The notes beneath the pieces were generated by a model. The model was given only the letters and a program-made list of their open reading frames with translations. It had not been told where the DNA came from and did not search any database. Made by a program: the position numbers and the translations under genes. Source: Dyella sp. BiH032 (GTDB lineage Bacteria; Pseudomonadota; Gammaproteobacteria; Xanthomonadales; Rhodanobacteraceae). From it: 64,000 nt of DNA. Shown in pieces: positions 1 through 64,000 of this stretch (position 1 is its first letter; the number at the start of each line of letters is the position of its first letter). The stretch is from contig NZ_CP134867.1 in NCBI RefSeq assembly GCF_031954525.1, forward strand, positions 3,038,001 to 3,102,000, in the 5' to 3' direction.

Positions 1-865
1 ACGCGCCGCGTGGCGTGCGGCTCAATCCCACTGTCTCGAATTCCTCCTGGTGGTGGCCGGCCTGCTGCACCACGTTCATCAGATGCTGGCCCAGCCGCAG
101 GTTGTCCTTCGGTTCCACGATCGCGCCCTGCGAGAGCGGATCGTGGAACAAGGGATGGTTGGCCTGGTTGAGCTGCGGCACACCGACCGCCTTGCCGTGC
201 GCCAGGCGATGCGCGTGCACCATTTCGTGGCCCAGGCCGATGAAGCGGTTGGCCGTGGCCGCGTTGGGATCGATGCGCACCTCGCTGCCCCAGCCGCGCC
301 CTTCCCTGCCGTCGAACCGGTAACCCTCCGTCATACCTTGCCCGATGTGCGGCGAGTTCATGTTCGAGGTGTCGCCGGCCTTCAGCGAACGGATGTACAC
401 CTTGGCCTGATCGCCGGCATGGGCGCGGTTCTGCGCGGTGCGGGTGTCGATCTCCGTCATCATCCGGCGGCCGACCGGCTGGCTCATCAGCGTGTGCATC
501 GAGCTTCGGGCATCCCGCGCCAGATCCATGAATGCGCCGACGTCCTGCCCCGCCGCCCGCTTGGCCTGCACATTGTTCAATTCGCCGTGGACGCGCACCT
601 CCTCCACCGGCTTGAGCTTCTGCTTCTGCGCACGCAGCAGCTCCGGCGTGAAGCCGGCCTGCGGCGAACGTGCTACCCGCGCCACCACCGGCGCCCAGCG
701 CTGGGAGATGTTCGTGCGCTTGCCGCTCTCGTTGGCCTTGGCCAGCCGGTTGGTGATGTGGTCGACGAAACGCTGCTCGCGTTTGGCGAGCGTGGGCGCC
801 ACGCCCCGGCTGTTCGCCTCGGCGAACTTGTTGGCGATCCTCGTCCTCAGGCTCTCTTTGGGCAT
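1..865 (-). CDS. Putative M91-type zinc metallopeptidase effector (3' end outside window)
   Basis: The frame starts at ATG 865 and stays open for 288 codons to the window edge, so the C-terminus is missing. The first 150 residues are helical, charged and unrecognised. Residues 165-200 are Gly/Asp-rich, and residues 213-217 form HEMVH, an HExxH zinc-binding motif followed by AHR. A Glu-Glu-Phe-Glu-Thr-Val-Gly-Leu stretch near the visible end resembles the conserved tail of the M91 (NleD/HopH1-like) family; that is a reading by eye. Family members cleave eukaryotic kinases after injection. The gene is the last visible one of the T6SS transcript, 24 nt after the upstream nuclease-like gene, so a T6SS cargo role is inferred. 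No secretion signal is visible. It could instead act on bacterial targets. Confidence 0.6.
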   Translation of the reverse strand, partial: MPKESLRTRIANKFAEANSRGVAPTLAKREQRFVDHITNRLAKANESGKRTNISQRWAPVVARVARSPQAGFTPELLRAQKQKLKPVEEVRVHGELNNVQAKRAAGQDVGAFMDLARDARSSMHTLMSQPVGRRMMTEIDTRTAQNRAHAGDQAKVYIRSLKAGDTSNMNSPHIGQGMTEGYRFDGREGRGWGSEVRIDPNAATANRFIGLGHEMVHAHRLAHGKAVGVPQLNQANHPLFHDPLSQGAIVEPKDNLRLGQHLMNVVQQAGHHQEEFETVGLSRTPRGA

Positions 866-889
866 ATGCCTTCTCCTGCGGTGTGTGGA

Positions 890-1495
890 CTACAGCCGGG
901 TGAATGTCAGCTTGTGGTACGTACGCGTGTTGTTCGCGCGGTTCTTCACGCTCACCATGTAGACGCGCTTGGTCGCCCTGCCCTGCTGGTTGTAATCCTC
1001 ACGCATTACCAATCCGCCGCGCTTGGCCGTGGGACTCTTGTCGTTGGCTGCGGTCACTGCCTCGATCAACCGGCCGATGCGGTTCTCGATGCGCTTGTGT
1101 CCGCTGGTGTTGATCCGTTTCGTTTCGTTGATCAGATTCAGCGCGCTGCTCGGCCCGCCGAAGATGTCGGGAACCAGGTGCGACTTGTGTCCGCCGCCGG
1201 GGGGAGCGAAGCCGGGGTTGAGGACGCCGATGGGCGCCAGGTCGGCGCGCTTGGCGCGCGGCATGCGTCGACGCAAGGAAGCCGACACGTAGGTCTTGCG
1301 AATGCCGCCGCCCTGCGCCGCCAGATAGTTTTTCTGGCGCTGCCCGAAACGGGGCACGCCGCGCGTCAGGTTGGCCTTGGTCTTGAAGGCGCCATATTCC
1401 TGCTTGGTGCTCGCCGCGTAATTGATACGCCCCACGTTGGTATGGCCGTCCTTGACGAAGGACCAGGTCCAGTTCGAGTTCTGTTTCTTGGGCAT
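890..1495 (-). CDS. Putative beta-beta-alpha-metal nuclease effector, copy A
   Basis: This 201-residue protein starts at ATG 1495 (MPKKQNSNW); an in-frame upstream ATG at 1582 would add 29 Arg-rich residues that look non-coding. Residues 102-138 hold GHKSHL, FGG, an Asn at 120, an Asn at 129 and a Glu at 137. This spacing recalls the catalytic His, Asn and Glu of NUC1/DNA-RNA non-specific endonucleases, although the usual DRGH is replaced by HKxH. It is a clear paralogue of the next gene upstream: both share the GRI(N/H)YA start, RFGQR, the His/Asn/Glu core and an identical last nine residues (YHKLTFTRL). No immunity gene is recognisable beside it. Nuclease function is inferred; an unrelated HNH-like fold is possible. 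Confidence 0.6.
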   Translation of the reverse strand: MPKKQNSNWTWSFVKDGHTNVGRINYAASTKQEYGAFKTKANLTRGVPRFGQRQKNYLAAQGGGIRKTYVSASLRRRMPRAKRADLAPIGVLNPGFAPPGGGHKSHLVPDIFGGPSSALNLINETKRINTSGHKRIENRIGRLIEAVTAANDKSPTAKRGGLVMREDYNQQGRATKRVYMVSVKNRANNTRTYHKLTFTRL

Positions 1496-1673
1496 GTGCG
1501 GTTTCCTTCGTAGCGCACGGAATGGGGAGAGCGGAGCGTCAATGTCCCCGGCTATTGGGCGGCGCCGTCGGCGATAGCCCACCCGCGCGTACCCGGTGCA
1601 GCCATTTGCTTCGATGCCGCTTCATTTCGCGGCATGGGGCATGGACGGCTCCTGCGGTGCGCGCCTCATCGTT

Positions 1674-2264
1674 TCAGAGCCGCGTAAAAGTCAGCTTGTG
1701 ATAGCTGCGGGTGTTGGTGTTGTGGTCCTTCACGCTCACCATGTAGGTACGCCCGGTCGGCTGCCCGCCGGGGCTGTAGGTTTCCTTGACGATCAGGCCG
1801 GCGCGGTTCCGGTTGGGATTGGTGTCGCCCGGCACCGTGCCCGCCTTGATCATGCGCGCGATGCGGTTTTCGATGGTCTTGTGCGCGCTGAGGTTGATCC
1901 GGCTCTTTTCGTTGACCAGATTGCGCTTGATGCTCGGCCCGCCGAAGCGGTCCGAGGCCAGATGCGCCTTATGCACATTGGCCGGCACGTAGTGCGGGTT
2001 GACCACGCCGATGCCGGCCAGGTTGTCGCGCGCGGCGCCAGCGGGGCGCGTGCGCAGCTTCGCCGATACGTAGACTTTCTTCACGCCGCCGCCGACACCC
2101 GGATATTTGCTCTTCCGCTGCCCGAAGCGATTGACCCGGTCGATGTCGGCCTTGGCCTTGAAGGCTCGATAGCGGGGCTGGTCGATCTGCGCATAATGAA
2201 TCCGGCCGATCGTCGTGCCGTTCTCTTTGATGTCTCGCCGTGTCCAAGCAGGCATGGCCCGCAT
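1674..2264 (-). CDS. Putative beta-beta-alpha-metal nuclease effector, copy B
   Basis: This 196-residue paralogue of the gene at 890-1495 begins 18 nt after tssA, so it belongs to the T6SS transcript. ATG 2264 is used; ATG 2255 (MPAW) is an alternative. The core at residues 97-132 reads HKAHL, DRFGGP, then Asn115, Asn124 and Glu132, the same spacing as in copy A. The N-terminal half (GRIHYA, RFGQR, GGGVKKVYVSA) and C-terminus (VSVKD then YHKLTFTRL) are also shared. The conserved ends with a diverged middle suggest tandem duplication of a cargo gene. The 178 nt between the copies hold no convincing gene. Substrate and target cell are unknown. Confidence 0.6.
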   Translation of the reverse strand: MRAMPAWTRRDIKENGTTIGRIHYAQIDQPRYRAFKAKADIDRVNRFGQRKSKYPGVGGGVKKVYVSAKLRTRPAGAARDNLAGIGVVNPHYVPANVHKAHLASDRFGGPSIKRNLVNEKSRINLSAHKTIENRIARMIKAGTVPGDTNPNRNRAGLIVKETYSPGGQPTGRTYMVSVKDHNTNTRSYHKLTFTRL

Positions 2265-2282
2265 CTCCCTTATCGATAGACG

Positions 2283-3443
2283 TCACGCGTCCGTTTCGCC
2301 ACCGAGCAGCTCGAAGATGTCGATCCGCCCGCCCCCTTGCTGAAACACCTCCCGGTACAGCTCGGCCGCGTTCAGTCCGCCCCACGCCACCGCGCGGCGG
2401 ATCAGGTACGGCACGGGACTGTGCGGTTCCACCTGCATCAGGTAATCGCCGATCTCGGCCAGCACCTGGTAGGCACGTTCGCGCTCGCCGAGCAGGTCGG
2501 CCATGCCGCGCGGCGGCTCTTCGGCATCGCCGTCTTGCTCGTCGACGCCGGTATCAGGATCGCCGTGCGACAGCGCGCTCGCCTGCGGCAGTGCGACCGG
2601 CCCGCGCCGGGTCAGTTCGCCGCGCAGCAGCGCTTCGATACGCGCCAGCAGGTCGTCCAGCTTGCCCAGCGAGGGCGTTTCGGGACCAAGGCGATCGCGC
2701 AGCGACTGCTCGAAGGCGGCGAGCGCGGCGCGGCCATCGCCCAGCACGGCGTGGCGCTCGCGCAGGGACGCCGCGCCCATGCGCGCCAGCAGTCCCTGCA
2801 GGTCCTCCAGCGAGGCGGCCTCCTGCGCCTCGTCCGGCAGGTTGCCGTTCACCGCGCGCAGGCGCTCGTGATAATGCGCCAGCTCCCACTCCGACCAGCT
2901 CGCCGCGTGATCGTCGTCCTCGGCCAGCGGCAGCAGCGAGATGGCGTTGAGCAGCTTCTCGTTGATCCAGCGGACGATGTTGCAGCGCGCGTCGTAGCCG
3001 TCGCCGTCCGCGCGCGGGTGCAGTTCGTCCCACCACGCCTCGCACAAGCCGCGCAGCAGCGCGAAGCACGGGGCCAGCGCGACGTAGCCGCACTGATGCA
3101 GCTCGGCCTCCAGCATCCATGCGCCGAGCTGCAGGTCCTTGCCGACGGTATCGAGCATGCCCGCAGACAGTTGCGCCACCTTCGGCCAGTTGGCACGCCG
3201 CAGCTCGGTCACCCACGCGCCCTGCGGCAATGTGGTGTCGTCGCTCTGGCGCAGTTGCTGGATCATGCGGAAGCCCATGTTTTCGCGCGCCGGCACGCCG
3301 GCGGGCAGCGGGCCGTCCAGGGGCGCCAGCAGCCGCGCGAGCGGGAGGCCGAGCCGGCGTTCGAAATAACCGCCGTCGTCGCACGCCACCGGCACCTCGT
3401 CCGGTAGGGCATCCATCGTCCTGGCTTGCGCTTGCTGGCTCAT
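2283..3443 (-). CDS. tssA: T6SS assembly cap/chaperone TssA
   Basis: TssA organises baseplate docking and sheath/tube polymerisation. The 386-residue protein has the ImpA N-terminal domain in its first half (ENMGFRMIQQLR, then WVTELRRANWPKVAQL and a Trp-rich region around FALLRGLCEAWWDELHP). The short C-terminal region carries the family motif PHSPVPYLIRRAVAWG near residue 350. An acidic spacer lies between the two. It follows tssM by 19 nt and precedes the putative effector genes by 18 nt, ending the structural part of the operon. The length fits short-form TssA. Start ATG 3443 (MSQQAQ) leaves a normal intergenic space. Confidence 0.9.
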   Translation of the reverse strand: MSQQAQARTMDALPDEVPVACDDGGYFERRLGLPLARLLAPLDGPLPAGVPARENMGFRMIQQLRQSDDTTLPQGAWVTELRRANWPKVAQLSAGMLDTVGKDLQLGAWMLEAELHQCGYVALAPCFALLRGLCEAWWDELHPRADGDGYDARCNIVRWINEKLLNAISLLPLAEDDDHAASWSEWELAHYHERLRAVNGNLPDEAQEAASLEDLQGLLARMGAASLRERHAVLGDGRAALAAFEQSLRDRLGPETPSLGKLDDLLARIEALLRGELTRRGPVALPQASALSHGDPDTGVDEQDGDAEEPPRGMADLLGERERAYQVLAEIGDYLMQVEPHSPVPYLIRRAVAWGGLNAAELYREVFQQGGGRIDIFELLGGETDA

Positions 3444-3462
3444 CGCACCACTCCCAAGGGTT

Positions 3463-6400
3463 TCACCACAGCACGGGCGCCTCGCGCGGGAACGCGGGCG
3501 CTTCCAGCGGTACCGCGGCCTTGGTGGCCGGGTCGGTGCCGGAAAGTTTCAGGGTCAGATAAAGGTCCGCCTGCTCGTTCGACTTGCCGTCGGTCGCCGC
3601 GTTGGCGTCGAGCACCGGCACGCGGAAGCGCAGCAGGCGCTGGCCCGCGTCGAGCGATCCCGTATCGGCGGACGCGCCATGCGTATCCAGCCAGCGCAGC
3701 AGGGCCCAGGCGCCGCCGGTCTCGAACACGGCGTGGTAACCGCTGCTGCGCAGCTCCGGCTGCGCGGCGTCGGGCAGCGGCATGTAGCGCGAGCGGTCGG
3801 CCCATTGCAGGTCCAGCGACAACGGCGTGCCGACGCTCCAGGCGAAGCTCTCGTCCGCGCCCGGCCAGGCCGCGCCCTGCGCGCCGCCCGCGCGCAACGT
3901 CCAGCCGATCAGCTGATTGCTGATCGGCGAACGGTCGGGCAAGGCGCGGAAACCGGCTTTCACCTGGATCGGCAGGCTCTGCGGCTGCGCCGAGAGATTG
4001 CCGGCGAAGAAGGCTTCCACCGCGTCGAGCTGGTCGACGAAGGCCTTCATCTTCGCGGCGCGCGCGCCGGCGGCCCCGGTGGTGGACGCGTGTTCCAGCC
4101 AGGCCTTCAGTTCCGGCTTTTCCTTGGCGTAGTAGACGAAGAACGCCTTGACCACCGCCGGCGATACCTCGCGCGAATCGGCCGGGCCGAACGGATAGCG
4201 CCCTGCCAGCTGGCTGTTGAACAGCATGCCGATGCGCGCGTAATGCAGGTCGGAGCTGGCCTGGCCGCGGCCCGTGCAGGCCGCGCGCGCCTGCTTCTCC
4301 ATCTCGGTGCGGCGTGCGGAGAACAGGTCGTTGCCCACCGGCGGCGCGTTGTAGCCGGCCAGCGTGGCTTCGCAGTTCGCATAGCTGAGGCTCGCCAGCT
4401 GCTTCAGGAAGAAATCGTTGAGGTGCGCCACCTGCCCTGCCGGATCGGCGAACTGCACCGCGCGGTTGAGCTCCGTAATGGTGCCGCCCCAATACGCATC
4501 GACCTGGGTGTTGAGGCGCTGGCTGTTGTTGACGCCCTGCATCTGCCGCAGCAGCGTGACGAACGGCGCCGCATAGCGCGACAGCACCTGCACGCGCTGC
4601 AGCTGGCGATCCAGATAGCCCTGCAGCACCGGCGTACTGCCCAGATCGAACAGCGGCGCCGCCTCGTTGCCGCCTCCTTGCAGCGGCGGGTCGTAGAGAT
4701 GGCTGGACGAACCCAGCGTGGAGACGTCCAGCAGCATGCTAGAAGCGTAGTTCTGCGCGCACTGGCCGACTTCGTCCGCCACATTGCCGAAGCCAAGCTG
4801 GCGCATGCGCTGCTGGGCCTGCAGCATCGGATCGAGTGCGGCGGACAGGCTCGAACTTTCCTCGGCCAGCTCGCGATCCAACTGCGAAGTGGCATCCAGG
4901 CCGGTGTCGACCGCCTGCACCTGTCCGCGCTGGTTGCGCGCCAGGGTGTCCTGCAGCGCCAGCCGCAACTGCGTGCGCGCCAGGCGCTCGTACAGCGGCT
5001 GGTCCGAGGCCGCGCCCACCTGGCCCAGCTTTTCGCGGCTGGCAAACTCCTGGTACTCGCGCAGCTGCGCCAGGATCCCGTCGAAGGTGCTCGGCCGCCA
5101 GCCGCCGGCCGCGCCGTTGCAGCTGTACGGCAGCGGCGACTTGATCTGCATGAAGGTCGTATCGGCCAGTGCGTGCAATCCGCCGACCTCGCGCCCCAGC
5201 CCGGGGCTGATGCCTTCGAGCTGGTGGTTGGAGGGGTTGACCACGAACAGCGAGCCGTACGGCGCCAGCGTCGCGCTGCGCAGGCTGTCCACCGCCGGCT
5301 GGTAGCAGCTGTCCAGGTCGAAGTAACCCAGCGTGCTGCGCAGGCTCGGGTCGTAGCGGTGATGCTTGATCAGGTCCTCGATACCCGGCGCGATCTCGCT
5401 ACCCATGCGCGTGCAGGGGTTGTCCTCCGGCGTGCTGAGCAGCCAGCGGTTGTGCACCCAGGCGAGCCAGCTGTTGAAACCGCGCAGGGTATCGAGCAGG
5501 GGCGGCTTGCCCTCCTGCAGGGTGGACAGCAGCGGCACGCCGGCGGCGGCGCGGTGCAGCAGGTCGTTCTCGGCCTGCGCGGCCATGCGTTCGAACTGCT
5601 TGCCCAGGCGCTCGCGCAGGTCGGCGGAGATCGACGGCACGTCCGCATAGCTTGCCGCCGACAGCGCATCGGCCAAGGGGCTGTCGCGCCGGATGGTGTC
5701 CCCCGGCAGCGGGCTGCCGTAGAGGTAGTCGGCCAGCGCGCCGAAATCCAGCAGCAGACCGCGCTGCTCGATCATGCCCGGCTGCGCGATGCGCGCGAAC
5801 CGCTGCAAGTTGTCCTCCAGCGCGGAAAGCTCGTTGAGCTGGCGCTTCAATTGGCCGACGTAGTTGGCATACACCGCATCCGGCGCCGCCTGGGCTTCCG
5901 AGAGCCGCAGCGTCGCCGCCGACAGCTCTTCGATGCGCTGCGACAGCTTGCAGGCCATCGACGGCAGGATTACCTGCTGCAGCGCGTTCTTCGACACTAC
6001 GTCGGTAATGCCGTGGTGGATACGCCCGTCCACCCACGACAGCGGGATAGCGGCGTAGCGCGTGTCTTCGCTCAAGGTGGTGATCTGCGCCACCAGCTTG
6101 TAGACGTGTTCCTGGTCCAGGCAGCCGCGCTGGGCCAGCGTCTTGCTGTTGAGCGAGATGTTCAGCAGCGTGTCGCGCAGGCCCTGTGCGTGCTGGTTCA
6201 CCTGCGTGGCGCTCCACGGCAGCGCGATCGCCAGCGCCAGCGAGATGCCCACCACCGTCAACTGCAGGCGCCGGATCAACCGATTGCGCGCCAGCAATCC
6301 CTTCTGCGTGCGCTGCGACAGACGTTGCTCAGCCAGCGCCTTGTCGCGGATCAAGCCTTCGACGAAGGACACGTCCTTGCGCGGTCCGTCCACGTCCGGC

Positions 6401-7458
6401 AGGTCCGCCGCGCCGACCACGCCGACGAAGTACAGCCCGCGGCAGAACGAGCGCGTCTCGTACACATTGGTCTTGAACAGCGTGCCGAGGAAGTCCAGCG
6501 CCGGCCCCTGCAGGCTGCGCATGTGCTGCGGGAACAGGAAAAAGCCGTCGACGTCGTCGATGTGGTCCTTGCCGGTGGCCGCCGCCAGCACCAGGCTGCG
6601 CAGGCCGTCGATCACCTTGTCGAAGGCCTTGGGTACCCAGTCGGCCGGCAGGCCATTGTCGTCCAGGGTGGGGCTGGACCAGCCGACGATCTGGCTGCGC
6701 AGGCGCGGGTCCTGCGCCTTCCAGAAACTGTCGAAACCGGGAATGGCGTCGCAGTGGCTGAACACCACGTACACCGGCAGGGCGTAGGCGAAAGCATCCT
6801 GCAGTTCGTGGATGCGCGCATAGGCATAGCGGCCCAGCGCCGCGCGCTGTTCCGGCGTCGCCGCGCACAGCCGCTCGGCGGACACCACCCAGACGATGCC
6901 ATCCAGCGCGCGGTCCGGCCGCAGGCTGTCGATGTCGGCCAGCATCTCGCTCCAGCGCGCATCGGTAGCGCCGATCGTCGCCGGTTCGCCCAGCACGCCG
7001 TCGGGATCGATCAGGATGCCCTTTTCCAGGAAATGCCATTCGCTATGGGGCACCGCGGCATTGAGGTAGGCCTCCTGCTTCGCCTCGCGCAGGCGCGACG
7101 CGCGCTGCAGGCTTTCCGGCACCGACGCGGCGAGGCTGCTCTTGCCGTCGCCAGGAAAGCCGAGCAGCAGCAGCCACGAACTCTGGTAGCGCCAATCGCG
7201 CCGCGCCCATACATAGCGCAGCGCTCGCTCGACCACTGCATAGCGGCGCCGCACCGCATCGCGCAGGCGCACCCAGCGGCTCTGCCCGTCGCGATTCTTC
7301 GGCGGCCGCGCCGCGATCGCCTTCGAGCGCGCGCGCCACATCAGCCACGCGATCAGCACGAATGCCACCACGGCCAGCACGGCCAGCACCAGGAACAGCG
7401 GGCTGAAGCCCTCGGTGCCCGCGGTCGACGGCGGCGCTGGCGCGGCGGGCAGGCTCAT
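3463..7458 (-). CDS. tssM: T6SS inner-membrane complex protein TssM (IcmF)
   Basis: TssM forms the trans-envelope channel with TssL and TssJ. The 1331-residue protein has a transmembrane helix at about residues 20-41. An intact Walker A follows at about 100-108 (GFPGDGKSS), so it belongs to the TssM group that keeps a nucleotide-binding cytoplasmic domain. A further transmembrane helix lies near residue 400 (LTVVGISLALAIALPW), and then comes the long periplasmic IcmF/DUF1215 region. Length is slightly above the typical 1100-1300. It overlaps the tssL stop by 4 nt (ATGA), indicating translational coupling, and is followed by tssA. Confidence 0.95.
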   Translation of the reverse strand: MSLPAAPAPPSTAGTEGFSPLFLVLAVLAVVAFVLIAWLMWRARSKAIAARPPKNRDGQSRWVRLRDAVRRRYAVVERALRYVWARRDWRYQSSWLLLLGFPGDGKSSLAASVPESLQRASRLREAKQEAYLNAAVPHSEWHFLEKGILIDPDGVLGEPATIGATDARWSEMLADIDSLRPDRALDGIVWVVSAERLCAATPEQRAALGRYAYARIHELQDAFAYALPVYVVFSHCDAIPGFDSFWKAQDPRLRSQIVGWSSPTLDDNGLPADWVPKAFDKVIDGLRSLVLAAATGKDHIDDVDGFFLFPQHMRSLQGPALDFLGTLFKTNVYETRSFCRGLYFVGVVGAADLPDVDGPRKDVSFVEGLIRDKALAEQRLSQRTQKGLLARNRLIRRLQLTVVGISLALAIALPWSATQVNQHAQGLRDTLLNISLNSKTLAQRGCLDQEHVYKLVAQITTLSEDTRYAAIPLSWVDGRIHHGITDVVSKNALQQVILPSMACKLSQRIEELSAATLRLSEAQAAPDAVYANYVGQLKRQLNELSALEDNLQRFARIAQPGMIEQRGLLLDFGALADYLYGSPLPGDTIRRDSPLADALSAASYADVPSISADLRERLGKQFERMAAQAENDLLHRAAAGVPLLSTLQEGKPPLLDTLRGFNSWLAWVHNRWLLSTPEDNPCTRMGSEIAPGIEDLIKHHRYDPSLRSTLGYFDLDSCYQPAVDSLRSATLAPYGSLFVVNPSNHQLEGISPGLGREVGGLHALADTTFMQIKSPLPYSCNGAAGGWRPSTFDGILAQLREYQEFASREKLGQVGAASDQPLYERLARTQLRLALQDTLARNQRGQVQAVDTGLDATSQLDRELAEESSSLSAALDPMLQAQQRMRQLGFGNVADEVGQCAQNYASSMLLDVSTLGSSSHLYDPPLQGGGNEAAPLFDLGSTPVLQGYLDRQLQRVQVLSRYAAPFVTLLRQMQGVNNSQRLNTQVDAYWGGTITELNRAVQFADPAGQVAHLNDFFLKQLASLSYANCEATLAGYNAPPVGNDLFSARRTEMEKQARAACTGRGQASSDLHYARIGMLFNSQLAGRYPFGPADSREVSPAVVKAFFVYYAKEKPELKAWLEHASTTGAAGARAAKMKAFVDQLDAVEAFFAGNLSAQPQSLPIQVKAGFRALPDRSPISNQLIGWTLRAGGAQGAAWPGADESFAWSVGTPLSLDLQWADRSRYMPLPDAAQPELRSSGYHAVFETGGAWALLRWLDTHGASADTGSLDAGQRLLRFRVPVLDANAATDGKSNEQADLYLTLKLSGTDPATKAAVPLEAPAFPREAPVLW

Positions 7459-8219
7459 ATGGCCCCGCCGATCGCATCCAGCAGCGACCAGGTCAGCAGC
7501 AGCCAGACCAGCGAGGACAGCACCAGATAGCCGAGCGCGCCGTAGGCCACGGCGCGCAACCAGGGCGCGAGCGCGATGCGCGTGTTGTCGCGATCCGACA
7601 CCACCGTGTAGTCGTAGGCCTGCGGGAAAGCCTGCGCGTCCACCGCGCCGAGCCGGCGTCCGCTGGCCAGCGGGTACAGCCGCGCGCGGTATTCGCGCAG
7701 CTTGTGCCTTCCTTCCGGCCCGCGATACATGCCCTGGAAGCCCAGCTGCATCGCCAGCAGCAGCACAGAGGCGAGGTCGGCATCCAGCGCGGTGCGCTCA
7801 CCCGCGCCCATCAGGTCTTCCACCAGGGTGAAGAACCGCCGGCCGGCGATGCGCGAGCGCTCGACCGTGTATTCGAGCAGGTGCTCGGGCCAGTGCTCGG
7901 CGCCGGGCCAGTGCAGTTCCAGGATGAAGATCTCGTCCGCCAGCGCCACCATGGCGTAGCGCGCGCGCCGGTACGCTTCCAGTTCCGCGCCGGTGGCCGC
8001 GGCCTGCACGTCGCGCGACTGGCGGTCCAGCACTGTCAGCAAGCGGTGCGCGATGCGCTCGGTCATCTCGTGCGCCGCCATCTCCCCGTGCGGGTTTTCC
8101 GGCTGCAACAGCTTGACCAGCCCGCCCTTGAGAATGGCGAGCTTGATCTGCGCGACCTCCTCGTAGAACGAGGCAAAGCGCGCCAGCAGGAAACTGGGAG
8201 CGGCGTCGTTCGCGCTCAT
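7455..8219 (-). CDS. tssL: T6SS inner-membrane protein TssL (DotU)
   Basis: This 254-residue DotU-family protein has a cytoplasmic helical body (FYEEVAQIK, YAMVALADEIFI, then ELHWPGAEHWPEHLLEY) and one C-terminal transmembrane helix (about residues 225-248, LGYLVLSSLVWLLLTW). There is no peptidoglycan-binding extension. Start ATG 8219 overlaps the tssK stop by 4 nt, and its own stop overlaps the tssM start by 4 nt. A longer frame runs upstream through tssK in the wrong phase and is ignored. TssL couples TssM to the TssK-bearing baseplate. Confidence 0.93.
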   Translation of the reverse strand: MSANDAAPSFLLARFASFYEEVAQIKLAILKGGLVKLLQPENPHGEMAAHEMTERIAHRLLTVLDRQSRDVQAAATGAELEAYRRARYAMVALADEIFILELHWPGAEHWPEHLLEYTVERSRIAGRRFFTLVEDLMGAGERTALDADLASVLLLAMQLGFQGMYRGPEGRHKLREYRARLYPLASGRRLGAVDAQAFPQAYDYTVVSDRDNTRIALAPWLRAVAYGALGYLVLSSLVWLLLTWSLLDAIGGAI

Positions 8220-9622
8220 GGACGCGGCGGTGCTCCTTCGCGTGGCAGGTACAACGTGATCGCCGCCGGCACGTTCTCGTCGGGCTCGCCGAGGATGACG
8301 AAGGTATGGCCTTCGTTGATCAACGGCCGCGACGCGCCGTCCTCGCCCTCGATGGTCGCGTTGGCGACCTCGTAGACGTAAGCCCCGGCGCGCAGGTTGA
8401 GCGCGGCAACCTGCGCCGGCGTCGCCTCCTTCACGGTGGCACCCGGATAACGGCGGCGCACCAGCAGGTAGATCAGCTCCTCGCTGGCCATGCGCGCGCT
8501 GCCCAGCCATTGCGACAGCGTGGCGGCGTTCTGGCCCGCGCGCGGGGTCAGCTCGATCAGCAGCTTGCCGGTATCGATGCCGCGCGGCAGCTGGATGCGG
8601 AAGCCGGACGCGCCGACGCGCTGGAACTCCAGCACGCGATAGTTGGCATTGAGCCGGCCGAGCTGATCGCGTACGTAGGTGATCGCCCGCATGAACCCCG
8701 GCAGGCAGTCGTTGTGATCGTAGGCGCCCAGCACCGGCGGCGGCGGCGCGCCCGGCGTGGCGGCGACGAAGCCCACCAGCTGCGACAACGCCAGGTACAG
8801 ATCGGCCGGGTGCGTGTGCCCCGCCTGCAGCAGCACGTCGAAAGCCGGCAGCGCCATCACCAGGTGGCGCGCTGCCTGCACCTGCGCGCTGGTCTCGGCG
8901 TCCTGCCGCGATTGCCCGCGCTCGTCCAGGCGCAGGCCGAGCAGTTCGCGGTACTTGCGCCACAGCAGTTCCGACAGCGAGGCCAGCGCGCGCTGCAGGC
9001 CCGTATCGCCTTGGAACGCCGACGCATCGATACGCAGCATCGGCGGATGGAACGGCGCCAGGTGCACGCCGCGCGAGTCCCCGTACAGTTCCAGCAGCGG
9101 CACCGAGCAATAGCTCTTGGCGATGCTGTCGCCGCAGGCCAGGCTCACCTTCGGCCGCATGCGGTCCACCACCATCTCGTCCTTGCCGGTGTTCTCGTCC
9201 GCCTCCAGCTCGCCGCGCTCGATGGTGTAGCGCTGCATGTCGCCGATGTCGCTGGCCGCGCCCTTGCCGCGCACCGGCACGCGCAGGTGTACGCGCACGG
9301 TCTTCTGCTGGTTCCAGTCGTTGCCGCTCAGGTCCAGCGAGAGCATGGACGGCGCGAAATGGCCGGGATAGTCGATCACCAGCCCGTCGGTCATCACGCA
9401 GCGCAGCCGCTGGAGCACCACCCGGCCCTTGGCCAGCTCGGTGCTGTCCAGCGCCAGGTCCAGCACGCCCCAGCTGTTGGAGTCGAGCATCAGCAGGCGC
9501 CGGTGCAGCAGGCTGTTCCAGTAGATGTCGTTCTGCTGGAAGTGGTGCGGCGACAGCAGCATGCCTTCGGACCAGGAGACCGGCTCGGGCAAGGTATCGA
9601 AGGCGTCGACGGCTGCGTTCAT
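8216..9622 (-). CDS. tssK: T6SS baseplate protein TssK
   Basis: TssK links the baseplate wedge to the TssL-TssM membrane complex. The 468-residue protein has the family-typical N-terminus (VSWSEGMLLSPHHFQQND) and a beta-rich shell domain. The C-terminal receptor-like region contains FQRVGASGFRIQLPRG and a late REGAPPRP tail. Start ATG 9622 is 19 nt after tssJ. The length is normal for the family, about 440-470. Confidence 0.95.
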   Translation of the reverse strand: MNAAVDAFDTLPEPVSWSEGMLLSPHHFQQNDIYWNSLLHRRLLMLDSNSWGVLDLALDSTELAKGRVVLQRLRCVMTDGLVIDYPGHFAPSMLSLDLSGNDWNQQKTVRVHLRVPVRGKGAASDIGDMQRYTIERGELEADENTGKDEMVVDRMRPKVSLACGDSIAKSYCSVPLLELYGDSRGVHLAPFHPPMLRIDASAFQGDTGLQRALASLSELLWRKYRELLGLRLDERGQSRQDAETSAQVQAARHLVMALPAFDVLLQAGHTHPADLYLALSQLVGFVAATPGAPPPPVLGAYDHNDCLPGFMRAITYVRDQLGRLNANYRVLEFQRVGASGFRIQLPRGIDTGKLLIELTPRAGQNAATLSQWLGSARMASEELIYLLVRRRYPGATVKEATPAQVAALNLRAGAYVYEVANATIEGEDGASRPLINEGHTFVILGEPDENVPAAITLYLPREGAPPRP

Positions 9623-9641
9623 GGCGCTTCCCCGGCAAGGT

Positions 9642-10115
9642 TCATGGCTGTTCGGTCACGGCGATCTGGGTGGACTGGAGCCACACCACGGCGCGCCGGA
9701 ACTGGGTGAGGTCCGCGCGCGCCTGGCCGTCCTTGGCCAGGTAGTTGGCATAGGCGTAGACGGCGACGGCCTTGCCCGCGCGCTTGGGCAGCGGCACCGG
9801 ATCGATTACCAGCGCCGGCGGTATTTCCAGGTGCACGACGTCGATCTTCTGGCCCATGCCGCTCTGCAAGGCGGTCTTCTGCGCGAACCATTCGGGACCG
9901 GTCTTGGGCAGCATCTCGGCGCTGGCGGCGTCGTACAGGAAGACCAGGTCCAGCTGCGCCGCGGAGTTGAGATTGGCCCCGGGCGGCGCCGCCACGCGCA
10001 CGCTCGACAGCGTGGTGGTCGGCGTACGGCCCAGCAGCTTGTTCACCGTGCCGCAGCCGGCCAGGCCGGCCAGCAGCAGCGCGAGGACGATGGCGTGGGC
10101 GATCCGGCCGCGCAT
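9642..10115 (-). CDS. tssJ: T6SS outer-membrane lipoprotein TssJ
   Basis: The 157-residue protein begins with a lipoprotein signal peptide ending in the lipobox LAGC at about residues 18-21. A beta-sandwich body typical of TssJ/VasD follows (LVFLYD, KTGPEWFAQK, VVHLEIPP, VAVYANY-like strands). It is anchored in the outer membrane and holds the TssM periplasmic tip. Its ATG shares one base with the TGA of the upstream PAAR-like gene (TGATG), a re-initiation junction. tssK follows after 19 nt. Confidence 0.92.
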   Translation of the reverse strand: MRGRIAHAIVLALLLAGLAGCGTVNKLLGRTPTTTLSSVRVAAPPGANLNSAAQLDLVFLYDAASAEMLPKTGPEWFAQKTALQSGMGQKIDVVHLEIPPALVIDPVPLPKRAGKAVAVYAYANYLAKDGQARADLTQFRRAVVWLQSTQIAVTEQP

Positions 10116-10513
10116 CAGCTCAGCACCATCACGGTGACCTGCGAGGGCGTCAGCGACACGCCGACCATATTGGGCAGCAGCCCGTTCTGCCCCACCACGC
10201 CGAACGTATGCGTGCCGGGGATGCAGCCCATGAACACCTTCAGGCTGCCCAGCAGCGAACGGAATTGCCCCATGAACAGGTGCGATATCACCCCGCCCTC
10301 GGCACCCGGCTGGTCGCCGTTGCTGATGGCGCCGATCGTGACGAGGTTCTCCGCCAGGCCGCCGCCGATGATCACCTGGAACTGCGCGGGGATATCCGCG
10401 AACGACAGCGCGATGTTCGGGAACGGCATCGGCGTGGGCACGCCCAGCACCGGCACGAAGCACACGTCCGGGAAGGCCAGGTTGAGCACGCCGAGGTTGG
10501 TGTTGGCGAACAT
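10115..10513 (-). CDS. DUF4150 PAAR-like spike tip protein
   Basis: This 132-residue protein matches the DUF4150/Tox-PAAR-like pattern: an N-terminal MFANTNLG, repeated short hydrophobic strands (VCFVPVLGVPTPMPFPNIA, IIGGGLAENLVTIG) and a GGVISHLFMGQF turn. Such proteins cap the VgrG trimer and often replace classical PAAR in clusters with DUF2169, DUF3540 and pentapeptide genes, as here. There is no C-terminal toxin extension, so any cargo must come from another gene. It sits between DUF3540 and tssJ; a 1-nt overlap links it to tssJ. Confidence 0.85.
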   Translation of the reverse strand: MFANTNLGVLNLAFPDVCFVPVLGVPTPMPFPNIALSFADIPAQFQVIIGGGLAENLVTIGAISNGDQPGAEGGVISHLFMGQFRSLLGSLKVFMGCIPGTHTFGVVGQNGLLPNMVGVSLTPSQVTVMVLS

Positions 10514-10516
10514 GGC

Positions 10517-11065
10517 TCACCCCAGACTGATGCGCTCGGCATCGATCTTGGCGTCCTGCCGCGCGGTGATCATCGCCTGCTCACCGTGCAGCCGCAGGAA
10601 CTGGCGCGCATCCAGCAGGAATTGCTCGACCTGGCCGACGTAGGTACGCGCGGTCTGCACCAGCGACTCGGCTGCGCTGGCGAACAGCTGCCGCGCATTG
10701 AGCGAGAGCGTGCCCTGCACCGAGGTCACCTCCACGTCGCCGGCGGCGCGCAAGGCGATGCTGCGCGTGGCAGCGATATCCACTTCGGCCTGCCGGATCG
10801 ACACCGCGTCGGCGCCGGGCACCGCCAGCGTCGCGCGACAGCCGTCGACGCGGGCCAGCACGTGCAGCACGAAGCATTCGCCACTGGCGGTGGCGACCAG
10901 CAGCACGCGATCGCCGGGCTCCGGTGTCACCAGGCAGGACACCGCCTGCCGGGCGGAGCGGCCGTCGTCGAGCCGCCAACTGTTCTGGCCCAGCGATTCG
11001 CGGATCACGGCTTCGAACCACGCCGGCGCGGCGGGGACGGATTTGGCTTGGCGGGCGGCGAACAT
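10517..11065 (-). CDS. DUF3540 domain protein
   Basis: This 182-residue soluble protein resembles DUF3540, a family found beside VgrG, DUF2169 and PAAR-like genes in T6SS clusters. The N-terminal part is beta-rich (PGDRVLLVATASGECFVLHVL). The C-terminal half is helical and amphipathic (LFASAAESLVQTARTYVGQVEQFLL). ATG 11065 shares one base with the upstream pentapeptide gene stop, and the DUF4150 gene follows after 3 nt. The family has no proven activity; an adaptor role in loading the spike is inferred from position. Confidence 0.75.
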   Translation of the reverse strand: MFAARQAKSVPAAPAWFEAVIRESLGQNSWRLDDGRSARQAVSCLVTPEPGDRVLLVATASGECFVLHVLARVDGCRATLAVPGADAVSIRQAEVDIAATRSIALRAAGDVEVTSVQGTLSLNARQLFASAAESLVQTARTYVGQVEQFLLDARQFLRLHGEQAMITARQDAKIDAERISLG

Positions 11066-12132
11066 CAGGGCATCTCCAGGGCAAGGGCGCGGGCCTCGGC
11101 GGCAAGGCGCTGCGGCGAGGTGCCGCGTACGCGGTGCGTATGCGCACCGCGCAGGTCGGCATCGACGAAACGGGTGTGGTGGAAGCTGGCGTAGTCCAGC
11201 CGCGCGCCGGCGAAACGCAGGCGTGCGCCGGTGGCGTGATCGAAACGCGCATATGCGAAGACCGCTGCGCCGGCGTCGACGTCCGCCAGCTGCGCGTGAT
11301 CCCACACGCTGCCGGTGGCGCGCGCGCCGTTCAGCGACACCTTGCGCAGCACGGCGGACTGGAACAGCGCGCCCTCGCAGGCGAGGCCGGTCGCGTCGAC
11401 CTCGCTCCATTGCGACTCCAGCAGCAAGGCGTTGTCCATGCGCGCCTCGCGCAGGCTGGTGCCGGCGAACACGGCCTTGCGCAAGTTGGCCTCGCGCAGG
11501 TCGGCGCCGTCGAGGCGCGCGCCGGTGAAATCGGCGCCTTCGAGCAGGCAGCGCTGCAGCACGATGCCGCGCAGGTCCATGCCATCGAACCGCGCGCCTT
11601 GCAGCACTGCCGCCTGCGCGATCAGGCCGGCGACATCCATGCCACGCGCATCGATGCCGGGAATCACCGCCTGCGTCAGCGTGGCCCCGGCAAGCACCAG
11701 TCCGCCCAGTTCGCACTGGGTGGCGACGGTGCGGTACAGGGTCGCCTGGTCGAAACGGGCGCCTTTCAAGTCGACCTGCGTGAATGCGGACAGCGCGAGG
11801 CTGGCCTGCGACCACAGCGATGCCGGCAGGTCGCATAGCGCTAACGCGGCCTGCTGCAGCGACGCCTTTTCCCAGCGCGAACCGTCCAGCCGGCAGCGGG
11901 TGAAGCTGCACCCTTCGAGCGTCGCCTCGCGCAGGTCCGCCTCGCGCAGGTCGCAGTCGACGAAGGTCACGTGCTGCAGGCGCGCGCCGCGCAATGCGGC
12001 GCCGCGCCATGTCGTCCGGTTGACGACGAGGTTGTCGATCGCGCGTCCGCTGCCATCCAGCGCGCCCAGGTCCACGCCGTGGACCGGCCGTCCCAGCCGT
12101 TGCAGCTGCGCGATGTCGTCCCAGCCGATCAC
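11065..12132 (-). CDS. Pentapeptide-repeat protein of the T6SS spike module
   Basis: This 355-residue protein starts at GTG 12132, which overlaps the previous stop by 4 nt (GTGA). From about residue 40 it is made of A(D/N)LRxA-type pentapeptides (ADLREATLEG, GADFTGARLDGADLREANLRKA and more), predicting a right-handed quadrilateral beta-helix over most of its length. The first 35 residues are unrelated. It has no signal peptide. It is the shorter of two adjacent pentapeptide proteins in the spike module. An adaptor or cargo-carrier role is inferred. Confidence 0.8.
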   Translation of the reverse strand: MIGWDDIAQLQRLGRPVHGVDLGALDGSGRAIDNLVVNRTTWRGAALRGARLQHVTFVDCDLREADLREATLEGCSFTRCRLDGSRWEKASLQQAALALCDLPASLWSQASLALSAFTQVDLKGARFDQATLYRTVATQCELGGLVLAGATLTQAVIPGIDARGMDVAGLIAQAAVLQGARFDGMDLRGIVLQRCLLEGADFTGARLDGADLREANLRKAVFAGTSLREARMDNALLLESQWSEVDATGLACEGALFQSAVLRKVSLNGARATGSVWDHAQLADVDAGAAVFAYARFDHATGARLRFAGARLDYASFHHTRFVDADLRGAHTHRVRGTSPQRLAAEARALALEMP

Positions 12133-14717
12133 GGCAGCCTCCGGCCGGGCTCCAGGCGCACGCCGTCGAGCCGGGCCTGGTCGAAGCGCGCCTCGGCGCA
12201 TTCGGCCTGCACGAAGTTCGCTTCGCGCAGATCCGCCTGGCGGAAGTCCGCGCGCCGGCACATGGCCTGGTAGAAATCCGCCGCCTCCGCATGGCAGCCG
12301 GTCAGTTCGCCGCTCATGAAGAGCGAGCGGTAGAACAGCGTGCGCTCCAGCACGGCCCGCGGCAGCCGTGCGTCGCTGAAGTCGCATTCGCGGAACTGCC
12401 CCTCGGCGAGGTTGGCATCGGCGAGGTTGGCGCCGCGCCAGCTGCTGTGGTCCGCGCGCACGCGCTGCAGGTCCGCGCGCGCCCAGTCCGCGCCGCCGCC
12501 GCCCTGCACGCGGCTGAGGTCCGCGCCGGCCCACAGGCTGTCGGTGAGCCGGCATTCCATCAGCACGCTGCGCACCAGCGCCGCTTCGCGCCAGTCCGCG
12601 CCGGCGAGACTGGACCCCAGCAGCACCGTGCGCTGCAACGAAGCGTGCGCCCAGCGGCTGCCGTCGGCCTTCGCGTGCAACAACACGCAGTCGGCCAGCG
12701 TGGCGTGTTCGAGGCTGGCGCCTTCCAGCACGATGTTCGGCGCGATCCAGCGCTCGAAGCGCGCGCCGGCCAAGTCCGCGCCGCGCCAGTCCGCATCGCC
12801 TGCCTGCGCGCCGGTGAAACTGGCGCTGCGGAACACCGTGTCATGCGCCCGCGTGCGCCCCAGGTTGGCGCCGTCGAAGCGCGCCGAGGTGCAGTCGGCC
12901 GCGTCCAGCGTGGCGCCGGTGAGCGCCACTTCGCTCAGGTCCGCGCCGTCGAGGCGTGCGCCGCGCAGGTCCGACGCTTCGAGCAGCGCGCCGCGCAGAT
13001 CGGCCCCGGAAAGCATGGCGCCGCGCAGGTCGGCACCGGCCAGATCGCAGCCGTGCAGCGACGCACCCTCGCGCAGCCGCAGCAGGATCCACTGGCCGAT
13101 CGCCGCGGCCACCTCCGGTTGCAGCGGCAGCCCCGGCACGCTGGGTTCGGGCGCGGCCAGCCGCCCCTTGCGATGCAGCTCCTGGATCTGCGTGACCGCG
13201 ACGGGCGGCACGCCGGCGATCGCGCCGAACTCGTTCAGTGCGCCCACCGCACCGGCATGGCCGGCGGCGCGCGCGAGCGCTTCCTCCGTGGTGGTCGCGG
13301 CGACCGGCGGCGCCGGCGGCAGCTCGGCCAGCTGGCCGGCAGCCTGTTCGCGCAAGGCCTGCGCCTGATCGCGCGCCTCATGCGCGACGCGATCGGCGGC
13401 ATCGAGCAGCTCGCCCAGGTCGAAGTCGCCGCGGCGAACGGCGGCGTCGGACGGAACGGGCAGCTGGATCGCCATCGGCGCCGGCGCAGCTTCCGGCGCC
13501 GGCATGCCGCCGGTCGCTTCGAACTCGGCCGCCAGGCCGGCCTCGCGTGCCGCCTGCGCGGTACGGCGGCGGGCTTCTTCTTCCTGCACCTCCGCGTGCC
13601 GCGCGGCGCGCAGGGCGGCATCCGGCTCCGGCGTGAGCTGCGCTTCGTTGAAGACGTGGCGCGCCGCGGTCTCGCGGTTGAGCCGCAGCGCGAGCACCTG
13701 GCCGTAGTGCGACAGCGGCCGCGGCGCATCGGCGGCGTGCTCGTACGCCACCATCAGCGCTTCGATGTCCAGCGCGAGGCTGTCCTCCACCTCGATCTCG
13801 CCGCGATGGATGGCGATGCCCAGCTCCGCGTCCGGGAAGAACCACACCGTGTCGAACGCCAGCGCGATCTCGTCCGCCGCATCGGCCGGACGGCCGGCGC
13901 GGTGGGCGAAGGCGCGCGGGCGGAACTCCGGCAGGAAGCCTTCGATCACCGGCTGCTGCGGATGCATGCCTTCGAGCCGGTACGGTTCGCCGCCGGCGAA
14001 GAATCCTTCGATGCGCTGGTCCAGCGGCGCGGCGTTGAAGAACTCCGCGTGCGTGTCGTCAGCCAGGCCCGGGTACGACTCGCTGCGCCAGCGCCGGCCG
14101 TAACGGCCGATCCATTGCCGCCGCGGCGCCCAGCCCACGTCGAGCTGGCCGAAGCCGGCCGGCACCTGGCGGCGGCGCGGACTGCGCACCGGCCGGCGCG
14201 GGTCTTCCACGTTCGGCATGTCGCCCTGGTTGCGGCCGAAGAACGCGGCGAGCGGATGACGTGCGTAGCCGCGTCCTTCCGGATTGCCTGGATGGCCGGC
14301 GCCGCCGTAGGCGCGGGCCCAGGTCAGCGGCATGTGGGTGAACGGCGAAGGCTCGGTGATCTGCAGCCACGGCAGCATGCCGTACATCCACTGGCGGTCG
14401 CCCAGCACGCGCAGCTGCTTGTCGATGCCGCCGACTTGCAGGCGCACGCTCATTTCGGTGGTCGCCAGCCCGTGCGCGGCGTACGCGCTGCCGGCCAGCA
14501 GCACTTCGCCGCGCGCCTTGGGCATGAGCTCGTCCAGCGGCCTTCCGGCGGGCAGCGCCGCCATCACCTTGCGCCACTGCAGGTTGTCGCGCAGCAGGCT
14601 GTCCGGCCGGCCGCCGAGCGCGAAGAAGCCCAGCGTCGCCACCAGCAGCCGGTCCCGGCCCTGCCAGCGGTACGGGCGGTGCATCAGGCCGAGGGTCATC
14701 GGTTTGACGATCTTCAT
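12129..14717 (-). CDS. DUF2169 domain protein with pentapeptide repeats
   Basis: This 862-residue two-part protein has an N-terminal DUF2169 domain of roughly 320 residues (MKIVKPMTLGLMHRPYRW, LTWARAYGGAGHPGNPEGRG). A variable Ala/Glu-rich middle follows (about 370-530), then a C-terminal run of pentapeptide repeats (ADLRGAMLSGADLRGALLEASDLRGA). DUF2169 proteins are T6SS effector-loading adaptors. Fusion to a pentapeptide beta-helix recurs in clusters of this layout. It lies 7 nt after vgrG and overlaps the next pentapeptide gene by 4 nt, so adaptor and spike are co-translated. Confidence 0.85.
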   Translation of the reverse strand: MKIVKPMTLGLMHRPYRWQGRDRLLVATLGFFALGGRPDSLLRDNLQWRKVMAALPAGRPLDELMPKARGEVLLAGSAYAAHGLATTEMSVRLQVGGIDKQLRVLGDRQWMYGMLPWLQITEPSPFTHMPLTWARAYGGAGHPGNPEGRGYARHPLAAFFGRNQGDMPNVEDPRRPVRSPRRRQVPAGFGQLDVGWAPRRQWIGRYGRRWRSESYPGLADDTHAEFFNAAPLDQRIEGFFAGGEPYRLEGMHPQQPVIEGFLPEFRPRAFAHRAGRPADAADEIALAFDTVWFFPDAELGIAIHRGEIEVEDSLALDIEALMVAYEHAADAPRPLSHYGQVLALRLNRETAARHVFNEAQLTPEPDAALRAARHAEVQEEEARRRTAQAAREAGLAAEFEATGGMPAPEAAPAPMAIQLPVPSDAAVRRGDFDLGELLDAADRVAHEARDQAQALREQAAGQLAELPPAPPVAATTTEEALARAAGHAGAVGALNEFGAIAGVPPVAVTQIQELHRKGRLAAPEPSVPGLPLQPEVAAAIGQWILLRLREGASLHGCDLAGADLRGAMLSGADLRGALLEASDLRGARLDGADLSEVALTGATLDAADCTSARFDGANLGRTRAHDTVFRSASFTGAQAGDADWRGADLAGARFERWIAPNIVLEGASLEHATLADCVLLHAKADGSRWAHASLQRTVLLGSSLAGADWREAALVRSVLMECRLTDSLWAGADLSRVQGGGGADWARADLQRVRADHSSWRGANLADANLAEGQFRECDFSDARLPRAVLERTLFYRSLFMSGELTGCHAEAADFYQAMCRRADFRQADLREANFVQAECAEARFDQARLDGVRLEPGRRLP

Positions 14718-14724
14718 GCGCGCC

Positions 14725-17307
14725 TCATACGTAGATGTAGACCACCGGGATCGACACGCTCATGCCGACGATGTCCAGCGAAATGCGCGCCGCGGCGAGC
14801 GTCACCGAGGTACCGACGCCGGTGACGTCCAGCGAGGTGGAAGAACCGTGGATGCCGATGCGCGTTTCCGTCCCGGTGACGCTCAGATCGGTGCTTTCGC
14901 CGGTCACCGACACGCCCATGCTGCTGCCGGTGACGCTGATGCGCGACGTGGAGCCGACCACGCCGATGTCCGAACCGGTGCCGGTTACCGAGACCTGGCT
15001 CTGCTGCCCGGTGACGTTGATGCCCGAACTCTTGCCGGTGACGTTGATCTGGTTGCTCTCGCCGGTGACCGAGGTCTGGTCGCTGCTGCCCGTAGCCGAT
15101 ATCTGCTGCGCGATGCCGGTGACCGAGGTGCTCTCGCTCTTGCCGGTCACCGAGGTTTCCGTGCGCACGCCCGTCAGCGAGACCTGGCCGGTGAGCCCGG
15201 TGAGCGAGGTATTGGAGCTCACGCCCGTGGCCGACGTCACCGAGGTCATTCCCATCAACTCGTGCGCGGTGTTCTCGCCGGTGGTCGTGGTGCTTTCCTG
15301 TTGCCCGGTGAACGTCGTGCTCTTGGAGACGCTGGTGGTCGAAATGCGCGTGGCCGTGCCGAGCACGGTGTCTTCGGCGTAGGTGTCGCCGGTGATGGTG
15401 CTGTAGCTGGTGCTGTTGCCGATGGTGCTCTTGTTCCAGGTGATCGCCGCTTCCTGGGTGTTGTAGGTGCTGCCGTAGGATTCGGAGCGGCTCAGCAGCC
15501 CGTCGGCGCCGTCCTCGGAGGTCGAGTAGCTGTAGCTGGCGCCCTGCTGGTAGCTGGTGTCGCGGTACTGCCCGCTCTCGTAGGCGCCGTTGACGATGCC
15601 CACCGCGCGGTCCAGGTCGTAGGCCGAGTGCAGGCCGAAGCGGATGCTCTGCCCGTCGCCGTAGGTCGTGGAGTAATTGCTGCCGACGTGGGTATTGGCC
15701 GTCCATCCAGAAGGCGTCACTACCAGGTTGCCGTTGGGCGCGATGATCTGCTGCACCTCCGGCAGTTCCGATTCGTCGCTGGCGCGCGTGACCAGCACGG
15801 TGACGCCGATCTCCGGCACCGTGTTCATGCTCGCCGAGAGCTTCACCCACACCGGCTCCTGCGGCGAGCCGGGCGTGGAGAACTGCACGTACACGCCCTT
15901 GGCCAGCAGGTTCGGCGGCGCCGCCTGCGAATCGCGCAGGCGGCTGGTGGCCGGATCGAAATTGGCCGGCTCGTAATAGCGCCAGTCGGTGGGGCCGCGC
16001 CCGGCCATGTCCACCACCTTGGCCAGGATGCCGCCCTGCTGCGTGTCCTGCACCGAGAACGCGGTGAGCATCGCGGCCGCGTCGGTGGCCTCGAACTGGT
16101 TGGTGTAGCCGCCGTCGGCGCTGGCCTTGTGCTGCACCTTGCTCAGCACGAAGGATTTGCCCTCCAGCGACGGGCGCACCGGCGACGGCGACACGCCCTG
16201 GGCCATGTCCCCCCTCATGGTGAACTGGCTGCCGACGCGGAAGCCGCTGCAGGTGCTGCTGCCGGAGAGCTGGCGCGCGGACGCGGCCATGCTCGACGCG
16301 GTGGTGCGGATGTACTGCCGCACCGTGCCGCTGCTCATGCCGTACTGATAGGTGCGGTACTGGTTGAACGGCAACTCGCCCGGATCGGCCGGCGTGAACG
16401 CGTCGAAGGTCTGGAAGGTCGGCACCGGATCTTCGTCCGGCGCGTTCTCCTGGTGCACGAAGCGGCCGCTCACGCCGGTGCTGGTGAGCGATTGCTGGTA
16501 GCTGTACTGGAACACCACGTCGTCCATCTGGAGCCCCAGCTCGTCGATGGCGGTGTGGGTGTAGCGCAACGGCCTGCCGAAGGCCTGCGTATAAGCCGGG
16601 CGGTTGGCGAACACCACGGTGTGGCCGTTCCCGGTGTGGCGGAAGTAGTAGTAGATGTGCGCCTTGGACATCATGCGGCGCAGGAACTCGAAGTCGCTCT
16701 CGCCTGCCTGCAGCCAGTCCTGCACGCGCGCCACGGCGATGTTGTCCTCGCCGGACACGGCATCCAGCGAGAAATCGATGTAGTGCTGGCGCATCAGGTC
16801 CGCGATCACGTCGCGCACGCTCTTCTGCGCGTGCACCACGTAGCGGTTGGTGAGTGCGAGCCGCCACAGCGCCGGCTTCATGCCGATGCGGTACACGCCC
16901 GGCTCGTCCATCGCGAAGGAGCTGACCATGCCGTTGTACAGCGTCATCGACGGCGCCGACCCCGTGCGCAGCGCCTGCGCGAAGCGCGCGGCGGCATCCG
17001 GCGGGCCGTCCTGCGCCGGGCGGTTGATGCCCACGGTGACGGGGCGTCCGACCAGCGCATCGAAACTCAGCGACCGACCGCCGCGCGGGTCGGTGTTGCC
17101 GCGCAGCTGCAGCTGGAAATCGAACGGCTCGGACACCGACTCCTGTCCCTCGAACGACAGCAGCCGGAACGTCTCGTCGCCCAGCCACTGGTTGCCGGCC
17201 ATCGAGATGCCGCAATGCAGGTACAGCAGCGGCGAATCCGCCTGTCCGGCATGCCCGATCGGCAGGATCGCCGTACGGCCGGCGGTATCGGTCGGCAGTG
17301 CGCTCAT
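14725..17307 (-). CDS. vgrG: T6SS spike protein VgrG with long nonapeptide C-terminal needle
   Basis: VgrG trimerises into the puncturing spike on Hcp. The 860-residue protein starts at ATG 17307, overlapping tssG by 4 nt. The gp27-like N-terminal region is clear (FEGQESVSEPFDFQLQL, VRDVIADLMRQHYID, DFEFLRRMMSKAHIYYYF). The OB-fold/gp5 region follows (TDWRYYEPANFDP, EIGVTVLVTR, then VVTPSGWTANTHVGSNYST). The last ~180 residues are a Ser/Thr/Gly/Val repeat of period nine ending mostly in VTG, before a hydrophobic tip (IPVVYIYV). No enzymatic domain is seen at the C-terminus, so toxin delivery must use the adaptor genes downstream. Confidence 0.93.
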   Translation of the reverse strand: MSALPTDTAGRTAILPIGHAGQADSPLLYLHCGISMAGNQWLGDETFRLLSFEGQESVSEPFDFQLQLRGNTDPRGGRSLSFDALVGRPVTVGINRPAQDGPPDAAARFAQALRTGSAPSMTLYNGMVSSFAMDEPGVYRIGMKPALWRLALTNRYVVHAQKSVRDVIADLMRQHYIDFSLDAVSGEDNIAVARVQDWLQAGESDFEFLRRMMSKAHIYYYFRHTGNGHTVVFANRPAYTQAFGRPLRYTHTAIDELGLQMDDVVFQYSYQQSLTSTGVSGRFVHQENAPDEDPVPTFQTFDAFTPADPGELPFNQYRTYQYGMSSGTVRQYIRTTASSMAASARQLSGSSTCSGFRVGSQFTMRGDMAQGVSPSPVRPSLEGKSFVLSKVQHKASADGGYTNQFEATDAAAMLTAFSVQDTQQGGILAKVVDMAGRGPTDWRYYEPANFDPATSRLRDSQAAPPNLLAKGVYVQFSTPGSPQEPVWVKLSASMNTVPEIGVTVLVTRASDESELPEVQQIIAPNGNLVVTPSGWTANTHVGSNYSTTYGDGQSIRFGLHSAYDLDRAVGIVNGAYESGQYRDTSYQQGASYSYSTSEDGADGLLSRSESYGSTYNTQEAAITWNKSTIGNSTSYSTITGDTYAEDTVLGTATRISTTSVSKSTTFTGQQESTTTTGENTAHELMGMTSVTSATGVSSNTSLTGLTGQVSLTGVRTETSVTGKSESTSVTGIAQQISATGSSDQTSVTGESNQINVTGKSSGINVTGQQSQVSVTGTGSDIGVVGSTSRISVTGSSMGVSVTGESTDLSVTGTETRIGIHGSSTSLDVTGVGTSVTLAAARISLDIVGMSVSIPVVYIYV
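14780..15260 (-). repeat. 27-bp coding repeats encoding the VgrG nonapeptide array
   Basis: The 3' part of vgrG encodes consecutive nine-residue units, for example ESNQINVTG, KSSGINVTG, QQSQVSVTG, STSRISVTG and ESTDLSVTG. About ten units keep an exact nine-residue period; further upstream the spacing loosens but the (S/T)xTG ending persists. The pattern predicts a regular beta-solenoid lengthening the spike. Confidence 0.85.
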
Positions 17308-18431
17308 GCGGCCTCCGCCGGATCGTCGGCGCGGATCGTGAAGCGCACCTCGCGCGGTTGCGCGGGCTTGCCGCGCAGCCACGCCGTCTGCCCCAGGCGC
17401 AGGCCGTGGCCGCTGCCGAAACCGGCCAGGCGGCGCGGGCGGCCCAGCCACGCGGGCGGGATGTCGTCCTCGGCCACGGCGATCGAGACCACTGCGTCGA
17501 CATGGCGATCGAACAGGTAATGCACCATCGCCGCCAGGCCGCGGTAGCCGTCGCCGAAGCGGCTTTCGTGCGCTCCGTCGTCCAGGTGCGCGCAGTCCTG
17601 CAGCAACAGGCACAGCCGGGCATAAGGCACCGGCCCGACGTGCAGCGCGACCGCCGCGTGGTTCACCCACACCCGGCGCCCCAGCGGCGCGCCGTCGCGC
17701 AAGCGCCGCGCCCCCAGCAGCGTGCGGTCGCGCGCCTCGATGTCGCGCCACGCACCGACCAGGGCTTCCACCCGCACCGGCGCCTGCAGGTACACGCCCA
17801 GCACGATCTGCGCCTGCGCCGCACTCTTGCGGCCGTTCGCCACCAGCCCGGCCAGGGCCAGCAGCGCACGGCGCGGCAGCGGCACGCGGTGGGCGAGGAT
17901 GGCCGCGCCCTCCCCTTCGAACGGCGTCAGGCCCATCAGGGCCCCGACCGCATCGGCCTGCCGGGTGTACTCCGGCCGCGTCGCGTCGAAGGCCGGCACG
18001 CTGGCCGCCTTCAGTTCGTAGCGCAGCGTGCTGAGGCGGTGGTTGAAGATGTCCAGGAACTCCGCCATCGCCGGGTCGCGCTCGGCCAACCGCTGGCGGA
18101 TCCATTCGGCGAAGCTGTCCGGCAGCGGCCCGAGCACGCCGGACAGCGCGAAGTTCGCCACGAACAGTTCGATACGCGGATCGCGCACCGAACGGCGGCG
18201 TTCGGCGCGTAGCCGGCCGGCGGAGATTTCGCTTCCGGGGAACACCGGCGACATCTCGCCGCGGAAGCGCAGGTGCGCGCCGACCTCGCGCGCACCGCGC
18301 CGGCGCGCGGCCGGGTCTTGCGGCGAGGGCCACGATTGCAGGCGCACCCACTGGAAGAAATCGAAGCTCGCCGGCCGCGCACGCAGCCGGTCGGCTAGAG
18401 GTTCACCTGTGCGCCAGTCAGGGGTTCCCAT
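17304..18431 (-). CDS. tssG: T6SS baseplate protein TssG
   Basis: The 375-residue protein has the TssG start MGTPDWRTGEPLADRL followed by FDFFQWVRL, and later motifs such as FVANFALSGVLGPLP, RDPAMAEFLDIFNHRL and LGRRVWV. It forms the baseplate wedge with TssF, TssE and TssK. ATG 18431 lies 37 nt inside the end of tssF, a longer overlap than the other junctions but supported by the conserved N-terminus. The stop overlaps vgrG by 4 nt. Confidence 0.92.
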   Translation of the reverse strand: MGTPDWRTGEPLADRLRARPASFDFFQWVRLQSWPSPQDPAARRRGAREVGAHLRFRGEMSPVFPGSEISAGRLRAERRRSVRDPRIELFVANFALSGVLGPLPDSFAEWIRQRLAERDPAMAEFLDIFNHRLSTLRYELKAASVPAFDATRPEYTRQADAVGALMGLTPFEGEGAAILAHRVPLPRRALLALAGLVANGRKSAAQAQIVLGVYLQAPVRVEALVGAWRDIEARDRTLLGARRLRDGAPLGRRVWVNHAAVALHVGPVPYARLCLLLQDCAHLDDGAHESRFGDGYRGLAAMVHYLFDRHVDAVVSIAVAEDDIPPAWLGRPRRLAGFGSGHGLRLGQTAWLRGKPAQPREVRFTIRADDPAEAA

Positions 18432-20218
18432 GACTTGAGCTCTCCTCGGCGGTCGGAAGATTCGAGAACCAGTTCGACGACAGTGTTGACCTCCGCGTAA
18501 AGCGCCAGGAAACGGTGCAGCACGCTGCCGAACAGCACGGCGCTGCCTCCTTCGAAATGCCCCAGGTCCACCTGCACGCGTACCTGCAGGCAGTCGACGA
18601 AGCCGCGCCAGGCCTCGCGCAGCGGCATGCGACGTTGCACGCGGCGCGTGGACAGCGCGCGCAGGCCATCGATCTGGCGATAGCCGGTGAGACTGGCCGG
18701 GCCCACGTGCAGCCGCAGCATGTTCTTGAGCACTGGCGGCCCGCGCCGCCCGTCCACCAGCGAGAGATGGTTGAGGCACAGCTGCGAGACCAGCGCCCAC
18801 GGCCGTTCGCCCACCATCTGCGGCGGCTGGTTCGGCGTGGGTTTGCAGGCGACCTTGAGCGATGCCACCGGCCCGGCGCCTTCGAGGAACAGCACGCTGC
18901 CGACCAGCAGCTGCGACGGCAACCGGCGGTTGGTGCACAGCGCGGTACCGCCGATCATCTCCTCCGGCGGCAACACCGTGTCGAACTCCGGGTCCAGGAA
19001 CGACACATAGGTCTCGGTGCCGTGCACCGCGCCGGTCTGGTTCACCTCGCGGCGCGTGGCATAGAAGTAGTCGATCTTGTCCAGCCGCTGCATGTCGTCC
19101 AGCGCGAAGTACGGCGCGATCGGTCGCGGGCTGCGGTCCGGACGGATCGAAACCAGTTCTTCGAGGCTGTAGATCTCGCAGTAACGGTGGTTCTGCTCGT
19201 CCGCGACCAGGCGGTACTCGTAGTGCCGCTGGTCCAGCACGAACGGCTCGATGCGCTGCGGGAACAGGTTGATCAGCGGCAGGCAATTAAGCCGCAGCAG
19301 CTGGCGGTCGTAGTAGTGGTCCTTCGACGGCGGCACATCGAGCAAGAACAGCAGGTCGAACTCGCGGTCCACGCCCGACAGGTCCATGCCCGCCACGTCG
19401 AAGAACAGGAACTTCTGCGGAAACGCGAAGTACTCCTGCACCAGCCGGTAGCCCGGATGCGTCAGCGGGTTGGCGCCGAGCACCGCCTCGTCCGGTGCGA
19501 AGCCGCGCCACTTGAGCTGGCCGGCATCGAGGTAACGCAGTTCGCCGGTGGACGGGATGCGCACCGCCATCCGCACCAGGTGCATGGCCAGCGCGTCGTA
19601 CAGCGCATAGGCGTGCTTGTGCTCAGCATGGATGCAGAACCGCAGGAATGGCATCTTCATCGCGTGCACGGGTTCCTTGCCCATGCAAGTGACGGTGGCG
19701 CGGACGATCGAGGCGGTACGGGTATCCGCCGGATCCAGCGGGTAGGCGTTGGCCGCCATCGCGTCCACGTGGGTGATCTTCAGCGGCCACAGCGGCGTGT
19801 CGTAGCAGGTGCGGAAACGGCAGCGCACCTGCTGGCCGGTGTCATTGGTGGCCAGCGCGTAGACGTAGCGCCCGCGTTCGAGCGTGGCGCCGTGCGCGAA
19901 ATTGGCGCCGTCCGGGCGCACGTCGATCTCGCCCACCACCATGGACGGCAGCGGCGCCTCCAGGTGCGGATAGAGCTGGGCCAGCAGCGCGTTCGGCAGC
20001 ACCGCCTGGTCGGTTTCCAGCTGGTAACGCAGCCGTCCGCTCAGCCAGGCGAACGACTGCATGAGCATTTCCACGTGCGGATCGCTGCTGCGTCCGCCGC
20101 TCAGTTCCAGCTCCTTGGCGATGGCGGGAAAGGACGCGCCGAAATCCACCGCCTCGTCGCGCAGCGAGGCCAGTTCCTGCTCGTACCACATCTTCAGCCG
20201 GGGCGCGTCGGCGTTCAT
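18395..20218 (-). CDS. tssF: T6SS baseplate protein TssF
   Basis: The 607-residue protein matches TssF/VasA. It has an N-terminal YEQELASLRDEAVDFGASFP, SSDPHVEMLMQSFAWLSGRL, QLYPHLEAPLPSM, and a C-terminal region with GTEVTV-like strands ending in AEVNTVVELVLESSDRRGE. Two TssF copies per wedge wrap TssG. ATG 20218 overlaps the tssE stop by 4 nt. An in-frame extension to 20461 is shadow of tssE and is excluded. Confidence 0.95.
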   Translation of the reverse strand: MNADAPRLKMWYEQELASLRDEAVDFGASFPAIAKELELSGGRSSDPHVEMLMQSFAWLSGRLRYQLETDQAVLPNALLAQLYPHLEAPLPSMVVGEIDVRPDGANFAHGATLERGRYVYALATNDTGQQVRCRFRTCYDTPLWPLKITHVDAMAANAYPLDPADTRTASIVRATVTCMGKEPVHAMKMPFLRFCIHAEHKHAYALYDALAMHLVRMAVRIPSTGELRYLDAGQLKWRGFAPDEAVLGANPLTHPGYRLVQEYFAFPQKFLFFDVAGMDLSGVDREFDLLFLLDVPPSKDHYYDRQLLRLNCLPLINLFPQRIEPFVLDQRHYEYRLVADEQNHRYCEIYSLEELVSIRPDRSPRPIAPYFALDDMQRLDKIDYFYATRREVNQTGAVHGTETYVSFLDPEFDTVLPPEEMIGGTALCTNRRLPSQLLVGSVLFLEGAGPVASLKVACKPTPNQPPQMVGERPWALVSQLCLNHLSLVDGRRGPPVLKNMLRLHVGPASLTGYRQIDGLRALSTRRVQRRMPLREAWRGFVDCLQVRVQVDLGHFEGGSAVLFGSVLHRFLALYAEVNTVVELVLESSDRRGELKSWEPLTGAQVNL

Positions 20219-20634
20219 GCCAGCGACTCCGGGCAAGGCAGTTCGAAGCGGAACGGGTTGGCCTCGCCTTCGATCAGCACGTTGCCATGCACGACCAGGG
20301 CATACGGTCGCATGGCCTCGCCCGTGGCCAGCCATTCCAGCCGCGGCGTCCGCAGGCGCGGCTCGAAGCGCGCGATGGCCGCGAGCAGCCGTGCGCCGAA
20401 GCGCTCGTGATCGGTCATGCCGATCGAGGTGTCCACGATCGGCGGCATGCCGAACTCGCACACCCTCGCCCCGCGCACGCCTTCATAAGGGCGGCACTCC
20501 ACGATGCGCTGGATCTGTGCGGCGACAGCCGCGGCCGGATCGAACGGCGGCGCCAGGCCCATGTCCGGCTCACTGCGATTGACCAGCCGCTCCAGCAGAA
20601 ATTGCACGAGCCCTCTCCTCCGCCCCGGCAGCAT
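20215..20634 (-). CDS. tssE: T6SS baseplate wedge protein TssE (gp25-like)
   Basis: This 139-residue gp25/lysozyme-like wedge protein has the characteristic order of an N-terminal LLERL, an AAQIQRIVECRP segment, YEG near the middle, and ERFGARLLAAIARFEPRLRTPRLE preceding a C-terminal beta strand pair (VVHGNVLIEGEANPFRFEL). It starts sheath polymerisation from the baseplate. It is preceded by a 95-nt gap after hcp and is translationally coupled to tssF. Confidence 0.9.
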   Translation of the reverse strand: MLPGRRRGLVQFLLERLVNRSEPDMGLAPPFDPAAAVAAQIQRIVECRPYEGVRGARVCEFGMPPIVDTSIGMTDHERFGARLLAAIARFEPRLRTPRLEWLATGEAMRPYALVVHGNVLIEGEANPFRFELPCPESLA

Positions 20635-20729
20635 CGATGCCCGGCAGAACCTTGGTGTTCAAACCGCTGTGCGGCAGCGACATCCCGCCGGCGCGCGTGT
20701 GCGCACGCCGCCCGGACCGTTTTCCTAGT

Positions 20730-21296
20730 TCACGTGGTGAACTGCCCGATCGGGCGGTTGCGCGCGATCGACCAGCCGGCCGCCAGGTTGCCGGAGGTAT
20801 TCATGTCGGCCTCCTGCACCGTGTACGTCCATAGCACTTCGGTGAAGTTGAGCTTGAACTGCTCGGTCGGCATGTCGTCCGGATTGGACTGGAACTGGAT
20901 CTCGCTGATGATCGCGTCGCGCAGCTCGATGGTGAGGATGTTGGCGGTCTTCTCGCCCGAGTTGCGCGCGATGTAGATCTTGGTGGGGTTCTTCTCGCCC
21001 TTGCCCAGCGGCTGCGCGCGCAGGCAGTACTCGTAGAACTTGACCGAGGTCTTGTCCACGTACTTCACGCAGGTGAACTCGGTGATGATCGGACGGCCGG
21101 AAGTACGCGCCGAGTTGCTCACGTCGGTGGTGATCTGCTGCTTCATGCCCTGGTGCACGGAGACCAGCTCCAGGCATTGGCCCAGCTTGAGCACTTCGTC
21201 GCGCCACTGGTCGTCGATCAGGCTTCCACCGCCCTTCCAGCCGTTGGGGCCGCCGAAGATCGATGAATCGCCCGGTTGCAAGAGAATGAGGTCCAT
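20730..21296 (-). CDS. hcp: T6SS tube protein Hcp (TssD)
   Basis: This 188-residue tube subunit starts MDLILLQPGDSSIFGG and contains the Hcp signatures of two tube-forming sheets around TSGRPIITEFTCVKYVDKTSVKFYEYCLRAQPL, with a C-terminal LNFTEVLWTYTVQE. It is slightly longer than common 160-172-residue Hcp, with extra residues at the C-terminal tail (NLAAGWSIARNRPIGQF). Hcp hexamers stack inside the sheath and carry small cargo. It lies 39 nt after tssBC. A short perfect inverted repeat (AGTTCAC/GTGAACT) spans the stop codon and may protect the 3' end of the abundant message. Confidence 0.93.
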   Translation of the reverse strand: MDLILLQPGDSSIFGGPNGWKGGGSLIDDQWRDEVLKLGQCLELVSVHQGMKQQITTDVSNSARTSGRPIITEFTCVKYVDKTSVKFYEYCLRAQPLGKGEKNPTKIYIARNSGEKTANILTIELRDAIISEIQFQSNPDDMPTEQFKLNFTEVLWTYTVQEADMNTSGNLAAGWSIARNRPIGQFTT

Positions 21297-21335
21297 GGTC
21301 GCTCCTGGTTGTGGTCGGTGGGCATGCCTGCGGCA

Positions 21336-23699
21336 TCAGCCCGCCGGGAGATCCGCCACCAGGCGAATCGACGTGGTCAGTTCTTCGAGCTGGAAGTGCG
21401 GCTTGATGAACACCGTGGCCTTGTACGAGCCGGGCGATCCGGGCACGTCGGTCACGGTGATCTGCGCGGCGCGCAACGGATAGCTTGCCTTCACTTCCTG
21501 CGAGGCGTTGTCGTCCAGCAGCACGTACTGCGCGATCCAGCTGTTGAGATAGGCCTCGATGTTGCCGCGGGTGAGGAACGCGCCGATCTTCTTGCGCATG
21601 ATCACCTTGATGTAGTGCGCGAAGCGCGACGCCGCCAGGATGTACGGCAGCATCGCCGACAACTTGGCGTTGGCATTGGCCTCGTCGCTGATGTACTGGC
21701 GCGGCAGGTTGGCGGTCTGCCCGCCGAAGAACGCCGCCTGGCCGGTGCCCTTGCAGTTGCACAGCGCGATGAAGCCCAGGTCGTTGAGCTCCTTCTCGCG
21801 CCGGTCGGTGATGGACACTTCGGTCGGGCAGATCATGTTCACCAGGTCCGCATCGTCGCGGTAGGTGAACACCGGCAGCCCGTCGACCAGGCCGCCGCCT
21901 TCCACGCCGCGGATCGCGGCGGTCCAGTGGTACAACGCGAACGAATGCGTGATGCGCTCGGCCAGCGCATAGGCCGCGTTGCCCCACAGGAAGGCGTTGT
22001 GGTCCGGACCGTCGGGTCCGGTCACCGTCTCCTCGTAGCGCAGGCCTTCGGCCGGGCGCGCGTCTTTGCCGTACGGCAGGCGCATCAGGATGTGCGGCAG
22101 CGCGAGGGCGACGTAGCGCGAGTCCTCGCTACCGCGGAATTCCACCCACTGCGCCATTTCCGGCGACTCGAACAGCTGGCTCAGATCGCGCGGCTTGGCC
22201 AGCTTGTCGAAACCGTCCAGCCCGAACAGCCCCGGCGCGGCGGCCGCGATGAACGGCGCGTGCGCGGAAGCGGCCACTTTGGTCATGTTCGACAGCAGCG
22301 ACATGCTGGCCGGCGTGTGGTCGAACTCGTAGCCACCCACCAGCAGGCTGTACGGCGAGCCGCCATAGGTGCCGAACTCGGCCTCGTAGATCATCTTGAA
22401 GATGCAGCTCTGGTCGAAATCGGCCGCCTTCTCCAGTTCCTTGCGCAGCTCGTCCATGCCGGCGTTGAACACGCGCAGCTTGAGCAGCTTGCCGCTTTCG
22501 GTGCGCGACACCACGTAGTACAGGCCGCGCCAGGTAGCTTCCAGATCCTTGAACGACTTGGCGTGCAGGATGGCATCCAGCTGCACGCCGATCTGCACGT
22601 CGATGCCGCCGGCACGCTCGTCGATCAGGCCGCTGGCGCCGAGCGCCACCTGGGTGAGTTCCTTGTTGCCCATCGGCCCGAGGATCTCGTTGGCGAAGCG
22701 GCCGGCCAGCCGACGCGCCTTGCTCAGCGGATCGATCGAGAGGAAGGCCTGCTGGCGCTCCGCCGCGAGCGCGGCCTGGCGCTTGGCCAGGTCTGCCGCG
22801 GCGTCGTTCTGCGCCTGTGCGGCGAGCAGCGCGACGTCGGCGTCGTCCTTGTCCTTCTTGGCTTTGACCGCGGCCGCGTTGGCGTCGGCGATCGCCTGGT
22901 CGCCCTTGGCCTTGCCCGCCGCATCCTGCGCCTTGCCCAGCGCGGTCGCCGCGTCGGCGGCCGCCTTCTGCGCCGCCGTGAGCGCGCCCGCGGCGGTCTT
23001 GGCCGCATCGTCCGCGCTGGCGGAGGCCGCCACGGCCGCATCCGCAGCCTGCTTGGCCGAGGCCGCCGCCTGCGCATTGCCGGCCATCTGCGCGGCCAGC
23101 AAGCTGACCAGCGCACCGGGCACGGCGGCGCCGGTCGCGTTGGCGGGCGGATTGTCCTGCGCATCGACCTTCGCCGCGGCCCACGCGTCCGGCGAGGCGT
23201 CGCCGAAGGTGGTCTTGAGCGCGCCCGTCGCTTCGGCGTCGAGCGTGGTGTGATCGAGCAGCGAGGCCAGCGCATCGTTGCATTCGGCCATCGACTGCAG
23301 CGCGCGCAGGTCGGCGCGTGCGTCGTAGCGCTGCCGCAGGCTGGGCACCGCATTGACGATCGCCAGCGGCTCGAAGTCGGCCAGGCTGGTGAAGCGCAGC
23401 TCGCCCGTGAGCTTCTTGCCGTTGCCGGCGATGGTGTCCGCGATCCCGTTCAATTTGATCAGCGGCGTACTGTCCGCCAGGATCTTGTCGAACGATTCGC
23501 CATCGATGTCGCGCATGCGCCGGTCCTTCATGGCCGGCAGCGCACTCGCATCGAGCTCGCCGGAAAGGTTGGCGAACATGCCGACGATGAAAGCCAGCTC
23601 CACCTTCTCGCTCGAGCCGCCCGTCTCGACGTCGTACGTAATGCGCACGCGCGGCGGCCTCACACGCAATAGCTTCTGTTGAATGCTCTCGACAGTCAT
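21336..23699 (-). CDS. tssBC: Fused TssB-TssC contractile sheath protein
   Basis: One uninterrupted 787-residue frame contains both sheath subunits. Residues 1-150 are a TssB/VipA domain (PPRVRITYDVETGGSSEKVELAF, MFANLSGE, FTSLADFEP, LRALQSMAECNDALASLL). Residues 151-315 are a linker, strongly Ala/Lys/Asp-rich from 200 to 315 and probably helical. Residues 316-787 are a TssC/VipB domain (DIQIGVQLDAILH-like start, LEATWRGLYYVVSRT, FGTYGGSPYSLLVGGYEFDH, then WCC-free NCKGTGQAAFFGGQ). TssB and TssC are normally separate adjacent genes. Here no stop, start or frameshift separates them and the linker keeps coding codon usage. It is the first gene of the cluster and is preceded by a sigma-54-like promoter. 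Confidence 0.93.
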   Translation of the reverse strand: MTVESIQQKLLRVRPPRVRITYDVETGGSSEKVELAFIVGMFANLSGELDASALPAMKDRRMRDIDGESFDKILADSTPLIKLNGIADTIAGNGKKLTGELRFTSLADFEPLAIVNAVPSLRQRYDARADLRALQSMAECNDALASLLDHTTLDAEATGALKTTFGDASPDAWAAAKVDAQDNPPANATGAAVPGALVSLLAAQMAGNAQAAASAKQAADAAVAASASADDAAKTAAGALTAAQKAAADAATALGKAQDAAGKAKGDQAIADANAAAVKAKKDKDDADVALLAAQAQNDAAADLAKRQAALAAERQQAFLSIDPLSKARRLAGRFANEILGPMGNKELTQVALGASGLIDERAGGIDVQIGVQLDAILHAKSFKDLEATWRGLYYVVSRTESGKLLKLRVFNAGMDELRKELEKAADFDQSCIFKMIYEAEFGTYGGSPYSLLVGGYEFDHTPASMSLLSNMTKVAASAHAPFIAAAAPGLFGLDGFDKLAKPRDLSQLFESPEMAQWVEFRGSEDSRYVALALPHILMRLPYGKDARPAEGLRYEETVTGPDGPDHNAFLWGNAAYALAERITHSFALYHWTAAIRGVEGGGLVDGLPVFTYRDDADLVNMICPTEVSITDRREKELNDLGFIALCNCKGTGQAAFFGGQTANLPRQYISDEANANAKLSAMLPYILAASRFAHYIKVIMRKKIGAFLTRGNIEAYLNSWIAQYVLLDDNASQEVKASYPLRAAQITVTDVPGSPGSYKATVFIKPHFQLEELTTSIRLVADLPAG

Positions 23700-23777
23700 G
23701 TACAGGCCTCATCTCGGTAGGCGGCTGCAAAGTTCCCTGCGTCTCGAACGCTGCCGCACGCGTTGCGGGAAGAACTA

Positions 23778-23794
23778 ATCAAGAGGCGTGCCAA
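23778..23794 (-). promoter_or_regulatory. Sigma-54-like promoter of the T6SS operon
   Basis: Read on the minus strand the sequence is TTGGCACG-CCTC-TTGAT. The -24 element is a full match to the sigma-54 consensus. Ten bases separate GG from the -12 dinucleotide, as required, but the -12 dinucleotide is GA rather than GC. It ends about 80 nt before the tssBC ATG, and a sigma-54 activator is encoded at 26.0-27.1 kb. The GC to GA change may weaken it. Confidence 0.6.
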
Positions 23795-24095
23795 CGGTGA
23801 GGAATGGCGGTTTGATGCGGTTTTTGCGGGTGGATTGGGAGATGTGGGCAATAGGGTTGTGTGGTTTTTCACACGGAGGTGCGAGGAGGGTCGAGGCGAA
23901 TGTGGTGACGTGTGGGATTGAATTGATTCGGATTGATGGCGGCGCGAATGGTCATCGAGGCGATGAGTGGAAAAGCTCACGGTGTGTCGGGGTGTGCACA
24001 CTAGTGGCCGAAGTAGGATGGACGTTGAGCGGTTCGGTGCTCGGAGTTGCTCGCCTTGTTGTGGCGCAGCAACGCGGCTTCGTTGCCATGCTTCC
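23795..24095. other. Non-coding stretch upstream of the T6SS operon
   Basis: No convincing gene is seen. The segment is less GC-rich than the flanking genes and has several GTGTG and GATTG-type short repeats. It is where upstream activator sites for the sigma-54-dependent promoter would be expected, but none could be assigned by eye. Confidence 0.4.
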
Positions 24096-24264
24096 GCGAG
24101 CACCCGCCCCTCATCCCGCCTTCTCCCCGGAGGGGAGAAGGAGAAGTGAATACCGAGGCAAGCAAAACAAAAACAAGAGCGAGCGAAGCGACGCTCCGAA
24201 TGCTCTTGATCTCCCGGGTTCCCTTCGCGGCGGTGAGGGCTGGACGATCAGGCCGCCCAAGGCG

Positions 24265-24292
24265 GGCGGGGACAGGACGTCCCCGCCTTTTT
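24265..24292 (+). terminator. Terminator-like hairpin inside the composite repeat
   Basis: A 9-bp perfect stem GGCGGGGAC/GTCCCCGCC with a 5-nt loop is followed directly by five T on the plus strand. The shape is that of an intrinsic terminator, although no plus-strand gene ends here. The T run also forms the first arm of the next hairpin, so the two structures are mutually exclusive. Confidence 0.5.
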
Positions 24293-24397
24293 GATCAGGG
24301 CATGGATGCCCTGTCAAAAAGCCCGGCCAGCCCTCAACGCACCCGCAGCAGCGAAGGCTACGGAGGGCGCCGCGCAGGGGGCCCTTCTTCTTGGTTA

Positions 24398-25515
24398 GGC
24401 GGTGTCAATCTAGAAGTGCATCATCGATGGCCTGAGCGAGGTCATCGTGCCCCATGGCACGCATGAACATCTCCGCCGGACAGTGGTAGCCCAAGGTGGC
24501 TCGGGGCCGAAGGTTCATCTCCTGAGCGATGGCATCCAGCGCTCGCTGGCTATGCACGGACAGATCGGTGCCTTTAGGGAGGTACTGCCGCAGCAGGCCG
24601 TTGGTGTTTTCGCAGATGCCCCGCTGCCAGGGGCTGCGCGGATCGGCGAAATAAATGCTCAAGCCGGTACGTTCGGACAAGGTCTTGTACAGCGCCATTT
24701 CCTTGCCCTGGTCATAGGTCAGTGTCTGGCGAAGCTCCGGCGGCACGCCCTGGAAGGCGCGACTGAAGCCCTCCAGCGCCTCCTGGGCCGAACACCCCTT
24801 CATCTTGACCAGCTTCAGGAACAAAGTGCGTCGATCCACCAGCACCCCCACCGACGATCGGTTACGCGCCCCCTTGAGGAAGTCGCCTTCCCAATGGCCT
24901 GGTAACAGGCGCTCGTTGGCCTCCGGCGGGCGGTCATGAATACTCGGCAGATCCTGCATGCGGCCGCGCCGGTTCGCCCCTTGGCCACGCGGACGGCGTG
25001 CGCACTTGTGTTGGCGCAGCAAGGCCACCAGCTCACGCCGCAGTTCGCCACGCGGCATGGCATAAATCGCGGTGTAGATCGTCTCATGGGACACGTGTTT
25101 GGCCGGCTCGTCAGGATGCTGCCGGCGCAGTGTGCGGCTCACTTCTTGCGGTGACCAGCGGCGCGCTAACAGCTGGCGCACCAGGGGCCACAAGACCCCA
25201 TCACGATGTAGCTTGCGCCGTCGGCGTGCCTTGCGCGCGAGCCGTCGAGCCCGCGCACCGGCACGGCGGGCGTCATAGCCAAGTGTCGGACGACCCATGC
25301 GCGGACGCTCCGCCGGTTCGCGGTGCCCATTACGCGCCAATTCCCGGGAAATCGTGCTAGCCGAACGGCCTAGCAGCCGTGCCAGCTGCCGAGCGCTCTC
25401 GCCGCGTGCCTTGCCCACCATGATCGCGCCCCGTTCTTCGGCGCTCAGATGGCTGTAATGCTGTCCCATGCATCACCGTGTCGTGGGGGTGGTGCACTTG
25501 ATGTTAGAGACCGCC
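24398..25515 (-). mobile_element. IS30-family insertion sequence, 1118 bp, complete
   Basis: Imperfect 26-bp terminal inverted repeats (19/26 matching; outer GGCGGT, inner AAGTGCA) lie at 24398-24423 and 25490-25515. The element is flanked by TTA on both sides (24395-24397 and 25516-25518). The related repeat at 56000-56002 has a single TTA with no insertion, which gives the empty site and fixes the ends. One transposase gene occupies almost the whole length. Confidence 0.93.
24405..25469 (-). CDS. IS30-family transposase
   Basis: The 354-residue transposase is apparently intact. The N-terminal helix-turn-helix (HLSAEERGAIMVGKARGESARQLARLLGRSASTISREL) binds the ends. The catalytic core shows the DDE triad in GHWEGDFL, TYDQGKE and ENTNGLLRQYLPKG, diagnostic of IS30. 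The start is 46 nt inside the right inverted repeat and the stop is inside the left one. The frame is undamaged, suggesting a recent or still active insertion. It separates the T6SS operon from its presumed activator gene. Confidence 0.95.
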   Translation of the reverse strand: MGQHYSHLSAEERGAIMVGKARGESARQLARLLGRSASTISRELARNGHREPAERPRMGRPTLGYDARRAGARARRLARKARRRRKLHRDGVLWPLVRQLLARRWSPQEVSRTLRRQHPDEPAKHVSHETIYTAIYAMPRGELRRELVALLRQHKCARRPRGQGANRRGRMQDLPSIHDRPPEANERLLPGHWEGDFLKGARNRSSVGVLVDRRTLFLKLVKMKGCSAQEALEGFSRAFQGVPPELRQTLTYDQGKEMALYKTLSERTGLSIYFADPRSPWQRGICENTNGLLRQYLPKGTDLSVHSQRALDAIAQEMNLRPRATLGYHCPAEMFMRAMGHDDLAQAIDDALLD

Positions 25516-25785
25516 TTACTTCTTCTTGGGCAAGCAAGAAGAAGTAACTCGCTCTTCGGCAGGAGAGCGAAACCCTCGCCCCGCAAGGGGCGAGACAAGG
25601 CTGGCGATAAGGCGACAACCGAGCCGTGTCGCCCCTGGGTCCCGGCCTACGTCGCAATGACGAGGATAAGCGGACACGCCCTCGAACAAACACCCATCAA
25701 ACCACGCAAACGCCGAAGGCAAAACCAGGCGCCCACAAAAAACCGAAAACCGGGAATCGACCACCGGAACCGGCCAAAGAAAGAA

Positions 25786-26019
25786 TCACCGCGCGGCGCG
25801 CCGCCGCCAAATCTCCCGCCCCCCCAGGCGCCGGCACTCCACCACCTCCTCCCCCTCCAGCAACCGCAACGCCTCCAGCACCAACTCCATCGGCACCTCG
25901 ACGCCCGCCGGCCGCAGCCACCACTGCTGGATCCCCTCCGGCGAATCCGCGCCATGGGGCCGCTCCGCCAGGTGGCGGGCGATGGCGTCGGCAACGACAC
26001 GTACGGAATGGCCGGTCAC
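25786..26019 (-). CDS. Small winged-helix-like protein downstream of the sigma-54 activator
   Basis: The 77-residue protein (MTGHSVRVVADAIARHL, GIQQWWLRP, VLEALRLLEGEEVVECRRLGGREIWRR) has the helix-helix-strand-strand pattern of a winged helix. It starts 22 nt after the activator gene on the same strand, so co-expression is likely. No named family is assigned. A modulator of the activator or of the T6SS is a guess from position. The frame is short, but the predicted fold and the spacing argue that it is real. Confidence 0.6.
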   Translation of the reverse strand: MTGHSVRVVADAIARHLAERPHGADSPEGIQQWWLRPAGVEVPMELVLEALRLLEGEEVVECRRLGGREIWRRRAAR

Positions 26020-26041
26020 TCGCCCGCCTCGCCCAAGGGTC

Positions 26042-27058
26042 TCAGTCGCCTGAATCTTGCTCCTGTCCGACCGCGGAAGCGAGCCGGTACTTGCTCACCA
26101 GCTTGCTGAAGGCGCTGCGGTCCTGGCCCGCCATGCGCGCCGCCTGGGTGATGTTGCCGCGCGCCTTGGCCATCGCAGACGCGACGTAGCTGCGCTCGAA
26201 ATCCGCGATGGCGCGCGCCTTGGCCTGTTTGAACACAGTGTCCCCATCGGCCGTGGAGGGCGGCGGCGGCGAGTCCTGGAGAGGGCCGCCCTGGATCTCC
26301 CGTCCGTCGCACATCAGGTACTCGCGCTGCACGAAATGTTCGAGTTCGCGCACGTTGCCCGGCCAGCTGTAGCGCTGCAGGGCGGAAAGGAACGACGGGT
26401 GGAAGCATTTGGGCGTGGTCTGCGTACCGAACTGCCGATTCAGCCGCGTGAGGAAGGCCTCGGCCAGCTCCACCACGTCCCCGCCGCGTTCGCGCAGCGG
26501 CGGCATCACCAGCGGCATGACCTTGAGCCGGTACAGCAGGTCGCGGCGGAACTGCCGCGTCTTCACCAGCTCGTCGAGGTTGGCATTGCTGGCGGCGATC
26601 AGGCGCACGTCGGTTCGCCGCGTCTGCGTGCCGCCCACGCGGCGATAGGTGCCGTCCTGCAGGAAACGCAGCAGCGCGGCCTGTGCCTTCAACGACAGCG
26701 TATCGACCTCGTCGAGGAACAGCGTGCCGCCTTCGGCTTCGCTGACCAGCCCCGGCGAAGCCTGTCGCGCATCGGTGAATGCACCACGCTCATGCCCGAA
26801 CAGTTCACTCTCGACCAGCGAATCCGCCAGTGCGCCGCAGTTGACGGCGATGAACGGCTTCGATGCGCGCGCACTCAGATAGTGCACGGCCCTGGCTCCC
26901 AACTCCTTGCCCGTACCTGTCTCCCCTCCGATCAGCACGGTCACGTCGAACTTCGCGATGCGGCGTATCTGCGCGATGACGTGTGCGAACTGCGGCGAGG
27001 AGCCAAGCAGGTTGGACTCCGCGATATCGACCATGACGCCCCCTGAAACCGGAGCCAT
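26042..27058 (-). CDS. Sigma-54-dependent activator, VasH-like, no receiver domain
   Basis: This AAA+ enhancer-binding protein consists of the central domain plus a C-terminal Fis-type helix-turn-helix (NITQAARMAGQDRSAFSKLVSKY). Walker A is GETGTGKE and Walker B is GGTLFLDEVD. The sigma-54-contact loop reads GAFTDA instead of GAFTGA. No regulatory N-terminal domain is present. Start 27058 (MAPVSGG) follows AAAGGA; ATG 27034 (MVDIAES) follows AGGGGG and is equally plausible; GTG 27112 is possible. Activators of this type switch on T6SS genes, and a sigma-54-like promoter precedes tssBC. Linkage of the two is inferred, and the IS30 element now lies between them. Confidence 0.8.
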   Translation of the reverse strand: MAPVSGGVMVDIAESNLLGSSPQFAHVIAQIRRIAKFDVTVLIGGETGTGKELGARAVHYLSARASKPFIAVNCGALADSLVESELFGHERGAFTDARQASPGLVSEAEGGTLFLDEVDTLSLKAQAALLRFLQDGTYRRVGGTQTRRTDVRLIAASNANLDELVKTRQFRRDLLYRLKVMPLVMPPLRERGGDVVELAEAFLTRLNRQFGTQTTPKCFHPSFLSALQRYSWPGNVRELEHFVQREYLMCDGREIQGGPLQDSPPPPSTADGDTVFKQAKARAIADFERSYVASAMAKARGNITQAARMAGQDRSAFSKLVSKYRLASAVGQEQDSGD

Positions 27059-27263
27059 CGCATCCTTTGCTTCCCTGGCGATACCCCGGACGCGCAATGT
27101 TGCCCCTCGCACCGCGCGACCGCAATATGCTCGCGCCAGGAAAAAACCGTAGGCGCGTCACTCTATCCGGGCATATCCATGTGAAGACGCCCAAATGTCT
27201 TTTTCATGTGAAGGGGACTTGGCGCGCGCCTGCTTCGCCACACGGTCAGGGGGCCGTCGATCG

Positions 27264-27788
27264 ATGTTCGCCAAGCTGGGCTTGATCCTGCTGATTCTCG
27301 TCTTCGGCCTGCTCGCGTTCGCTGGCGGCATGATGGCGCCCGATGCGTGGCGCGCGCCGCTGCAGGACGTCGCCGCGCGTTGGCGCGATGCGGCGCCGTC
27401 GGTCGCCGCGCACGTTCCTGCGACGGCTGCCTCATCCGCCACGCCCTCGCAAGCGGCGACGACCGTGTCGACCAACGCGTTGCTGGTGACCAATGACGTG
27501 GCTCAAGCTGCGCCAGCCGCGGGCCAGCCGGCCTACGCGCTGCAACTGGGCCAGTTCGTGACGGCCGACGACGCGGGGCCGCTCGAACAGCAGGCGCAGG
27601 CACTGGGCCTGCCGCTGACGCGCATCGCCGCGACCGATCCCGACCGCACGGCATGGACCATTCTTGCCGCCGGCCGTTTCCCTTCGCCTGCCGCCGCGCA
27701 GGACGCCGCCGCACGCGTGCAGGCGACGCTCAGGCTAGCGAGCACGCCGGTGATCCGCCTGCCGGCGGATGGCAAGCCCTCGTCATGA
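27264..27788 (+). CDS. SPOR-domain membrane-anchored periplasmic protein
   Basis: The 174-residue protein has an N-terminal transmembrane anchor (FAKLGLILLILVFGLLAFAGGM). An Ala/Thr/Pro-rich spacer (about 50-95) and a C-terminal SPOR-like fold follow (YALQLGQFVTADDAGPLEQQAQALGLPLTRI, WTILAAGRFPSPAAAQDAAARV). SPOR domains bind denuded peptidoglycan. ATG 27264 is chosen because the anchor follows at once; an upstream ATG at 27195 adds residues without structure. It is divergent from the sigma-54 activator gene and could be part of the T6SS regulon, but no direct sign shows this. The 3' end overlaps the convergent next gene by 6 nt. Confidence 0.7.
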   Translation: MFAKLGLILLILVFGLLAFAGGMMAPDAWRAPLQDVAARWRDAAPSVAAHVPATAASSATPSQAATTVSTNALLVTNDVAQAAPAAGQPAYALQLGQFVTADDAGPLEQQAQALGLPLTRIAATDPDRTAWTILAAGRFPSPAAAQDAAARVQATLRLASTPVIRLPADGKPSS

Positions 27789-28064
27789 AAAGAGGCCGCG
27801 GCGCGCGCGCGATGGATCGCGCCAGCCCGCTTCGCCCAGCGTAGGCACGAAGCAGACCTTCACCTGTGCGAAGCCGCGGCTGGTGAAGAACACGCGCTTG
27901 GTCGCCTCGCCCTGGTCCTGCGTGAAGAACCAGCGCTCGTCGCCGCTGGCCAGGCCGCGCGTATCCACGCGGCACACCCACAGGTCCGCATCGCCGCGCG
28001 TGTCGATGATCGCGACACGCACCTGCGCTTCGCCCATCGTGTCCGTCACGTAGATGCGTGCCAT
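27783..28064 (-). CDS. DUF6150-like repeat protein
   Basis: This 93-residue protein is built from short repeats of the form (D/T)TRGxAxxxV followed by an aromatic or hydrophobic strand: IYVTDTMGEAQVRV, IIDTRGDADLWV, VDTRGLASGD, FTSRGFAQVKV, then TLGEAGW. This matches the DUF6150 pattern, a small beta-rich fold of unknown function. There is no signal peptide. It is convergent with the SPOR gene, and no operon partner is evident. Confidence 0.6.
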   Translation of the reverse strand: MARIYVTDTMGEAQVRVAIIDTRGDADLWVCRVDTRGLASGDERWFFTQDQGEATKRVFFTSRGFAQVKVCFVPTLGEAGWRDPSRARRGLFS

Positions 28065-28281
28065 GCCCCCTCCCGCGTCGTGGATGCCCCACGGCAGCCG
28101 AGCGGGGACATTGCGCGCGAACCTCGCCGCGCGTCAACCGGCGGGAGGCGAGCGGCTCATCCGTCCGCGACCGGAAGGCGCACGACGGTGCGATGGACCC
28201 GCCAGCCCGACGACACGTCGCCCGGTCGCTCGTCGAGCATGAGCCGCGCGTGGCGATCCTCACGCGCGGTCTGGGCCTGCA

Positions 28282-29121
28282 TCAGGCGAACGCGGCGGCG
28301 TTCTTGCGCGCCCACGCATCGAAGCGCATCGGTGCCCGGCCGGTGATGCGTTCGACCTGTGGCGACAGGGTGCGGAAGCGGCCGTTGCGCACGGCTTCTT
28401 GCGACTGCGCTACGCCGCGCGCGATCGGCTCGGGGGCGCCCGCGCGGATCATGCCTTCGACGGATGCCTCGACCGATACGTCCACGATGCGCAGCGGGCG
28501 TTCGAGCGTGCGCGACAGGATGTCGACCTGGTCCGGAATGCTCAGCAGCTCGCCGCCCGTCAGCTCGATCGCCTGGCCGAGGTAGTCGTCGGACGTCATC
28601 GCGCGCACGGCCACCGCAGCGATGTCCTCGGGCGCGATCGGCGCCGCCTGGCCGGTGCCCATCGGGTTGTGCACCACGCCTTCCGCTCGGATCGAGCCGG
28701 CCCAGCGCATCGCGTTGGACATGAACCCGGCCGGCCGCAGGAAGGTCGCGCGCAGGCCCGCCGCCCTCACCGCTTCCTCGTTGGCCTTGTGCATGCTGCC
28801 GATGGCGAACTCCGGATGCCCGGCCAGGATGGTGGACAGGAACGCCACGCGCGGCGCGCCATGGGCCTTGAGCGCGGCGAGCAACGCGCCGAGATTGGGC
28901 AGGAACGGCCCTGTATTGAGGAACACTGCACGAGTGCCGACCGCCGCCGCGCCCAGCGTTTCCGGCCGGCTGAAATCGCCCACCGCCACTTCCACCTGTC
29001 CTTCGAGTTCGCCCAGCCGCGCCGGATCGCGGACGAAGACCCGCACCGGCTGCCCCGCCTCCAGCAACTGCCGTGCGACCTGTCCGCCGACGTTGCCGCT
29101 TGCACCTGTGACTAGAAACAT
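28282..29121 (-). CDS. NmrA-like NAD(P)-binding reductase
   Basis: The 279-residue protein has a Rossmann dinucleotide motif at the extreme N-terminus (TGASGNVGGQVA, residues 5-16). A family-typical RPAGFMSNAMRW segment lies in the middle and a C-terminal substrate-facing helix follows. It resembles atypical SDR proteins of the NmrA/azoreductase group that act on quinones or sense NADPH; the substrate is unknown. It is transcribed divergently from a LysR regulator 106 nt away, the usual layout for a regulator and its target. The ATG at 29121 is used; upstream codons overlap the operator region. Confidence 0.8.
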   Translation of the reverse strand: MFLVTGASGNVGGQVARQLLEAGQPVRVFVRDPARLGELEGQVEVAVGDFSRPETLGAAAVGTRAVFLNTGPFLPNLGALLAALKAHGAPRVAFLSTILAGHPEFAIGSMHKANEEAVRAAGLRATFLRPAGFMSNAMRWAGSIRAEGVVHNPMGTGQAAPIAPEDIAAVAVRAMTSDDYLGQAIELTGGELLSIPDQVDILSRTLERPLRIVDVSVEASVEGMIRAGAPEPIARGVAQSQEAVRNGRFRTLSPQVERITGRAPMRFDAWARKNAAAFA

Positions 29122-29193
29122 GATCGACACCTCGCTCAGTGGGGGATGCGAGGACGATAGGCGCGCGCCTAGAATGGAACAATCGCCCATCCG

Positions 29194-29208
29194 GCAACGT
29201 TATGTTGC
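29194..29208. promoter_or_regulatory. Candidate LysR operator
   Basis: GCAAC-N5-GTTGC is a 15-bp inverted repeat between the divergent reductase and LysR genes, fitting the T-N11-A style of LysR recognition sites. It lies 20 nt before the LysR ATG, as expected for autoregulation. GGAACAATC is also directly repeated on both sides of it. Confidence 0.55.
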
Positions 29209-29227
29209 GTCATTGGAACAATCCTTC

Positions 29228-30124
29228 ATGATCGACCTCAACGAACTGCAGTACTTCGTGCAGGTATCGCGTGCACGGAGCTTCACGGCGGCGGCGGATC
29301 ATTTCGGCGTACCCAAGTCCAGCGTGAGCCGTGCGATCGCGGCGCTGGAACAACGTCTCGGCGTGCGGCTGATCGAACGCACCACGCGCAGCGTGTCGCT
29401 CACCGAAGCCGGCGAGATCTATTTCGACCGCTGCCAGCGCGTGATCGAAGAAGCCGAGCTGGCCGATCTCTCGATGGGTACCTTGCACGCCGCGCCACGC
29501 GGTCGCCTGCGCATCGGCGCGCCAGTGGCGTACGCGCGCTTCATGCTGGCGCCGCGGCTGACGGCATTCGTGCGGCGCTATCCGGAACTGCGCGTGCAGG
29601 TGCAGATGACCAATGGCGAGCTCACGCCGCAGCAGGCCGGCCTGGACGTGCTGATCCGGCCCGGCCCGCTGGAGGACTCCTCGCTGCTCGCGCGCCCGCT
29701 CGCGCGGATCGACCTCGGCATCTACGCCAGTCCCGCTTACCTGAAGGGCCGCAAGCTGCCGAAGACGCCGGCCGAGCTCCGGCAGTTCGATGCGCTGATC
29801 GTCGCCTGCGGTCCGCAAGGGCAGCCGGCGGAACACGCCACCTGGCAGTTGCAGCGCGGCAAGGACCGGCAGGACGTGCGCGTGGAGGCACGCATCTCCG
29901 TGCCCGATCCGACCATCAACCTGCAGCTGGCCCTGGATGGCGCCGGGGTGGCGATCCTGTCGCGGCACGCGGCGGCGAAGGCGGTGGCGAAGAAGCGCCT
30001 CGTGCGCCTGCTGCCTGCCTGGGAGCCGCAGCCGGTGGAACTCTTCGCGCTGTACCCGGCCCGGCTCAACTCGTCGCCGAAAGTGCGCGCGCTGGTCGAA
30101 TTCCTGCGCGAGCCCGAGGCATGA
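29228..30124 (+). CDS. LysR-family transcriptional regulator
   Basis: The 298-residue protein has the N-terminal winged HTH (LNELQYFVQVSRARSFTAAADHFGVPKSSVSRAIAALEQRLGVRLIERTTRSVSLTEAGE) and a periplasmic-binding-protein-like effector domain (RLRIGAPVAYARFMLAPRL to the end). It is closest in style to the CrgA/AaeR-like group that controls neighbouring redox genes. ATG 29228 begins the HTH directly. It presumably regulates the divergent NmrA-like gene. It is convergent with gspK, 7 nt apart. Confidence 0.88.
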   Translation: MIDLNELQYFVQVSRARSFTAAADHFGVPKSSVSRAIAALEQRLGVRLIERTTRSVSLTEAGEIYFDRCQRVIEEAELADLSMGTLHAAPRGRLRIGAPVAYARFMLAPRLTAFVRRYPELRVQVQMTNGELTPQQAGLDVLIRPGPLEDSSLLARPLARIDLGIYASPAYLKGRKLPKTPAELRQFDALIVACGPQGQPAEHATWQLQRGKDRQDVRVEARISVPDPTINLQLALDGAGVAILSRHAAAKAVAKKRLVRLLPAWEPQPVELFALYPARLNSSPKVRALVEFLREPEA

Positions 30125-30131
30125 CGAGCGC

Positions 30132-31034
30132 TCACCCGGCTCCGTCCTCCTGCCAGCGCAGCACGCTATAACCGAGCCCGCCCCGTAACACCGTCAACTT
30201 GAAAGTGACGAGCACGCGCGCCGTCGTGCCCTGCCCGTCGGTCGCCGAGGCAACGATCGTCTTCACCTGCCCGCCGCGCCATCCGCCGGGAAGCTGGCCG
30301 TTCGGCAGGACCGGCGGCGGACTGCGCGAGGAAAGCATGGCGCGTTGCGCGACGTAGCGCTGCGCCCGCGCCATGTCCATATCTGGAAGACTGGCCAGCA
30401 CCAGCGGCGGCGCCAGCGCCGCGACCGGCTGCGGCCGGCGCGACCAGACCGTGATCGCCGGAGCGAGCTTGCGGTAGAGCGCGGGCGTCACGCCCAGCAC
30501 GGTCTGCAACTGCTCGGGCATGTCGAATTCGCGATAGCGCGGCCCGGCCTCCAGGCCTGCCTCCGCATAGCGCCGGGCGCCCTCCTCGCGAAAGAACTTC
30601 GCGCGCGCATCGCGCGCCTCCTGGATGTTCGCCGCCAGCTTCGCCGCCGCGGCCTCGTCCACGCCGGCGGCCAGGAACAGGCGCTGCAGCAGCTGCGGCT
30701 CGGCGGTATTGAGGTCGACTTTGCCCAGCTCGTCCTGCACACGGATGTCGATGTCGTGACCCTCGAAACGCAGCGTGTACGGACGGGCGTCGCCGATCCA
30801 GCGGCCGCCGCTCTTGCTCACGCACTCGGCCAGCGCACGCATCGCGCCGGCCTCGGCCAGGTAACGCAGCTGCACGCGGCCGGACAGATAGCGCGTCTGG
30901 ATGGACTCGGTACGCACCAGCGTGGCGAAGCCGCCGAGCAGGATCGCGAGCAAGGTGCAGGCCCACAGCACCACCAGCAAGGCGATGCCACGCTCGCGAC
31001 GGCGTGCCTCGCCAGCCAGCGGCACGCCCTTCAC
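30132..31034 (-). CDS. gspK: Type II secretion minor pseudopilin GspK
   Basis: The 300-residue protein has a type III (prepilin) leader (RRRERG followed by IALLVVLWACTLLAILLGGFATLV). Like other GspK it lacks the Glu5 found in the other pseudopilins. The body has the GspK domains, including DLNTAEPQLLQRLFLAAGVDE. It caps the pseudopilus tip with GspI and GspJ. GTG 31034 overlaps the gspJ stop by 4 nt. It is the last gene of the short run; gspL and gspM do not follow. Confidence 0.88.
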   Translation of the reverse strand: MKGVPLAGEARRRERGIALLVVLWACTLLAILLGGFATLVRTESIQTRYLSGRVQLRYLAEAGAMRALAECVSKSGGRWIGDARPYTLRFEGHDIDIRVQDELGKVDLNTAEPQLLQRLFLAAGVDEAAAAKLAANIQEARDARAKFFREEGARRYAEAGLEAGPRYREFDMPEQLQTVLGVTPALYRKLAPAITVWSRRPQPVAALAPPLVLASLPDMDMARAQRYVAQRAMLSSRSPPPVLPNGQLPGGWRGGQVKTIVASATDGQGTTARVLVTFKLTVLRGGLGYSVLRWQEDGAG

Positions 31035-31741
31035 GGCGACGATCCTTCCGGCAAGGCCTTGGCCAGCGCGCCCACGTTGATCGCATTGGGGCTCTGGCGG
31101 ATGGGTGCCTGCAGCCACAGCCAGGCCATGCCGTCTTCGCGATCGTCGTTGGCGGACCGGGCACCGGCGTCGTGAGCACGCGGACCGCGATCCAGCTCGA
31201 TCGTCACGAGCTCCGGCATGCGCGCGGAGGCGTTCCAGCGATCGCTCCAGCGCGGTTCCAGCCCCTCCCTCTCGCGGCCGTAATAACGGAAGCGTCCGTC
31301 GCTCATATCGCCGGCCAGCACTTCGTTCCCGACGTCCACGCCCGCGCCGCCGGGCGACAACTGCGTGCTGCCCAGTTCCAGCCGCCAGCGTCCCTTGCCC
31401 GCATCCACCAGGGTCAGGGTCTGCAACTGCGGCCCCGTGCGGTCCAGGTAACCCGGCAGCGGCGCGACGAAACGCATGCGCCGCGGCTCGCCCTCGAACA
31501 CCACGCCCTGGCCTTTCGCATCCAGCTTCCACGGCAGCGCCCGTGCCTGCAGCAGATCGCGACGCAGGAACTGCTGCAGCGAGCGCGCCTGGTCGTTGCG
31601 TTCCAGCACCGCGGAACCTGTGTTCACCGAACGGGTGGCGGTGCGGATGCCATAGAAGACGCCGAGCAACAGCAGGCTCAGCAGCGCCAGCGCGCTGAGC
31701 ACTTCGAGCAGGCTGAAACCAGGGGCCGGAGAGCGGCGCAT
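31031..31741 (-). CDS. gspJ: Type II secretion minor pseudopilin GspJ
   Basis: The 236-residue protein has a prepilin peptidase site at residues 8-9 (PAPG then FSLLEVLSALALLSLLLLGV), with Glu at position 5 of the mature protein. The body contains the GspJ features (RRDLLQARALPWKL, FRYYGREREGLEPRW). It starts at ATG 31741 in a TGATG junction with gspI. It forms a trimeric tip complex with GspI and GspK. Confidence 0.88.
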   Translation of the reverse strand: MRRSPAPGFSLLEVLSALALLSLLLLGVFYGIRTATRSVNTGSAVLERNDQARSLQQFLRRDLLQARALPWKLDAKGQGVVFEGEPRRMRFVAPLPGYLDRTGPQLQTLTLVDAGKGRWRLELGSTQLSPGGAGVDVGNEVLAGDMSDGRFRYYGREREGLEPRWSDRWNASARMPELVTIELDRGPRAHDAGARSANDDREDGMAWLWLQAPIRQSPNAINVGALAKALPEGSSP

Positions 31742-32199
31742 CAGGCGCCTCCTTTGCGCGCCGTCCGCAACGTCACGTACTTCAGCTCCCGCGGCCGCCG
31801 CGCATCGCCCCACAGCACGCGCAGCTCGACGCGGTACAGCGCGAGAACGCCGTCCACCGGCAAGTCCTCGCCATTCCACGGCGCCACGCGCAGGCGCCAG
31901 CGATAGTCGCGATCGAAGGCTCCTTCGCGTTCGCCCGGCACCAGCGGTTCGGCAATACCCAGGGCATCCAGCTTCCCCTGCGCCAGCATGTCCGCGCGCG
32001 CGGTCTGCCCGACCTTGTCGGTAAGGTTGAGCGACGCGCTCGCCACGCGCATCAACGCCGCGACGGCGATCGCCAGCAGCAGGATCGCGGCGAGGGTTTC
32101 GAGCAGGCTGAAGCCGCGGACCGGCGTACGGCCATGCAGAAACCCGAGGCGGCTGCGCCGGCCCCGCTCATCGTTCCCTGTTGCGCATCCTCGTGACAT
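31741..32199 (-). CDS. gspI: Type II secretion minor pseudopilin GspI
   Basis: The 152-residue protein has a long basic leader ending Gly29, then FSLLETLAAILLLAIAVAALM, with the conserved Glu at mature position 5. The body is short, with YRWRLRVAPW and a C-terminal VTLRTARKGG. Length and motif fit GspI. The leader is longer than usual, but no better start is visible. It lies about 100 nt after the PstS-like gene, separated by a strong hairpin. gspG, gspH and all assembly genes are absent from the window. Confidence 0.82.
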   Translation of the reverse strand: MSRGCATGNDERGRRSRLGFLHGRTPVRGFSLLETLAAILLLAIAVAALMRVASASLNLTDKVGQTARADMLAQGKLDALGIAEPLVPGEREGAFDRDYRWRLRVAPWNGEDLPVDGVLALYRVELRVLWGDARRPRELKYVTLRTARKGGA

Positions 32200-32243
32200 G
32201 TTCGCAACCTAGTCCGCCTTCATGACAGCCAGACACACGAGAA

Positions 32244-32269
32244 CGCGGGAGAGGGAAGCCTCTCCCGCG
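32244..32269. terminator. Hairpin after the PstS-like gene
   Basis: An 11-bp perfect stem CGCGGGAGAGG/CCTCTCCCGCG with a GAAG loop lies 31 nt beyond the stop of the PstS-like gene and before gspI. There is no T run. It likely limits read-through between the two genes. Confidence 0.55.
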
Positions 32270-32299
32270 CGTTCCACGGCAGGTGGAACGTCCGTTCGA

Positions 32300-33568
32300 T
32301 CAGTTGATGACGCAGCCGTTGATCTGCGAGGTGGTGAACGGCGCGCTGAGGAACGCCAGGCCCGTGCCGGCGCCGATGGTGGCCGTGGCATTGACCACCG
32401 CGGTGGTGTACGGAGCGCCCAGCAGCTTGCGGACATCGGCGGCATCCGCGCCGTTGCCCTGGCTGTTGCCCAGCAGATAGGAGACCGCGATGATCGGGTA
32501 GCGGTCCGTCGGCTGGGTGGCATAGGCGTCCGGCTTCACCAGCGCGATGCAGCTGGTGCTCGGCGCACCGGAGATCGCGGCGAAGGTCGGGCGGCCGGTG
32601 TTGGCGTCCACGCCGGTGATGGCGTTGTTGTACACCACGTCGGTGCTGTTGATCGTCACCTTGTGGGTCGAGGGATCGCCGAGATCGGCCGACGGATCCT
32701 TGCCGTTCACCAGGGCGATCGAGCCGAACGCGGCCTGGGCGTTGGCGGCTTCGGCGTAGCCGATGGAGCCGTCCGCGCCGAGGATCGCGTTCACCACGTT
32801 CTGGTTGCCGCTCGCGCCGGTCCACGTGGTCGCGTTCGGCAGGCTGTACAGCGACACGGCGCTGCTGAAGGACTGGTCGGTCTTGAAGTGCTGGGCAACC
32901 GTGCCCGAGCAGCTGGCGGACAGGAAGTTGCTGAAGCCGAAGCTGGTGCCGCTGCCGTCCGAACGATAGACCACCTTGATGGTGTTGCCGGAGGCCGGGG
33001 CGGTCACGCCCAGCTGGGTCCACTGCGTGATGCTGCCGTTGAAGATGCCGCAGACCTGCGCCGTGGAGAGGCTCAGCTGGCTGGCCAGGTTGTCGTTGCG
33101 GTACACGATGGCGATACCGCCGGCGACCGCCGGGAACTGCAGCGGACGGCTGGAGCCGCGGTTGGCGACGTAGTTGCTGTAGTCGGTGGCCGACAGCGGC
33201 GAGTCGGAAGCGGCGAAGTTCGGCTGCGTCAGGGTGGGACGGTTGACGCTCGGATCGCTGGCGCCGAAGCCGGTCGGCGTGGTGGAACCATCCGGGCAGG
33301 CATTCTGCACGCTGGTGCCGCTCACGCCGGCCAGGATGTTCTTGCCGGCGCCGCTGCCGGTCTGGCAGTACGAAGCACCGCTGTTGGCGTACACCGACTT
33401 GAAGGCACCGAGCAGGGAGTTCGCATCCGGCGAAGCATTCAGACGGTGCGTAACGTCGCCGACGTAGCCGGCGGCCGGCAGCGTGGCGCCGCCGCCGACC
33501 TGGATGGCGGCGTGGGCCGACGAAGCGGCGGCGAGGGTCAGTACGAGGGCGCCCGCAAGCTTGTTCAT
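32300..33568 (-). CDS. PstS/DING-like secreted phosphate-binding protein
   Basis: The 422-residue protein has a signal peptide (MNKLAGALVLTLAAASSAHA). The mature N-terminus IQVGGGATLPAAGY resembles that of DING/PstS-type proteins. Phosphate-loop features follow (SGSGAGK, YRSDGSGTSFGF). The start is ATG 33568; ATG 33598 would add ten residues and also has a possible ribosome site. No pstCAB transporter genes are adjacent, so this is not a normal ABC uptake operon. Several proteobacteria pair PstS-like secreted proteins with a type II secretion system; here gspIJK are next door on the same strand. Confidence 0.82.
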   Translation of the reverse strand: MNKLAGALVLTLAAASSAHAAIQVGGGATLPAAGYVGDVTHRLNASPDANSLLGAFKSVYANSGASYCQTGSGAGKNILAGVSGTSVQNACPDGSTTPTGFGASDPSVNRPTLTQPNFAASDSPLSATDYSNYVANRGSSRPLQFPAVAGGIAIVYRNDNLASQLSLSTAQVCGIFNGSITQWTQLGVTAPASGNTIKVVYRSDGSGTSFGFSNFLSASCSGTVAQHFKTDQSFSSAVSLYSLPNATTWTGASGNQNVVNAILGADGSIGYAEAANAQAAFGSIALVNGKDPSADLGDPSTHKVTINSTDVVYNNAITGVDANTGRPTFAAISGAPSTSCIALVKPDAYATQPTDRYPIIAVSYLLGNSQGNGADAADVRKLLGAPYTTAVVNATATIGAGTGLAFLSAPFTTSQINGCVIN

Positions 33569-33791
33569 GCGGGTATTTCCATTGAACCCGAAGATCATGA
33601 CTTACCCCTACTTTGAAAATACCTCCGGACTGGAGGCTGCTGATTTTCTACAGGCAAGTAATGACGCACCGATTAAGAACAGATGTATTGGAAAATGTCC
33701 CATCGATGACGAATACGGCCGCCACATAATCCAAGTGACACACAGGAATACATAATCGACATAATCGTCACGCCCGGGCCATGAAAGCGCT

Positions 33792-34193
33792 TCAAGCGCG
33801 CGACTCGAACTCCCGCAGCATCGACACCACTTCCGGATCGAGCTCGCGCTCCTCGCGCAGCGCGCGCAGATCCGCGCCGCCCAGTTCGCGCAGCACACTG
33901 CGCACCGAAGCGCGGCGCCCCTCGCGGCACCACACATTGAAGACGCCGACCAGAAGAGGCGCGGCACTGTGCAGGCCGCGTTCGCCGGGAAATGCGCGCC
34001 GCCGCAGGCGCAGCCTGAGCAGATAGGCCAGGCGCGCATGCAGCGTGACGATGGGCGATTCGCTGATCTGCCGGACCAGCTCCGGACTGCATTGGTCGAT
34101 CAATCGCTCGGCCAGCTTGTCCTGGCGCGCGTCAAGCAATTGACGCAACGCTTCGGATAATGCGACCGCCCTGCCTCGGCCAGGCTGCTGCAC
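33792..34193 (-). CDS. Hypothetical protein downstream of the haemagglutinin
   Basis: The 133-residue frame (GTG start 34193) is predicted to be all-helical and rich in Arg, Leu and Glu (ALRQLLDARQDKLAERLIDQC, ARLAYLLRLRLRRRAF, VSMLREFESRA). There is no signal peptide, transmembrane segment or recognised domain. It lies 117 nt after the haemagglutinin gene, beyond a hairpin, and 224 nt before the PstS-like gene. The true start may be internal. Coding status is likely because the opposite strand shows no competing gene. Confidence 0.5.
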   Translation of the reverse strand: MQQPGRGRAVALSEALRQLLDARQDKLAERLIDQCSPELVRQISESPIVTLHARLAYLLRLRLRRRAFPGERGLHSAAPLLVGVFNVWCREGRRASVRSVLRELGGADLRALREERELDPEVVSMLREFESRA

Positions 34194-34252
34194 CGTTATC
34201 GCACTCCCTGTCGGATGGATTTTCCCTAAGCACCGGACAAAATCCGGCCGAG

Positions 34253-34274
34253 GCGTTTCCCGGTTGGGAAACGC
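34253..34274. terminator. Hairpin terminator after the haemagglutinin gene
   Basis: A perfect 9-bp stem GCGTTTCCC/GGGAAACGC with a GGTT loop lies 37 nt past the haemagglutinin stop. On the minus strand it is followed by a second small hairpin with a TTTTG loop (CCGGA/TCCGG). It probably ends the giant transcript. Confidence 0.6.
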
Positions 34275-34310
34275 TCCATGTTCGGCCGGAGATGGACCGG
34301 TTATCGCGGC

Positions 34311-37300
34311 TTATTGCGCCAGCCGCTTGCGCTCTTCCGGCGTGAGCCGCTCCATGGCGCGCGAACTCAGCATGCCCCCGCCCAGCACCTGCACCGGACT
34401 GCTCGGGTCGTAGCGCAGCGAGGCACCCTTGCCGCTGTCGAGACTGGCGCTGGTGTCGCCTGCGCCCAGCACTTGCACCGAGATGACCGACGGCAGCTTG
34501 CTGCGCGCATCGTCCTGCTGCTGCCGCGCCATGTCCTCGGCCGCCTTGCTCACCGCGCTGGCTGCCGCGTTCGCGGCATTCAGGGCCCCGACGTTGACCG
34601 ACTGCGTCACCGGCACGCCGATCTTCTCGCCTTGCACCTGGATGTTGTCGGCGTTCGCCACGCGCGCTGCGGCCACGATCAGGTTGCCGGACACGCGGAT
34701 GCCCGCATCGCCCGCATCCACCGTGCCGCGAGGTGCGACCAGGTACACGCTGCCTTCCGGCGCGCCCGGCACGGTCTGCAAGGTGGCGATGCCCGCGCCG
34801 CTGACCTGGCCGCGCGCATCCAGACGGCACCAGGCGTCCACCGTGCACAGGTAGGTCGGCGGCGGGATTTCGGCCGTCGTCTTGGCGCCCTGGCCCGCGT
34901 TGATGTCGCCGTTGGAACTCCAGATCACCAGGTCGCCGCCCTGTTCGGTGAACACGCGGCTCTGCGCCAGCAGCACGCTGCGGTCGGTGAACAGGCGGAT
35001 GTCGCCCTGCTCCAGGGTGAGCACGCCCATGGTGTTGGGCCCGGCCAGCACCTTGCCGCTGCTGTCGGTGATGACCGGCGGCGCCGAGGCGCTGCCCAGC
35101 AAGGCCTGCCCGCCGGGGCCGAGCACGGTGACGTCGCCGCCCTGCTGGGTCTGGATCGTGGTGCTGCGCAGATCCAGGTCGCCAGTATCGACCGTCGCCT
35201 GCGCGCCGTTCAGTCCGCCCTGGCCCGCGCCGTTCGCGGTGTAGCCGAGGCTGGCCGGGAACAGCGTGCCGATCGCCGCATAGCCGCGCGCGTACTGGCC
35301 GAAGTACGGACTGCTGCGATCGTTGTAGTCGGCGCCGACCTGGGCCAGCACCTTGAACAGCGCGGTGGAGACGAATTGCCGCTGGACGTAGTCCGGTTCC
35401 TGGTCGAACAGGCGGCGCGCGTCCGCCGCCGTCAACTGCACCGTAACCTGGTCCTGCGCGTAGCCCGTGTTCACCGCGCGCCCGGCGACGCGACGTTCCA
35501 TGAAAGCCACGAGGTCGGGCATCAGGCTGCCGACGCCGGCTGCCGCGGAGTCCACATAGCGCGCCATGAAATCGGCAGTCGCGACGCCCGGGCCGACGCC
35601 GTACAGCACGTTGATGTCCGCGCTCGCATGCGGCAGATACGGGTCGAACTGGTTGCCGACCGTATCGATACCCGTGCTGCCGGTTTTCTGCAGCGACACC
35701 GTGCTGGCGGTTTCCGCCTGGCTGGTCAGCGGACCGATGTTGCGCCCCGCCTCGACCAGGAAGCTGCCGGGACCGCCGAGCAGCAGCGCCGAGGCGAGCT
35801 GGTAGCTGCCCAGATCCGTCAGGCTGCCCGCGAGGAAGGTCTTGTCGACCGGCAGGTCGTAGATGTCGCGGCCGGCGGATACCAGCGTGACGTCCGCGTC
35901 GTGCGACTGCTGGCCGAGCAGCGACAGGTTGACGATGTCCCTGCCCGCCCGCACCAGCGCCGGCTTCCCCGGCGTCAACTGCAGCGAGCGGTATTGGAAA
36001 CCGGCCGGCGACGGGATGCCGTCGACGATGTCGCCGTGGAGCGCATACAGGCGCACCGGCGACGCATCGTCCGCGTGGAGCGGCGTCTTGGCGTGGACGA
36101 TGGCGCCCGACAGCTCGGGACTGTCCAGATACCCGCGCAGCCAGAGCCAGCTGAAGCCCGAGCCGAGCGTCTGCTCGCCGGCCGGATACAGCGGCGAAGG
36201 CAGCAGGCTGGCCGGCGCGTCGATGAGACCGAAGCCGTAGGTGCTGGTGCCCGATCCATCCTGCATCGTGGACACCTGCTGGCTCAGCCGCACGTCCTGG
36301 TCGGCGAGCACGGTGAGGTTGCCCTGCGCCGACGGATACAGCGCCCCTGCACCGCGGATGTCCACGCTTCCCGCCGGCGCGGTCAGGCTCAGCGTGGCCG
36401 GCAGGATGGCGCCCGGGTTCTTGATCGCCTGCTCGCTGCCGTAGTCGAACAGCGCGCCCGGCAGGCGCAGGCTGTCGAAGACCACGTCGCCGCCGGTGCT
36501 GGTCGCGGCGAACGACGAGGCGGCGCTGTAACTTTGCGCATCCCCATGTCCCGCCGGCAGGAGTGCCGCGGCCGGCGAGCCGCTGGTCGCATCGACGAAC
36601 AGATACGACGGGTTGTAGACGCCGCCGATGTCCGCACCGGTCCGCGCCCGCACATCGAGCTGCGCGTCCTGCAGGGCGAACAGGGTGGAAACCGGCGTGG
36701 ACAGGCCGGCATAGCTGAAGTCGGACGCCGGCGCGGTGTAGCGGAAGTCGGCCCCGATCGCACCGCCGGACTCGATGCGGCCCTGGCCCTTGGCGACGAA
36801 GTAGGTGCCGCTGAGGATGTCGCCGCCCGCGCGCACGTCCAGGTTGCCGCCGCCATAGGTGGTCACGCTCTGGCCGTCCGCGTTCGCCTTCCAAGTGGTC
36901 GGCAGCGATACGGAGAGCTGACGGATGTCCCCGCCCGCGTTCACCGCCACGTTGCCGCCGGCGCTCATCACGCCCTGACCGAAGTTGGCGAAATTGATCG
37001 AGGACGCCGAACCGTCGGCCGCATTGGCCGTCTGCATCCACGGCCACCAATACGGCGAGATGTCGGTGCCGGCCAGCTTGGTCGCCGAGCCGTCCGTATC
37101 CACCACGCGCTGGATCGCGTTGATGTCGCCCCGCGCGCTCAGGCTCAGGTCGCCTCCCTGCTCGGGATTCACCTGGCCCGTGCTGAGCAGGTAAGGCATG
37201 TTGGCGAGCGACGAGGAAAGCTGCTCCGGTCGGATGACCGCCACGCCCGTGTCCGCGCTCGTGCCCGGGGCCGGCGTGCCGGCCGTATAGACGGCCGCGG

Positions 37301-40300
37301 GCGCCGCGGCGTCCAGCCAGTTGAGATTGCCGCCGCTGGCGATATCGATCGAGCCGCTGCCGGTGCGCACTACGTTGGGCAGCAGCAGGGTCTTCCCGAA
37401 GGGCGGATCGCCCTGCGCGGTGGTGAGCGTGTCGACCACGCCGAAATGGCCATCGAAGTTGACGTCGCCGGCGCCGGCGACCGTGGAGAGCGGGTCAGCT
37501 GCATCGGCCCGCGCGCCCGCCACCAGCCGGTACGACGTGCTGGAACCGCCCAGCAACGTCGCCGAGGCGAACGAGGCGGGGCTGCCCAGCGACGGCATGT
37601 TCGACGGACCATTGTTCGCCGCGCTCGCGGGCACCGGCACGGTGCCGCCGCCGGCGGGCTTGGCCGGATTGGATTTCGGTGCGAAGGGAGCGTAGAACAG
37701 CTGCGTCCCCGCCGACACATTGCCGACGCCGGTCGGCGCCGGACCGGTGCCGGACACGTACTTGAAGTAGTCGCTGTGGCCGCCGATGTAAGTCGCGTAG
37801 TTGGCCGTGTAACCCGTGTAATCGCTATCCAGCGGAAGCAACAGAGGCGGCGGCGTGGTAATGCGCTTGGCGACCGGATTGGTGGCGAAGTTGCCCTTCA
37901 GCCACGACTGATAGGCCGCGACGTAATCCTGATAGACCGGATAACTGGCGGGATTGATCTGCGGCAGCGTACTGGGCTTGTAGGCCAGGAAGCCCCTGGC
38001 CGTCGGCCCGCCGACACGGTTGTAGGTATAGGCCCAGGCACTCGTCGTCGTGCCGTCGCCCACCTCGCCGATGTACGCCTCATAGTTGGCGTAGTAATCG
38101 CCCGACTGTCCGGCCAGCGGCGCCTGCAGCGCCTGATAGTACGGATCGCTCGCGATGCTGACGGTGCCGCCGCCCGGCGTGTAGCCCTGCGCGGCCGAAC
38201 CGTCGCGCAACTTGATCGTGCCGTTCCAGAGTCCGCTGGCATCCAGGAACTGCTGCGATTTCTGGTAATCCGCCAAGGCCTTCGCATAGAGCGGGTCGGC
38301 CGGGTCGGCCTTCGGCGCGAATGGCGCATAGAACAACTGCGTGCCGGCGGCCACGGTACCCACGCCAGTGGGCGCGGGACCCGTACCGGACACGTATTTG
38401 AAGTAGGCGTTATGGCCGGTGATGTAGATCGCGTAGTCCGCGGTATACGCCGTGTAGTCGCCATCCAGGGGCAGCAGCAGTGGCGGCGGCGTGGTAATGC
38501 GCTTGGCCACGGGATTGGTGGCGAAGTTCTGCTTCAGCCAGGACTGGTAGGCGGCGACGTAATCCTGATACACCGGATAGCCCGCCGGATCGACCTGCGC
38601 CAGCGTGCTGGGGTTGTAGACCAGGAAGCCTCGTGCCCCAGCTCCGCCAATGCGATTGAAGGTGTATGCCCAGGCGCCGCTCGTCGATCCGTTGCCGACC
38701 TCGCCGATATACGCCTCGTAGTTCGTGTAGTAGTTGGCCGTCTGCCCCGTCAGCGGCGCCTGCAGCGCCTGATAGTAAGGATCGCTGGTGATGCTGATCG
38801 TGCCACCGCCCGGCGTATAGCCCTGCGCGGCCGAGCCGTCGCGCAGCTTGATCGTGCCGTTCCACAAGCCGTTCGCGTCCAGGTACTGCTGCGAGACGTT
38901 GTAGGCGGCGAGTGCATCGGCATAACCGTGGTCGTCCACCGGCGGTGGCGGCAGCGGCGGATCGGCCAGCGCCGCGCCGCTGTTCTGCTGGTAGAAGCCG
39001 TCGGTAATACTGGCCTGCACGTCGAGATCGCTGGCCGCGCGCACCGTCAGCATCGGCGCCATGCCCTGGTAGCGGTAGGCCAGCGCGGCGCTGCCGTCCG
39101 CCTGCGTGGTGCCGGCGCCGAGGTTCCAGTTCGTCAGCACCGCGACGTCGCCGCCACGCGTGCCATCCGCCGGATTGACCAGCTCGATGCCCGGGCGCAG
39201 CTGCAGGTTGGCAATGCCGGCATAGCGGTCGCCGAAGGCGTAGCCGGGCTGCTGCACGTACCGCATCAGGGTGCCGGGGCCCTTGCTGGCATCGCCGTCG
39301 ACGTAGCCGTAGAAGCCGGCATGGTCGCCATTCGCCCGTTTCGGGGTGAAGTAGTTCTTCTCCAGATATGCCTTGAGCTGCGCGTCGTCGGCGGGCGCGG
39401 GCAGCACCTTGCCGCTGGCGTCGGTCCAGGTGCCTTCGACCAGGGCCGGCGTGCCGCCGTTGTTGGTGGCATACCAGCCGGCCGGATCGATCAGGCCGTC
39501 GAAATGCTTGGACGGATCGGACGACGCGTCCTTCGTGCTCCACCGCGCATAGGGCTCCAAGGTCACCACGCGCGCGCCCTTGATGGACGAACCGCCGCCG
39601 TCCACCGCGATGCGCACGTCGCCATCGGCAAGCAGCGGTGCGCGCAGGCTCACCGAACCGCCGGAGAAGGCGTCGGATGAACCGCCGGAAACATCGATGC
39701 GCGCCTGCGGACCGAGATGGATATAGCCCGAGTCGGCGTACTGCACGTTCTGGTAGCCGTAGCCGGCGTTGAGCGTGCCGTCGCTGCTGCCGCCCGTGCC
39801 GATCACCACGTCGCCGCCGCGCTGCGCGGCGATGCTGCTGGTGGCGACCAGGTTGCCTTCCACGTCCACGCCGCGCTCGCCGTACAGCTCGATGCGGCTG
39901 CCGGACGGCGCGGACGCGTCGACCGTGCCGTCGATCGACACCGTGCCGCCGGCGGCGCTGAGATAGACCTTCTGCGCGCGTAGCGTGTGGCCGTTCGATA
40001 AGTGCAGGTCGCCCGCGCCGGTCGTGAGCTGGAACAGACCGGTGGCGCCGGCGTCCGCGGCCAGCTGCGCGGTGGCATCCAGGTCCATCGCCGTGCCGCT
40101 GCCGAGCGTCAGATAACCGCCCCGGTAGCCGTCCCTGGCCTGGCCGCGCAGCGTGCCCGCCAGTGCGAGCGCCGCGCCTGCCTCGGCGTCCAGGCGGCCT
40201 GCATCGCCGCCGCCGGCCGCGCCGGCGAAGTCCAGCGTGGCGCCCTGTGCGAGGCTGATGCCGCCGTGGTCGGCGATCATCCTCAGCGCACCGCCCGCTG

Positions 40301-43300
40301 CATACGTCGTGGTGTCGAAGAAGATCTTGTTGATGCCCGCGACGGTGAGCAGCGCGCCGTCGTTCACGGCGACGTCGCCGCGCGTGGCGTGTATGTCCAG
40401 CATGCCCGCGGGCGCAGCCACGGCCGTGCCGATCGACACGCTGCCGCCGCTCAGGCTCAAGGCGCCGCCCAGATGTCCATCCGGGATCGCGCCAGCGCTG
40501 CCGCCTACGTTCAATGCGCCGGTCGTGGCCAGCGTGGTGTCGGCGCCATCGCCGGCGAGCAGCCACGGTGTGGTGAGGTTGACATCGAGGCTGCCGAAGT
40601 CGAAGCGCCCCGTGCCCTGCCCCTGCATGCCTTGCGAGGCGGTGGCGGAGAAGCCCCCGAAGCCGCGCAGACCGGTCGTGCCGGGGCCGAAGTCCACTTC
40701 GTTCGCGTGCGCCGTGAACTGGCCCGCCCCGGTGGCGAAGCTGCCGTTGGCCGCGCCCAGGTCGTTGGAAAGAGCGAGCTTGCCGGCCTCGATGTCCACC
40801 GTGCCGCCGTCGCTGGCGAAGGTACCGGCGCTGAGGTTCAGGTCATGCGCCAGGTCGATCCGCACGTTGCCCAGGAAGTTCATGTCACCGCGGCTGCGCA
40901 GCGTGACGCTCTGCGCGCCGCGCAGCAGGTCCAGCGTGTCGCGGCCGATCACGAAGCCGCTCGGGCCGGCAGGCGCGACTGCGCCGTCGCCGAGAAAGGT
41001 AACGAGGTTGCTGTTGGCGTCGATCGCCTGGGCAGACAGAGCCGCGGAAGGATCGATCGAGGTGGCGCCGGTGGCGTCGAGCGTGAGCGCCGCGCCACCG
41101 TCGATGCGCGCGCCGGACGCGATGGTCAGCGCGCCACCGGCCTGGGTCGAGAGGCTGTTGCGCACGATGCCGGCCGCGCCGTTCTGCGAGACGCGCAGCA
41201 AGGCGCCGTCGCCGCTCACGGCAGGCGTCGCGCGACCGTTGGCATCGGTGCCCGCGGCAGCGCCGAACACCAGCGGCAGGCTGTTCGTGCCGGTGCCCTG
41301 CCCCGCGGCCCGCAGCACGCTGCCCGTTTCCAGCAGCACGCCCTGCGCGCCGGGCCTGGTGCCGCCGTTGGCGGCGAGCAGGATCTCCGCGCCCTGCAGC
41401 GGGTGTGCGGCATCGTTGGCAAGCACCACGCTGTCGGCGGTCACGCTGACGTGATCGCCGTCGTCACCCGTGCGGCGCGTGCCGCCGAGCAGCAGGCTGC
41501 CGGCGCCGAGCGTGCTGAGGCCGTCGGCGGAAAGCGCCAGATAACCCTCGCGCGCGTTCGCATCGGCGCCGACGACCTGGATGGCCTGAGCCGCGATGTC
41601 CACCTGCGAACCGCGTCCCCCCTTCGCAGGCGCCGCGGTGAGTGCGGCGCCGAGGTCGAGCGTGCGGGTGGCGGCGAGCGCCAGGCGGCCCGCATCCGCC
41701 GCGAGCGCGGGGGCGACCTTGCCGGCCTTCTGCGCGAGATTGGCGAAGAACGTATCCGCATCGCTCAGGCGATATTGCGAGTACTGCTGCCACACGTCGC
41801 CCGACTGCACCAGGAAGGTGGTGTTGCGCGCATCGCGCGCGCCGCTCAGCGCGTCGGCGAAGTAGCCGCCGATCGCGAGCGTGCCGTCCGGCTGCACCGC
41901 GCTGCTGCCGAGCACGCTGTCCTTCGCGCCCGTGTCCTGCACCACGCGATAGGCGCCCGGCAGCGTCGCGTAGCGCGCCGGCAACAGCGTGTAATAGCCC
42001 GCGGGCAGGCCCGGCGCGCCGGACAGATAAACCGACTGGCCCACGGAGGGACCGTCGCCGCCCTGCTTGGCGAACGCCGCGTCGTACGCGGCCACCGGCG
42101 CGCGATAGCCCGGCACGATCGCGTAGACCGCGCGGCCATCGGCATACTGCGGCACCTGCGTGCCGGCGGCGCCGCTCTGGTAGCTGGTGCCGTACTGCGC
42201 CAGCACGTCGCGCGTGCCGCCAATGCCGGCCACCCATTCGGCCGCCTGCAGATGACCGCCCCCGGAAAGATCGATGCCGGCGCCGGCATCCAGCGCGAGA
42301 TCCGCACCGTTGAGCGCGATCTGCTTGGACGGCGGCGCCGTGAGATCCGGCGCGGCCTGGTACGGGTCGGCGTCATAGCGCCATTGCACACCGTCGATCG
42401 TGCTGCCGTAGGGCACGGTGACGCCCTCGAGCGACACCGAGGTGAGACTGCCGGGCGCCAGGTGCACCGACTGCGTCGCGGCGAGCGGAAACAGCGCGGG
42501 ATCGGCGCCGAGCGTCGCCGCCTGCGCGGCCGCGTCGGTCACGCCGAGCACGAGGTTGCCGGACGGCGCACGCAGCGTGCCTTGCTGTTCGATGCGGTTG
42601 GCGCTGAGCAGCAAGCTGCCGCCGGCCGACAGCGGCGTGCCGCCGCGGCCGTTGGGCAGGATGCTCAACGTGGTTTCGATCGCGTTGCCGGCGGCATCTT
42701 TCAGGCCCGAGCCGTTGGCGACGACGGCGAAGCGGTAGTCGGTGGCCGGGTAGAGCTGGGCGGCCTTGAAGCTGAGGTCGCCGGTGCTGAACAGCAGGCC
42801 CGGGCGCGGCTTGCCATCGGCATAGGCCAGCAGCGCGGGCGCCTGGAAGCGGATGTCACCCGCCGATTCGAACGAGGCGTTCGCCCAGCGTTGCAGGTTC
42901 AGCCAACCGCCGATATCGATGAAGTCCGCGCTGATCGCGAGCTTGCCGTCACCGGCCATCGCGACCGGTGCGGCGGTCGGCACGACGCCTCCGGTGAGAT
43001 TGACGTAGGGCGCCGCGATGCTGACCTGGCCGTTGCCGGCCATGCTGTCCGTCGCGCCGGCGAGCGCTGTCGCTCCCGCAGGCAATGCCTGGATCGCCGC
43101 GGCGTTGACAATGAACGCGCGCCCGAGCGCGAGATGGACGTCGCCGGCGAATCCCAGGGGTACGGGAGCGGCCAGATCGACGTCGCCGCTGACGGACGGA
43201 TCCGGCCCGATCACCAGCGTGCCGATGCCCGAGCCATCGAGCCGATCCGCAGCGAAATGCACGACGCCGGATGGCGCTGTGCTCTCGATGGCGCCGTCGA

Positions 43301-46300
43301 CCGAAGCGCCCGCCGGCACGAAGAGACCGGACTGCTGGATCAGCACGCCGCTCGCCGAGGGTGCGGTGCGCTGGGAAGGACGCCGCGCCAGACCCTGCAA
43401 AGTGAGCGTGCCGCCCTCCGCCTCGTCCGTGCCGCCGGCCGCCTGCAATTGGCCGTCGAAGTACAGGCCCGCGGCGGCGGCGAGCGTGATGCTGCCGCCG
43501 TCGCTCCAGACCGGCGTGTCGGGATACGAGATGCCCTCGCCGAGGCCGGCGTTGCGCGCCGGCAGGGCGAAGCGGTCAGCCGCGCCAGAGACGTCGATGC
43601 GGCTGCCCTTCTCTGCCACCAGATAGCCGCCGCGTGCTTTCAGCGAGACCTCGCCGCCGTCGAGCACCACGCCCGTGCGCGGCACGCGCGGCGTGCCGTC
43701 TGCGCCGGCCACGGCGGCGGCCCAGAGGTCGATCAGCGCCGTGCCGGAGGCATCCAGCACGGCGGAGGCGCCCAGCCACACGCGCGGCGTCACCGTGGGC
43801 AACCCCACTTCGCGCACCAAGGCATTCGTGCCGATGTCGATGCCGCCGCCGTGCGCGGTCAACGCACCGAGCACGACGGTCGATTGCGTGCCGGCCAGCG
43901 CGATGTCGCCGCCAGCATCGACCGCGATGCTGGCGCCGTCGCCGACGGATACCGAACCGGTCACGCCCGCGTAGGCCGGCGCGCCCTTCGAGGGGTCCAG
44001 CGGATTGGCCGACCAGTCCAGATATTGGCCAGCGCTGAGCGTGAAGCCCGGGCCGGCAGCGGCATCGCGCGTGACGTAGCGATGGTAGGCGTCGAGCGCG
44101 CCCACCGTGGCATAGATGCCGGCCGGATGCGCCGCATCGCTGGCGTAGAGGTCGCTGCCGGTCGGCGCGGCGAGGAGCGCCTGGTAATCGGGCAACAGGT
44201 TGCCGCGCGTCACGCGCACCTGCGCGCCCGGCGCGATCACGCCGTCGGTGATCGCGGTCAGTGCATAGCGGTCGAAGCCGCGCCCGGCGAAGAAGCCAGG
44301 CTCCAAATACAAGCCGTTCGCCATCGGCATCGCGGAGCGATCGCCGCCGACCTGCACGTAGTTCGCCTGCAGCGACAGCATGCCGCCGCCGCTGAAGCCA
44401 TAGCCCAGCAGCGTGCCGTCCAGACGCAGCGCGCCGCTGTCCAACGCCTTGGCCTGCTGGAACTCCGCTTTCACGTTGCCGTAGGTGGCGAGGCTGATGT
44501 CGCCCCCGCTGCCGACCGGCACGCCGTGCTCTAGCTTCACGCGTGCATCGGCCCCGACGTAGCCACCGCCGGACACGTCCAGCGTGCTGCCCGCGTCGAG
44601 CAGCACGGAGCCCGTGGCGTCCGTACTGTTAGGTCCGATTGCCGCGTTCGCGGTGAGCGTGATCTTGCCGCCGTCGACGTAGCGGTCGCCGATGCGCTGG
44701 TCGGCGGCCAGCCCGCTGTCGTTCACCCACAGGCCGCGCGTGCTGAGCGTGGCGCCGTGGCCGATGGTGATGTCCGAGCCGAGCGCGCTGCCATCCGCCG
44801 CGTGCATCGCGGGCGAGTCCTGCGACGACCGGTTAGTGACGATGTCGATGCGGCCCGAGGCCGCCGTGATGTCGCCCAGCACCGTGACGCGGCTGGCGTC
44901 GAGCGACACGCTGCCGCCGGGCCGCACCTCCAGCGACGTGCCCGCCTGCTGCAGAATCTGCGCGCCGCTTTCGCCGGTGGACAGCTTGACGTTGGCGAAA
45001 CCGCCATCACCGAGCATCTGCGTGGAGATCGGCAGCCACCAGCGCAGGTCGCTGTCGTGCGCAGTGTCCGCCGGCTGTGCCGCGGTGACGGTGTCCCATG
45101 CGGTATCCGCGTCGAAACCGGGCGCGAGGCCATCGAGCGCGAGCGAGTACTGCTGCAGCAGGATGCCCGGCGCATAGTTGTAGCGCGTGTCCAGGCCCAC
45201 CGGCGACACGGTGAACTCGAACGAACCGCCCGTCGGCTGCTTGCCTTGCCCGACCTGGTTGCGGCCCGCGAAGGCCTGTGCGGTGACGTCGCCGTCCAGC
45301 ACCAGCGCGTGGCCGGCCTGCACGTCCAGCGTGCCGGCGTCGCCGCCGGCGATGAAGCCCGGGTCCCAGCGCCGCGAACCGGCGAGCAGGCCGTTGTTGT
45401 AGGTCTGGCTGATGCCCCAGCGCACGTGGTCCTGCGTGTATTGGCCGGCGAAGCCGACGTAGGGCATGTCCGGATCGGCGGCCGCGATGTCGTACACACG
45501 GCCGTTGGCGCCCAGCAGGTTGGGCGTGGTCACCCAGCCGGCCTGGTAGGACAGGAAGCCGCCGTCCAGGTTGAGCTGCGAGCCCGAACGGACGATCACC
45601 TCGCTGCCGTGCAGCGACAGGTCGCCGCCCTTGGTCATCAGCTGCTCGACCGTGCGCGGCACGTTCTCCACGTAGCCGGCGACGTTGAGGATCGGACTGC
45701 CGACCCAGTCCAGCCCGTCCGCGCGCGTGCCGCTCTGCGTGCTGTCCACCACGACGTTCTTCTGGGTGTACAGGAAGCCATTGCGCAACAGCGGCGAATT
45801 CGCCAGTTCGTTCTGGCCGATGCGCGAGACATTGACCAGCAAGGCCGACATCGGCAGCACGACATTGGCCAGGCCCGACACGTCGACGACCGCGCCGCCT
45901 TCCACATAGACGCGGCCGGCGGTCGGCGACGGGTCGGGCGTATAGGCATGTGCCGCGATGGTCACGGTGGCGCCCGGCGCTTCCAGCAAGGAGCGGCCCT
46001 GCAAGGTGACCGTGGCGCCGTCCAGCGTCACTGCGCTGCCTTTGAAGGCGGCGTCGGCCGCGGCGCTCGACGAGGTGGTGCTGCCGTCCTTCTCGGGCAG
46101 TACGGCGGTCACCGATCCCGGCGCCAGCACGAGCGCGCCGCCGCGGGTGAATGCCAGGCTGCCGCCACTGCCGTTGGCCTGGTCCCGCGCGTTGAGCTCG
46201 ATGCTGCCCGGATAGGCGACGCTGGTCGACGCCAGCGTCACGCCGGCCTGCGTCACGTCGTGGCCGAGCAGGTGCACGCTGCCGCGGCGGGCCTGGACCA

Positions 46301-47429
46301 GGCCGGTGTTGACCACGGTGCCGGCGGGCGCATCGAACGAGGAACCCTCGTTCATGCTGGCCACGAGCAGGGCGGTGTTGCCGCCGTCCGCGCCGGCCGC
46401 GTTGTAGAACGACGTGCCGCCGGCCAGGATGGCCTGCCCGTCGTCCGTCACGATCGCACCCGCATTGGCCACGTGCGGCGCGGCGACCAGGGCGAAACCC
46501 TGCTTGCCGGTGGTGATGCTCGCGCCCTTCTCGATCACCACGTCGTGGTTGCGGCCGTCCGCGAATGCGCCGTCGACCAGCAGGCCGGTGGTGGAGGCCT
46601 TGTCGGCGATGCCGCCATTGAGGAAACGCGCATTGCTGGTCGCCACGTCGCCGCTGAACAGGTTCAGCGAACTGGCCAGCAACGCATGCGTGTTCACCTG
46701 GCTGCCCGCGCCGAACAGGATGCCGTTGCGGTTGAGCAGGTAGACCGAGCCTTCGGCCTTGATCTGGCCCAGGATCTGGCTGGGCTTGCCGCTCGGGTCC
46801 TGGATGCGGTTGAGCGCGATCCAGTCGTTGCCGCCGCTGGACTGGTTGCCGCCGCGCTGGTTGAAGTACAGCGTGGTGTTGCGGCCGACGTTGAAGCTGT
46901 CCCAGGTGAGGATGGCCTTCGACGCGGTCTGTTTGACCTCGACCGTGGTCTTGCCGGCGGCCACCGTCTGCACCGGTGCGTTGGCGTTCTGCCACAGCGC
47001 GGGGTTGCGCACCGCGTCCGCCGACACCTGCAGGCCGCCCGCGGCGATGCCATCGGGCACGTTCGACGCCAGCTGCTGAGCCGCCTGCTGCGCGGCCTGT
47101 TGTGCACTGAGCTGCGCGGCCACCGCCTGCGCGGCCTGGTTGAGGTTGGCGATCGACTGCTGCACCACGCGCTGCTGCAGCAGCTGCGGCGCGTTCTGCA
47201 CGGAAAGATTATTCGGCACCGGCGCCGGCGCGTTGCCGGCCGGCGTGCCGGCCTGTCCACGCTGCGCGGCAAGCCAAGCCTGGCTCAGCACCGGCGGATT
47301 GCCCGCATGCGCCTGCACCGCCGCGCCCATCGCCAGCGCCGCGGCGATCCACTGCGCCAGCGGGCGCCGCCCGGGTACGGCGGGTCGTGTGTTGCCGGAA
47401 ACCTTCGCCGAATCGACCGCCTTGATCAC
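34311..47429 (-). CDS. Giant filamentous haemagglutinin exoprotein (TpsA)
   Basis: The protein has 4372 residues from GTG 47429, with GAGG 7 nt upstream. It has an extended signal peptide (about 1-43), a Gln/Ala-rich segment (60-125) and a TPS secretion domain (about 130-280) with NRNGILFGAGSQVN and WDSFNVGRNTTLYFNQ. The body is thousands of residues of beta-helix repeats. Two ~214-residue Tyr/Pro-rich modules at about 2833-3260 break the helix. A DUF3739-type region lies near 3600-4150 (AILPATLSLTAPAGSVDIRG, ASADINVLYGV, GYAAIGTLFPASLGY). There is no CDI-type toxin C-terminus; the end is short and charged (LTPEERKRLAQ). It is exported by the TpsB encoded at 53.6-55.2 kb and probably serves adhesion or matrix formation. 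Confidence 0.92.
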   Translation of the reverse strand: MIKAVDSAKVSGNTRPAVPGRRPLAQWIAAALAMGAAVQAHAGNPPVLSQAWLAAQRGQAGTPAGNAPAPVPNNLSVQNAPQLLQQRVVQQSIANLNQAAQAVAAQLSAQQAAQQAAQQLASNVPDGIAAGGLQVSADAVRNPALWQNANAPVQTVAAGKTTVEVKQTASKAILTWDSFNVGRNTTLYFNQRGGNQSSGGNDWIALNRIQDPSGKPSQILGQIKAEGSVYLLNRNGILFGAGSQVNTHALLASSLNLFSGDVATSNARFLNGGIADKASTTGLLVDGAFADGRNHDVVIEKGASITTGKQGFALVAAPHVANAGAIVTDDGQAILAGGTSFYNAAGADGGNTALLVASMNEGSSFDAPAGTVVNTGLVQARRGSVHLLGHDVTQAGVTLASTSVAYPGSIELNARDQANGSGGSLAFTRGGALVLAPGSVTAVLPEKDGSTTSSSAAADAAFKGSAVTLDGATVTLQGRSLLEAPGATVTIAAHAYTPDPSPTAGRVYVEGGAVVDVSGLANVVLPMSALLVNVSRIGQNELANSPLLRNGFLYTQKNVVVDSTQSGTRADGLDWVGSPILNVAGYVENVPRTVEQLMTKGGDLSLHGSEVIVRSGSQLNLDGGFLSYQAGWVTTPNLLGANGRVYDIAAADPDMPYVGFAGQYTQDHVRWGISQTYNNGLLAGSRRWDPGFIAGGDAGTLDVQAGHALVLDGDVTAQAFAGRNQVGQGKQPTGGSFEFTVSPVGLDTRYNYAPGILLQQYSLALDGLAPGFDADTAWDTVTAAQPADTAHDSDLRWWLPISTQMLGDGGFANVKLSTGESGAQILQQAGTSLEVRPGGSVSLDASRVTVLGDITAASGRIDIVTNRSSQDSPAMHAADGSALGSDITIGHGATLSTRGLWVNDSGLAADQRIGDRYVDGGKITLTANAAIGPNSTDATGSVLLDAGSTLDVSGGGYVGADARVKLEHGVPVGSGGDISLATYGNVKAEFQQAKALDSGALRLDGTLLGYGFSGGGMLSLQANYVQVGGDRSAMPMANGLYLEPGFFAGRGFDRYALTAITDGVIAPGAQVRVTRGNLLPDYQALLAAPTGSDLYASDAAHPAGIYATVGALDAYHRYVTRDAAAGPGFTLSAGQYLDWSANPLDPSKGAPAYAGVTGSVSVGDGASIAVDAGGDIALAGTQSTVVLGALTAHGGGIDIGTNALVREVGLPTVTPRVWLGASAVLDASGTALIDLWAAAVAGADGTPRVPRTGVVLDGGEVSLKARGGYLVAEKGSRIDVSGAADRFALPARNAGLGEGISYPDTPVWSDGGSITLAAAAGLYFDGQLQAAGGTDEAEGGTLTLQGLARRPSQRTAPSASGVLIQQSGLFVPAGASVDGAIESTAPSGVVHFAADRLDGSGIGTLVIGPDPSVSGDVDLAAPVPLGFAGDVHLALGRAFIVNAAAIQALPAGATALAGATDSMAGNGQVSIAAPYVNLTGGVVPTAAPVAMAGDGKLAISADFIDIGGWLNLQRWANASFESAGDIRFQAPALLAYADGKPRPGLLFSTGDLSFKAAQLYPATDYRFAVVANGSGLKDAAGNAIETTLSILPNGRGGTPLSAGGSLLLSANRIEQQGTLRAPSGNLVLGVTDAAAQAATLGADPALFPLAATQSVHLAPGSLTSVSLEGVTVPYGSTIDGVQWRYDADPYQAAPDLTAPPSKQIALNGADLALDAGAGIDLSGGGHLQAAEWVAGIGGTRDVLAQYGTSYQSGAAGTQVPQYADGRAVYAIVPGYRAPVAAYDAAFAKQGGDGPSVGQSVYLSGAPGLPAGYYTLLPARYATLPGAYRVVQDTGAKDSVLGSSAVQPDGTLAIGGYFADALSGARDARNTTFLVQSGDVWQQYSQYRLSDADTFFANLAQKAGKVAPALAADAGRLALAATRTLDLGAALTAAPAKGGRGSQVDIAAQAIQVVGADANAREGYLALSADGLSTLGAGSLLLGGTRRTGDDGDHVSVTADSVVLANDAAHPLQGAEILLAANGGTRPGAQGVLLETGSVLRAAGQGTGTNSLPLVFGAAAGTDANGRATPAVSGDGALLRVSQNGAAGIVRNSLSTQAGGALTIASGARIDGGAALTLDATGATSIDPSAALSAQAIDANSNLVTFLGDGAVAPAGPSGFVIGRDTLDLLRGAQSVTLRSRGDMNFLGNVRIDLAHDLNLSAGTFASDGGTVDIEAGKLALSNDLGAANGSFATGAGQFTAHANEVDFGPGTTGLRGFGGFSATASQGMQGQGTGRFDFGSLDVNLTTPWLLAGDGADTTLATTGALNVGGSAGAIPDGHLGGALSLSGGSVSIGTAVAAPAGMLDIHATRGDVAVNDGALLTVAGINKIFFDTTTYAAGGALRMIADHGGISLAQGATLDFAGAAGGGDAGRLDAEAGAALALAGTLRGQARDGYRGGYLTLGSGTAMDLDATAQLAADAGATGLFQLTTGAGDLHLSNGHTLRAQKVYLSAAGGTVSIDGTVDASAPSGSRIELYGERGVDVEGNLVATSSIAAQRGGDVVIGTGGSSDGTLNAGYGYQNVQYADSGYIHLGPQARIDVSGGSSDAFSGGSVSLRAPLLADGDVRIAVDGGGSSIKGARVVTLEPYARWSTKDASSDPSKHFDGLIDPAGWYATNNGGTPALVEGTWTDASGKVLPAPADDAQLKAYLEKNYFTPKRANGDHAGFYGYVDGDASKGPGTLMRYVQQPGYAFGDRYAGIANLQLRPGIELVNPADGTRGGDVAVLTNWNLGAGTTQADGSAALAYRYQGMAPMLTVRAASDLDVQASITDGFYQQNSGAALADPPLPPPPVDDHGYADALAAYNVSQQYLDANGLWNGTIKLRDGSAAQGYTPGGGTISITSDPYYQALQAPLTGQTANYYTNYEAYIGEVGNGSTSGAWAYTFNRIGGAGARGFLVYNPSTLAQVDPAGYPVYQDYVAAYQSWLKQNFATNPVAKRITTPPPLLLPLDGDYTAYTADYAIYITGHNAYFKYVSGTGPAPTGVGTVAAGTQLFYAPFAPKADPADPLYAKALADYQKSQQFLDASGLWNGTIKLRDGSAAQGYTPGGGTVSIASDPYYQALQAPLAGQSGDYYANYEAYIGEVGDGTTTSAWAYTYNRVGGPTARGFLAYKPSTLPQINPASYPVYQDYVAAYQSWLKGNFATNPVAKRITTPPPLLLPLDSDYTGYTANYATYIGGHSDYFKYVSGTGPAPTGVGNVSAGTQLFYAPFAPKSNPAKPAGGGTVPVPASAANNGPSNMPSLGSPASFASATLLGGSSTSYRLVAGARADAADPLSTVAGAGDVNFDGHFGVVDTLTTAQGDPPFGKTLLLPNVVRTGSGSIDIASGGNLNWLDAAAPAAVYTAGTPAPGTSADTGVAVIRPEQLSSSLANMPYLLSTGQVNPEQGGDLSLSARGDINAIQRVVDTDGSATKLAGTDISPYWWPWMQTANAADGSASSINFANFGQGVMSAGGNVAVNAGGDIRQLSVSLPTTWKANADGQSVTTYGGGNLDVRAGGDILSGTYFVAKGQGRIESGGAIGADFRYTAPASDFSYAGLSTPVSTLFALQDAQLDVRARTGADIGGVYNPSYLFVDATSGSPAAALLPAGHGDAQSYSAASSFAATSTGGDVVFDSLRLPGALFDYGSEQAIKNPGAILPATLSLTAPAGSVDIRGAGALYPSAQGNLTVLADQDVRLSQQVSTMQDGSGTSTYGFGLIDAPASLLPSPLYPAGEQTLGSGFSWLWLRGYLDSPELSGAIVHAKTPLHADDASPVRLYALHGDIVDGIPSPAGFQYRSLQLTPGKPALVRAGRDIVNLSLLGQQSHDADVTLVSAGRDIYDLPVDKTFLAGSLTDLGSYQLASALLLGGPGSFLVEAGRNIGPLTSQAETASTVSLQKTGSTGIDTVGNQFDPYLPHASADINVLYGVGPGVATADFMARYVDSAAAGVGSLMPDLVAFMERRVAGRAVNTGYAQDQVTVQLTAADARRLFDQEPDYVQRQFVSTALFKVLAQVGADYNDRSSPYFGQYARGYAAIGTLFPASLGYTANGAGQGGLNGAQATVDTGDLDLRSTTIQTQQGGDVTVLGPGGQALLGSASAPPVITDSSGKVLAGPNTMGVLTLEQGDIRLFTDRSVLLAQSRVFTEQGGDLVIWSSNGDINAGQGAKTTAEIPPPTYLCTVDAWCRLDARGQVSGAGIATLQTVPGAPEGSVYLVAPRGTVDAGDAGIRVSGNLIVAAARVANADNIQVQGEKIGVPVTQSVNVGALNAANAAASAVSKAAEDMARQQQDDARSKLPSVISVQVLGAGDTSASLDSGKGASLRYDPSSPVQVLGGGMLSSRAMERLTPEERKRLAQ
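37690..38932 (-). repeat. Two tandem ~642-bp modules inside the haemagglutinin gene
   Basis: The modules start at about 38932 and 38290 in reading direction. Each encodes LWNGTIKLRDGSAAQGYTPG, YYQALQAPL, NYEAYIGEVG, YPVYQDYVAAYQSWLK, KRITTPPPLLLPLD and FKYVSGTGPAPTGVG. Identity is high but not complete at protein and DNA level. Tyr and Pro content is far above that of the surrounding beta-helix. Confidence 0.9.
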
Positions 47430-47482
47430 GCGTTTGCCTCGTTAGCTTGGATCGCGCGGCGCCGGGCCGCGGCTTCTTCCGG

Positions 47483-47533
47483 TTAGACCTTCAGGGAGAT
47501 GAAGGACTGAACTGTTGTCACGGAAAGTTCATG
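47483..47533 (-). promoter_or_regulatory. ECF-type promoter block of the haemagglutinin gene
   Basis: On the minus strand it reads CATGAACTTTCCGTGAC, 4 nt, GTTCAGT, 17 nt, GTCTAA. The same block with identical spacings precedes tpsB at 55498-55548. GTCTAA resembles an ECF -10 element. The putative start site would give a leader of about 45 nt before GTG 47429. The local ECF sigma factor (57.2 kb) is the natural candidate to read it. Confidence 0.65.
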
Positions 47534-47593
47534 GGAATGGCGGCCTCCGCGGGCCGGGTGAAACGAGTGCGTCACGAATCCCGCAACACAGCT

Positions 47594-47790
47594 CCCTCTC
47601 CCCTCCGGGGAGAGGGTTGGGGTGAGGGGAGAGGGTTGGGGTGAGGGGAACCTACGGAGCGCAGAAGCAGATGCCTCAACACCACGTCTCGCTTTGTAGA
47701 ACCTCTCCCGCGAGCACCCGCCCCTCATGCGGCTGTGATCGAACGGCATCCCCGTGGGACCGCCACCTTCTCTCCGGAGGGGAGAAGGGT
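47594..47790. repeat. Intergenic hairpin and short tandem repeats
   Basis: A 10-bp perfect hairpin CCCTCTCCCC/GGGGAGAGGG lies at 47594-47616. Two 19-bp direct copies of an AGAGGGTTGGGGTGAGGGG unit follow (47611-47648). Further on, a GAGCACCCGCCCCTCAT segment and a CCTTCTC/GAGAAGG hairpin recall the first part of the composite repeats at 24.1 and 55.7 kb. No gene is seen in the rest of the 47430-47807 gap. Confidence 0.7.
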
Positions 47791-47807
47791 TCCATCGTGT
47801 GGCGCTT

Positions 47808-48182
47808 TTAATGACCACCGACCGCTCCCGGCGGCATCAGCCGCGGATACGTCGGCGCCGGCCGCTGCGGAATCACGCTGCGCCCCAGGTTGGAGCCCAT
47901 GCGATGTTCCAGTGCCGCCGCGTTGTATTGGCCCACTTGCCGGTTCGAAGGCTCGCCCGCCACCGCATCGAGCATCGGCGGCGGCGGGCCGGCGCGCTTC
48001 GCGCCGTTTCCGCCGAGCTGCCGGCTCAGGCAGTCGTAGGCCAGCACCGCGTGCTGGTTGACGCTGACGTCGACGCAGTTTTCCGCCGGTGTCTCCTGCG
48101 CGGAAACTTGTCCGGTCAACACACACAACCATCCAACCAGGCAGCGCCGTGACCATCGCACGCGCGCCGCCCTGGCGTTCAC
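47808..48182 (-). CDS. Small secreted protein of the two-partner locus
   Basis: The 124-residue protein starts at GTG 48182, overlapping the previous stop by 4 nt (GTGA). The first ~30 residues form a signal peptide (RCLVGWLCVLTGQVSAQE). The mature part has a Cys pair (NCVDVSVNQHAVLAYDCLSRQL) and a Pro-rich C-terminus (PQRPAPTYPRLMPPG). No family is recognised. It is the last gene of the tpsB-tonB operon, 378 nt before the haemagglutinin gene, so a role in exoprotein maturation or anchoring is possible but unproven. Confidence 0.65.
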   Translation of the reverse strand: MNARAARVRWSRRCLVGWLCVLTGQVSAQETPAENCVDVSVNQHAVLAYDCLSRQLGGNGAKRAGPPPPMLDAVAGEPSNRQVGQYNAAALEHRMGSNLGRSVIPQRPAPTYPRLMPPGAVGGH

Positions 48183-48802
48183 GGCTGCCGCCCCGCGGGC
48201 GCCACGTAGCGCTGCTCGTACAACTTGTCGCCGTACGCCTGCGCGGCGTTCTCCAGCTTCACGCGCGCGGATGCCGCGAACGGCTGGCGCGCGCCCATCA
48301 CCGTGCCCATGTCCACGTGCACGTAGGCGTCGAGAATTTCCTGTCCGACTTCGTACAACTTCTGGTTGCGCGCGCTGCAGGTACCGAGTGCCTGCTGCGC
48401 TTCGAGCAGCTGCGCCTGGACGGCGCCGTCGCGGCCTTGCTGCTCCTTGAGCTTCGCCGCGGCGTCGGCGCTTTCCTGGCGCGCCTGCTGCAGCGAGGCC
48501 TCCGCCTGTTGCCGGGCGCTGCGCTCGGCGGCCACTGCCTTGCCGCCGTCGGCGGCGGCGCGCAAGCGATTCAATTCCGCCTGCGCCTGCTCCAGCGCTT
48601 TGCGCGCCTGATCGCGCTCGCCTTCCAGGCCGGCCTTCTGCGCCTGCCAGGACGCCTGCTGCCCCTGCAGCTCCTGCAACTGGCTGCGCGTGTCGCGCAA
48701 TTGCGTACGGAGCTGTTCCTCCAGGCTTTGCGCAGGCGCGGATGGCGCCAGCGCCAGGGCGGCGACGGCGACGGCGACGCACGCGCGGGTCATGATCTTC
48801 AT
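48179..48802 (-). CDS. Periplasmic coiled-coil protein
   Basis: The 207-residue protein has a signal peptide (ACVAVAVAALALAPSAPAQ). A long Gln/Glu/Ala coiled coil follows (about 26-135, with heptads such as LEEQLRTQLRDTRSQLQELQGQQ). The C-terminal domain of about 65 residues has one Cys (GTCSARNQKLYEVGQEILDAYVHVDMG). It lies 11 nt after the porin gene and overlaps the next gene by 4 nt. No named family is recognised. It may bridge the TonB or outer-membrane parts of the locus. Confidence 0.7.
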   Translation of the reverse strand: MKIMTRACVAVAVAALALAPSAPAQSLEEQLRTQLRDTRSQLQELQGQQASWQAQKAGLEGERDQARKALEQAQAELNRLRAAADGGKAVAAERSARQQAEASLQQARQESADAAAKLKEQQGRDGAVQAQLLEAQQALGTCSARNQKLYEVGQEILDAYVHVDMGTVMGARQPFAASARVKLENAAQAYGDKLYEQRYVAPAGRQP

Positions 48803-48813
48803 ACGCGCCTCCC

Positions 48814-50562
48814 TCAGAACTTGCTGTTGATCTCGAGCTGCACCACGTCGATCGACAGCGGCGGGCCGAAGACTTGCTTGGCGTTGAAGTAGCGCGCGGA
48901 CAGCCAGGTGCGCTCAGCGATGCCGTAGTCGGCGCTGACGATGAAGCCCTTGGCGTTGGTGCCGCCCAGGTGGAAATTGGGATCGGTCAGGCCGTCGAGC
49001 ACCGCATCGGGCTGCAGGTACTTGTAGCCGAAGGCGACGTTCCAGTCGTGCGCCTTCATCGGGCTGGGATTGCCCAGGATGCCGCGCAACAGCCAGCCCA
49101 CCGCGCCGCTCTTGTAGGCACCGGTCTCCGTGGGCGAACTCGCCGCCTCGTAGTTGTTGACCGGCTGGCCCAAGCCGTCCGGATAGCGTTTGAAGGCTTC
49201 CTTCTCGTGATAGGCCATGTTGCGCACGTAGTCGGCCTGCACGCGCACCGGCGTGCTGCCCACGGCGAAATCGAACTGGCTGGCGAGGTTGAGCAGGTGA
49301 TAGTCGTAGGCCAGGCCCACCAGCTGCGGCTGTGCGTAATTGCCCGGCGAGGCCGGGTCCGGGACGATGTTGCGCAGCAGGAACACCGAGTTGCCCTTCT
49401 GCATGTACTGCGGGGCATCGGCGTCGGTGCTGCAGAAATTGATGCCGGTGTAGATCGGGCATGGCTCGGAAAGACGGCCGCGCATCTTGTCGTAGTAGTA
49501 ATAGGCCAGTGCCGCGCTCCACTGCATGTCTTCGTCGATCTTCCAGTGCGCGCCGAGCTGCACCGCCGAGAGCCACTTCTGGTCGCTGCGGTTCTTCTGG
49601 TAGCCGAATGCCTGCGACGGCGTGTCGTTGCCGGCGTACTGGACGGGGAACAGGCCGCCGTTGACGAAGCCATCGATGTCACTGCCGAGCTTCCAGTGCC
49701 CCTGCCCCGCGATACCGTCGAAGTTCAATTCCGGCGAGTAGATCAGGTCGGTGACGAAGAACGGATTGGCGAAGCGGCCGGCGACGATCGCGCCCCACTC
49801 CACCGGCTGCCAGCGCAGCCACGCGCGGTCCAGCCACAGGTTCTTCTTGGCCAGGCCGCCACCCAGCGCCTGCGTGGTGGACACGGGATTGTTGTCGTTA
49901 CCCGAACCGATGCGCACGCCGGCGGTGACCGTGTCGCCCAACTTCACATCCACGCCCAGATGCGCCTGGATCGACAGGATATTGGGTCGGTTCTGCTGCG
50001 TGTTGGCGATAGGCGGATTGACGCCGCGGCCGATCTGGTTGACGTCGAACGGACCGCCGCGGTTGAGCGCGGCATAGTCGATGAAGTACGGCGAGTTGCC
50101 GCGGCTGAAATAGCGGCCCTCGTCGCGCACGCGCAGGTCGCCCGACCACGCGATGCGGTCCAGCCATTCCGGCAGCGCATCTGGCTGCGCCCAGTGTTCG
50201 CTGCGCGCCTGCGCGATGACTTCCTGCTTGACCTGTTCGCGGATCTCGTTGCGCACGCTCTGTGGCACGTAGGGTACGCGCACGTCGCCGGGCTGCACGC
50301 CGTCGTTGGCGGCGACTGCCGACGAAGCTTGCGTCTTGCGCGCCTGCTCAGCTTCGGCATTCGCCTCGGCGATCAAGCCGTCCGCGTCGGCCTGTGTGAT
50401 CAGCCCTTTCTTCACCATCAGCCGGATCAGGTTGATGGTGGCGTTGGACGACGGCGCCGCGTTCTGCGCGAGCACGGCCGGCGCACTGCCGGCCAGCAGC
50501 AGGCCGATGGCCAGGCAGAGCGCGCGGCGGCGTTGCGGTTGCTTGGAAAACCTCGAATCCAT
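48814..50562 (-). CDS. Putative outer-membrane porin
   Basis: The 582-residue protein has a signal peptide (RALCLAIGLLLAGSAPAVLAQ). A short helical N-terminal region follows (LIRLMVKKGLITQADADGLIAEANAEAEQ), then a beta-barrel of alternating strands ending in Phe (VVQLEINSKF), the usual Omp85/BAM C-terminal signal. The pattern fits the putative porin family. It lies between tonB and the coiled-coil gene. It has no TonB-dependent receptor plug, so TonB would act on it indirectly or not at all. A 77-nt gap follows tonB. Confidence 0.8.
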   Translation of the reverse strand: MDSRFSKQPQRRRALCLAIGLLLAGSAPAVLAQNAAPSSNATINLIRLMVKKGLITQADADGLIAEANAEAEQARKTQASSAVAANDGVQPGDVRVPYVPQSVRNEIREQVKQEVIAQARSEHWAQPDALPEWLDRIAWSGDLRVRDEGRYFSRGNSPYFIDYAALNRGGPFDVNQIGRGVNPPIANTQQNRPNILSIQAHLGVDVKLGDTVTAGVRIGSGNDNNPVSTTQALGGGLAKKNLWLDRAWLRWQPVEWGAIVAGRFANPFFVTDLIYSPELNFDGIAGQGHWKLGSDIDGFVNGGLFPVQYAGNDTPSQAFGYQKNRSDQKWLSAVQLGAHWKIDEDMQWSAALAYYYYDKMRGRLSEPCPIYTGINFCSTDADAPQYMQKGNSVFLLRNIVPDPASPGNYAQPQLVGLAYDYHLLNLASQFDFAVGSTPVRVQADYVRNMAYHEKEAFKRYPDGLGQPVNNYEAASSPTETGAYKSGAVGWLLRGILGNPSPMKAHDWNVAFGYKYLQPDAVLDGLTDPNFHLGGTNAKGFIVSADYGIAERTWLSARYFNAKQVFGPPLSIDVVQLEINSKF

Positions 50563-50639
50563 GGGGTACTCCGGGGAAAGTGGCGGCGCGCGGCGGACCG
50601 TCGCGCGCAACAAGGGAAAACCGTGGTTCGTGCGGGCGC

Positions 50640-51323
50640 TCATACGGGGCGCCTGCCGCGGATGGAGGCGCGCACGGGCATGCTCATGCGCGGCGGTGGC
50701 GGGCTGTCGATGCTCAAGCCGCGCAGCACATCCAGCAGCGCTTCGTCGGTGGCGGGGGCGCCGCTGGGACTGAGCATCTCGGCGCGAGTGATGCGGCCGC
50801 TGGCGTCGATCCACAGGTTGACCTTCACCTCGAACACCAGCCGACGCGTGCGCTCGTCGCGCTGGATCGCCTGCTGCAGCGCATAGCCGAGGTATTGCTC
50901 GTACGACGAGCCGCCGGCACCCGTACCACCGCTGGCGCCGACCATGCCGCCGCCGTCGCCCGCGCCGATATTGAAGCTGTCGTTGCCGGCCTGCGCCGGG
51001 CCATTGATGGTCACCTGCCTCGCCACGTCGGGCGCCTTGGGCGCTTCCACCGGCTTGGCCGGTTCGTTCGGCTTGGGCAGTTCCTGCTTGGTCTCCTCGA
51101 GCTTCTTCGGCTCGGGCGGCTTTTCCTTCGGCGGCGGCGGAGGCGGCGGCAGCGGCGTGATGGTGGCGATGCGCGGCGCCTCGCGGCGCACGCCCACCTG
51201 ATGCCCGGCGAAATGCCACACCAGCGCACCGGCGACCAGCAACGCCGCGATGCCCACGAGGCGGCCGCGCCAGCGGCGCCAGCCGCCCGGGTGCGGATGC
51301 GGACTCTGTTCGGTTGCGTTCAT
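50640..51323 (-). CDS. TonB energy-transducing protein
   Basis: The 227-residue protein has a cytoplasmic N-terminus and one transmembrane helix (about 22-42). A Pro/Lys/Glu-rich periplasmic spacer (PLPPPPPPPKEKPPEPKK) and a C-terminal TonB domain follow (SYEQYLGYALQQAIQRDER, FEVKVNLWIDASGRITRAEML, DEALLDVLRGL). It is the third member of the local ExbB-ExbD-TonB set, 10 nt after exbD. Its C-terminal domain is clearly related to that of the STN protein at 57.8-58.5 kb. Confidence 0.9.
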   Translation of the reverse strand: MNATEQSPHPHPGGWRRWRGRLVGIAALLVAGALVWHFAGHQVGVRREAPRIATITPLPPPPPPPKEKPPEPKKLEETKQELPKPNEPAKPVEAPKAPDVARQVTINGPAQAGNDSFNIGAGDGGGMVGASGGTGAGGSSYEQYLGYALQQAIQRDERTRRLVFEVKVNLWIDASGRITRAEMLSPSGAPATDEALLDVLRGLSIDSPPPPRMSMPVRASIRGRRPV

Positions 51324-51333
51324 CGCGCCCCCG

Positions 51334-51741
51334 TCAGCCCGGCGACTGCCTGCCGGTGACCAGGCCCACCTGCGACAGGTCCAGCCGGCGCAGCAGGTCG
51401 AGAATGTCGACCACCTTCTGGTACTGCACGTTGGCATCGCCCTTCACGATGATCGGGAAGTCCGGCGTCAGCGCCTTCTGCGTGCGCAGCCGCGATTCCA
51501 GCTCGCCGAGCGTCACCGGGAAGGCGTCCAGGAAGATCTGCCCGCTGTCGGAGACGGTGATCGCCTTGGTCTGCGGCTTGGCCAGGCTGACCGAAGCGCT
51601 GGCCTTGGGCAGGTTCACCTTCACGCCCTGCACCGAGGCGGTGGTCATGATGATGAAGATCACCAGCAGCACGTACGCCAGGTCCAGCATCGGCGTGATG
51701 TTGATGTCGTCGTAGGGCTTGTCGTCGTCCTGCACGTGCAT
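51334..51741 (-). CDS. exbD: ExbD/TolR proton-channel subunit
   Basis: The 135-residue protein has a short cytoplasmic tail, the ExbD transmembrane helix with its conserved Asp (NITPMLDLAYVLLVIFIIMTTA) and a periplasmic domain (AITVSDSGQIFLDAFPVTLGELESRL, FPIIVKGDANVQYQKVVDILDLL). It drives TonB with the ExbB encoded upstream. It is tightly spaced (13 nt and 10 nt) within the operon. Confidence 0.93.
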   Translation of the reverse strand: MHVQDDDKPYDDINITPMLDLAYVLLVIFIIMTTASVQGVKVNLPKASASVSLAKPQTKAITVSDSGQIFLDAFPVTLGELESRLRTQKALTPDFPIIVKGDANVQYQKVVDILDLLRRLDLSQVGLVTGRQSPG

Positions 51742-51754
51742 GGCGGCGTCCTCC

Positions 51755-53539
51755 TCAAGCCGCCGCGCCGGCGTCGGCGTCGCGGTGGAGTTCGGCCAGG
51801 CGGGTGACGAATTCGTCCACGAACACCTGCATGTTCGCGGTGACCGCCTTGTTGCGCGTGAGCAGGTAGTTGTAGCCGAACAGCGCGGGGATCGCGACGA
51901 ACAGGCCGGCCACCGTCGCCAGCAGCGCGGCGGCGATACCCGGCGCGATCGCGTTAACGTTGACGTCGCCCGCCGCAGCGATCGCCGCGAAGGTGATCAT
52001 CACGCCGACCACCGTGCCGAGCAGGCCGAGGAAGGGGCCGCCGGAGATCGCGATGGTCAGCATCACCATCGAGCGCGCCAGTTTCTGGTTCTCGCGCACC
52101 AGGGTGGAATCCATCACCGCGCGGATCGCCTCGATCGATTCGGTGGCGATGACCAGGCGGCCCTTGGCGTCCTTGCGGCGCCACACTTCTTTCTTGCCGA
52201 TTTCGTAGAGGCGATAGAGCGAGGAGTCGCGCAGGTCGCGGGCGTTCTCGCCCAGGCCGAGCAGGTCGGTGCCGAGGTCGCGGAAACGCGCCAGGAAGCG
52301 CTCGTTCGCGGCGGTGACGCCGCTGACATAGCGGCCCTTCCGCCACATCACCACCCAGGAGATCGCCGCCATCACCAGCAGGATGGCGATCACCACCCAG
52401 GCGTCCATGGTCACCGATTTGACGATGATGCCGAAGTAGCCGAAGCCGGCGCCGGACTTCTTCTCGTCCTCGCCGTACTGCACCAGGCGCGATTCGGCGC
52501 CCTGCGACAGCGCGTCCAGGCCGAGCGCGACCGGCGAACGCGCCACGCGCGACAGCCGCACCTCATCCATCAGGCCGAGGAAGTTGGCCAGGCCCTCGCC
52601 CTGCCCCGCCGCGTCGCCGCCCAGCGTGGCGGCCGTGCCGAGGGCCGGCATCGCGGTGGCCAGCGTCGCGTACTTCTGGCCATTGACGTACACCGTGGCC
52701 TGCTGCGCGTCGAAGGTCACCGCCAGCAGGCTCCACTGGCCGGCCTTCAGCGGTTCGCCCGCGGCGCTGCGCTGCGGTGCGTGGCCGTCGCTCACTTCGA
52801 CGTACGGCGCGCCGCCATTCAGGCCGATCACCAGGGCGCGGCCGTCCTGCCGGCGGGCGTACAGCGCGGTCGGCGTCGCCGGCACTGCGTCCAGCTTGAT
52901 CCACGCGCTGAAGGTGAAGGCGCCGCCCGCGGCCTCGTTGAGGGAGGCGCTGGAGGGCAGGGTCAGCACTGTGTTGCCGTCGAAACGGGCGGCCTTGCCG
53001 ACGATGCCGCCATCGACCGGCTGCACGCTGCCGGATTGCGCGTGGTTGGCATACGCGGTGGCGTCCTTCGGCGCACCCGCGGCGGCTTCCTCGAAGTGGT
53101 AAACCAGCGTGTGGTCGGCATCGAACGTGGCCGCGCCGCTGCTCTGCGCCGTGGCCTTGGCATTGCCGTAGTACATCCAGAGGGTCTGCTTGCCGTTGGC
53201 CGGCAGCTCCGTCACGTCCACCCAGACCTGGCCCACGCCCATGACCGGGTCGAAGCTGTCGATCTGGTAGTTGAGCGGCGTCTTGCCGTCGGCGGCGATG
53301 AAGCGCAGGTCCGCGCCATCCTTCGCGGTGCCGTCGAACTGGAAGTTGCCCGGATGCAGGCGGACCAGCACCGCCGCCCGGCCCGGCGACTGCGGCAGGA
53401 GCGCGCCGGTACCGCTGGTATCGAGCGTGATGGGTTTGCGGTACGCCCAGTCGTCGTTCCACCAGGCAGCCTCCGCCGCATGCGCGAGGCGCGGCAGGCA
53501 GGCCAGGCACAGCAGCCACGCAAGGATCAGGTAACGCAT
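51755..53539 (-). CDS. ExbB/MotA/TolQ proton channel with DUF2341-LamG periplasmic head
   Basis: The protein has 594 residues. A signal peptide (YLILAWLLCLACLPRLAHA) leads to a DUF2341 domain (about 25-120, WWNDDWAYRKPITLD, QVWVDVTELPANGKQTLWMYYGN). A LamG/concanavalin-like jelly roll follows (about 140-325, FTFSAWIKLD, LMDEVRLSRVAR). The last 230 residues are the MotA/TolQ/ExbB channel, with transmembrane helices near 378-400, 470-505 and 515-550 (GGPFLGLLGTVVGVMITF). Ordinary ExbB has no large exported head. The head would sit in the periplasm and could bind glycan or cell wall. The start ATG 53539 is 74 nt after tpsB. Confidence 0.88.
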   Translation of the reverse strand: MRYLILAWLLCLACLPRLAHAAEAAWWNDDWAYRKPITLDTSGTGALLPQSPGRAAVLVRLHPGNFQFDGTAKDGADLRFIAADGKTPLNYQIDSFDPVMGVGQVWVDVTELPANGKQTLWMYYGNAKATAQSSGAATFDADHTLVYHFEEAAAGAPKDATAYANHAQSGSVQPVDGGIVGKAARFDGNTVLTLPSSASLNEAAGGAFTFSAWIKLDAVPATPTALYARRQDGRALVIGLNGGAPYVEVSDGHAPQRSAAGEPLKAGQWSLLAVTFDAQQATVYVNGQKYATLATAMPALGTAATLGGDAAGQGEGLANFLGLMDEVRLSRVARSPVALGLDALSQGAESRLVQYGEDEKKSGAGFGYFGIIVKSVTMDAWVVIAILLVMAAISWVVMWRKGRYVSGVTAANERFLARFRDLGTDLLGLGENARDLRDSSLYRLYEIGKKEVWRRKDAKGRLVIATESIEAIRAVMDSTLVRENQKLARSMVMLTIAISGGPFLGLLGTVVGVMITFAAIAAAGDVNVNAIAPGIAAALLATVAGLFVAIPALFGYNYLLTRNKAVTANMQVFVDEFVTRLAELHRDADAGAAA

Positions 53540-53613
53540 CGTCGTTGCACCCCTAGACGAGAAGGACGTCGTAATCGAGAAAGAAGAAGGAAGCGGTTTC
53601 ATGCACCGTCGCC

Positions 53614-55194
53614 CTACAGACCGGCTTTCACGCTGAACAGCCAGCGCCCGTCGTGGGCGCGCGTGCGGGAGCCGTCCTTGAGCGGATAGGCGTATTCCAG
53701 CTCGCCATTGACCGTATCGAAGAGCGTGAAGCGCGTACCGAGGCCCGTGCTCAGCAAGGTGAAGCGGCCGCGCTGCTCGGGCAGCGGATCGATCAGCAAG
53801 ATGCGCGAGCCATCGACGAACCAGTGGAAGCGCCACTCGTTGACGTATTTGCCGAACCAGGAGGCCACCGACGGCGTGCGCACTTCCACCGAGGCCGAGG
53901 CGCCGTTGTCGCCCGTGTCTTCCGCGGAAAGAAAACCGCGCACGCTGTTGGCGCCGCCGGCGGCGAACTGCTCGCTGGAAACCAGCGGCGAATCGGCGAG
54001 CTGGCCGCTCGCGCGCAGAGCCAGGGCGACGCCGTCGGCGAAAGCTCGGGTGTAATTGGCATCCAGGCGCACGTAGGCGAAGTTCTGCTTCGCGTTGTAG
54101 CGCTGGTTGTCGAACTCGAGCCGGCCGCTGCCCGCGCCGCGCGTGCCGAAGTTGGCGGCAGCGGTGAAGCCCAGCGAGGACACGTCGCGCGTGCGCTGGC
54201 CGGTATAGCTCACCGTCCACGGGTAGTAAGTGATCGGCACCGCCGATTGCTGGTCGCCCAGTGTGAGCCGCTGGTCGAAGTGCTTGCGCGATACGCCGAC
54301 CGACAGCGATTGGCCGTAATCGCCCAGCGTGGGCAGGTTGCGGATGGCCTGCAGGGTCACCGCGTTGCCTTTGCCCAACACCGTGGTGCCGCCGAGTGTG
54401 TTGGCGTTGCTGTTGGACTTGTAGCCGGAACCGAGCAGGCTCCATTGCTTGTCCAGCGGCGCGAGATACGACAGCGCATAGACCTCCACCGCATGGCGGT
54501 CCTGCGGCGCCACGATGTAGGTGGCGGAAACGGCATGGCCCAGCTGCCACAGGTTGTCGTAGCGCACGTTGCCGACCGCGCGCAGGGGCGGTGTGTCGGC
54601 GCTGCGGTCGTTGTTGACTTCGAGGCTGGCATGCAGCGGGTAGCTGTCCTCCACTTTCAGCGTGACATCCATGGTCTGCGGCAGGCTGCCCGGCTTGAGC
54701 AGCGGCACCACCTGCTGGCCCGGCTGGCGATTCACCTGCGCGAGCTGCTCCTGCGCCTGCGCGAAGTTCGGCACCCTGCCCTCGGCCAGCGCGGGGACCG
54801 CTTCGCGAATGGCCTGCGGCGAGTGATAGCGCGCGCCTTCGACGCGCACGCGTCCGATGCTGTTCTCGGTGACCTTCAGCAGCAGCACGCCGTTGCGCAC
54901 CTGCTGCGGCGGCACTTCCACTGTGACGGACTGGTAGCCCTTGGCCTGGTAGATCTTCTGCAATGCATCGCGCGCGGCGTGCACATCGTCGAGGCTGCGC
55001 CCGGGCCCCAGGAACGGCTCCACCGCCTGCTCGATGTCTACCGCCGGCAGCAGCGTGTTGCCGCGCACGAGGTACTCGTTGACATCGAAGCGCGCCGGCG
55101 CGTCCTGCGCGGGCGTCGCGCCTTCCTGCGCCTGCGCGGTGCCGGCCCATGCCAGCGTGATCGCCAGGAGGAGCGGCCGCATGCGGCTCTTCAT
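53614..55194 (-). CDS. Two-partner secretion outer-membrane translocator TpsB (FhaC/ShlB-like)
   Basis: The 526-residue protein from ATG 55194 (GGAG 7 nt upstream) has a signal peptide (RPLLLAITLAWAGTAQAQ). Two POTRA domains follow (FDVNEYLVRGNTLLPAVDIE, YQSVTVEVPPQQVRNGVLLLKVTE, RVRVEGARYHSPQAI), then a 16-strand barrel with the L6-loop motif VRGF (AAGGANSVRGFLSAED) and a terminal beta-signal. ATG 55212 would add six residues. It exports the haemagglutinin encoded 6 kb downstream, with the TonB complex genes between, an unusual separation. Confidence 0.92.
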   Translation of the reverse strand: MKSRMRPLLLAITLAWAGTAQAQEGATPAQDAPARFDVNEYLVRGNTLLPAVDIEQAVEPFLGPGRSLDDVHAARDALQKIYQAKGYQSVTVEVPPQQVRNGVLLLKVTENSIGRVRVEGARYHSPQAIREAVPALAEGRVPNFAQAQEQLAQVNRQPGQQVVPLLKPGSLPQTMDVTLKVEDSYPLHASLEVNNDRSADTPPLRAVGNVRYDNLWQLGHAVSATYIVAPQDRHAVEVYALSYLAPLDKQWSLLGSGYKSNSNANTLGGTTVLGKGNAVTLQAIRNLPTLGDYGQSLSVGVSRKHFDQRLTLGDQQSAVPITYYPWTVSYTGQRTRDVSSLGFTAAANFGTRGAGSGRLEFDNQRYNAKQNFAYVRLDANYTRAFADGVALALRASGQLADSPLVSSEQFAAGGANSVRGFLSAEDTGDNGASASVEVRTPSVASWFGKYVNEWRFHWFVDGSRILLIDPLPEQRGRFTLLSTGLGTRFTLFDTVNGELEYAYPLKDGSRTRAHDGRWLFSVKAGL

Positions 55195-55487
55195 CGCGAC
55201 GCTCCGATCCATTCGGCCGCCCCTGTTTCCGTATCCCGGTAGCTAACTCCTGCTGCGTAACCGGTTTGCGACAGACAGATGTCCGATGCGCGGCCCGCTT
55301 CGCTCACGGACGGCCAGACGGCTACGCCAACCCGGCTGCTTGAACCCACACGCTTGACGACTCGCACGCACACCTTCCCTGGGGCGCGCCGCACCAGCCG
55401 CGCCCAAAGCCCGATCGAGATTTCCGGCGCGCCACGCGGGCGCGCCGGGCGAAGATATCCGGTGGGCATCCCAGCCCATGCCTCCAT
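55191..55487 (-). CDS. Possible leader ORF overlapping the tpsB start
   Basis: This 98-codon frame fills the unusually long leader between the promoter block and tpsB and ends in ATGA with the tpsB ATG, which would couple translation. Codon bias is weaker than in the neighbours and no family is recognised. The start is unclear: ATG 55487 is almost at the predicted transcription start, and ATG 55469 is an alternative. It may be a real small protein, a regulatory leader or chance. Confidence 0.3.
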   Translation of the reverse strand: MEAWAGMPTGYLRPARPRGAPEISIGLWARLVRRAPGKVCVRVVKRVGSSSRVGVAVWPSVSEAGRASDICLSQTGYAAGVSYRDTETGAAEWIGASR

Positions 55488-55497
55488 CCCTTGCCCC

Positions 55498-55548
55498 TAA
55501 GACGGAAGGCTTTCGAGGGAACTGAACCTGCGTCACGAAAAATTCATG
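55498..55548 (-). promoter_or_regulatory. ECF-type promoter block of the tpsB operon
   Basis: The minus strand reads CATGAATTTTTCGTGAC, 4 nt, GTTCAGT, 17 nt, GTCTTA, matching the block before the haemagglutinin gene in 22 of 24 defined upstream positions and in all spacings. It lies about 300 nt before the tpsB ATG. No third copy was noticed in the window. Confidence 0.65.
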
Positions 55549-55688
55549 ACGAGGGATGTTTCGGCTTGTTTGCGGGTGGAAGTGACATGGGAATGTCACA
55601 TGGACGGACATTGTGGACGTGGATTTCACCTTGTCGTGGATGAGGCGCAATGGTGAGGGGTGGTAGGGCTCGTTCTTGGCAGCGTTTC

Positions 55689-56110
55689 GGCAAGCACCCA
55701 CCCCTCATCCCGCCTTCTCCCCGGAGGGGAGAAGGAGAAGTGCGGTACCGAGGCAAGCAGCTAAGACATAACGAGAGCGAGGGCGCAGCCCGATGCTCCG
55801 TGTGGCTCTTGATCTGCCGGGTTCCCTTCGCGGCGGTGAGGGCTGGACGATCAGGCCGCCGCAGGCGGGCGGGGACAGGACGTCCCCGCCTTTTCGATCA
55901 GGACATGGATGTCCTGTCGAAAAGCCCGGCCAGCCCTCAACGCACCCGGAGGTGGCGAAGGCCACCGGAGGGCGCCGCGCAGGGTGCCCTTCTTCTTGGT
56001 TACTTCTTCTCGTGGTCCCCCTTGAGGGGATGGGCAAGCAAGAAGAAGTAACTCGCTCTCCGGCAGGAGAGCGAAACCCTCGCCCCGCGAGGGGCGAGAC
56101 ACGACTGGCC
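55689..56110. repeat. Composite hairpin repeat, copy 2, uninterrupted
   Basis: This is the intact counterpart of the block at 24.1-25.6 kb. It carries the same hairpins, including GGCGGGGAC/GTCCCCGCC, a 15-bp stem at 55891-55923, the TTACTTCTTCT stem with an extra CCCC/GGGG hairpin in its loop, and CTCGCCCC/GGGGCGAG. The single TTA at 56000-56002 is the empty IS30 site. It lies between fecR and the tpsB promoter; no gene is seen between 55549 and 56222. Confidence 0.85.
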
Positions 56111-56222
56111 ACGAGGCGACATGAGAGGACGAGGCGCTCCTCAGCCCCCGTCGGGGTTCGCAAGCTCACCCCAACCTACGCGATGAAGGCGCAGCGACAG
56201 CGCAAAGCGCGCAGCACCCCCA

Positions 56223-57206
56223 TCAACTCAACAACAAAATCCCCCCCGGCAACTCCGTCACCCGCGCCCCAAACGCCTCATGAATCAACGTCGCCACATC
56301 CGACAACTGATTCAACGAAAACCGCGCCCGCACCTTCCGCGACGCCAGCGTGTCACTGGTCAACACCAGCCGCCCTGGCCGATACCGGTTGATCTCAGCC
56401 ACCACGTCCGACAACGGCTGGTCGTCGAACACCAGCACGCGGCGGCGCCAGGCCATCGCGCGATCCAGGTCCGCCGCCGCGGGCGGCGTCATGTCGTGCG
56501 CGCCGTAGCTCGCCTGCTGCGCGGCGCCTAAGGCCTCGCGGTGGCCGCGGTAATCGAGCTGCACGCTGCCGTCCAAGGCGGTGACTTCCACGTCGCCGCC
56601 AAGGCAACGTACGTTGCACTGCGAGCCCGGCATTGGCTGCACGCGGCCTTTCTCGGCCCATACCGTGAAATCGCCCGCGCCGTCCGACATCCGCAGCTGC
56701 ACTTCGCCATCGAGCAGCTCCATGCCCACCAGTCGCCCATCGACCTTGCGCAGGTTGAACGCGGTCTGGGTGTTCATTTCCACCGTCACGCCCGGTGCCA
56801 ACTGCACGGTGCGCTGTTCGCCGGTGGCGGTGCGGAAATCGGCGGAGAGGTCGGACAGGCCAGGAGGCCACAGGCGCAACGGCGGCTGCGTCAGCAGCAA
56901 GGCCGCGGCGGAGGCAGCCACGGCGCCGCCCAGGAAGGCGCGGCGGCTCATGCGGCGCGGCGCGACGGCGGACGTTTCGGTGGCGCGCTCGCGCTGTGCG
57001 AGGCTAGCCGCGGCGCTGCCCAGGCGTTCCCACATCAACCGCGTTTCGGCGAAGGCCCGCGCGTGCGCGACGCTCTGCGCGCACCAGCGCCGAAAGCCCT
57101 GTGCGTCGGCCAAGGTGGCGCGGCCGGAGGTGAGCAGCAGCAGCCAGTCGCGCGCCTCGCGGTGCAGCGGCGAATCGTGGCTCATGCTGGCGGTGGTCGG
57201 TTCCAT
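56223..57206 (-). CDS. FecR-type anti-sigma factor
   Basis: The 327-residue protein has an N-terminal cytoplasmic DUF4880-like domain (about 10-75, REARDWLLLLTSGRATLADAQGFRRWC). A basic Arg-Arg stretch and a single hydrophobic helix follow (about 87-105). The FecR periplasmic beta domain comes next (FRTATGEQRTVQLAPGVTVEMNTQTAFNL). An STN-like C-terminus closes it (LVFDDQPLSDVVAEINRYRPGRLVLTSD). It holds the ECF sigma factor and receives signal from a periplasmic STN partner. It starts 5 nt after the sigma gene. Confidence 0.9.
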   Translation of the reverse strand: MEPTTASMSHDSPLHREARDWLLLLTSGRATLADAQGFRRWCAQSVAHARAFAETRLMWERLGSAAASLAQRERATETSAVAPRRMSRRAFLGGAVAASAAALLLTQPPLRLWPPGLSDLSADFRTATGEQRTVQLAPGVTVEMNTQTAFNLRKVDGRLVGMELLDGEVQLRMSDGAGDFTVWAEKGRVQPMPGSQCNVRCLGGDVEVTALDGSVQLDYRGHREALGAAQQASYGAHDMTPPAAADLDRAMAWRRRVLVFDDQPLSDVVAEINRYRPGRLVLTSDTLASRKVRARFSLNQLSDVATLIHEAFGARVTELPGGILLLS

Positions 57207-57211
57207 ATCTC

Positions 57212-57757
57212 TCAAGACGCTTTTCCGGCCCCCGGACCGAACCGTTGCACGACACGGCGCCCCAGGCGATCGCCGCAATGCTCCAGGGCTTTCTTCAGCT
57301 CTTTGCCCACCATCCGCACCGAGATGCGGAAACGGTCGGCGATTTCCTGCTGCGGCAGATCGTCCACGCGGGCGGCGATGAGGATGGCGCGCTGGCGCTC
57401 GGTGAGCTCGCGCATGGCGTGCTCCAGCGCCGCGATCTCGATGCGGGCGTGGGCGATGCGTGCGGGGTCCAGCGCTTCGTCGGCGATGTGGAGCAGTTCC
57501 TCCACTTCCTCGCCGGTGAGGTAGCGCGACTCGGCCTGGCGCTGATCGGCGGCCACGTTGAGCGCCATGCGGAACAGATAGCCGGCGGGGTTGTGCGAAA
57601 CCACCGAGGCATCGCCCAGGCGTTCCACGCGCAGATAGGTTTCCTGCAAGACGTCGTTGACCAGATCGTCCGAGCCCAGGCGCCGGCGCAACCGCTTGCG
57701 CAGTTCCGGTTGCCATTCCAGGAACAAGCCCATCAGGGACAGCGAGGACGACGCCAT
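57212..57757 (-). CDS. ECF sigma factor, FecI-like
   Basis: The 181-residue sigma factor has region 2 (DDLVNDVLQETYLRVERL, NPAGYLFRMALNVAADQ) and region 4 (ALEHAMRELTERQRAILIAARVDDLPQQEIADRFRISVRMVGKELKKALEHC). The gene order STN protein, sigma, FecR, with gaps of 8 and 5 nt, is the iron-starvation (FecI) signalling arrangement without the receptor barrel. Its likely targets are the twin promoter blocks at 47.5 and 55.5 kb. It starts at ATG 57757; a longer frame upstream overlaps the STN gene. Confidence 0.9.
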   Translation of the reverse strand: MASSSLSLMGLFLEWQPELRKRLRRRLGSDDLVNDVLQETYLRVERLGDASVVSHNPAGYLFRMALNVAADQRQAESRYLTGEEVEELLHIADEALDPARIAHARIEIAALEHAMRELTERQRAILIAARVDDLPQQEIADRFRISVRMVGKELKKALEHCGDRLGRRVVQRFGPGAGKAS

Positions 57758-57765
57758 CGACGGCC

Positions 57766-58452
57766 TCAGCAACGCGCCGGACGCGAAGCGTCGGCGGGCA
57801 GCAGCAACAGCGTCAGGGGCTGGGCCAGACCGGCGGGCGGCGCATCCACGCGCAAGCCCCCGAGCACGGCCTCGACCGCCTGGTCGCGTTCGATCTCTCC
57901 TGTGCTGCCGAGCAGGCGCACGCGAAGCAGCTCGCCCGAGGGCGCCACCCATACTTGCAAGGCCAGGCGGTAGGCGCCCGGCCGCGTGCGCTCGGAGCGG
58001 CACAGCGCCGATTCGACGGCGGCCTGCAGGACGGCGCCGTAACTCGTCGTCATCGCGCTGTCGGCGTCGGCGGATGCGGCCGAAGCCACTGCCGTCATGC
58101 CCGTCCCGGCTTCACCCGATGGCATGAGCGTGAAGGCCTTGTCCGAGGCATACCGCTCGCGCAATCCCGTACCGGCGAGCAGCCGACGCAAGGCATCCTC
58201 GGCAGTGAACTCCCCGCGCGCCCCCGGGGATACGCGCCCGACCAGCAGGCGCTCGTCCACCAGCAAGGCTTGACCGGTGATGTCGCTGAAGGCCCTCACT
58301 GCGGTACTCAAAGGCTGCGGCCCGATATCGAAGCGCAGGCGCCCGTGCGCGCCATCGACCGGCTCGACATCCGCCGCCTGCCATTCCACTGCATGGCCCG
58401 CCCCCCAACAGAACCCACATGCCACGACCAGCGCCCATCCCGCGTACTTCAT
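57766..58452 (-). CDS. Periplasmic STN-domain sensor with TonB-like C-terminus
   Basis: The 228-residue protein starts at ATG 58452, preceded by GGAGG at 6 nt. It has a signal peptide (about 1-21). An STN domain spans 38-110 (RLRFDIGPQPLSTAVRAFSDITGQALLVDERLL, GEFTAEDALRRLLAGTGL). After a Ser/Ala linker, a domain at 138-222 aligns with the TonB C-terminus of the same locus (ERTR, then L-V-V-W-x3-SG, and VLGGLRVDAPP against VLRGLSIDSPP). In FecA-type receptors the STN domain signals to FecR. Here it is freed from any barrel and joined to a TonB-like domain. It heads the sigma/anti-sigma operon. It might instead be a diverged energy transducer. Confidence 0.82.
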   Translation of the reverse strand: MKYAGWALVVACGFCWGAGHAVEWQAADVEPVDGAHGRLRFDIGPQPLSTAVRAFSDITGQALLVDERLLVGRVSPGARGEFTAEDALRRLLAGTGLRERYASDKAFTLMPSGEAGTGMTAVASAASADADSAMTTSYGAVLQAAVESALCRSERTRPGAYRLALQVWVAPSGELLRVRLLGSTGEIERDQAVEAVLGGLRVDAPPAGLAQPLTLLLLPADASRPARC

Positions 58453-58558
58453 GGCCGACCTCCGGTTCACCGGTCGGCTCGATCTCGCGCCGGGTGACGC
58501 TTCACAACATACATACGCCGGAGGCTAGCAACGGGATGTGTCAGTTCTGTAACCGTGA

Positions 58559-58577
58559 AGGAGAGGTGATTTCTCCT
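58559..58577. terminator. Hairpin after the beta-lactamase gene
   Basis: A 6-bp stem AGGAGA/TCTCCT with a 7-nt loop lies 3 nt beyond the beta-lactamase stop. It has no strong T run and is short. It may separate that gene from the STN-sigma operon on the same strand. Confidence 0.4.
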
Positions 58578-58579
58578 GA

Positions 58580-59743
58580 CTATCGACGGGAGAGCTCCGG
58601 CGCGAACAGCCGCAACACCTCATAGGCGAACCCCACCCGCGCCTCCGTCGGATGATTGTGGTTCGCCAGGATCACCAGGCCGAGCTTGCGCGCCGGCACG
58701 AAGGCCACGTAGGCGCCGAAGCCGTTGGTGGCGCCGGTCTTGTTGATCACCGAGTCGTTCGTTGCGGGCTGGGGTGGATTCAGTGCAGTGGCCGGCTGGT
58801 CTTCGCGGATCATGCGGCTGGCGTTGCCGGTGAGCAGGTCGGTCTTGCTGACGGGCCAGGGATAGTGCTCCCAGGCGAGGTCCTGGGTCATGGGGCCGCT
58901 GCGGTAGTAGCCGACGTGGGTGGCGGCGATGGCATGCCGCATGGCCGGCTCGACTGGCGCTTCGCCGAGTTGCACCTCGACGTAATGGAGAAGGTCCTTC
59001 GCGGTGGACTTCACGCCGTAGGCTTCGGCATCGAGCGGGCCGGGGCCGACGCGGATCGGCGCGTCCTTGTTGTTGTAGCCCTGCGCATAGGCGTCCATCT
59101 TGCCGGCCGGTACACGTACGTAAGTGTCGGTGAGGCCGAGCTTGGGGAACATCGTCTTCTCGGCGGCGTCGGCGTAAGGCGCGCCGAGCTGCCTGGCGGC
59201 GATCGCGCCGAGCATGCCGATGCTCGGATTGGCGTAGGTACGCTGCGTGCCGGCGGCATAGCGCGGCTTCCATGCCTTGAGCCAGGCGACGAGCTGATCC
59301 TGGTTGGTCACCTCGTCCGGTACCTGCAGCGGAAAGCCGCCGGCCGTATGCGTGCCGAGGTTGACGAGCGACACCGCGCCGAATGGCTTACCGCGGAACT
59401 CGGGCAGATAGGTTTCCACACTGCCGGTCAACGAAAGCTTGCCCTCCTCCTGCGCATACGCCGCCAACGTGGCGAGGAAGGTCTTGCTGATGGAGCCGAG
59501 TTCGAACAGCGTATCGCTGGTGACCTCTCGCCCGGTCTCCTTCGATGCCACGCCGAAGTTGTAGAAGCGCTCCCTGCCGTCCACGGTGATCGCGATCGCC
59601 ATGCCGGGGATGCGGTGGTCGCGCATGAAGCCTTCGGCAAGCCGGCGGAGTTCGGCATCCGTGTCTTTCGATGGCGCGGCGACGACGGTGGTCGTGGCGA
59701 TCAGCAAGGCGGCGGCACCGAGCCGGGCGAGCGGAAACGGCAT
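58580..59743 (-). CDS. AmpC-like class C serine beta-lactamase
   Basis: This 387-residue secreted serine hydrolase has a signal peptide (about 1-23). The catalytic motifs are intact: SISK at 84-87, YAN at 170-172 and KTG at 335-337. Size and motif spacing fit class C beta-lactamase (cephalosporinase) rather than generic esterases of the family. ATG 59743 has AGGAG about 10 nt upstream. No ampR regulator is next to it, which is unusual for inducible AmpC. It acts in the periplasm. Confidence 0.9.
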   Translation of the reverse strand: MPFPLARLGAAALLIATTTVVAAPSKDTDAELRRLAEGFMRDHRIPGMAIAITVDGRERFYNFGVASKETGREVTSDTLFELGSISKTFLATLAAYAQEEGKLSLTGSVETYLPEFRGKPFGAVSLVNLGTHTAGGFPLQVPDEVTNQDQLVAWLKAWKPRYAAGTQRTYANPSIGMLGAIAARQLGAPYADAAEKTMFPKLGLTDTYVRVPAGKMDAYAQGYNNKDAPIRVGPGPLDAEAYGVKSTAKDLLHYVEVQLGEAPVEPAMRHAIAATHVGYYRSGPMTQDLAWEHYPWPVSKTDLLTGNASRMIREDQPATALNPPQPATNDSVINKTGATNGFGAYVAFVPARKLGLVILANHNHPTEARVGFAYEVLRLFAPELSRR

Positions 59744-60020
59744 GGTCGTCTCTCCTGTCGACATGGGAGCCGCGATGGTACGGGGGCATCCGAGATCACG
59801 GCGGGCGAAAGCATGGCAATCAAAAGGCGGCATCGCCCGCGCCGGTGCCGGAAAGCGCCGTTCGCATGAAGTCATGACGCTCGGATCGCGCCAGCCCAGT
59901 CGCGCGAATGCCAAGAACCGGTTGACTAAACGTTAATGTCTCCTCCTCTACGGTGAGGCCGAGTCTGCATCGCCCCACCGGGTGCTGGCCCGCCGAATCT
60001 CATGCCGGGTGGAGGCGCCC

Positions 60021-60320
60021 ATGAACGACCACCTTCTCCTCGACTGGTGCCGTAAGACGGCACTGCCCGTGCTCGAAGCCGCAGCCGCGGGGCAACCCAT
60101 CGGCTACGCGGCCGAGCAGGCCATGCGCAGCCTGCGCGAATTGCTGGCGGCGCCGGATGGCGGCGCCGAACGCGATGCCACCCGCTGGCATTTCCTGTGC
60201 CGCGCACTGGACGCGGGCGATGGCGCCGGGCTGCTGGCCAAGGCCGTCGCCGGCGGCTCGGCGACCCTCGAGCGGCTGATCGATGCCATGCCGCCGCGCG
60301 GCGCGGGCGGCTACGCCTGA
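60021..60320 (+). CDS. Hypothetical small helical protein
   Basis: The 99-residue protein starts at ATG 60021 with GGAGG 5 nt upstream. It is Ala/Leu-rich and probably all-helical (LLLDWCRKTALPVLEAAAAGQ, AEQAMRSLRELLAAP, LERLIDAMPPRG). There is no signal peptide or known domain. The upstream 277-nt gap (59744-60020) holds no other gene. Confidence 0.6.
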   Translation: MNDHLLLDWCRKTALPVLEAAAAGQPIGYAAEQAMRSLRELLAAPDGGAERDATRWHFLCRALDAGDGAGLLAKAVAGGSATLERLIDAMPPRGAGGYA

Positions 60321-60410
60321 CCTGCCCCGCACCTTCCCGATATCCATACCCGTGCCCACAGGACATGGGCATACGGTGGGCCGTTCCGCCCACACCAACC
60401 GGAGACCGCG

Positions 60411-60602
60411 ATGAATCCAACCCCCAAAGACATCACGCTGGCCGAAATCCATTCCGCCTATGCCAGCAAGCCGTTCAAGAAGGAACCGCCGGCCGAGGAA
60501 AAGACCAAGCACTACGCCAAGTCCGGCCATTTCGACCGCGACCCGCTGCATCCCGGCTACGCCCCCGAGAAGCCGCAGCCCAAGCGCAACGAGCGCAAGT
60601 AA
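60411..60602 (+). CDS. Hypothetical 63-residue basic hydrophilic protein
   Basis: This short Lys/Pro-rich protein (TLAEIHSAYASKPFKKEPP, HYAKSGHFDRDPLHPGYAPEKPQ) starts at ATG 60411 with GGAG upstream. It looks mostly disordered. No family is recognised. Coding is supported by the ribosome site and biased codons. It lies 90 nt after the previous small gene. Confidence 0.55.
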   Translation: MNPTPKDITLAEIHSAYASKPFKKEPPAEEKTKHYAKSGHFDRDPLHPGYAPEKPQPKRNERK

Positions 60603-60707
60603 TTCGCCCGGGTCACGCGGAGCCCTCGCCCCCTGCTTTTCAGCACTGGCCGCCCCACGAAGCGGCGCGCTAGCGTCCTGCGCCTGATCCATGGCCAGGG
60701 ACGTCTC

Positions 60708-61775
60708 ATGTTCACACGCTGGGTGTTGTCTCCGCTGCTGCTGGCGGCAGCCGTTGCCGCGTCGGCGCAGTCGCGCGTCGATCTGACCGCCGTCGGCAAG
60801 CATCTCGCCGGGGCGCGCACGCAGGTGCTGGTACTGGGCACCGTGCACCTGCGTGAAGCGCCGAAGTCCTTTACGCCGGCGTCGCTCGCGCCGCTGATCG
60901 ACCGGCTGGCGGCCTACCGGCCGCAGATCATCACCATCGAGCATCTTTCCGGCGAAAGCTGCGACCACACCGCTCGCTTTCCGAAGCTCTACGCGCCGGA
61001 AGACTTCGCACCCTTCTGCGGGGACACGGCCAGAGCAAAGGCCGCCACCGGTCTCGACGTGCCGGCGGCCGTGGCCGAATCGAAAAGCCTGCTGAAGGAT
61101 TGGCCTGCGCAACCGGCACCCGCGCAGCGCAGGCAACTGGCAGCGGTATTTCTGGCGGCGGGCGACTTCACCTCCGCGCTCGTGCAATGGCTGCAGCTGC
61201 CGGCGGCCGATCGTCATGCCGGCGACGGTCTCGACGACGCGCTCGCGAAGGAGCTGGAGCGCAGCCTTACGCGCAACGACGAAAGCATCCAGGTCGCCGC
61301 GCGCCTTGCCGCACGGCTCGGCCTGCAGCGCGTCTACCCGGTTGACGACCACACCGGCGACAACGTCGACGTCGCGGACGGTGCGGCTTACGGCAAGGCC
61401 ATCCAGCAGGCGTGGGACCGCATGTCCGCGGCAGAGACGCCGAATCGAAATACCCGGAAAGCGCTTTGGGAAAAAGGCGACATGCTCGGCGTGTATCGCT
61501 TCATCAACCGGCCTGACGTCTTGCAGACCGCGATCGAAAGCGATTTCGGCGCCGCGCTGCGCGACACCTCGCCCCAGCACTATGGGCAGATGTATGTAGC
61601 AGGCTGGGAGACGCGCAATCTGCGCATGGTGGCGAACGTCCGCGCCACATTCCGCGAGACGCCGGGTGCGCGCGTGCTGTCCATCGTCGGCGCCACGCAC
61701 AAGCCGTGGTTCGACAGCCTGTTGGGACAGATGCAGGGCGTGGAGATCGTCGACGTGGAACAGGTGCTGAAGTAA
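60708..61775 (+). CDS. Secreted DUF5694/TraB-like protein
   Basis: The 355-residue protein has a signal peptide (SPLLLAAAVAASAQS). A first motif VLVLGTVHLRE lies at about 41-51, with PQIITIEHLSGE at about 72-83. Near the C-terminus is VLSIVGATHKPWFDSLL. The paired GxxH/GATH motifs and the Glu after the first strand match the TraB/TIKI/DUF5694 superfamily, thought to be metal-dependent hydrolases. The substrate is unknown. It is transcribed alone. Confidence 0.7.
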   Translation: MFTRWVLSPLLLAAAVAASAQSRVDLTAVGKHLAGARTQVLVLGTVHLREAPKSFTPASLAPLIDRLAAYRPQIITIEHLSGESCDHTARFPKLYAPEDFAPFCGDTARAKAATGLDVPAAVAESKSLLKDWPAQPAPAQRRQLAAVFLAAGDFTSALVQWLQLPAADRHAGDGLDDALAKELERSLTRNDESIQVAARLAARLGLQRVYPVDDHTGDNVDVADGAAYGKAIQQAWDRMSAAETPNRNTRKALWEKGDMLGVYRFINRPDVLQTAIESDFGAALRDTSPQHYGQMYVAGWETRNLRMVANVRATFRETPGARVLSIVGATHKPWFDSLLGQMQGVEIVDVEQVLK

Positions 61776-61909
61776 GGCCCGCAGACGCCGACGCACCGCG
61801 CCGTTTTCGTCGTCGTTCCGTACTCAGCATTGCGGCGCTGACGTAGCGTGGTGGGGACGCATGGGATCGGGCGTCCGTTCCGGCCACGACTACACCGCAG
61901 GCATCCCTC

Positions 61910-62227
61910 ATGCACCGCATGCTTTTCGCTCTCGCTCTCGGCCTGTGCGCCAACTGCGCGAACGCCACCGATCGCAAGGCCTTCGAGGCCTATTGCACCT
62001 ACGTCGGCCAGACCTACGCCTATGCGGCCGCGCTGCGCGACGCCGGGGTGCCGGAGGCAACGGTGGTCAAGCGGATACCGCCGGTGCGCACGCTCTTTGC
62101 CCAGGGAACGACGGCGCGCATGCACCGGGACGACATCCGCAAGCTGTTCGAACGCCCGCAGATCACTCCCGCGCTCGCCTACGCCTACTGGCGCGACGGT
62201 TGCCTGGAGCGCGAATCGCCGCCCTGA
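61910..62227 (+). CDS. Small secreted hypothetical protein
   Basis: The 105-residue protein has a signal peptide (MLFALALGLCANCANA). The helical mature part contains two Cys (AYCTYVGQTYAYAAAL and YWRDGCLER). No family is recognised. It lies 134 nt after the DUF5694-like gene. The gap downstream (62228-62413) contains nothing recognisable. Confidence 0.6.
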   Translation: MHRMLFALALGLCANCANATDRKAFEAYCTYVGQTYAYAAALRDAGVPEATVVKRIPPVRTLFAQGTTARMHRDDIRKLFERPQITPALAYAYWRDGCLERESPP

Positions 62228-62413
62228 GCGCATGTGGCTGCGTGCGTAGTTGGCAGCGCGCGACGACGCCTTTGCACACCCGGGTTGCCGCTAAATCGAC
62301 AGCCTTGTCGTATCCGCAGCACGCGCTCATGTCCGCTCGCCGTGCACAGTGAATCGCGCCGGCGTGGCGGATGGACCGGCCCGATGGCACGGGCCGGCAC
62401 CGTCAGTCCCGCC

Positions 62414-63193
62414 TCAGATCACCATGCCGCCCGAGACCTCGATGCGCTGCGCATTCACCCAGCGGTTCTCCTCCGACAGCAGCGAGGCGATCATCGGGCC
62501 GATGTCGTCCGGCACGCCGGGACGGCCGAGCGCAGTCATCTCGGACACCTGCCGGTTGACTTCCGGGTTGTCGCGCACGATGCCGCCGCTGAAATCGGTC
62601 TGCACCGCGCCCGGCGCCACCGTGTTCACGGCGATGCCACGGGAACCCAGTTCCTTGGCGAGGTAGCGCGTCAGCACCTCGACGGCTCCCTTCATGGACG
62701 CGTACGAAGCACTGCCCGGGTATGAGAAACGCGTGAGCCCGCTGGACACGTTGACGATGCGTCCGCCGTCATTGATCAGCGGCAGCAGTTTCTGCGTGAG
62801 AAAGAACACGCCCTTGAAGTGGACGCGGTAAAGACTGTCCAGGTCCTCCTCGGTGGTCTCGGCAATGAGTGCGTGATGCGAAGTGCCGGCGTTGTTGACG
62901 AGGTAGTCGAAACGTTCCGCATCCAGCGCATCGAGCGCCTTGCGGACCTCGTGGACGAACACGTCGAACTCCCCCGTGTTGCCCGTATCCAGCGGCAGCG
63001 CGATGGCCTTGCGCCCGGCGGCGGCGGCCAGCTGCACTACTTCCGCGGCTTCTGCCTGGTTGGAGCGGTAGGTAAAGATGGCATCCACGCCGCGCCGAGC
63101 GAGGCTCAGTACGGTGTTGCGGCCCAGGCCGCGACTTCCGCCGGTGACGATGGCGATCTTCGTACCAGGCTTTTCTGTGGCGATGGCATTCAT
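62414..63193 (-). CDS. Short-chain dehydrogenase/reductase
   Basis: This 259-residue classical SDR has the cofactor motif TGGSRGLG at 17-24, NNAG, the catalytic Ser then YASMK (YxxxK), and a C-terminal sequence close to the 3-oxoacyl-reductase type (VNTVAPGAVQTDFSGG). NADPH is probably preferred given the Ser-Arg in the Gly-rich loop. The substrate is unknown. It is divergent from an AraC-type gene 161 nt away, which is likely its regulator. Confidence 0.88.
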   Translation of the reverse strand: MNAIATEKPGTKIAIVTGGSRGLGRNTVLSLARRGVDAIFTYRSNQAEAAEVVQLAAAAGRKAIALPLDTGNTGEFDVFVHEVRKALDALDAERFDYLVNNAGTSHHALIAETTEEDLDSLYRVHFKGVFFLTQKLLPLINDGGRIVNVSSGLTRFSYPGSASYASMKGAVEVLTRYLAKELGSRGIAVNTVAPGAVQTDFSGGIVRDNPEVNRQVSEMTALGRPGVPDDIGPMIASLLSEENRWVNAQRIEVSGGMVI

Positions 63194-63354
63194 GAGGCTT
63201 CTCCGTCTGGGGTATCGATGACGAAGAAGCTTAGGCACCCGGGGCGACGCGCCGAATGCCGGAAGCCACCCCATTCTTGCCTGATCCTGCTCGCGGCCCG
63301 GCGCACGGCCGGGCAATGGCGCTAGCATGCCGGCATCCGTTCGAGGACCGTCCC

Positions 63355-64000
63355 ATGCCGGACACGCTGGCCCAGATCGTCAAGCGATATACCGATGCCC
63401 ATGGCGGTGAAGGCCACGTGCTCACGCCGATCAAGGGGTTTTCCTTCATCCGCACGGACCTGCGCCGACAGCCCGCGCACATCGTGTTCAAGCCGGTGCT
63501 GTGCGTGGTGGTGCAAGGCGCCAAGTGCAGCATCTTCGGCGGCCGGCGCTTCGACTATCGCGCCGGCGAAGCCTTGGTGGTGAGCGTGGAAGTGCCCGGC
63601 CTCAGCCGCGTGGTCCGCGCCAGCGCGGCCGAGCCGTATCTCAGCGCCGTCATCGAATTCGACCCGGCGCTGATGCGCGAAGTCATGGAAGGCCTGCCGG
63701 CGCCGCCGGCCCTGTCTGGCCAGGTGCGACACGGCGTCTTCGTCACCCACTTCGATGGCGCCATGGCCGACTGCGTGCTGCGGCTCGCGCGACTGCTCGA
63801 CACACCGGAGGCCATCCCCATGCTGGCGCCTATGGCGCTGCGGGAACTGTATTACTGGCTGCTCACCGGGCCGCACGGCGGCGACGTGGCCGGCATGGTG
63901 TTGGGGAATGGGCATGCGCAGCGGGTGATCAAGGCGATCCATGTCCTGCGCGACCAGTTCGCCGGCACCGTGCGCATCGAAGACTTGGCCGCGATCGCGC
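63355..64000 (+). CDS. AraC-family regulator (3' end outside window)
   Basis: The frame is open from ATG 63355 to the window edge (215 codons). The visible part is the AraC N-terminal cupin-like domain (FKPVLCVVVQGAKCSIFGGRRFDYRAGEALVVSVEVPG) followed by the first helices of the DNA-binding region (RVIKAIHVLRDQFAGTVRIEDLAAIA). It likely controls the divergent SDR gene. The C-terminal helix-turn-helix is cut off. Confidence 0.85.
   Translation, partial: MPDTLAQIVKRYTDAHGGEGHVLTPIKGFSFIRTDLRRQPAHIVFKPVLCVVVQGAKCSIFGGRRFDYRAGEALVVSVEVPGLSRVVRASAAEPYLSAVIEFDPALMREVMEGLPAPPALSGQVRHGVFVTHFDGAMADCVLRLARLLDTPEAIPMLAPMALRELYYWLLTGPHGGDVAGMVLGNGHAQRVIKAIHVLRDQFAGTVRIEDLAAIA

Follow-up and report, generated by a model that had tools for sequence, protein, structure and literature searches.

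TssB and TssC, the two sheath proteins of a type VI secretion system (T6SS), are encoded by one conserved reading frame in Dyella sp. BiH032. The T6SS is a toxin-injection machine whose spring-like sheath is normally built of two separate proteins and recycled by a dedicated enzyme. Judging from its sequence, the fused chain is probably the single-chain, phage-like sheath protomer of a near-complete T6SS, which would contract normally but would not be recycled by ClpV. Positions refer to the window, the whole stretch of 64,000 nucleotides that was analysed.

One conserved reading frame for TssB and TssC

As in a canonical sheath, both domains score over the curated cut-offs: TssB at residues 8-163 (TIGR03358, 107.0 bits against a cut-off of 97.25; PF05591, 110.6 bits) and TssC at residues 349-785 (TIGR03355, 584.5 bits against 271.5; also PF05943 and PF18945). 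Canonical sheaths consist of two separate polypeptides, whereas here a single open frame encodes both. A first-pass annotation of this DNA had proposed a natural TssB-TssC fusion, and the proposal is borne out; the ends of the frame and its 787 residues were given correctly, while the minus strand was left unstated. That annotation took both domains to be complete, but TssC is not quite so, because the TIGR03355 alignment starts only at model position 40 of 473 and leaves unrecognised the N-terminal TssC segment, where known systems have their ClpV-binding helix. Its 165-residue linker is present at about residues 164-326, although not as a featureless stretch, since AlphaFold2 models it almost wholly as long helices from residue 206 on. 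The features of the gene are as follows.

21336..23699, minus strand: fused tssB-tssC gene, 787 aa, ATG start, single open reading frame
23211..23666, minus strand: TssB (VipA) domain, residues 12-163 (PF05591, TIGR03358; alignment to VipA)
22722..23210, minus strand: linker, residues 164-326
22734..23084, minus strand: residues 206-322, two long predicted helices (206-263, 267-322), probable hairpin (AlphaFold2)
22680..22721, minus strand: residues 327-340, match to TssC helix alpha2 (PSSM scan)
21345..22655, minus strand: TssC (VipB) core, residues 349-785; D632 is the counterpart of VipB D333 (family models, alignment)

A count of homologues with the same architecture had been suggested as a check. 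The search found 298 homologues, and all of the best 120 (120/120) have VipA, VipB and VipB_2; the 43 closest are 784-790 residues long. Most source names of these homologues read "large subunit" or ImpC, hiding the fusion. The genome itself contains one TssBC match. At the level of loci, 80 named ones were considered, these being the best of 526 relatives; TssB and TssC share one frame in 34 of them, comprising 18 isolates and 16 metagenome bins. The isolates belong to Dyella, Luteibacter, Rhodanobacter, Chitinolyticbacter, Chitiniphilus, Hylemonella, Zooshikella, Alteromonas, Thalassomonas, Trinickia, Paraburkholderia, Undibacterium and Planctobacterium, and two of the bins are labelled SAR324 and Desulfobacterales.

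The possibility that TssC is translated on its own, from an internal start codon, was considered and rejected. A simple scan of residues 151-360 found no Shine-Dalgarno-like site at start codons of the linker. The sole codon preceded by such a site is the GTG at residue 351, which lies inside TssC and is not a start codon in 3 of 5 relatives checked.

A natural TssB-TssC fusion is not described among the top-listed full-text matches, a scope that excludes subscription papers and preprints. Phrase matches for fused sheath proteins, including PMC5797969, concerned fluorescent-protein fusions. At the words searched, such a fusion appears neither in Boyer 2009 (PMC2660368) nor in PMC6653060, which surveys the T6SSs of Xanthomonadales, Dyella among them. 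The fused sheath is a variation on a known machine, the T6SS.

The surrounding cluster and ClpV

On the minus strand, the genes 3' of the fused gene encode, in order, Hcp, TssE, TssF, TssG, VgrG, a DUF2169-pentapeptide protein, a DUF3540 protein, a PAAR-like protein, a TssJ candidate, TssK, TssL, TssM and TssA, and a sigma-54 activator gene lies upstream.

26042..27112, minus strand: sigma-54 activator, upstream of the fused gene (PF00158)
20730..21296, minus strand: Hcp (TssD) tube protein (PF05638; TIGR03344 below cut-off)
20215..20634, minus strand: TssE, divergent (TIGR03357 36.6 bits, cut-off 53.2; PF04965 25.0 bits, cut-off 27.2; both below cut-off)
18395..20461, minus strand: TssF (PF05947, TIGR03359)
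17304..18398, minus strand: TssG (PF06996, 188.1 bits)
14725..17307, minus strand: VgrG (TssI), start set at an inner Met (PF05954; TIGR03361 below cut-off)
12129..14717, minus strand: DUF2169 plus pentapeptide repeats, TvpAB-like PAAR chaperone (PF09937, PF00805; named after PMC13373197)
10517..12292, minus strand: DUF3540, TvpC-like (PF12059; PMC13373197)
10115..10513, minus strand: PAAR-like protein (PF13665)
9642..10115, minus strand: TssJ candidate (lipoprotein-like N-terminus and cluster position; no family match)
8216..9622, minus strand: TssK (PF05936, 146.9 bits)
7455..8219, minus strand: TssL (DotU) (PF09850, 86.3 bits)
3463..7458, minus strand: TssM (IcmF) (PF14331, 147.2 bits; TIGR03348, 172.8 bits, below the cut-off of 388.15)
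2283..3443, minus strand: TssA (TIGR03363, PF06812)

The core genes TssA-TssG and TssI-TssM are all represented, although TssE scores under its two cut-offs and the TssJ assignment is that of a candidate. Relatives of the sigma-54 activator occur in 16 of the 22 fused loci examined. Between the activator and the fused gene lies an IS30-type element (24395-25519; transposase 24405-25469, minus strand), whose imperfect terminal repeats and flanking direct repeat were identified by eye, the terminal repeats being unreported by the repeat finder. The related loci searched gave no IS30 match. Adjoining TssA, a 196-residue frame (1674-2264) matches a DNA/RNA non-specific endonuclease and is a possible T6SS effector.

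The core gene absent from the cluster is ClpV (TssH). By profile search, no protein exceeded the NCBIfam cut-off for ClpV in the cluster or in the genome, whose best match to the ClpV model (852.9 bits) is ClpB, scoring 1469 bits on TIGR03346. The system is nevertheless kept in the wider family, a T6SS lacking ClpV being accepted for Francisella (PMC5481754). No ClpV replacement was found among the families common to at least 6 of the 22 fused loci examined (of 34), namely Tss, spike-chaperone and sigma-54 activator families; the scan extended to frames with a counterpart in the window, others, many of them antisense, lying outside it.

Of 61 relatives, 14 encode a ClpV that exceeds the cut-off: 0/7 with a fused gene and 14/15 with separate TssB and TssC. 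The one exception, G011 (locus L119), encodes DUF2169 and VgrG proteins downstream of its separate sheath genes and no ClpV over cut-off in its genome, and represents another ClpV-less, unfused T6SS. Pooling the seven fused relatives with 30 of the 34 named fused loci, and counting once the three that occur in both sets, gives 34 distinct fused genomes. In none of the 34 does the contig with the fused gene carry ClpV less than 30 kb away from it, and 23 have none over cut-off anywhere. ClpV could be missed in these counts, because many fused contigs are short and 16 of the 34 named fused loci come from metagenome bins. The other 11 genomes encode a ClpV elsewhere, which might act in trans. A separate TssC is also present in 12 of the fused genomes, and ClpV occurs in 11 of these 12 versus 0 of the remaining 22.

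ClpV lies within 30 kb of 30 out of 40 separate TssC genes (33/46 with six weaker rows added). Four of the ten without a nearby ClpV are in genomes with an unassigned ClpV on another contig, and six have none to assign (contig ends unchecked). When named loci were restricted to those flanked by 7 kb or more at both ends, BLAST comparison with a single ClpV and a single ClpB placed ClpV in 0/21 fused versus 23/28 separate loci. Three of the five separate loci without it belong to genomes with ClpV elsewhere, and two (L092, L097) to genomes with none over cut-off. As six of the 40 separate TssC genes have no ClpV to assign and three bins with separate genes (L092, L097 and L112) have none over cut-off, its absence is not unique to fusions. 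It should also be noted that the link between fusion and ClpV absence is not statistically independent, because the fusion has about one origin (1 independent pair).

Linker, ClpV-binding helix and ancestry of the fusion

The linker is 43% alanine over residues 190-322. In the AlphaFold2 monomer model, residues 206-344 are almost wholly long helices (206-263, 267-322 and 324-344, each with block means of at least 90), and block-mean pLDDT is at least 90 over residues 201-350. Confidence in such models may be inflated for Ala-rich helices. Mean pLDDT of the whole model is 78.3, with poor values at residues 12-33, which are the contraction linker itself, and over much of TssC from about residue 591. 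The helices 206-263 and 267-322 probably form a hairpin, a shape proposed from the model's helix limits rather than from coordinates. A short-linker homologue is likewise modelled as mostly helical in its linker (mean pLDDT 70.3). Against nine relatives, pN/pS is 0.17-0.37 for TssB, 0.10-0.31 for TssC and 0.22-0.76 for the linker, the fastest-changing part of the protein. These linker values indicate a segment that is translated and constrained, though weakly, by purifying selection.

Among solved folds, the nine top Foldseek matches are large-subunit chains of T6SS sheaths (9n4v_A, 57% identity), followed by TssB chains with high probability but E above 0.1. Against viral folds, only an unnamed phage protein matched with E below 0.001. 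In published structures, the TssB C-terminal and TssC N-terminal ends sit in surface domain 3, a T6SS-specific layer tied to ClpV recycling (PMC4632598, PMC5807055). These are the two ends joined in the fusion.

That the TssC end recognised by ClpV is internal here had been pointed out in the first-pass annotation, and this proved to be the right lead. In a PSSM scan of the protein, helix alpha2 of TssC scored 15.1 (shuffled 99th percentile 4.1), while the N-terminal, ClpV-binding helix alpha1 scored -23.0 (shuffled 99th percentile -3.6) and is not recognisable by this lineage-specific profile. The alpha1 profile is passed by 45/46 held-out separate proteins and by 15/155 fusions, leaving the helix unrecognisable in 140/155, where the 155 are 121 protein clusters and 34 loci that partly overlap. 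Alpha2 passes in 44/46 held-out separate and 71/155 fused proteins, and the core control in 46/46 and 155/155. On separate TssC of other classes, only 6/20 pass the alpha1 profile. In P. aeruginosa, HsiC1 does not need its N-terminus to bind ClpV1 (PMC4239648). Since this holds for HsiC1 and the profile is lineage-specific, loss of alpha1 does not by itself exclude ClpV binding.

The best alpha1 scores among fusions belong to L095, L115, L056, L050, P0068 and L086. In quick trees of TssC, for which the root was not inferred, 37 of 38 fused rows form one clade with support 99, also when the window's own row is added. This clade splits into 30 and 7 rows, the 7-row subclade having support 84, and all seven of its members (L046, L050, L054, L056, L060, L095 and L115) keep an alpha1 relic; in L095 the whole segment of a separate TssC is readable inside the fusion. 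We infer from these sequences, with the tree unrooted, that whole proteins were joined first and that the helix may have decayed later in the larger fused group. Constraining the 37 fused rows together in a reduced set of 97 was not rejected (p-AU 0.751). Many separate origins were rejected on these trees; the fusion has about one origin. The fused row outside the main clade, L086 from a Planctomycetaceae bin, keeps a ClpV-type helix and is possibly an independent fusion.

A class-even sample of 370 genomes contained 70 with a match, and two (G000 and G408) were judged fused, a rough figure with two candidates scored per genome and other rows judged from a table. Closer inspection confirmed a single 663-aa frame in G408 but showed two genes in G292, which had seemed fusion-like at first. 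Plasmids gave 439 records with a match; the three places inspected all have separate genes.

Sheath contraction, sheath fate and known systems

Lengthening the N-terminal linker of VipA blocks contraction, and VipB D333 is required for it (PMC5797969). The TssB N-terminal contraction linker aligns to VipA without gaps, its length unchanged. D632, the equivalent of VipB D333 by a hand count on chain 3j9g_B with the first residue taken as 61 (PMC5048182), is invariant in 88/88. Both canonical contraction features are thus present at hand-counted positions; the position of VipB K223 is Q517. The fused chain would fold as a tethered TssB-TssC heterodimer, assemble around Hcp and contract. Assembly and contraction are proposed because the N-terminal contraction linker and D632 are kept. 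The helical linker would take the place of the ClpV-docking segment on the outer sheath face, and the contracted sheath would not be taken apart by ClpV. The tether may affect stoichiometry, stretch and contraction, as raised in the first-pass annotation. After contraction, the sheath would either serve a single time and lack any dedicated recycling, like phage tails and R-pyocins, or be extracted by a general unfoldase, e.g. ClpB as in Francisella.

Extraction by ClpB is a branch of the preferred reading that differs only in the fate of the sheath, and is possible but less likely than not. ClpB is encoded in the genome, and Francisella, without ClpV, needs ClpB (PMC5481754). However, ClpB is a general housekeeping protein and its presence is weak evidence, and no adaptor gene was identified among the families shared by fused loci with a counterpart in the window. 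Rather improbable is a fused precursor whose linker is cut by a protease to give an ordinary two-part sheath: the linker changes fastest (pN/pS up to 0.76) and the stretch separating the TssB match from the TssC match ranges in length from 41 residues (shortest, among proteins) to 355 (longest, among loci), as a disposable spacer might, but the linker is predicted to be helical and not an exposed coil. Decay of a non-functional system, with ClpV loss and fusion as its steps, is very improbable; the IS30 element between the activator and the sheath gene would fit it, whereas the window's core genes are open, the genes from sheath to spike chaperones recur across fused loci, and pN/pS stays under 1 in the linker and at 0.10-0.31 in TssC. 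An assembly or frameshift error that removed a stop and a start, named earlier as the possible refutation, is negligible, being refuted by the identical architecture in 18 named isolates, 16 named metagenome bins and at least 120 listed protein clusters, together with the linker pN/pS.

Beyond the preferred reading of a contracting single-chain protomer, a bolder form is conceivable but unlikely. The fused loci might constitute a ClpV-independent T6SS class whose sheath has reverted to a one-chain form as in phages, a covalently threaded single-shot device in which the helical hairpin is a new outer-surface element replacing the ClpV dock. Neighbouring protomers may even be stapled together by the chain, since in the P. 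aeruginosa sheath the TssC helix into which it runs packs on an adjacent heterodimer (PMC5807055).

Compared with canonical TssB/TssC (VipA/VipB) and ClpV, the system has both domains and the same tube, baseplate, membrane and spike genes. It differs in having one chain instead of two, an unrecognisable ClpV helix and no ClpV in the cluster. R-type pyocin and phage T4 gp18 sheaths have one sheath polypeptide per protomer, and the one-chain protomer is their likeness to the fused protein. PMC5807055 refers to gp18 and to a sheath subunit of the pyocin, and such sheaths are not recycled. Domain 3 is missing from R-pyocin and gp18 has different outer domains (PMC5807055), whereas the fused protein keeps T6SS-type sequence. 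The class III Tvp spike-chaperone set (PMC13373197) resembles the cluster in its row of DUF2169-pentapeptide, DUF3540 and PAAR-like genes; the excerpts of that paper do not mention a fused sheath. Close by TssC (58% identity) is the P. phymatum T6SS-b, assigned to family i4a in PMC8356804, from which the family name is taken. That system differs in its separate tssB and tssC genes; on locus L123, tssC is followed at a distance of about 3 kb by a ClpV frame. The Francisella T6SS differs in gene content from the fused cluster (see also PMC5481754). It is alike as a working T6SS without ClpV, but its IglA and IglB are separate chains (3j9o) and its sheath is recycled by ClpB (PMC5481754).

This lineage, spread over many genera, pairs a near-complete T6SS with a fused protomer and lacks linked ClpV, and it can serve as a natural test case for the need for dedicated recycling and for the roles of the TssC N-terminus besides ClpV recruitment. 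An order of events is suggested by the members whose fusion still contains a relic of the ClpV helix, and a fixed 1:1 protomer would suit structural work.

Elsewhere in the window, a 4372-residue filamentous-haemagglutinin-type exoprotein (DUF3739; 34311-47429) and a ShlB/FhaC-type transporter (53614-55212) probably make up a two-partner secretion system. A 1131-residue frame at 51755-55150 has MotA/TolQ/ExbB, Laminin_G_3 and DUF2341 matches.
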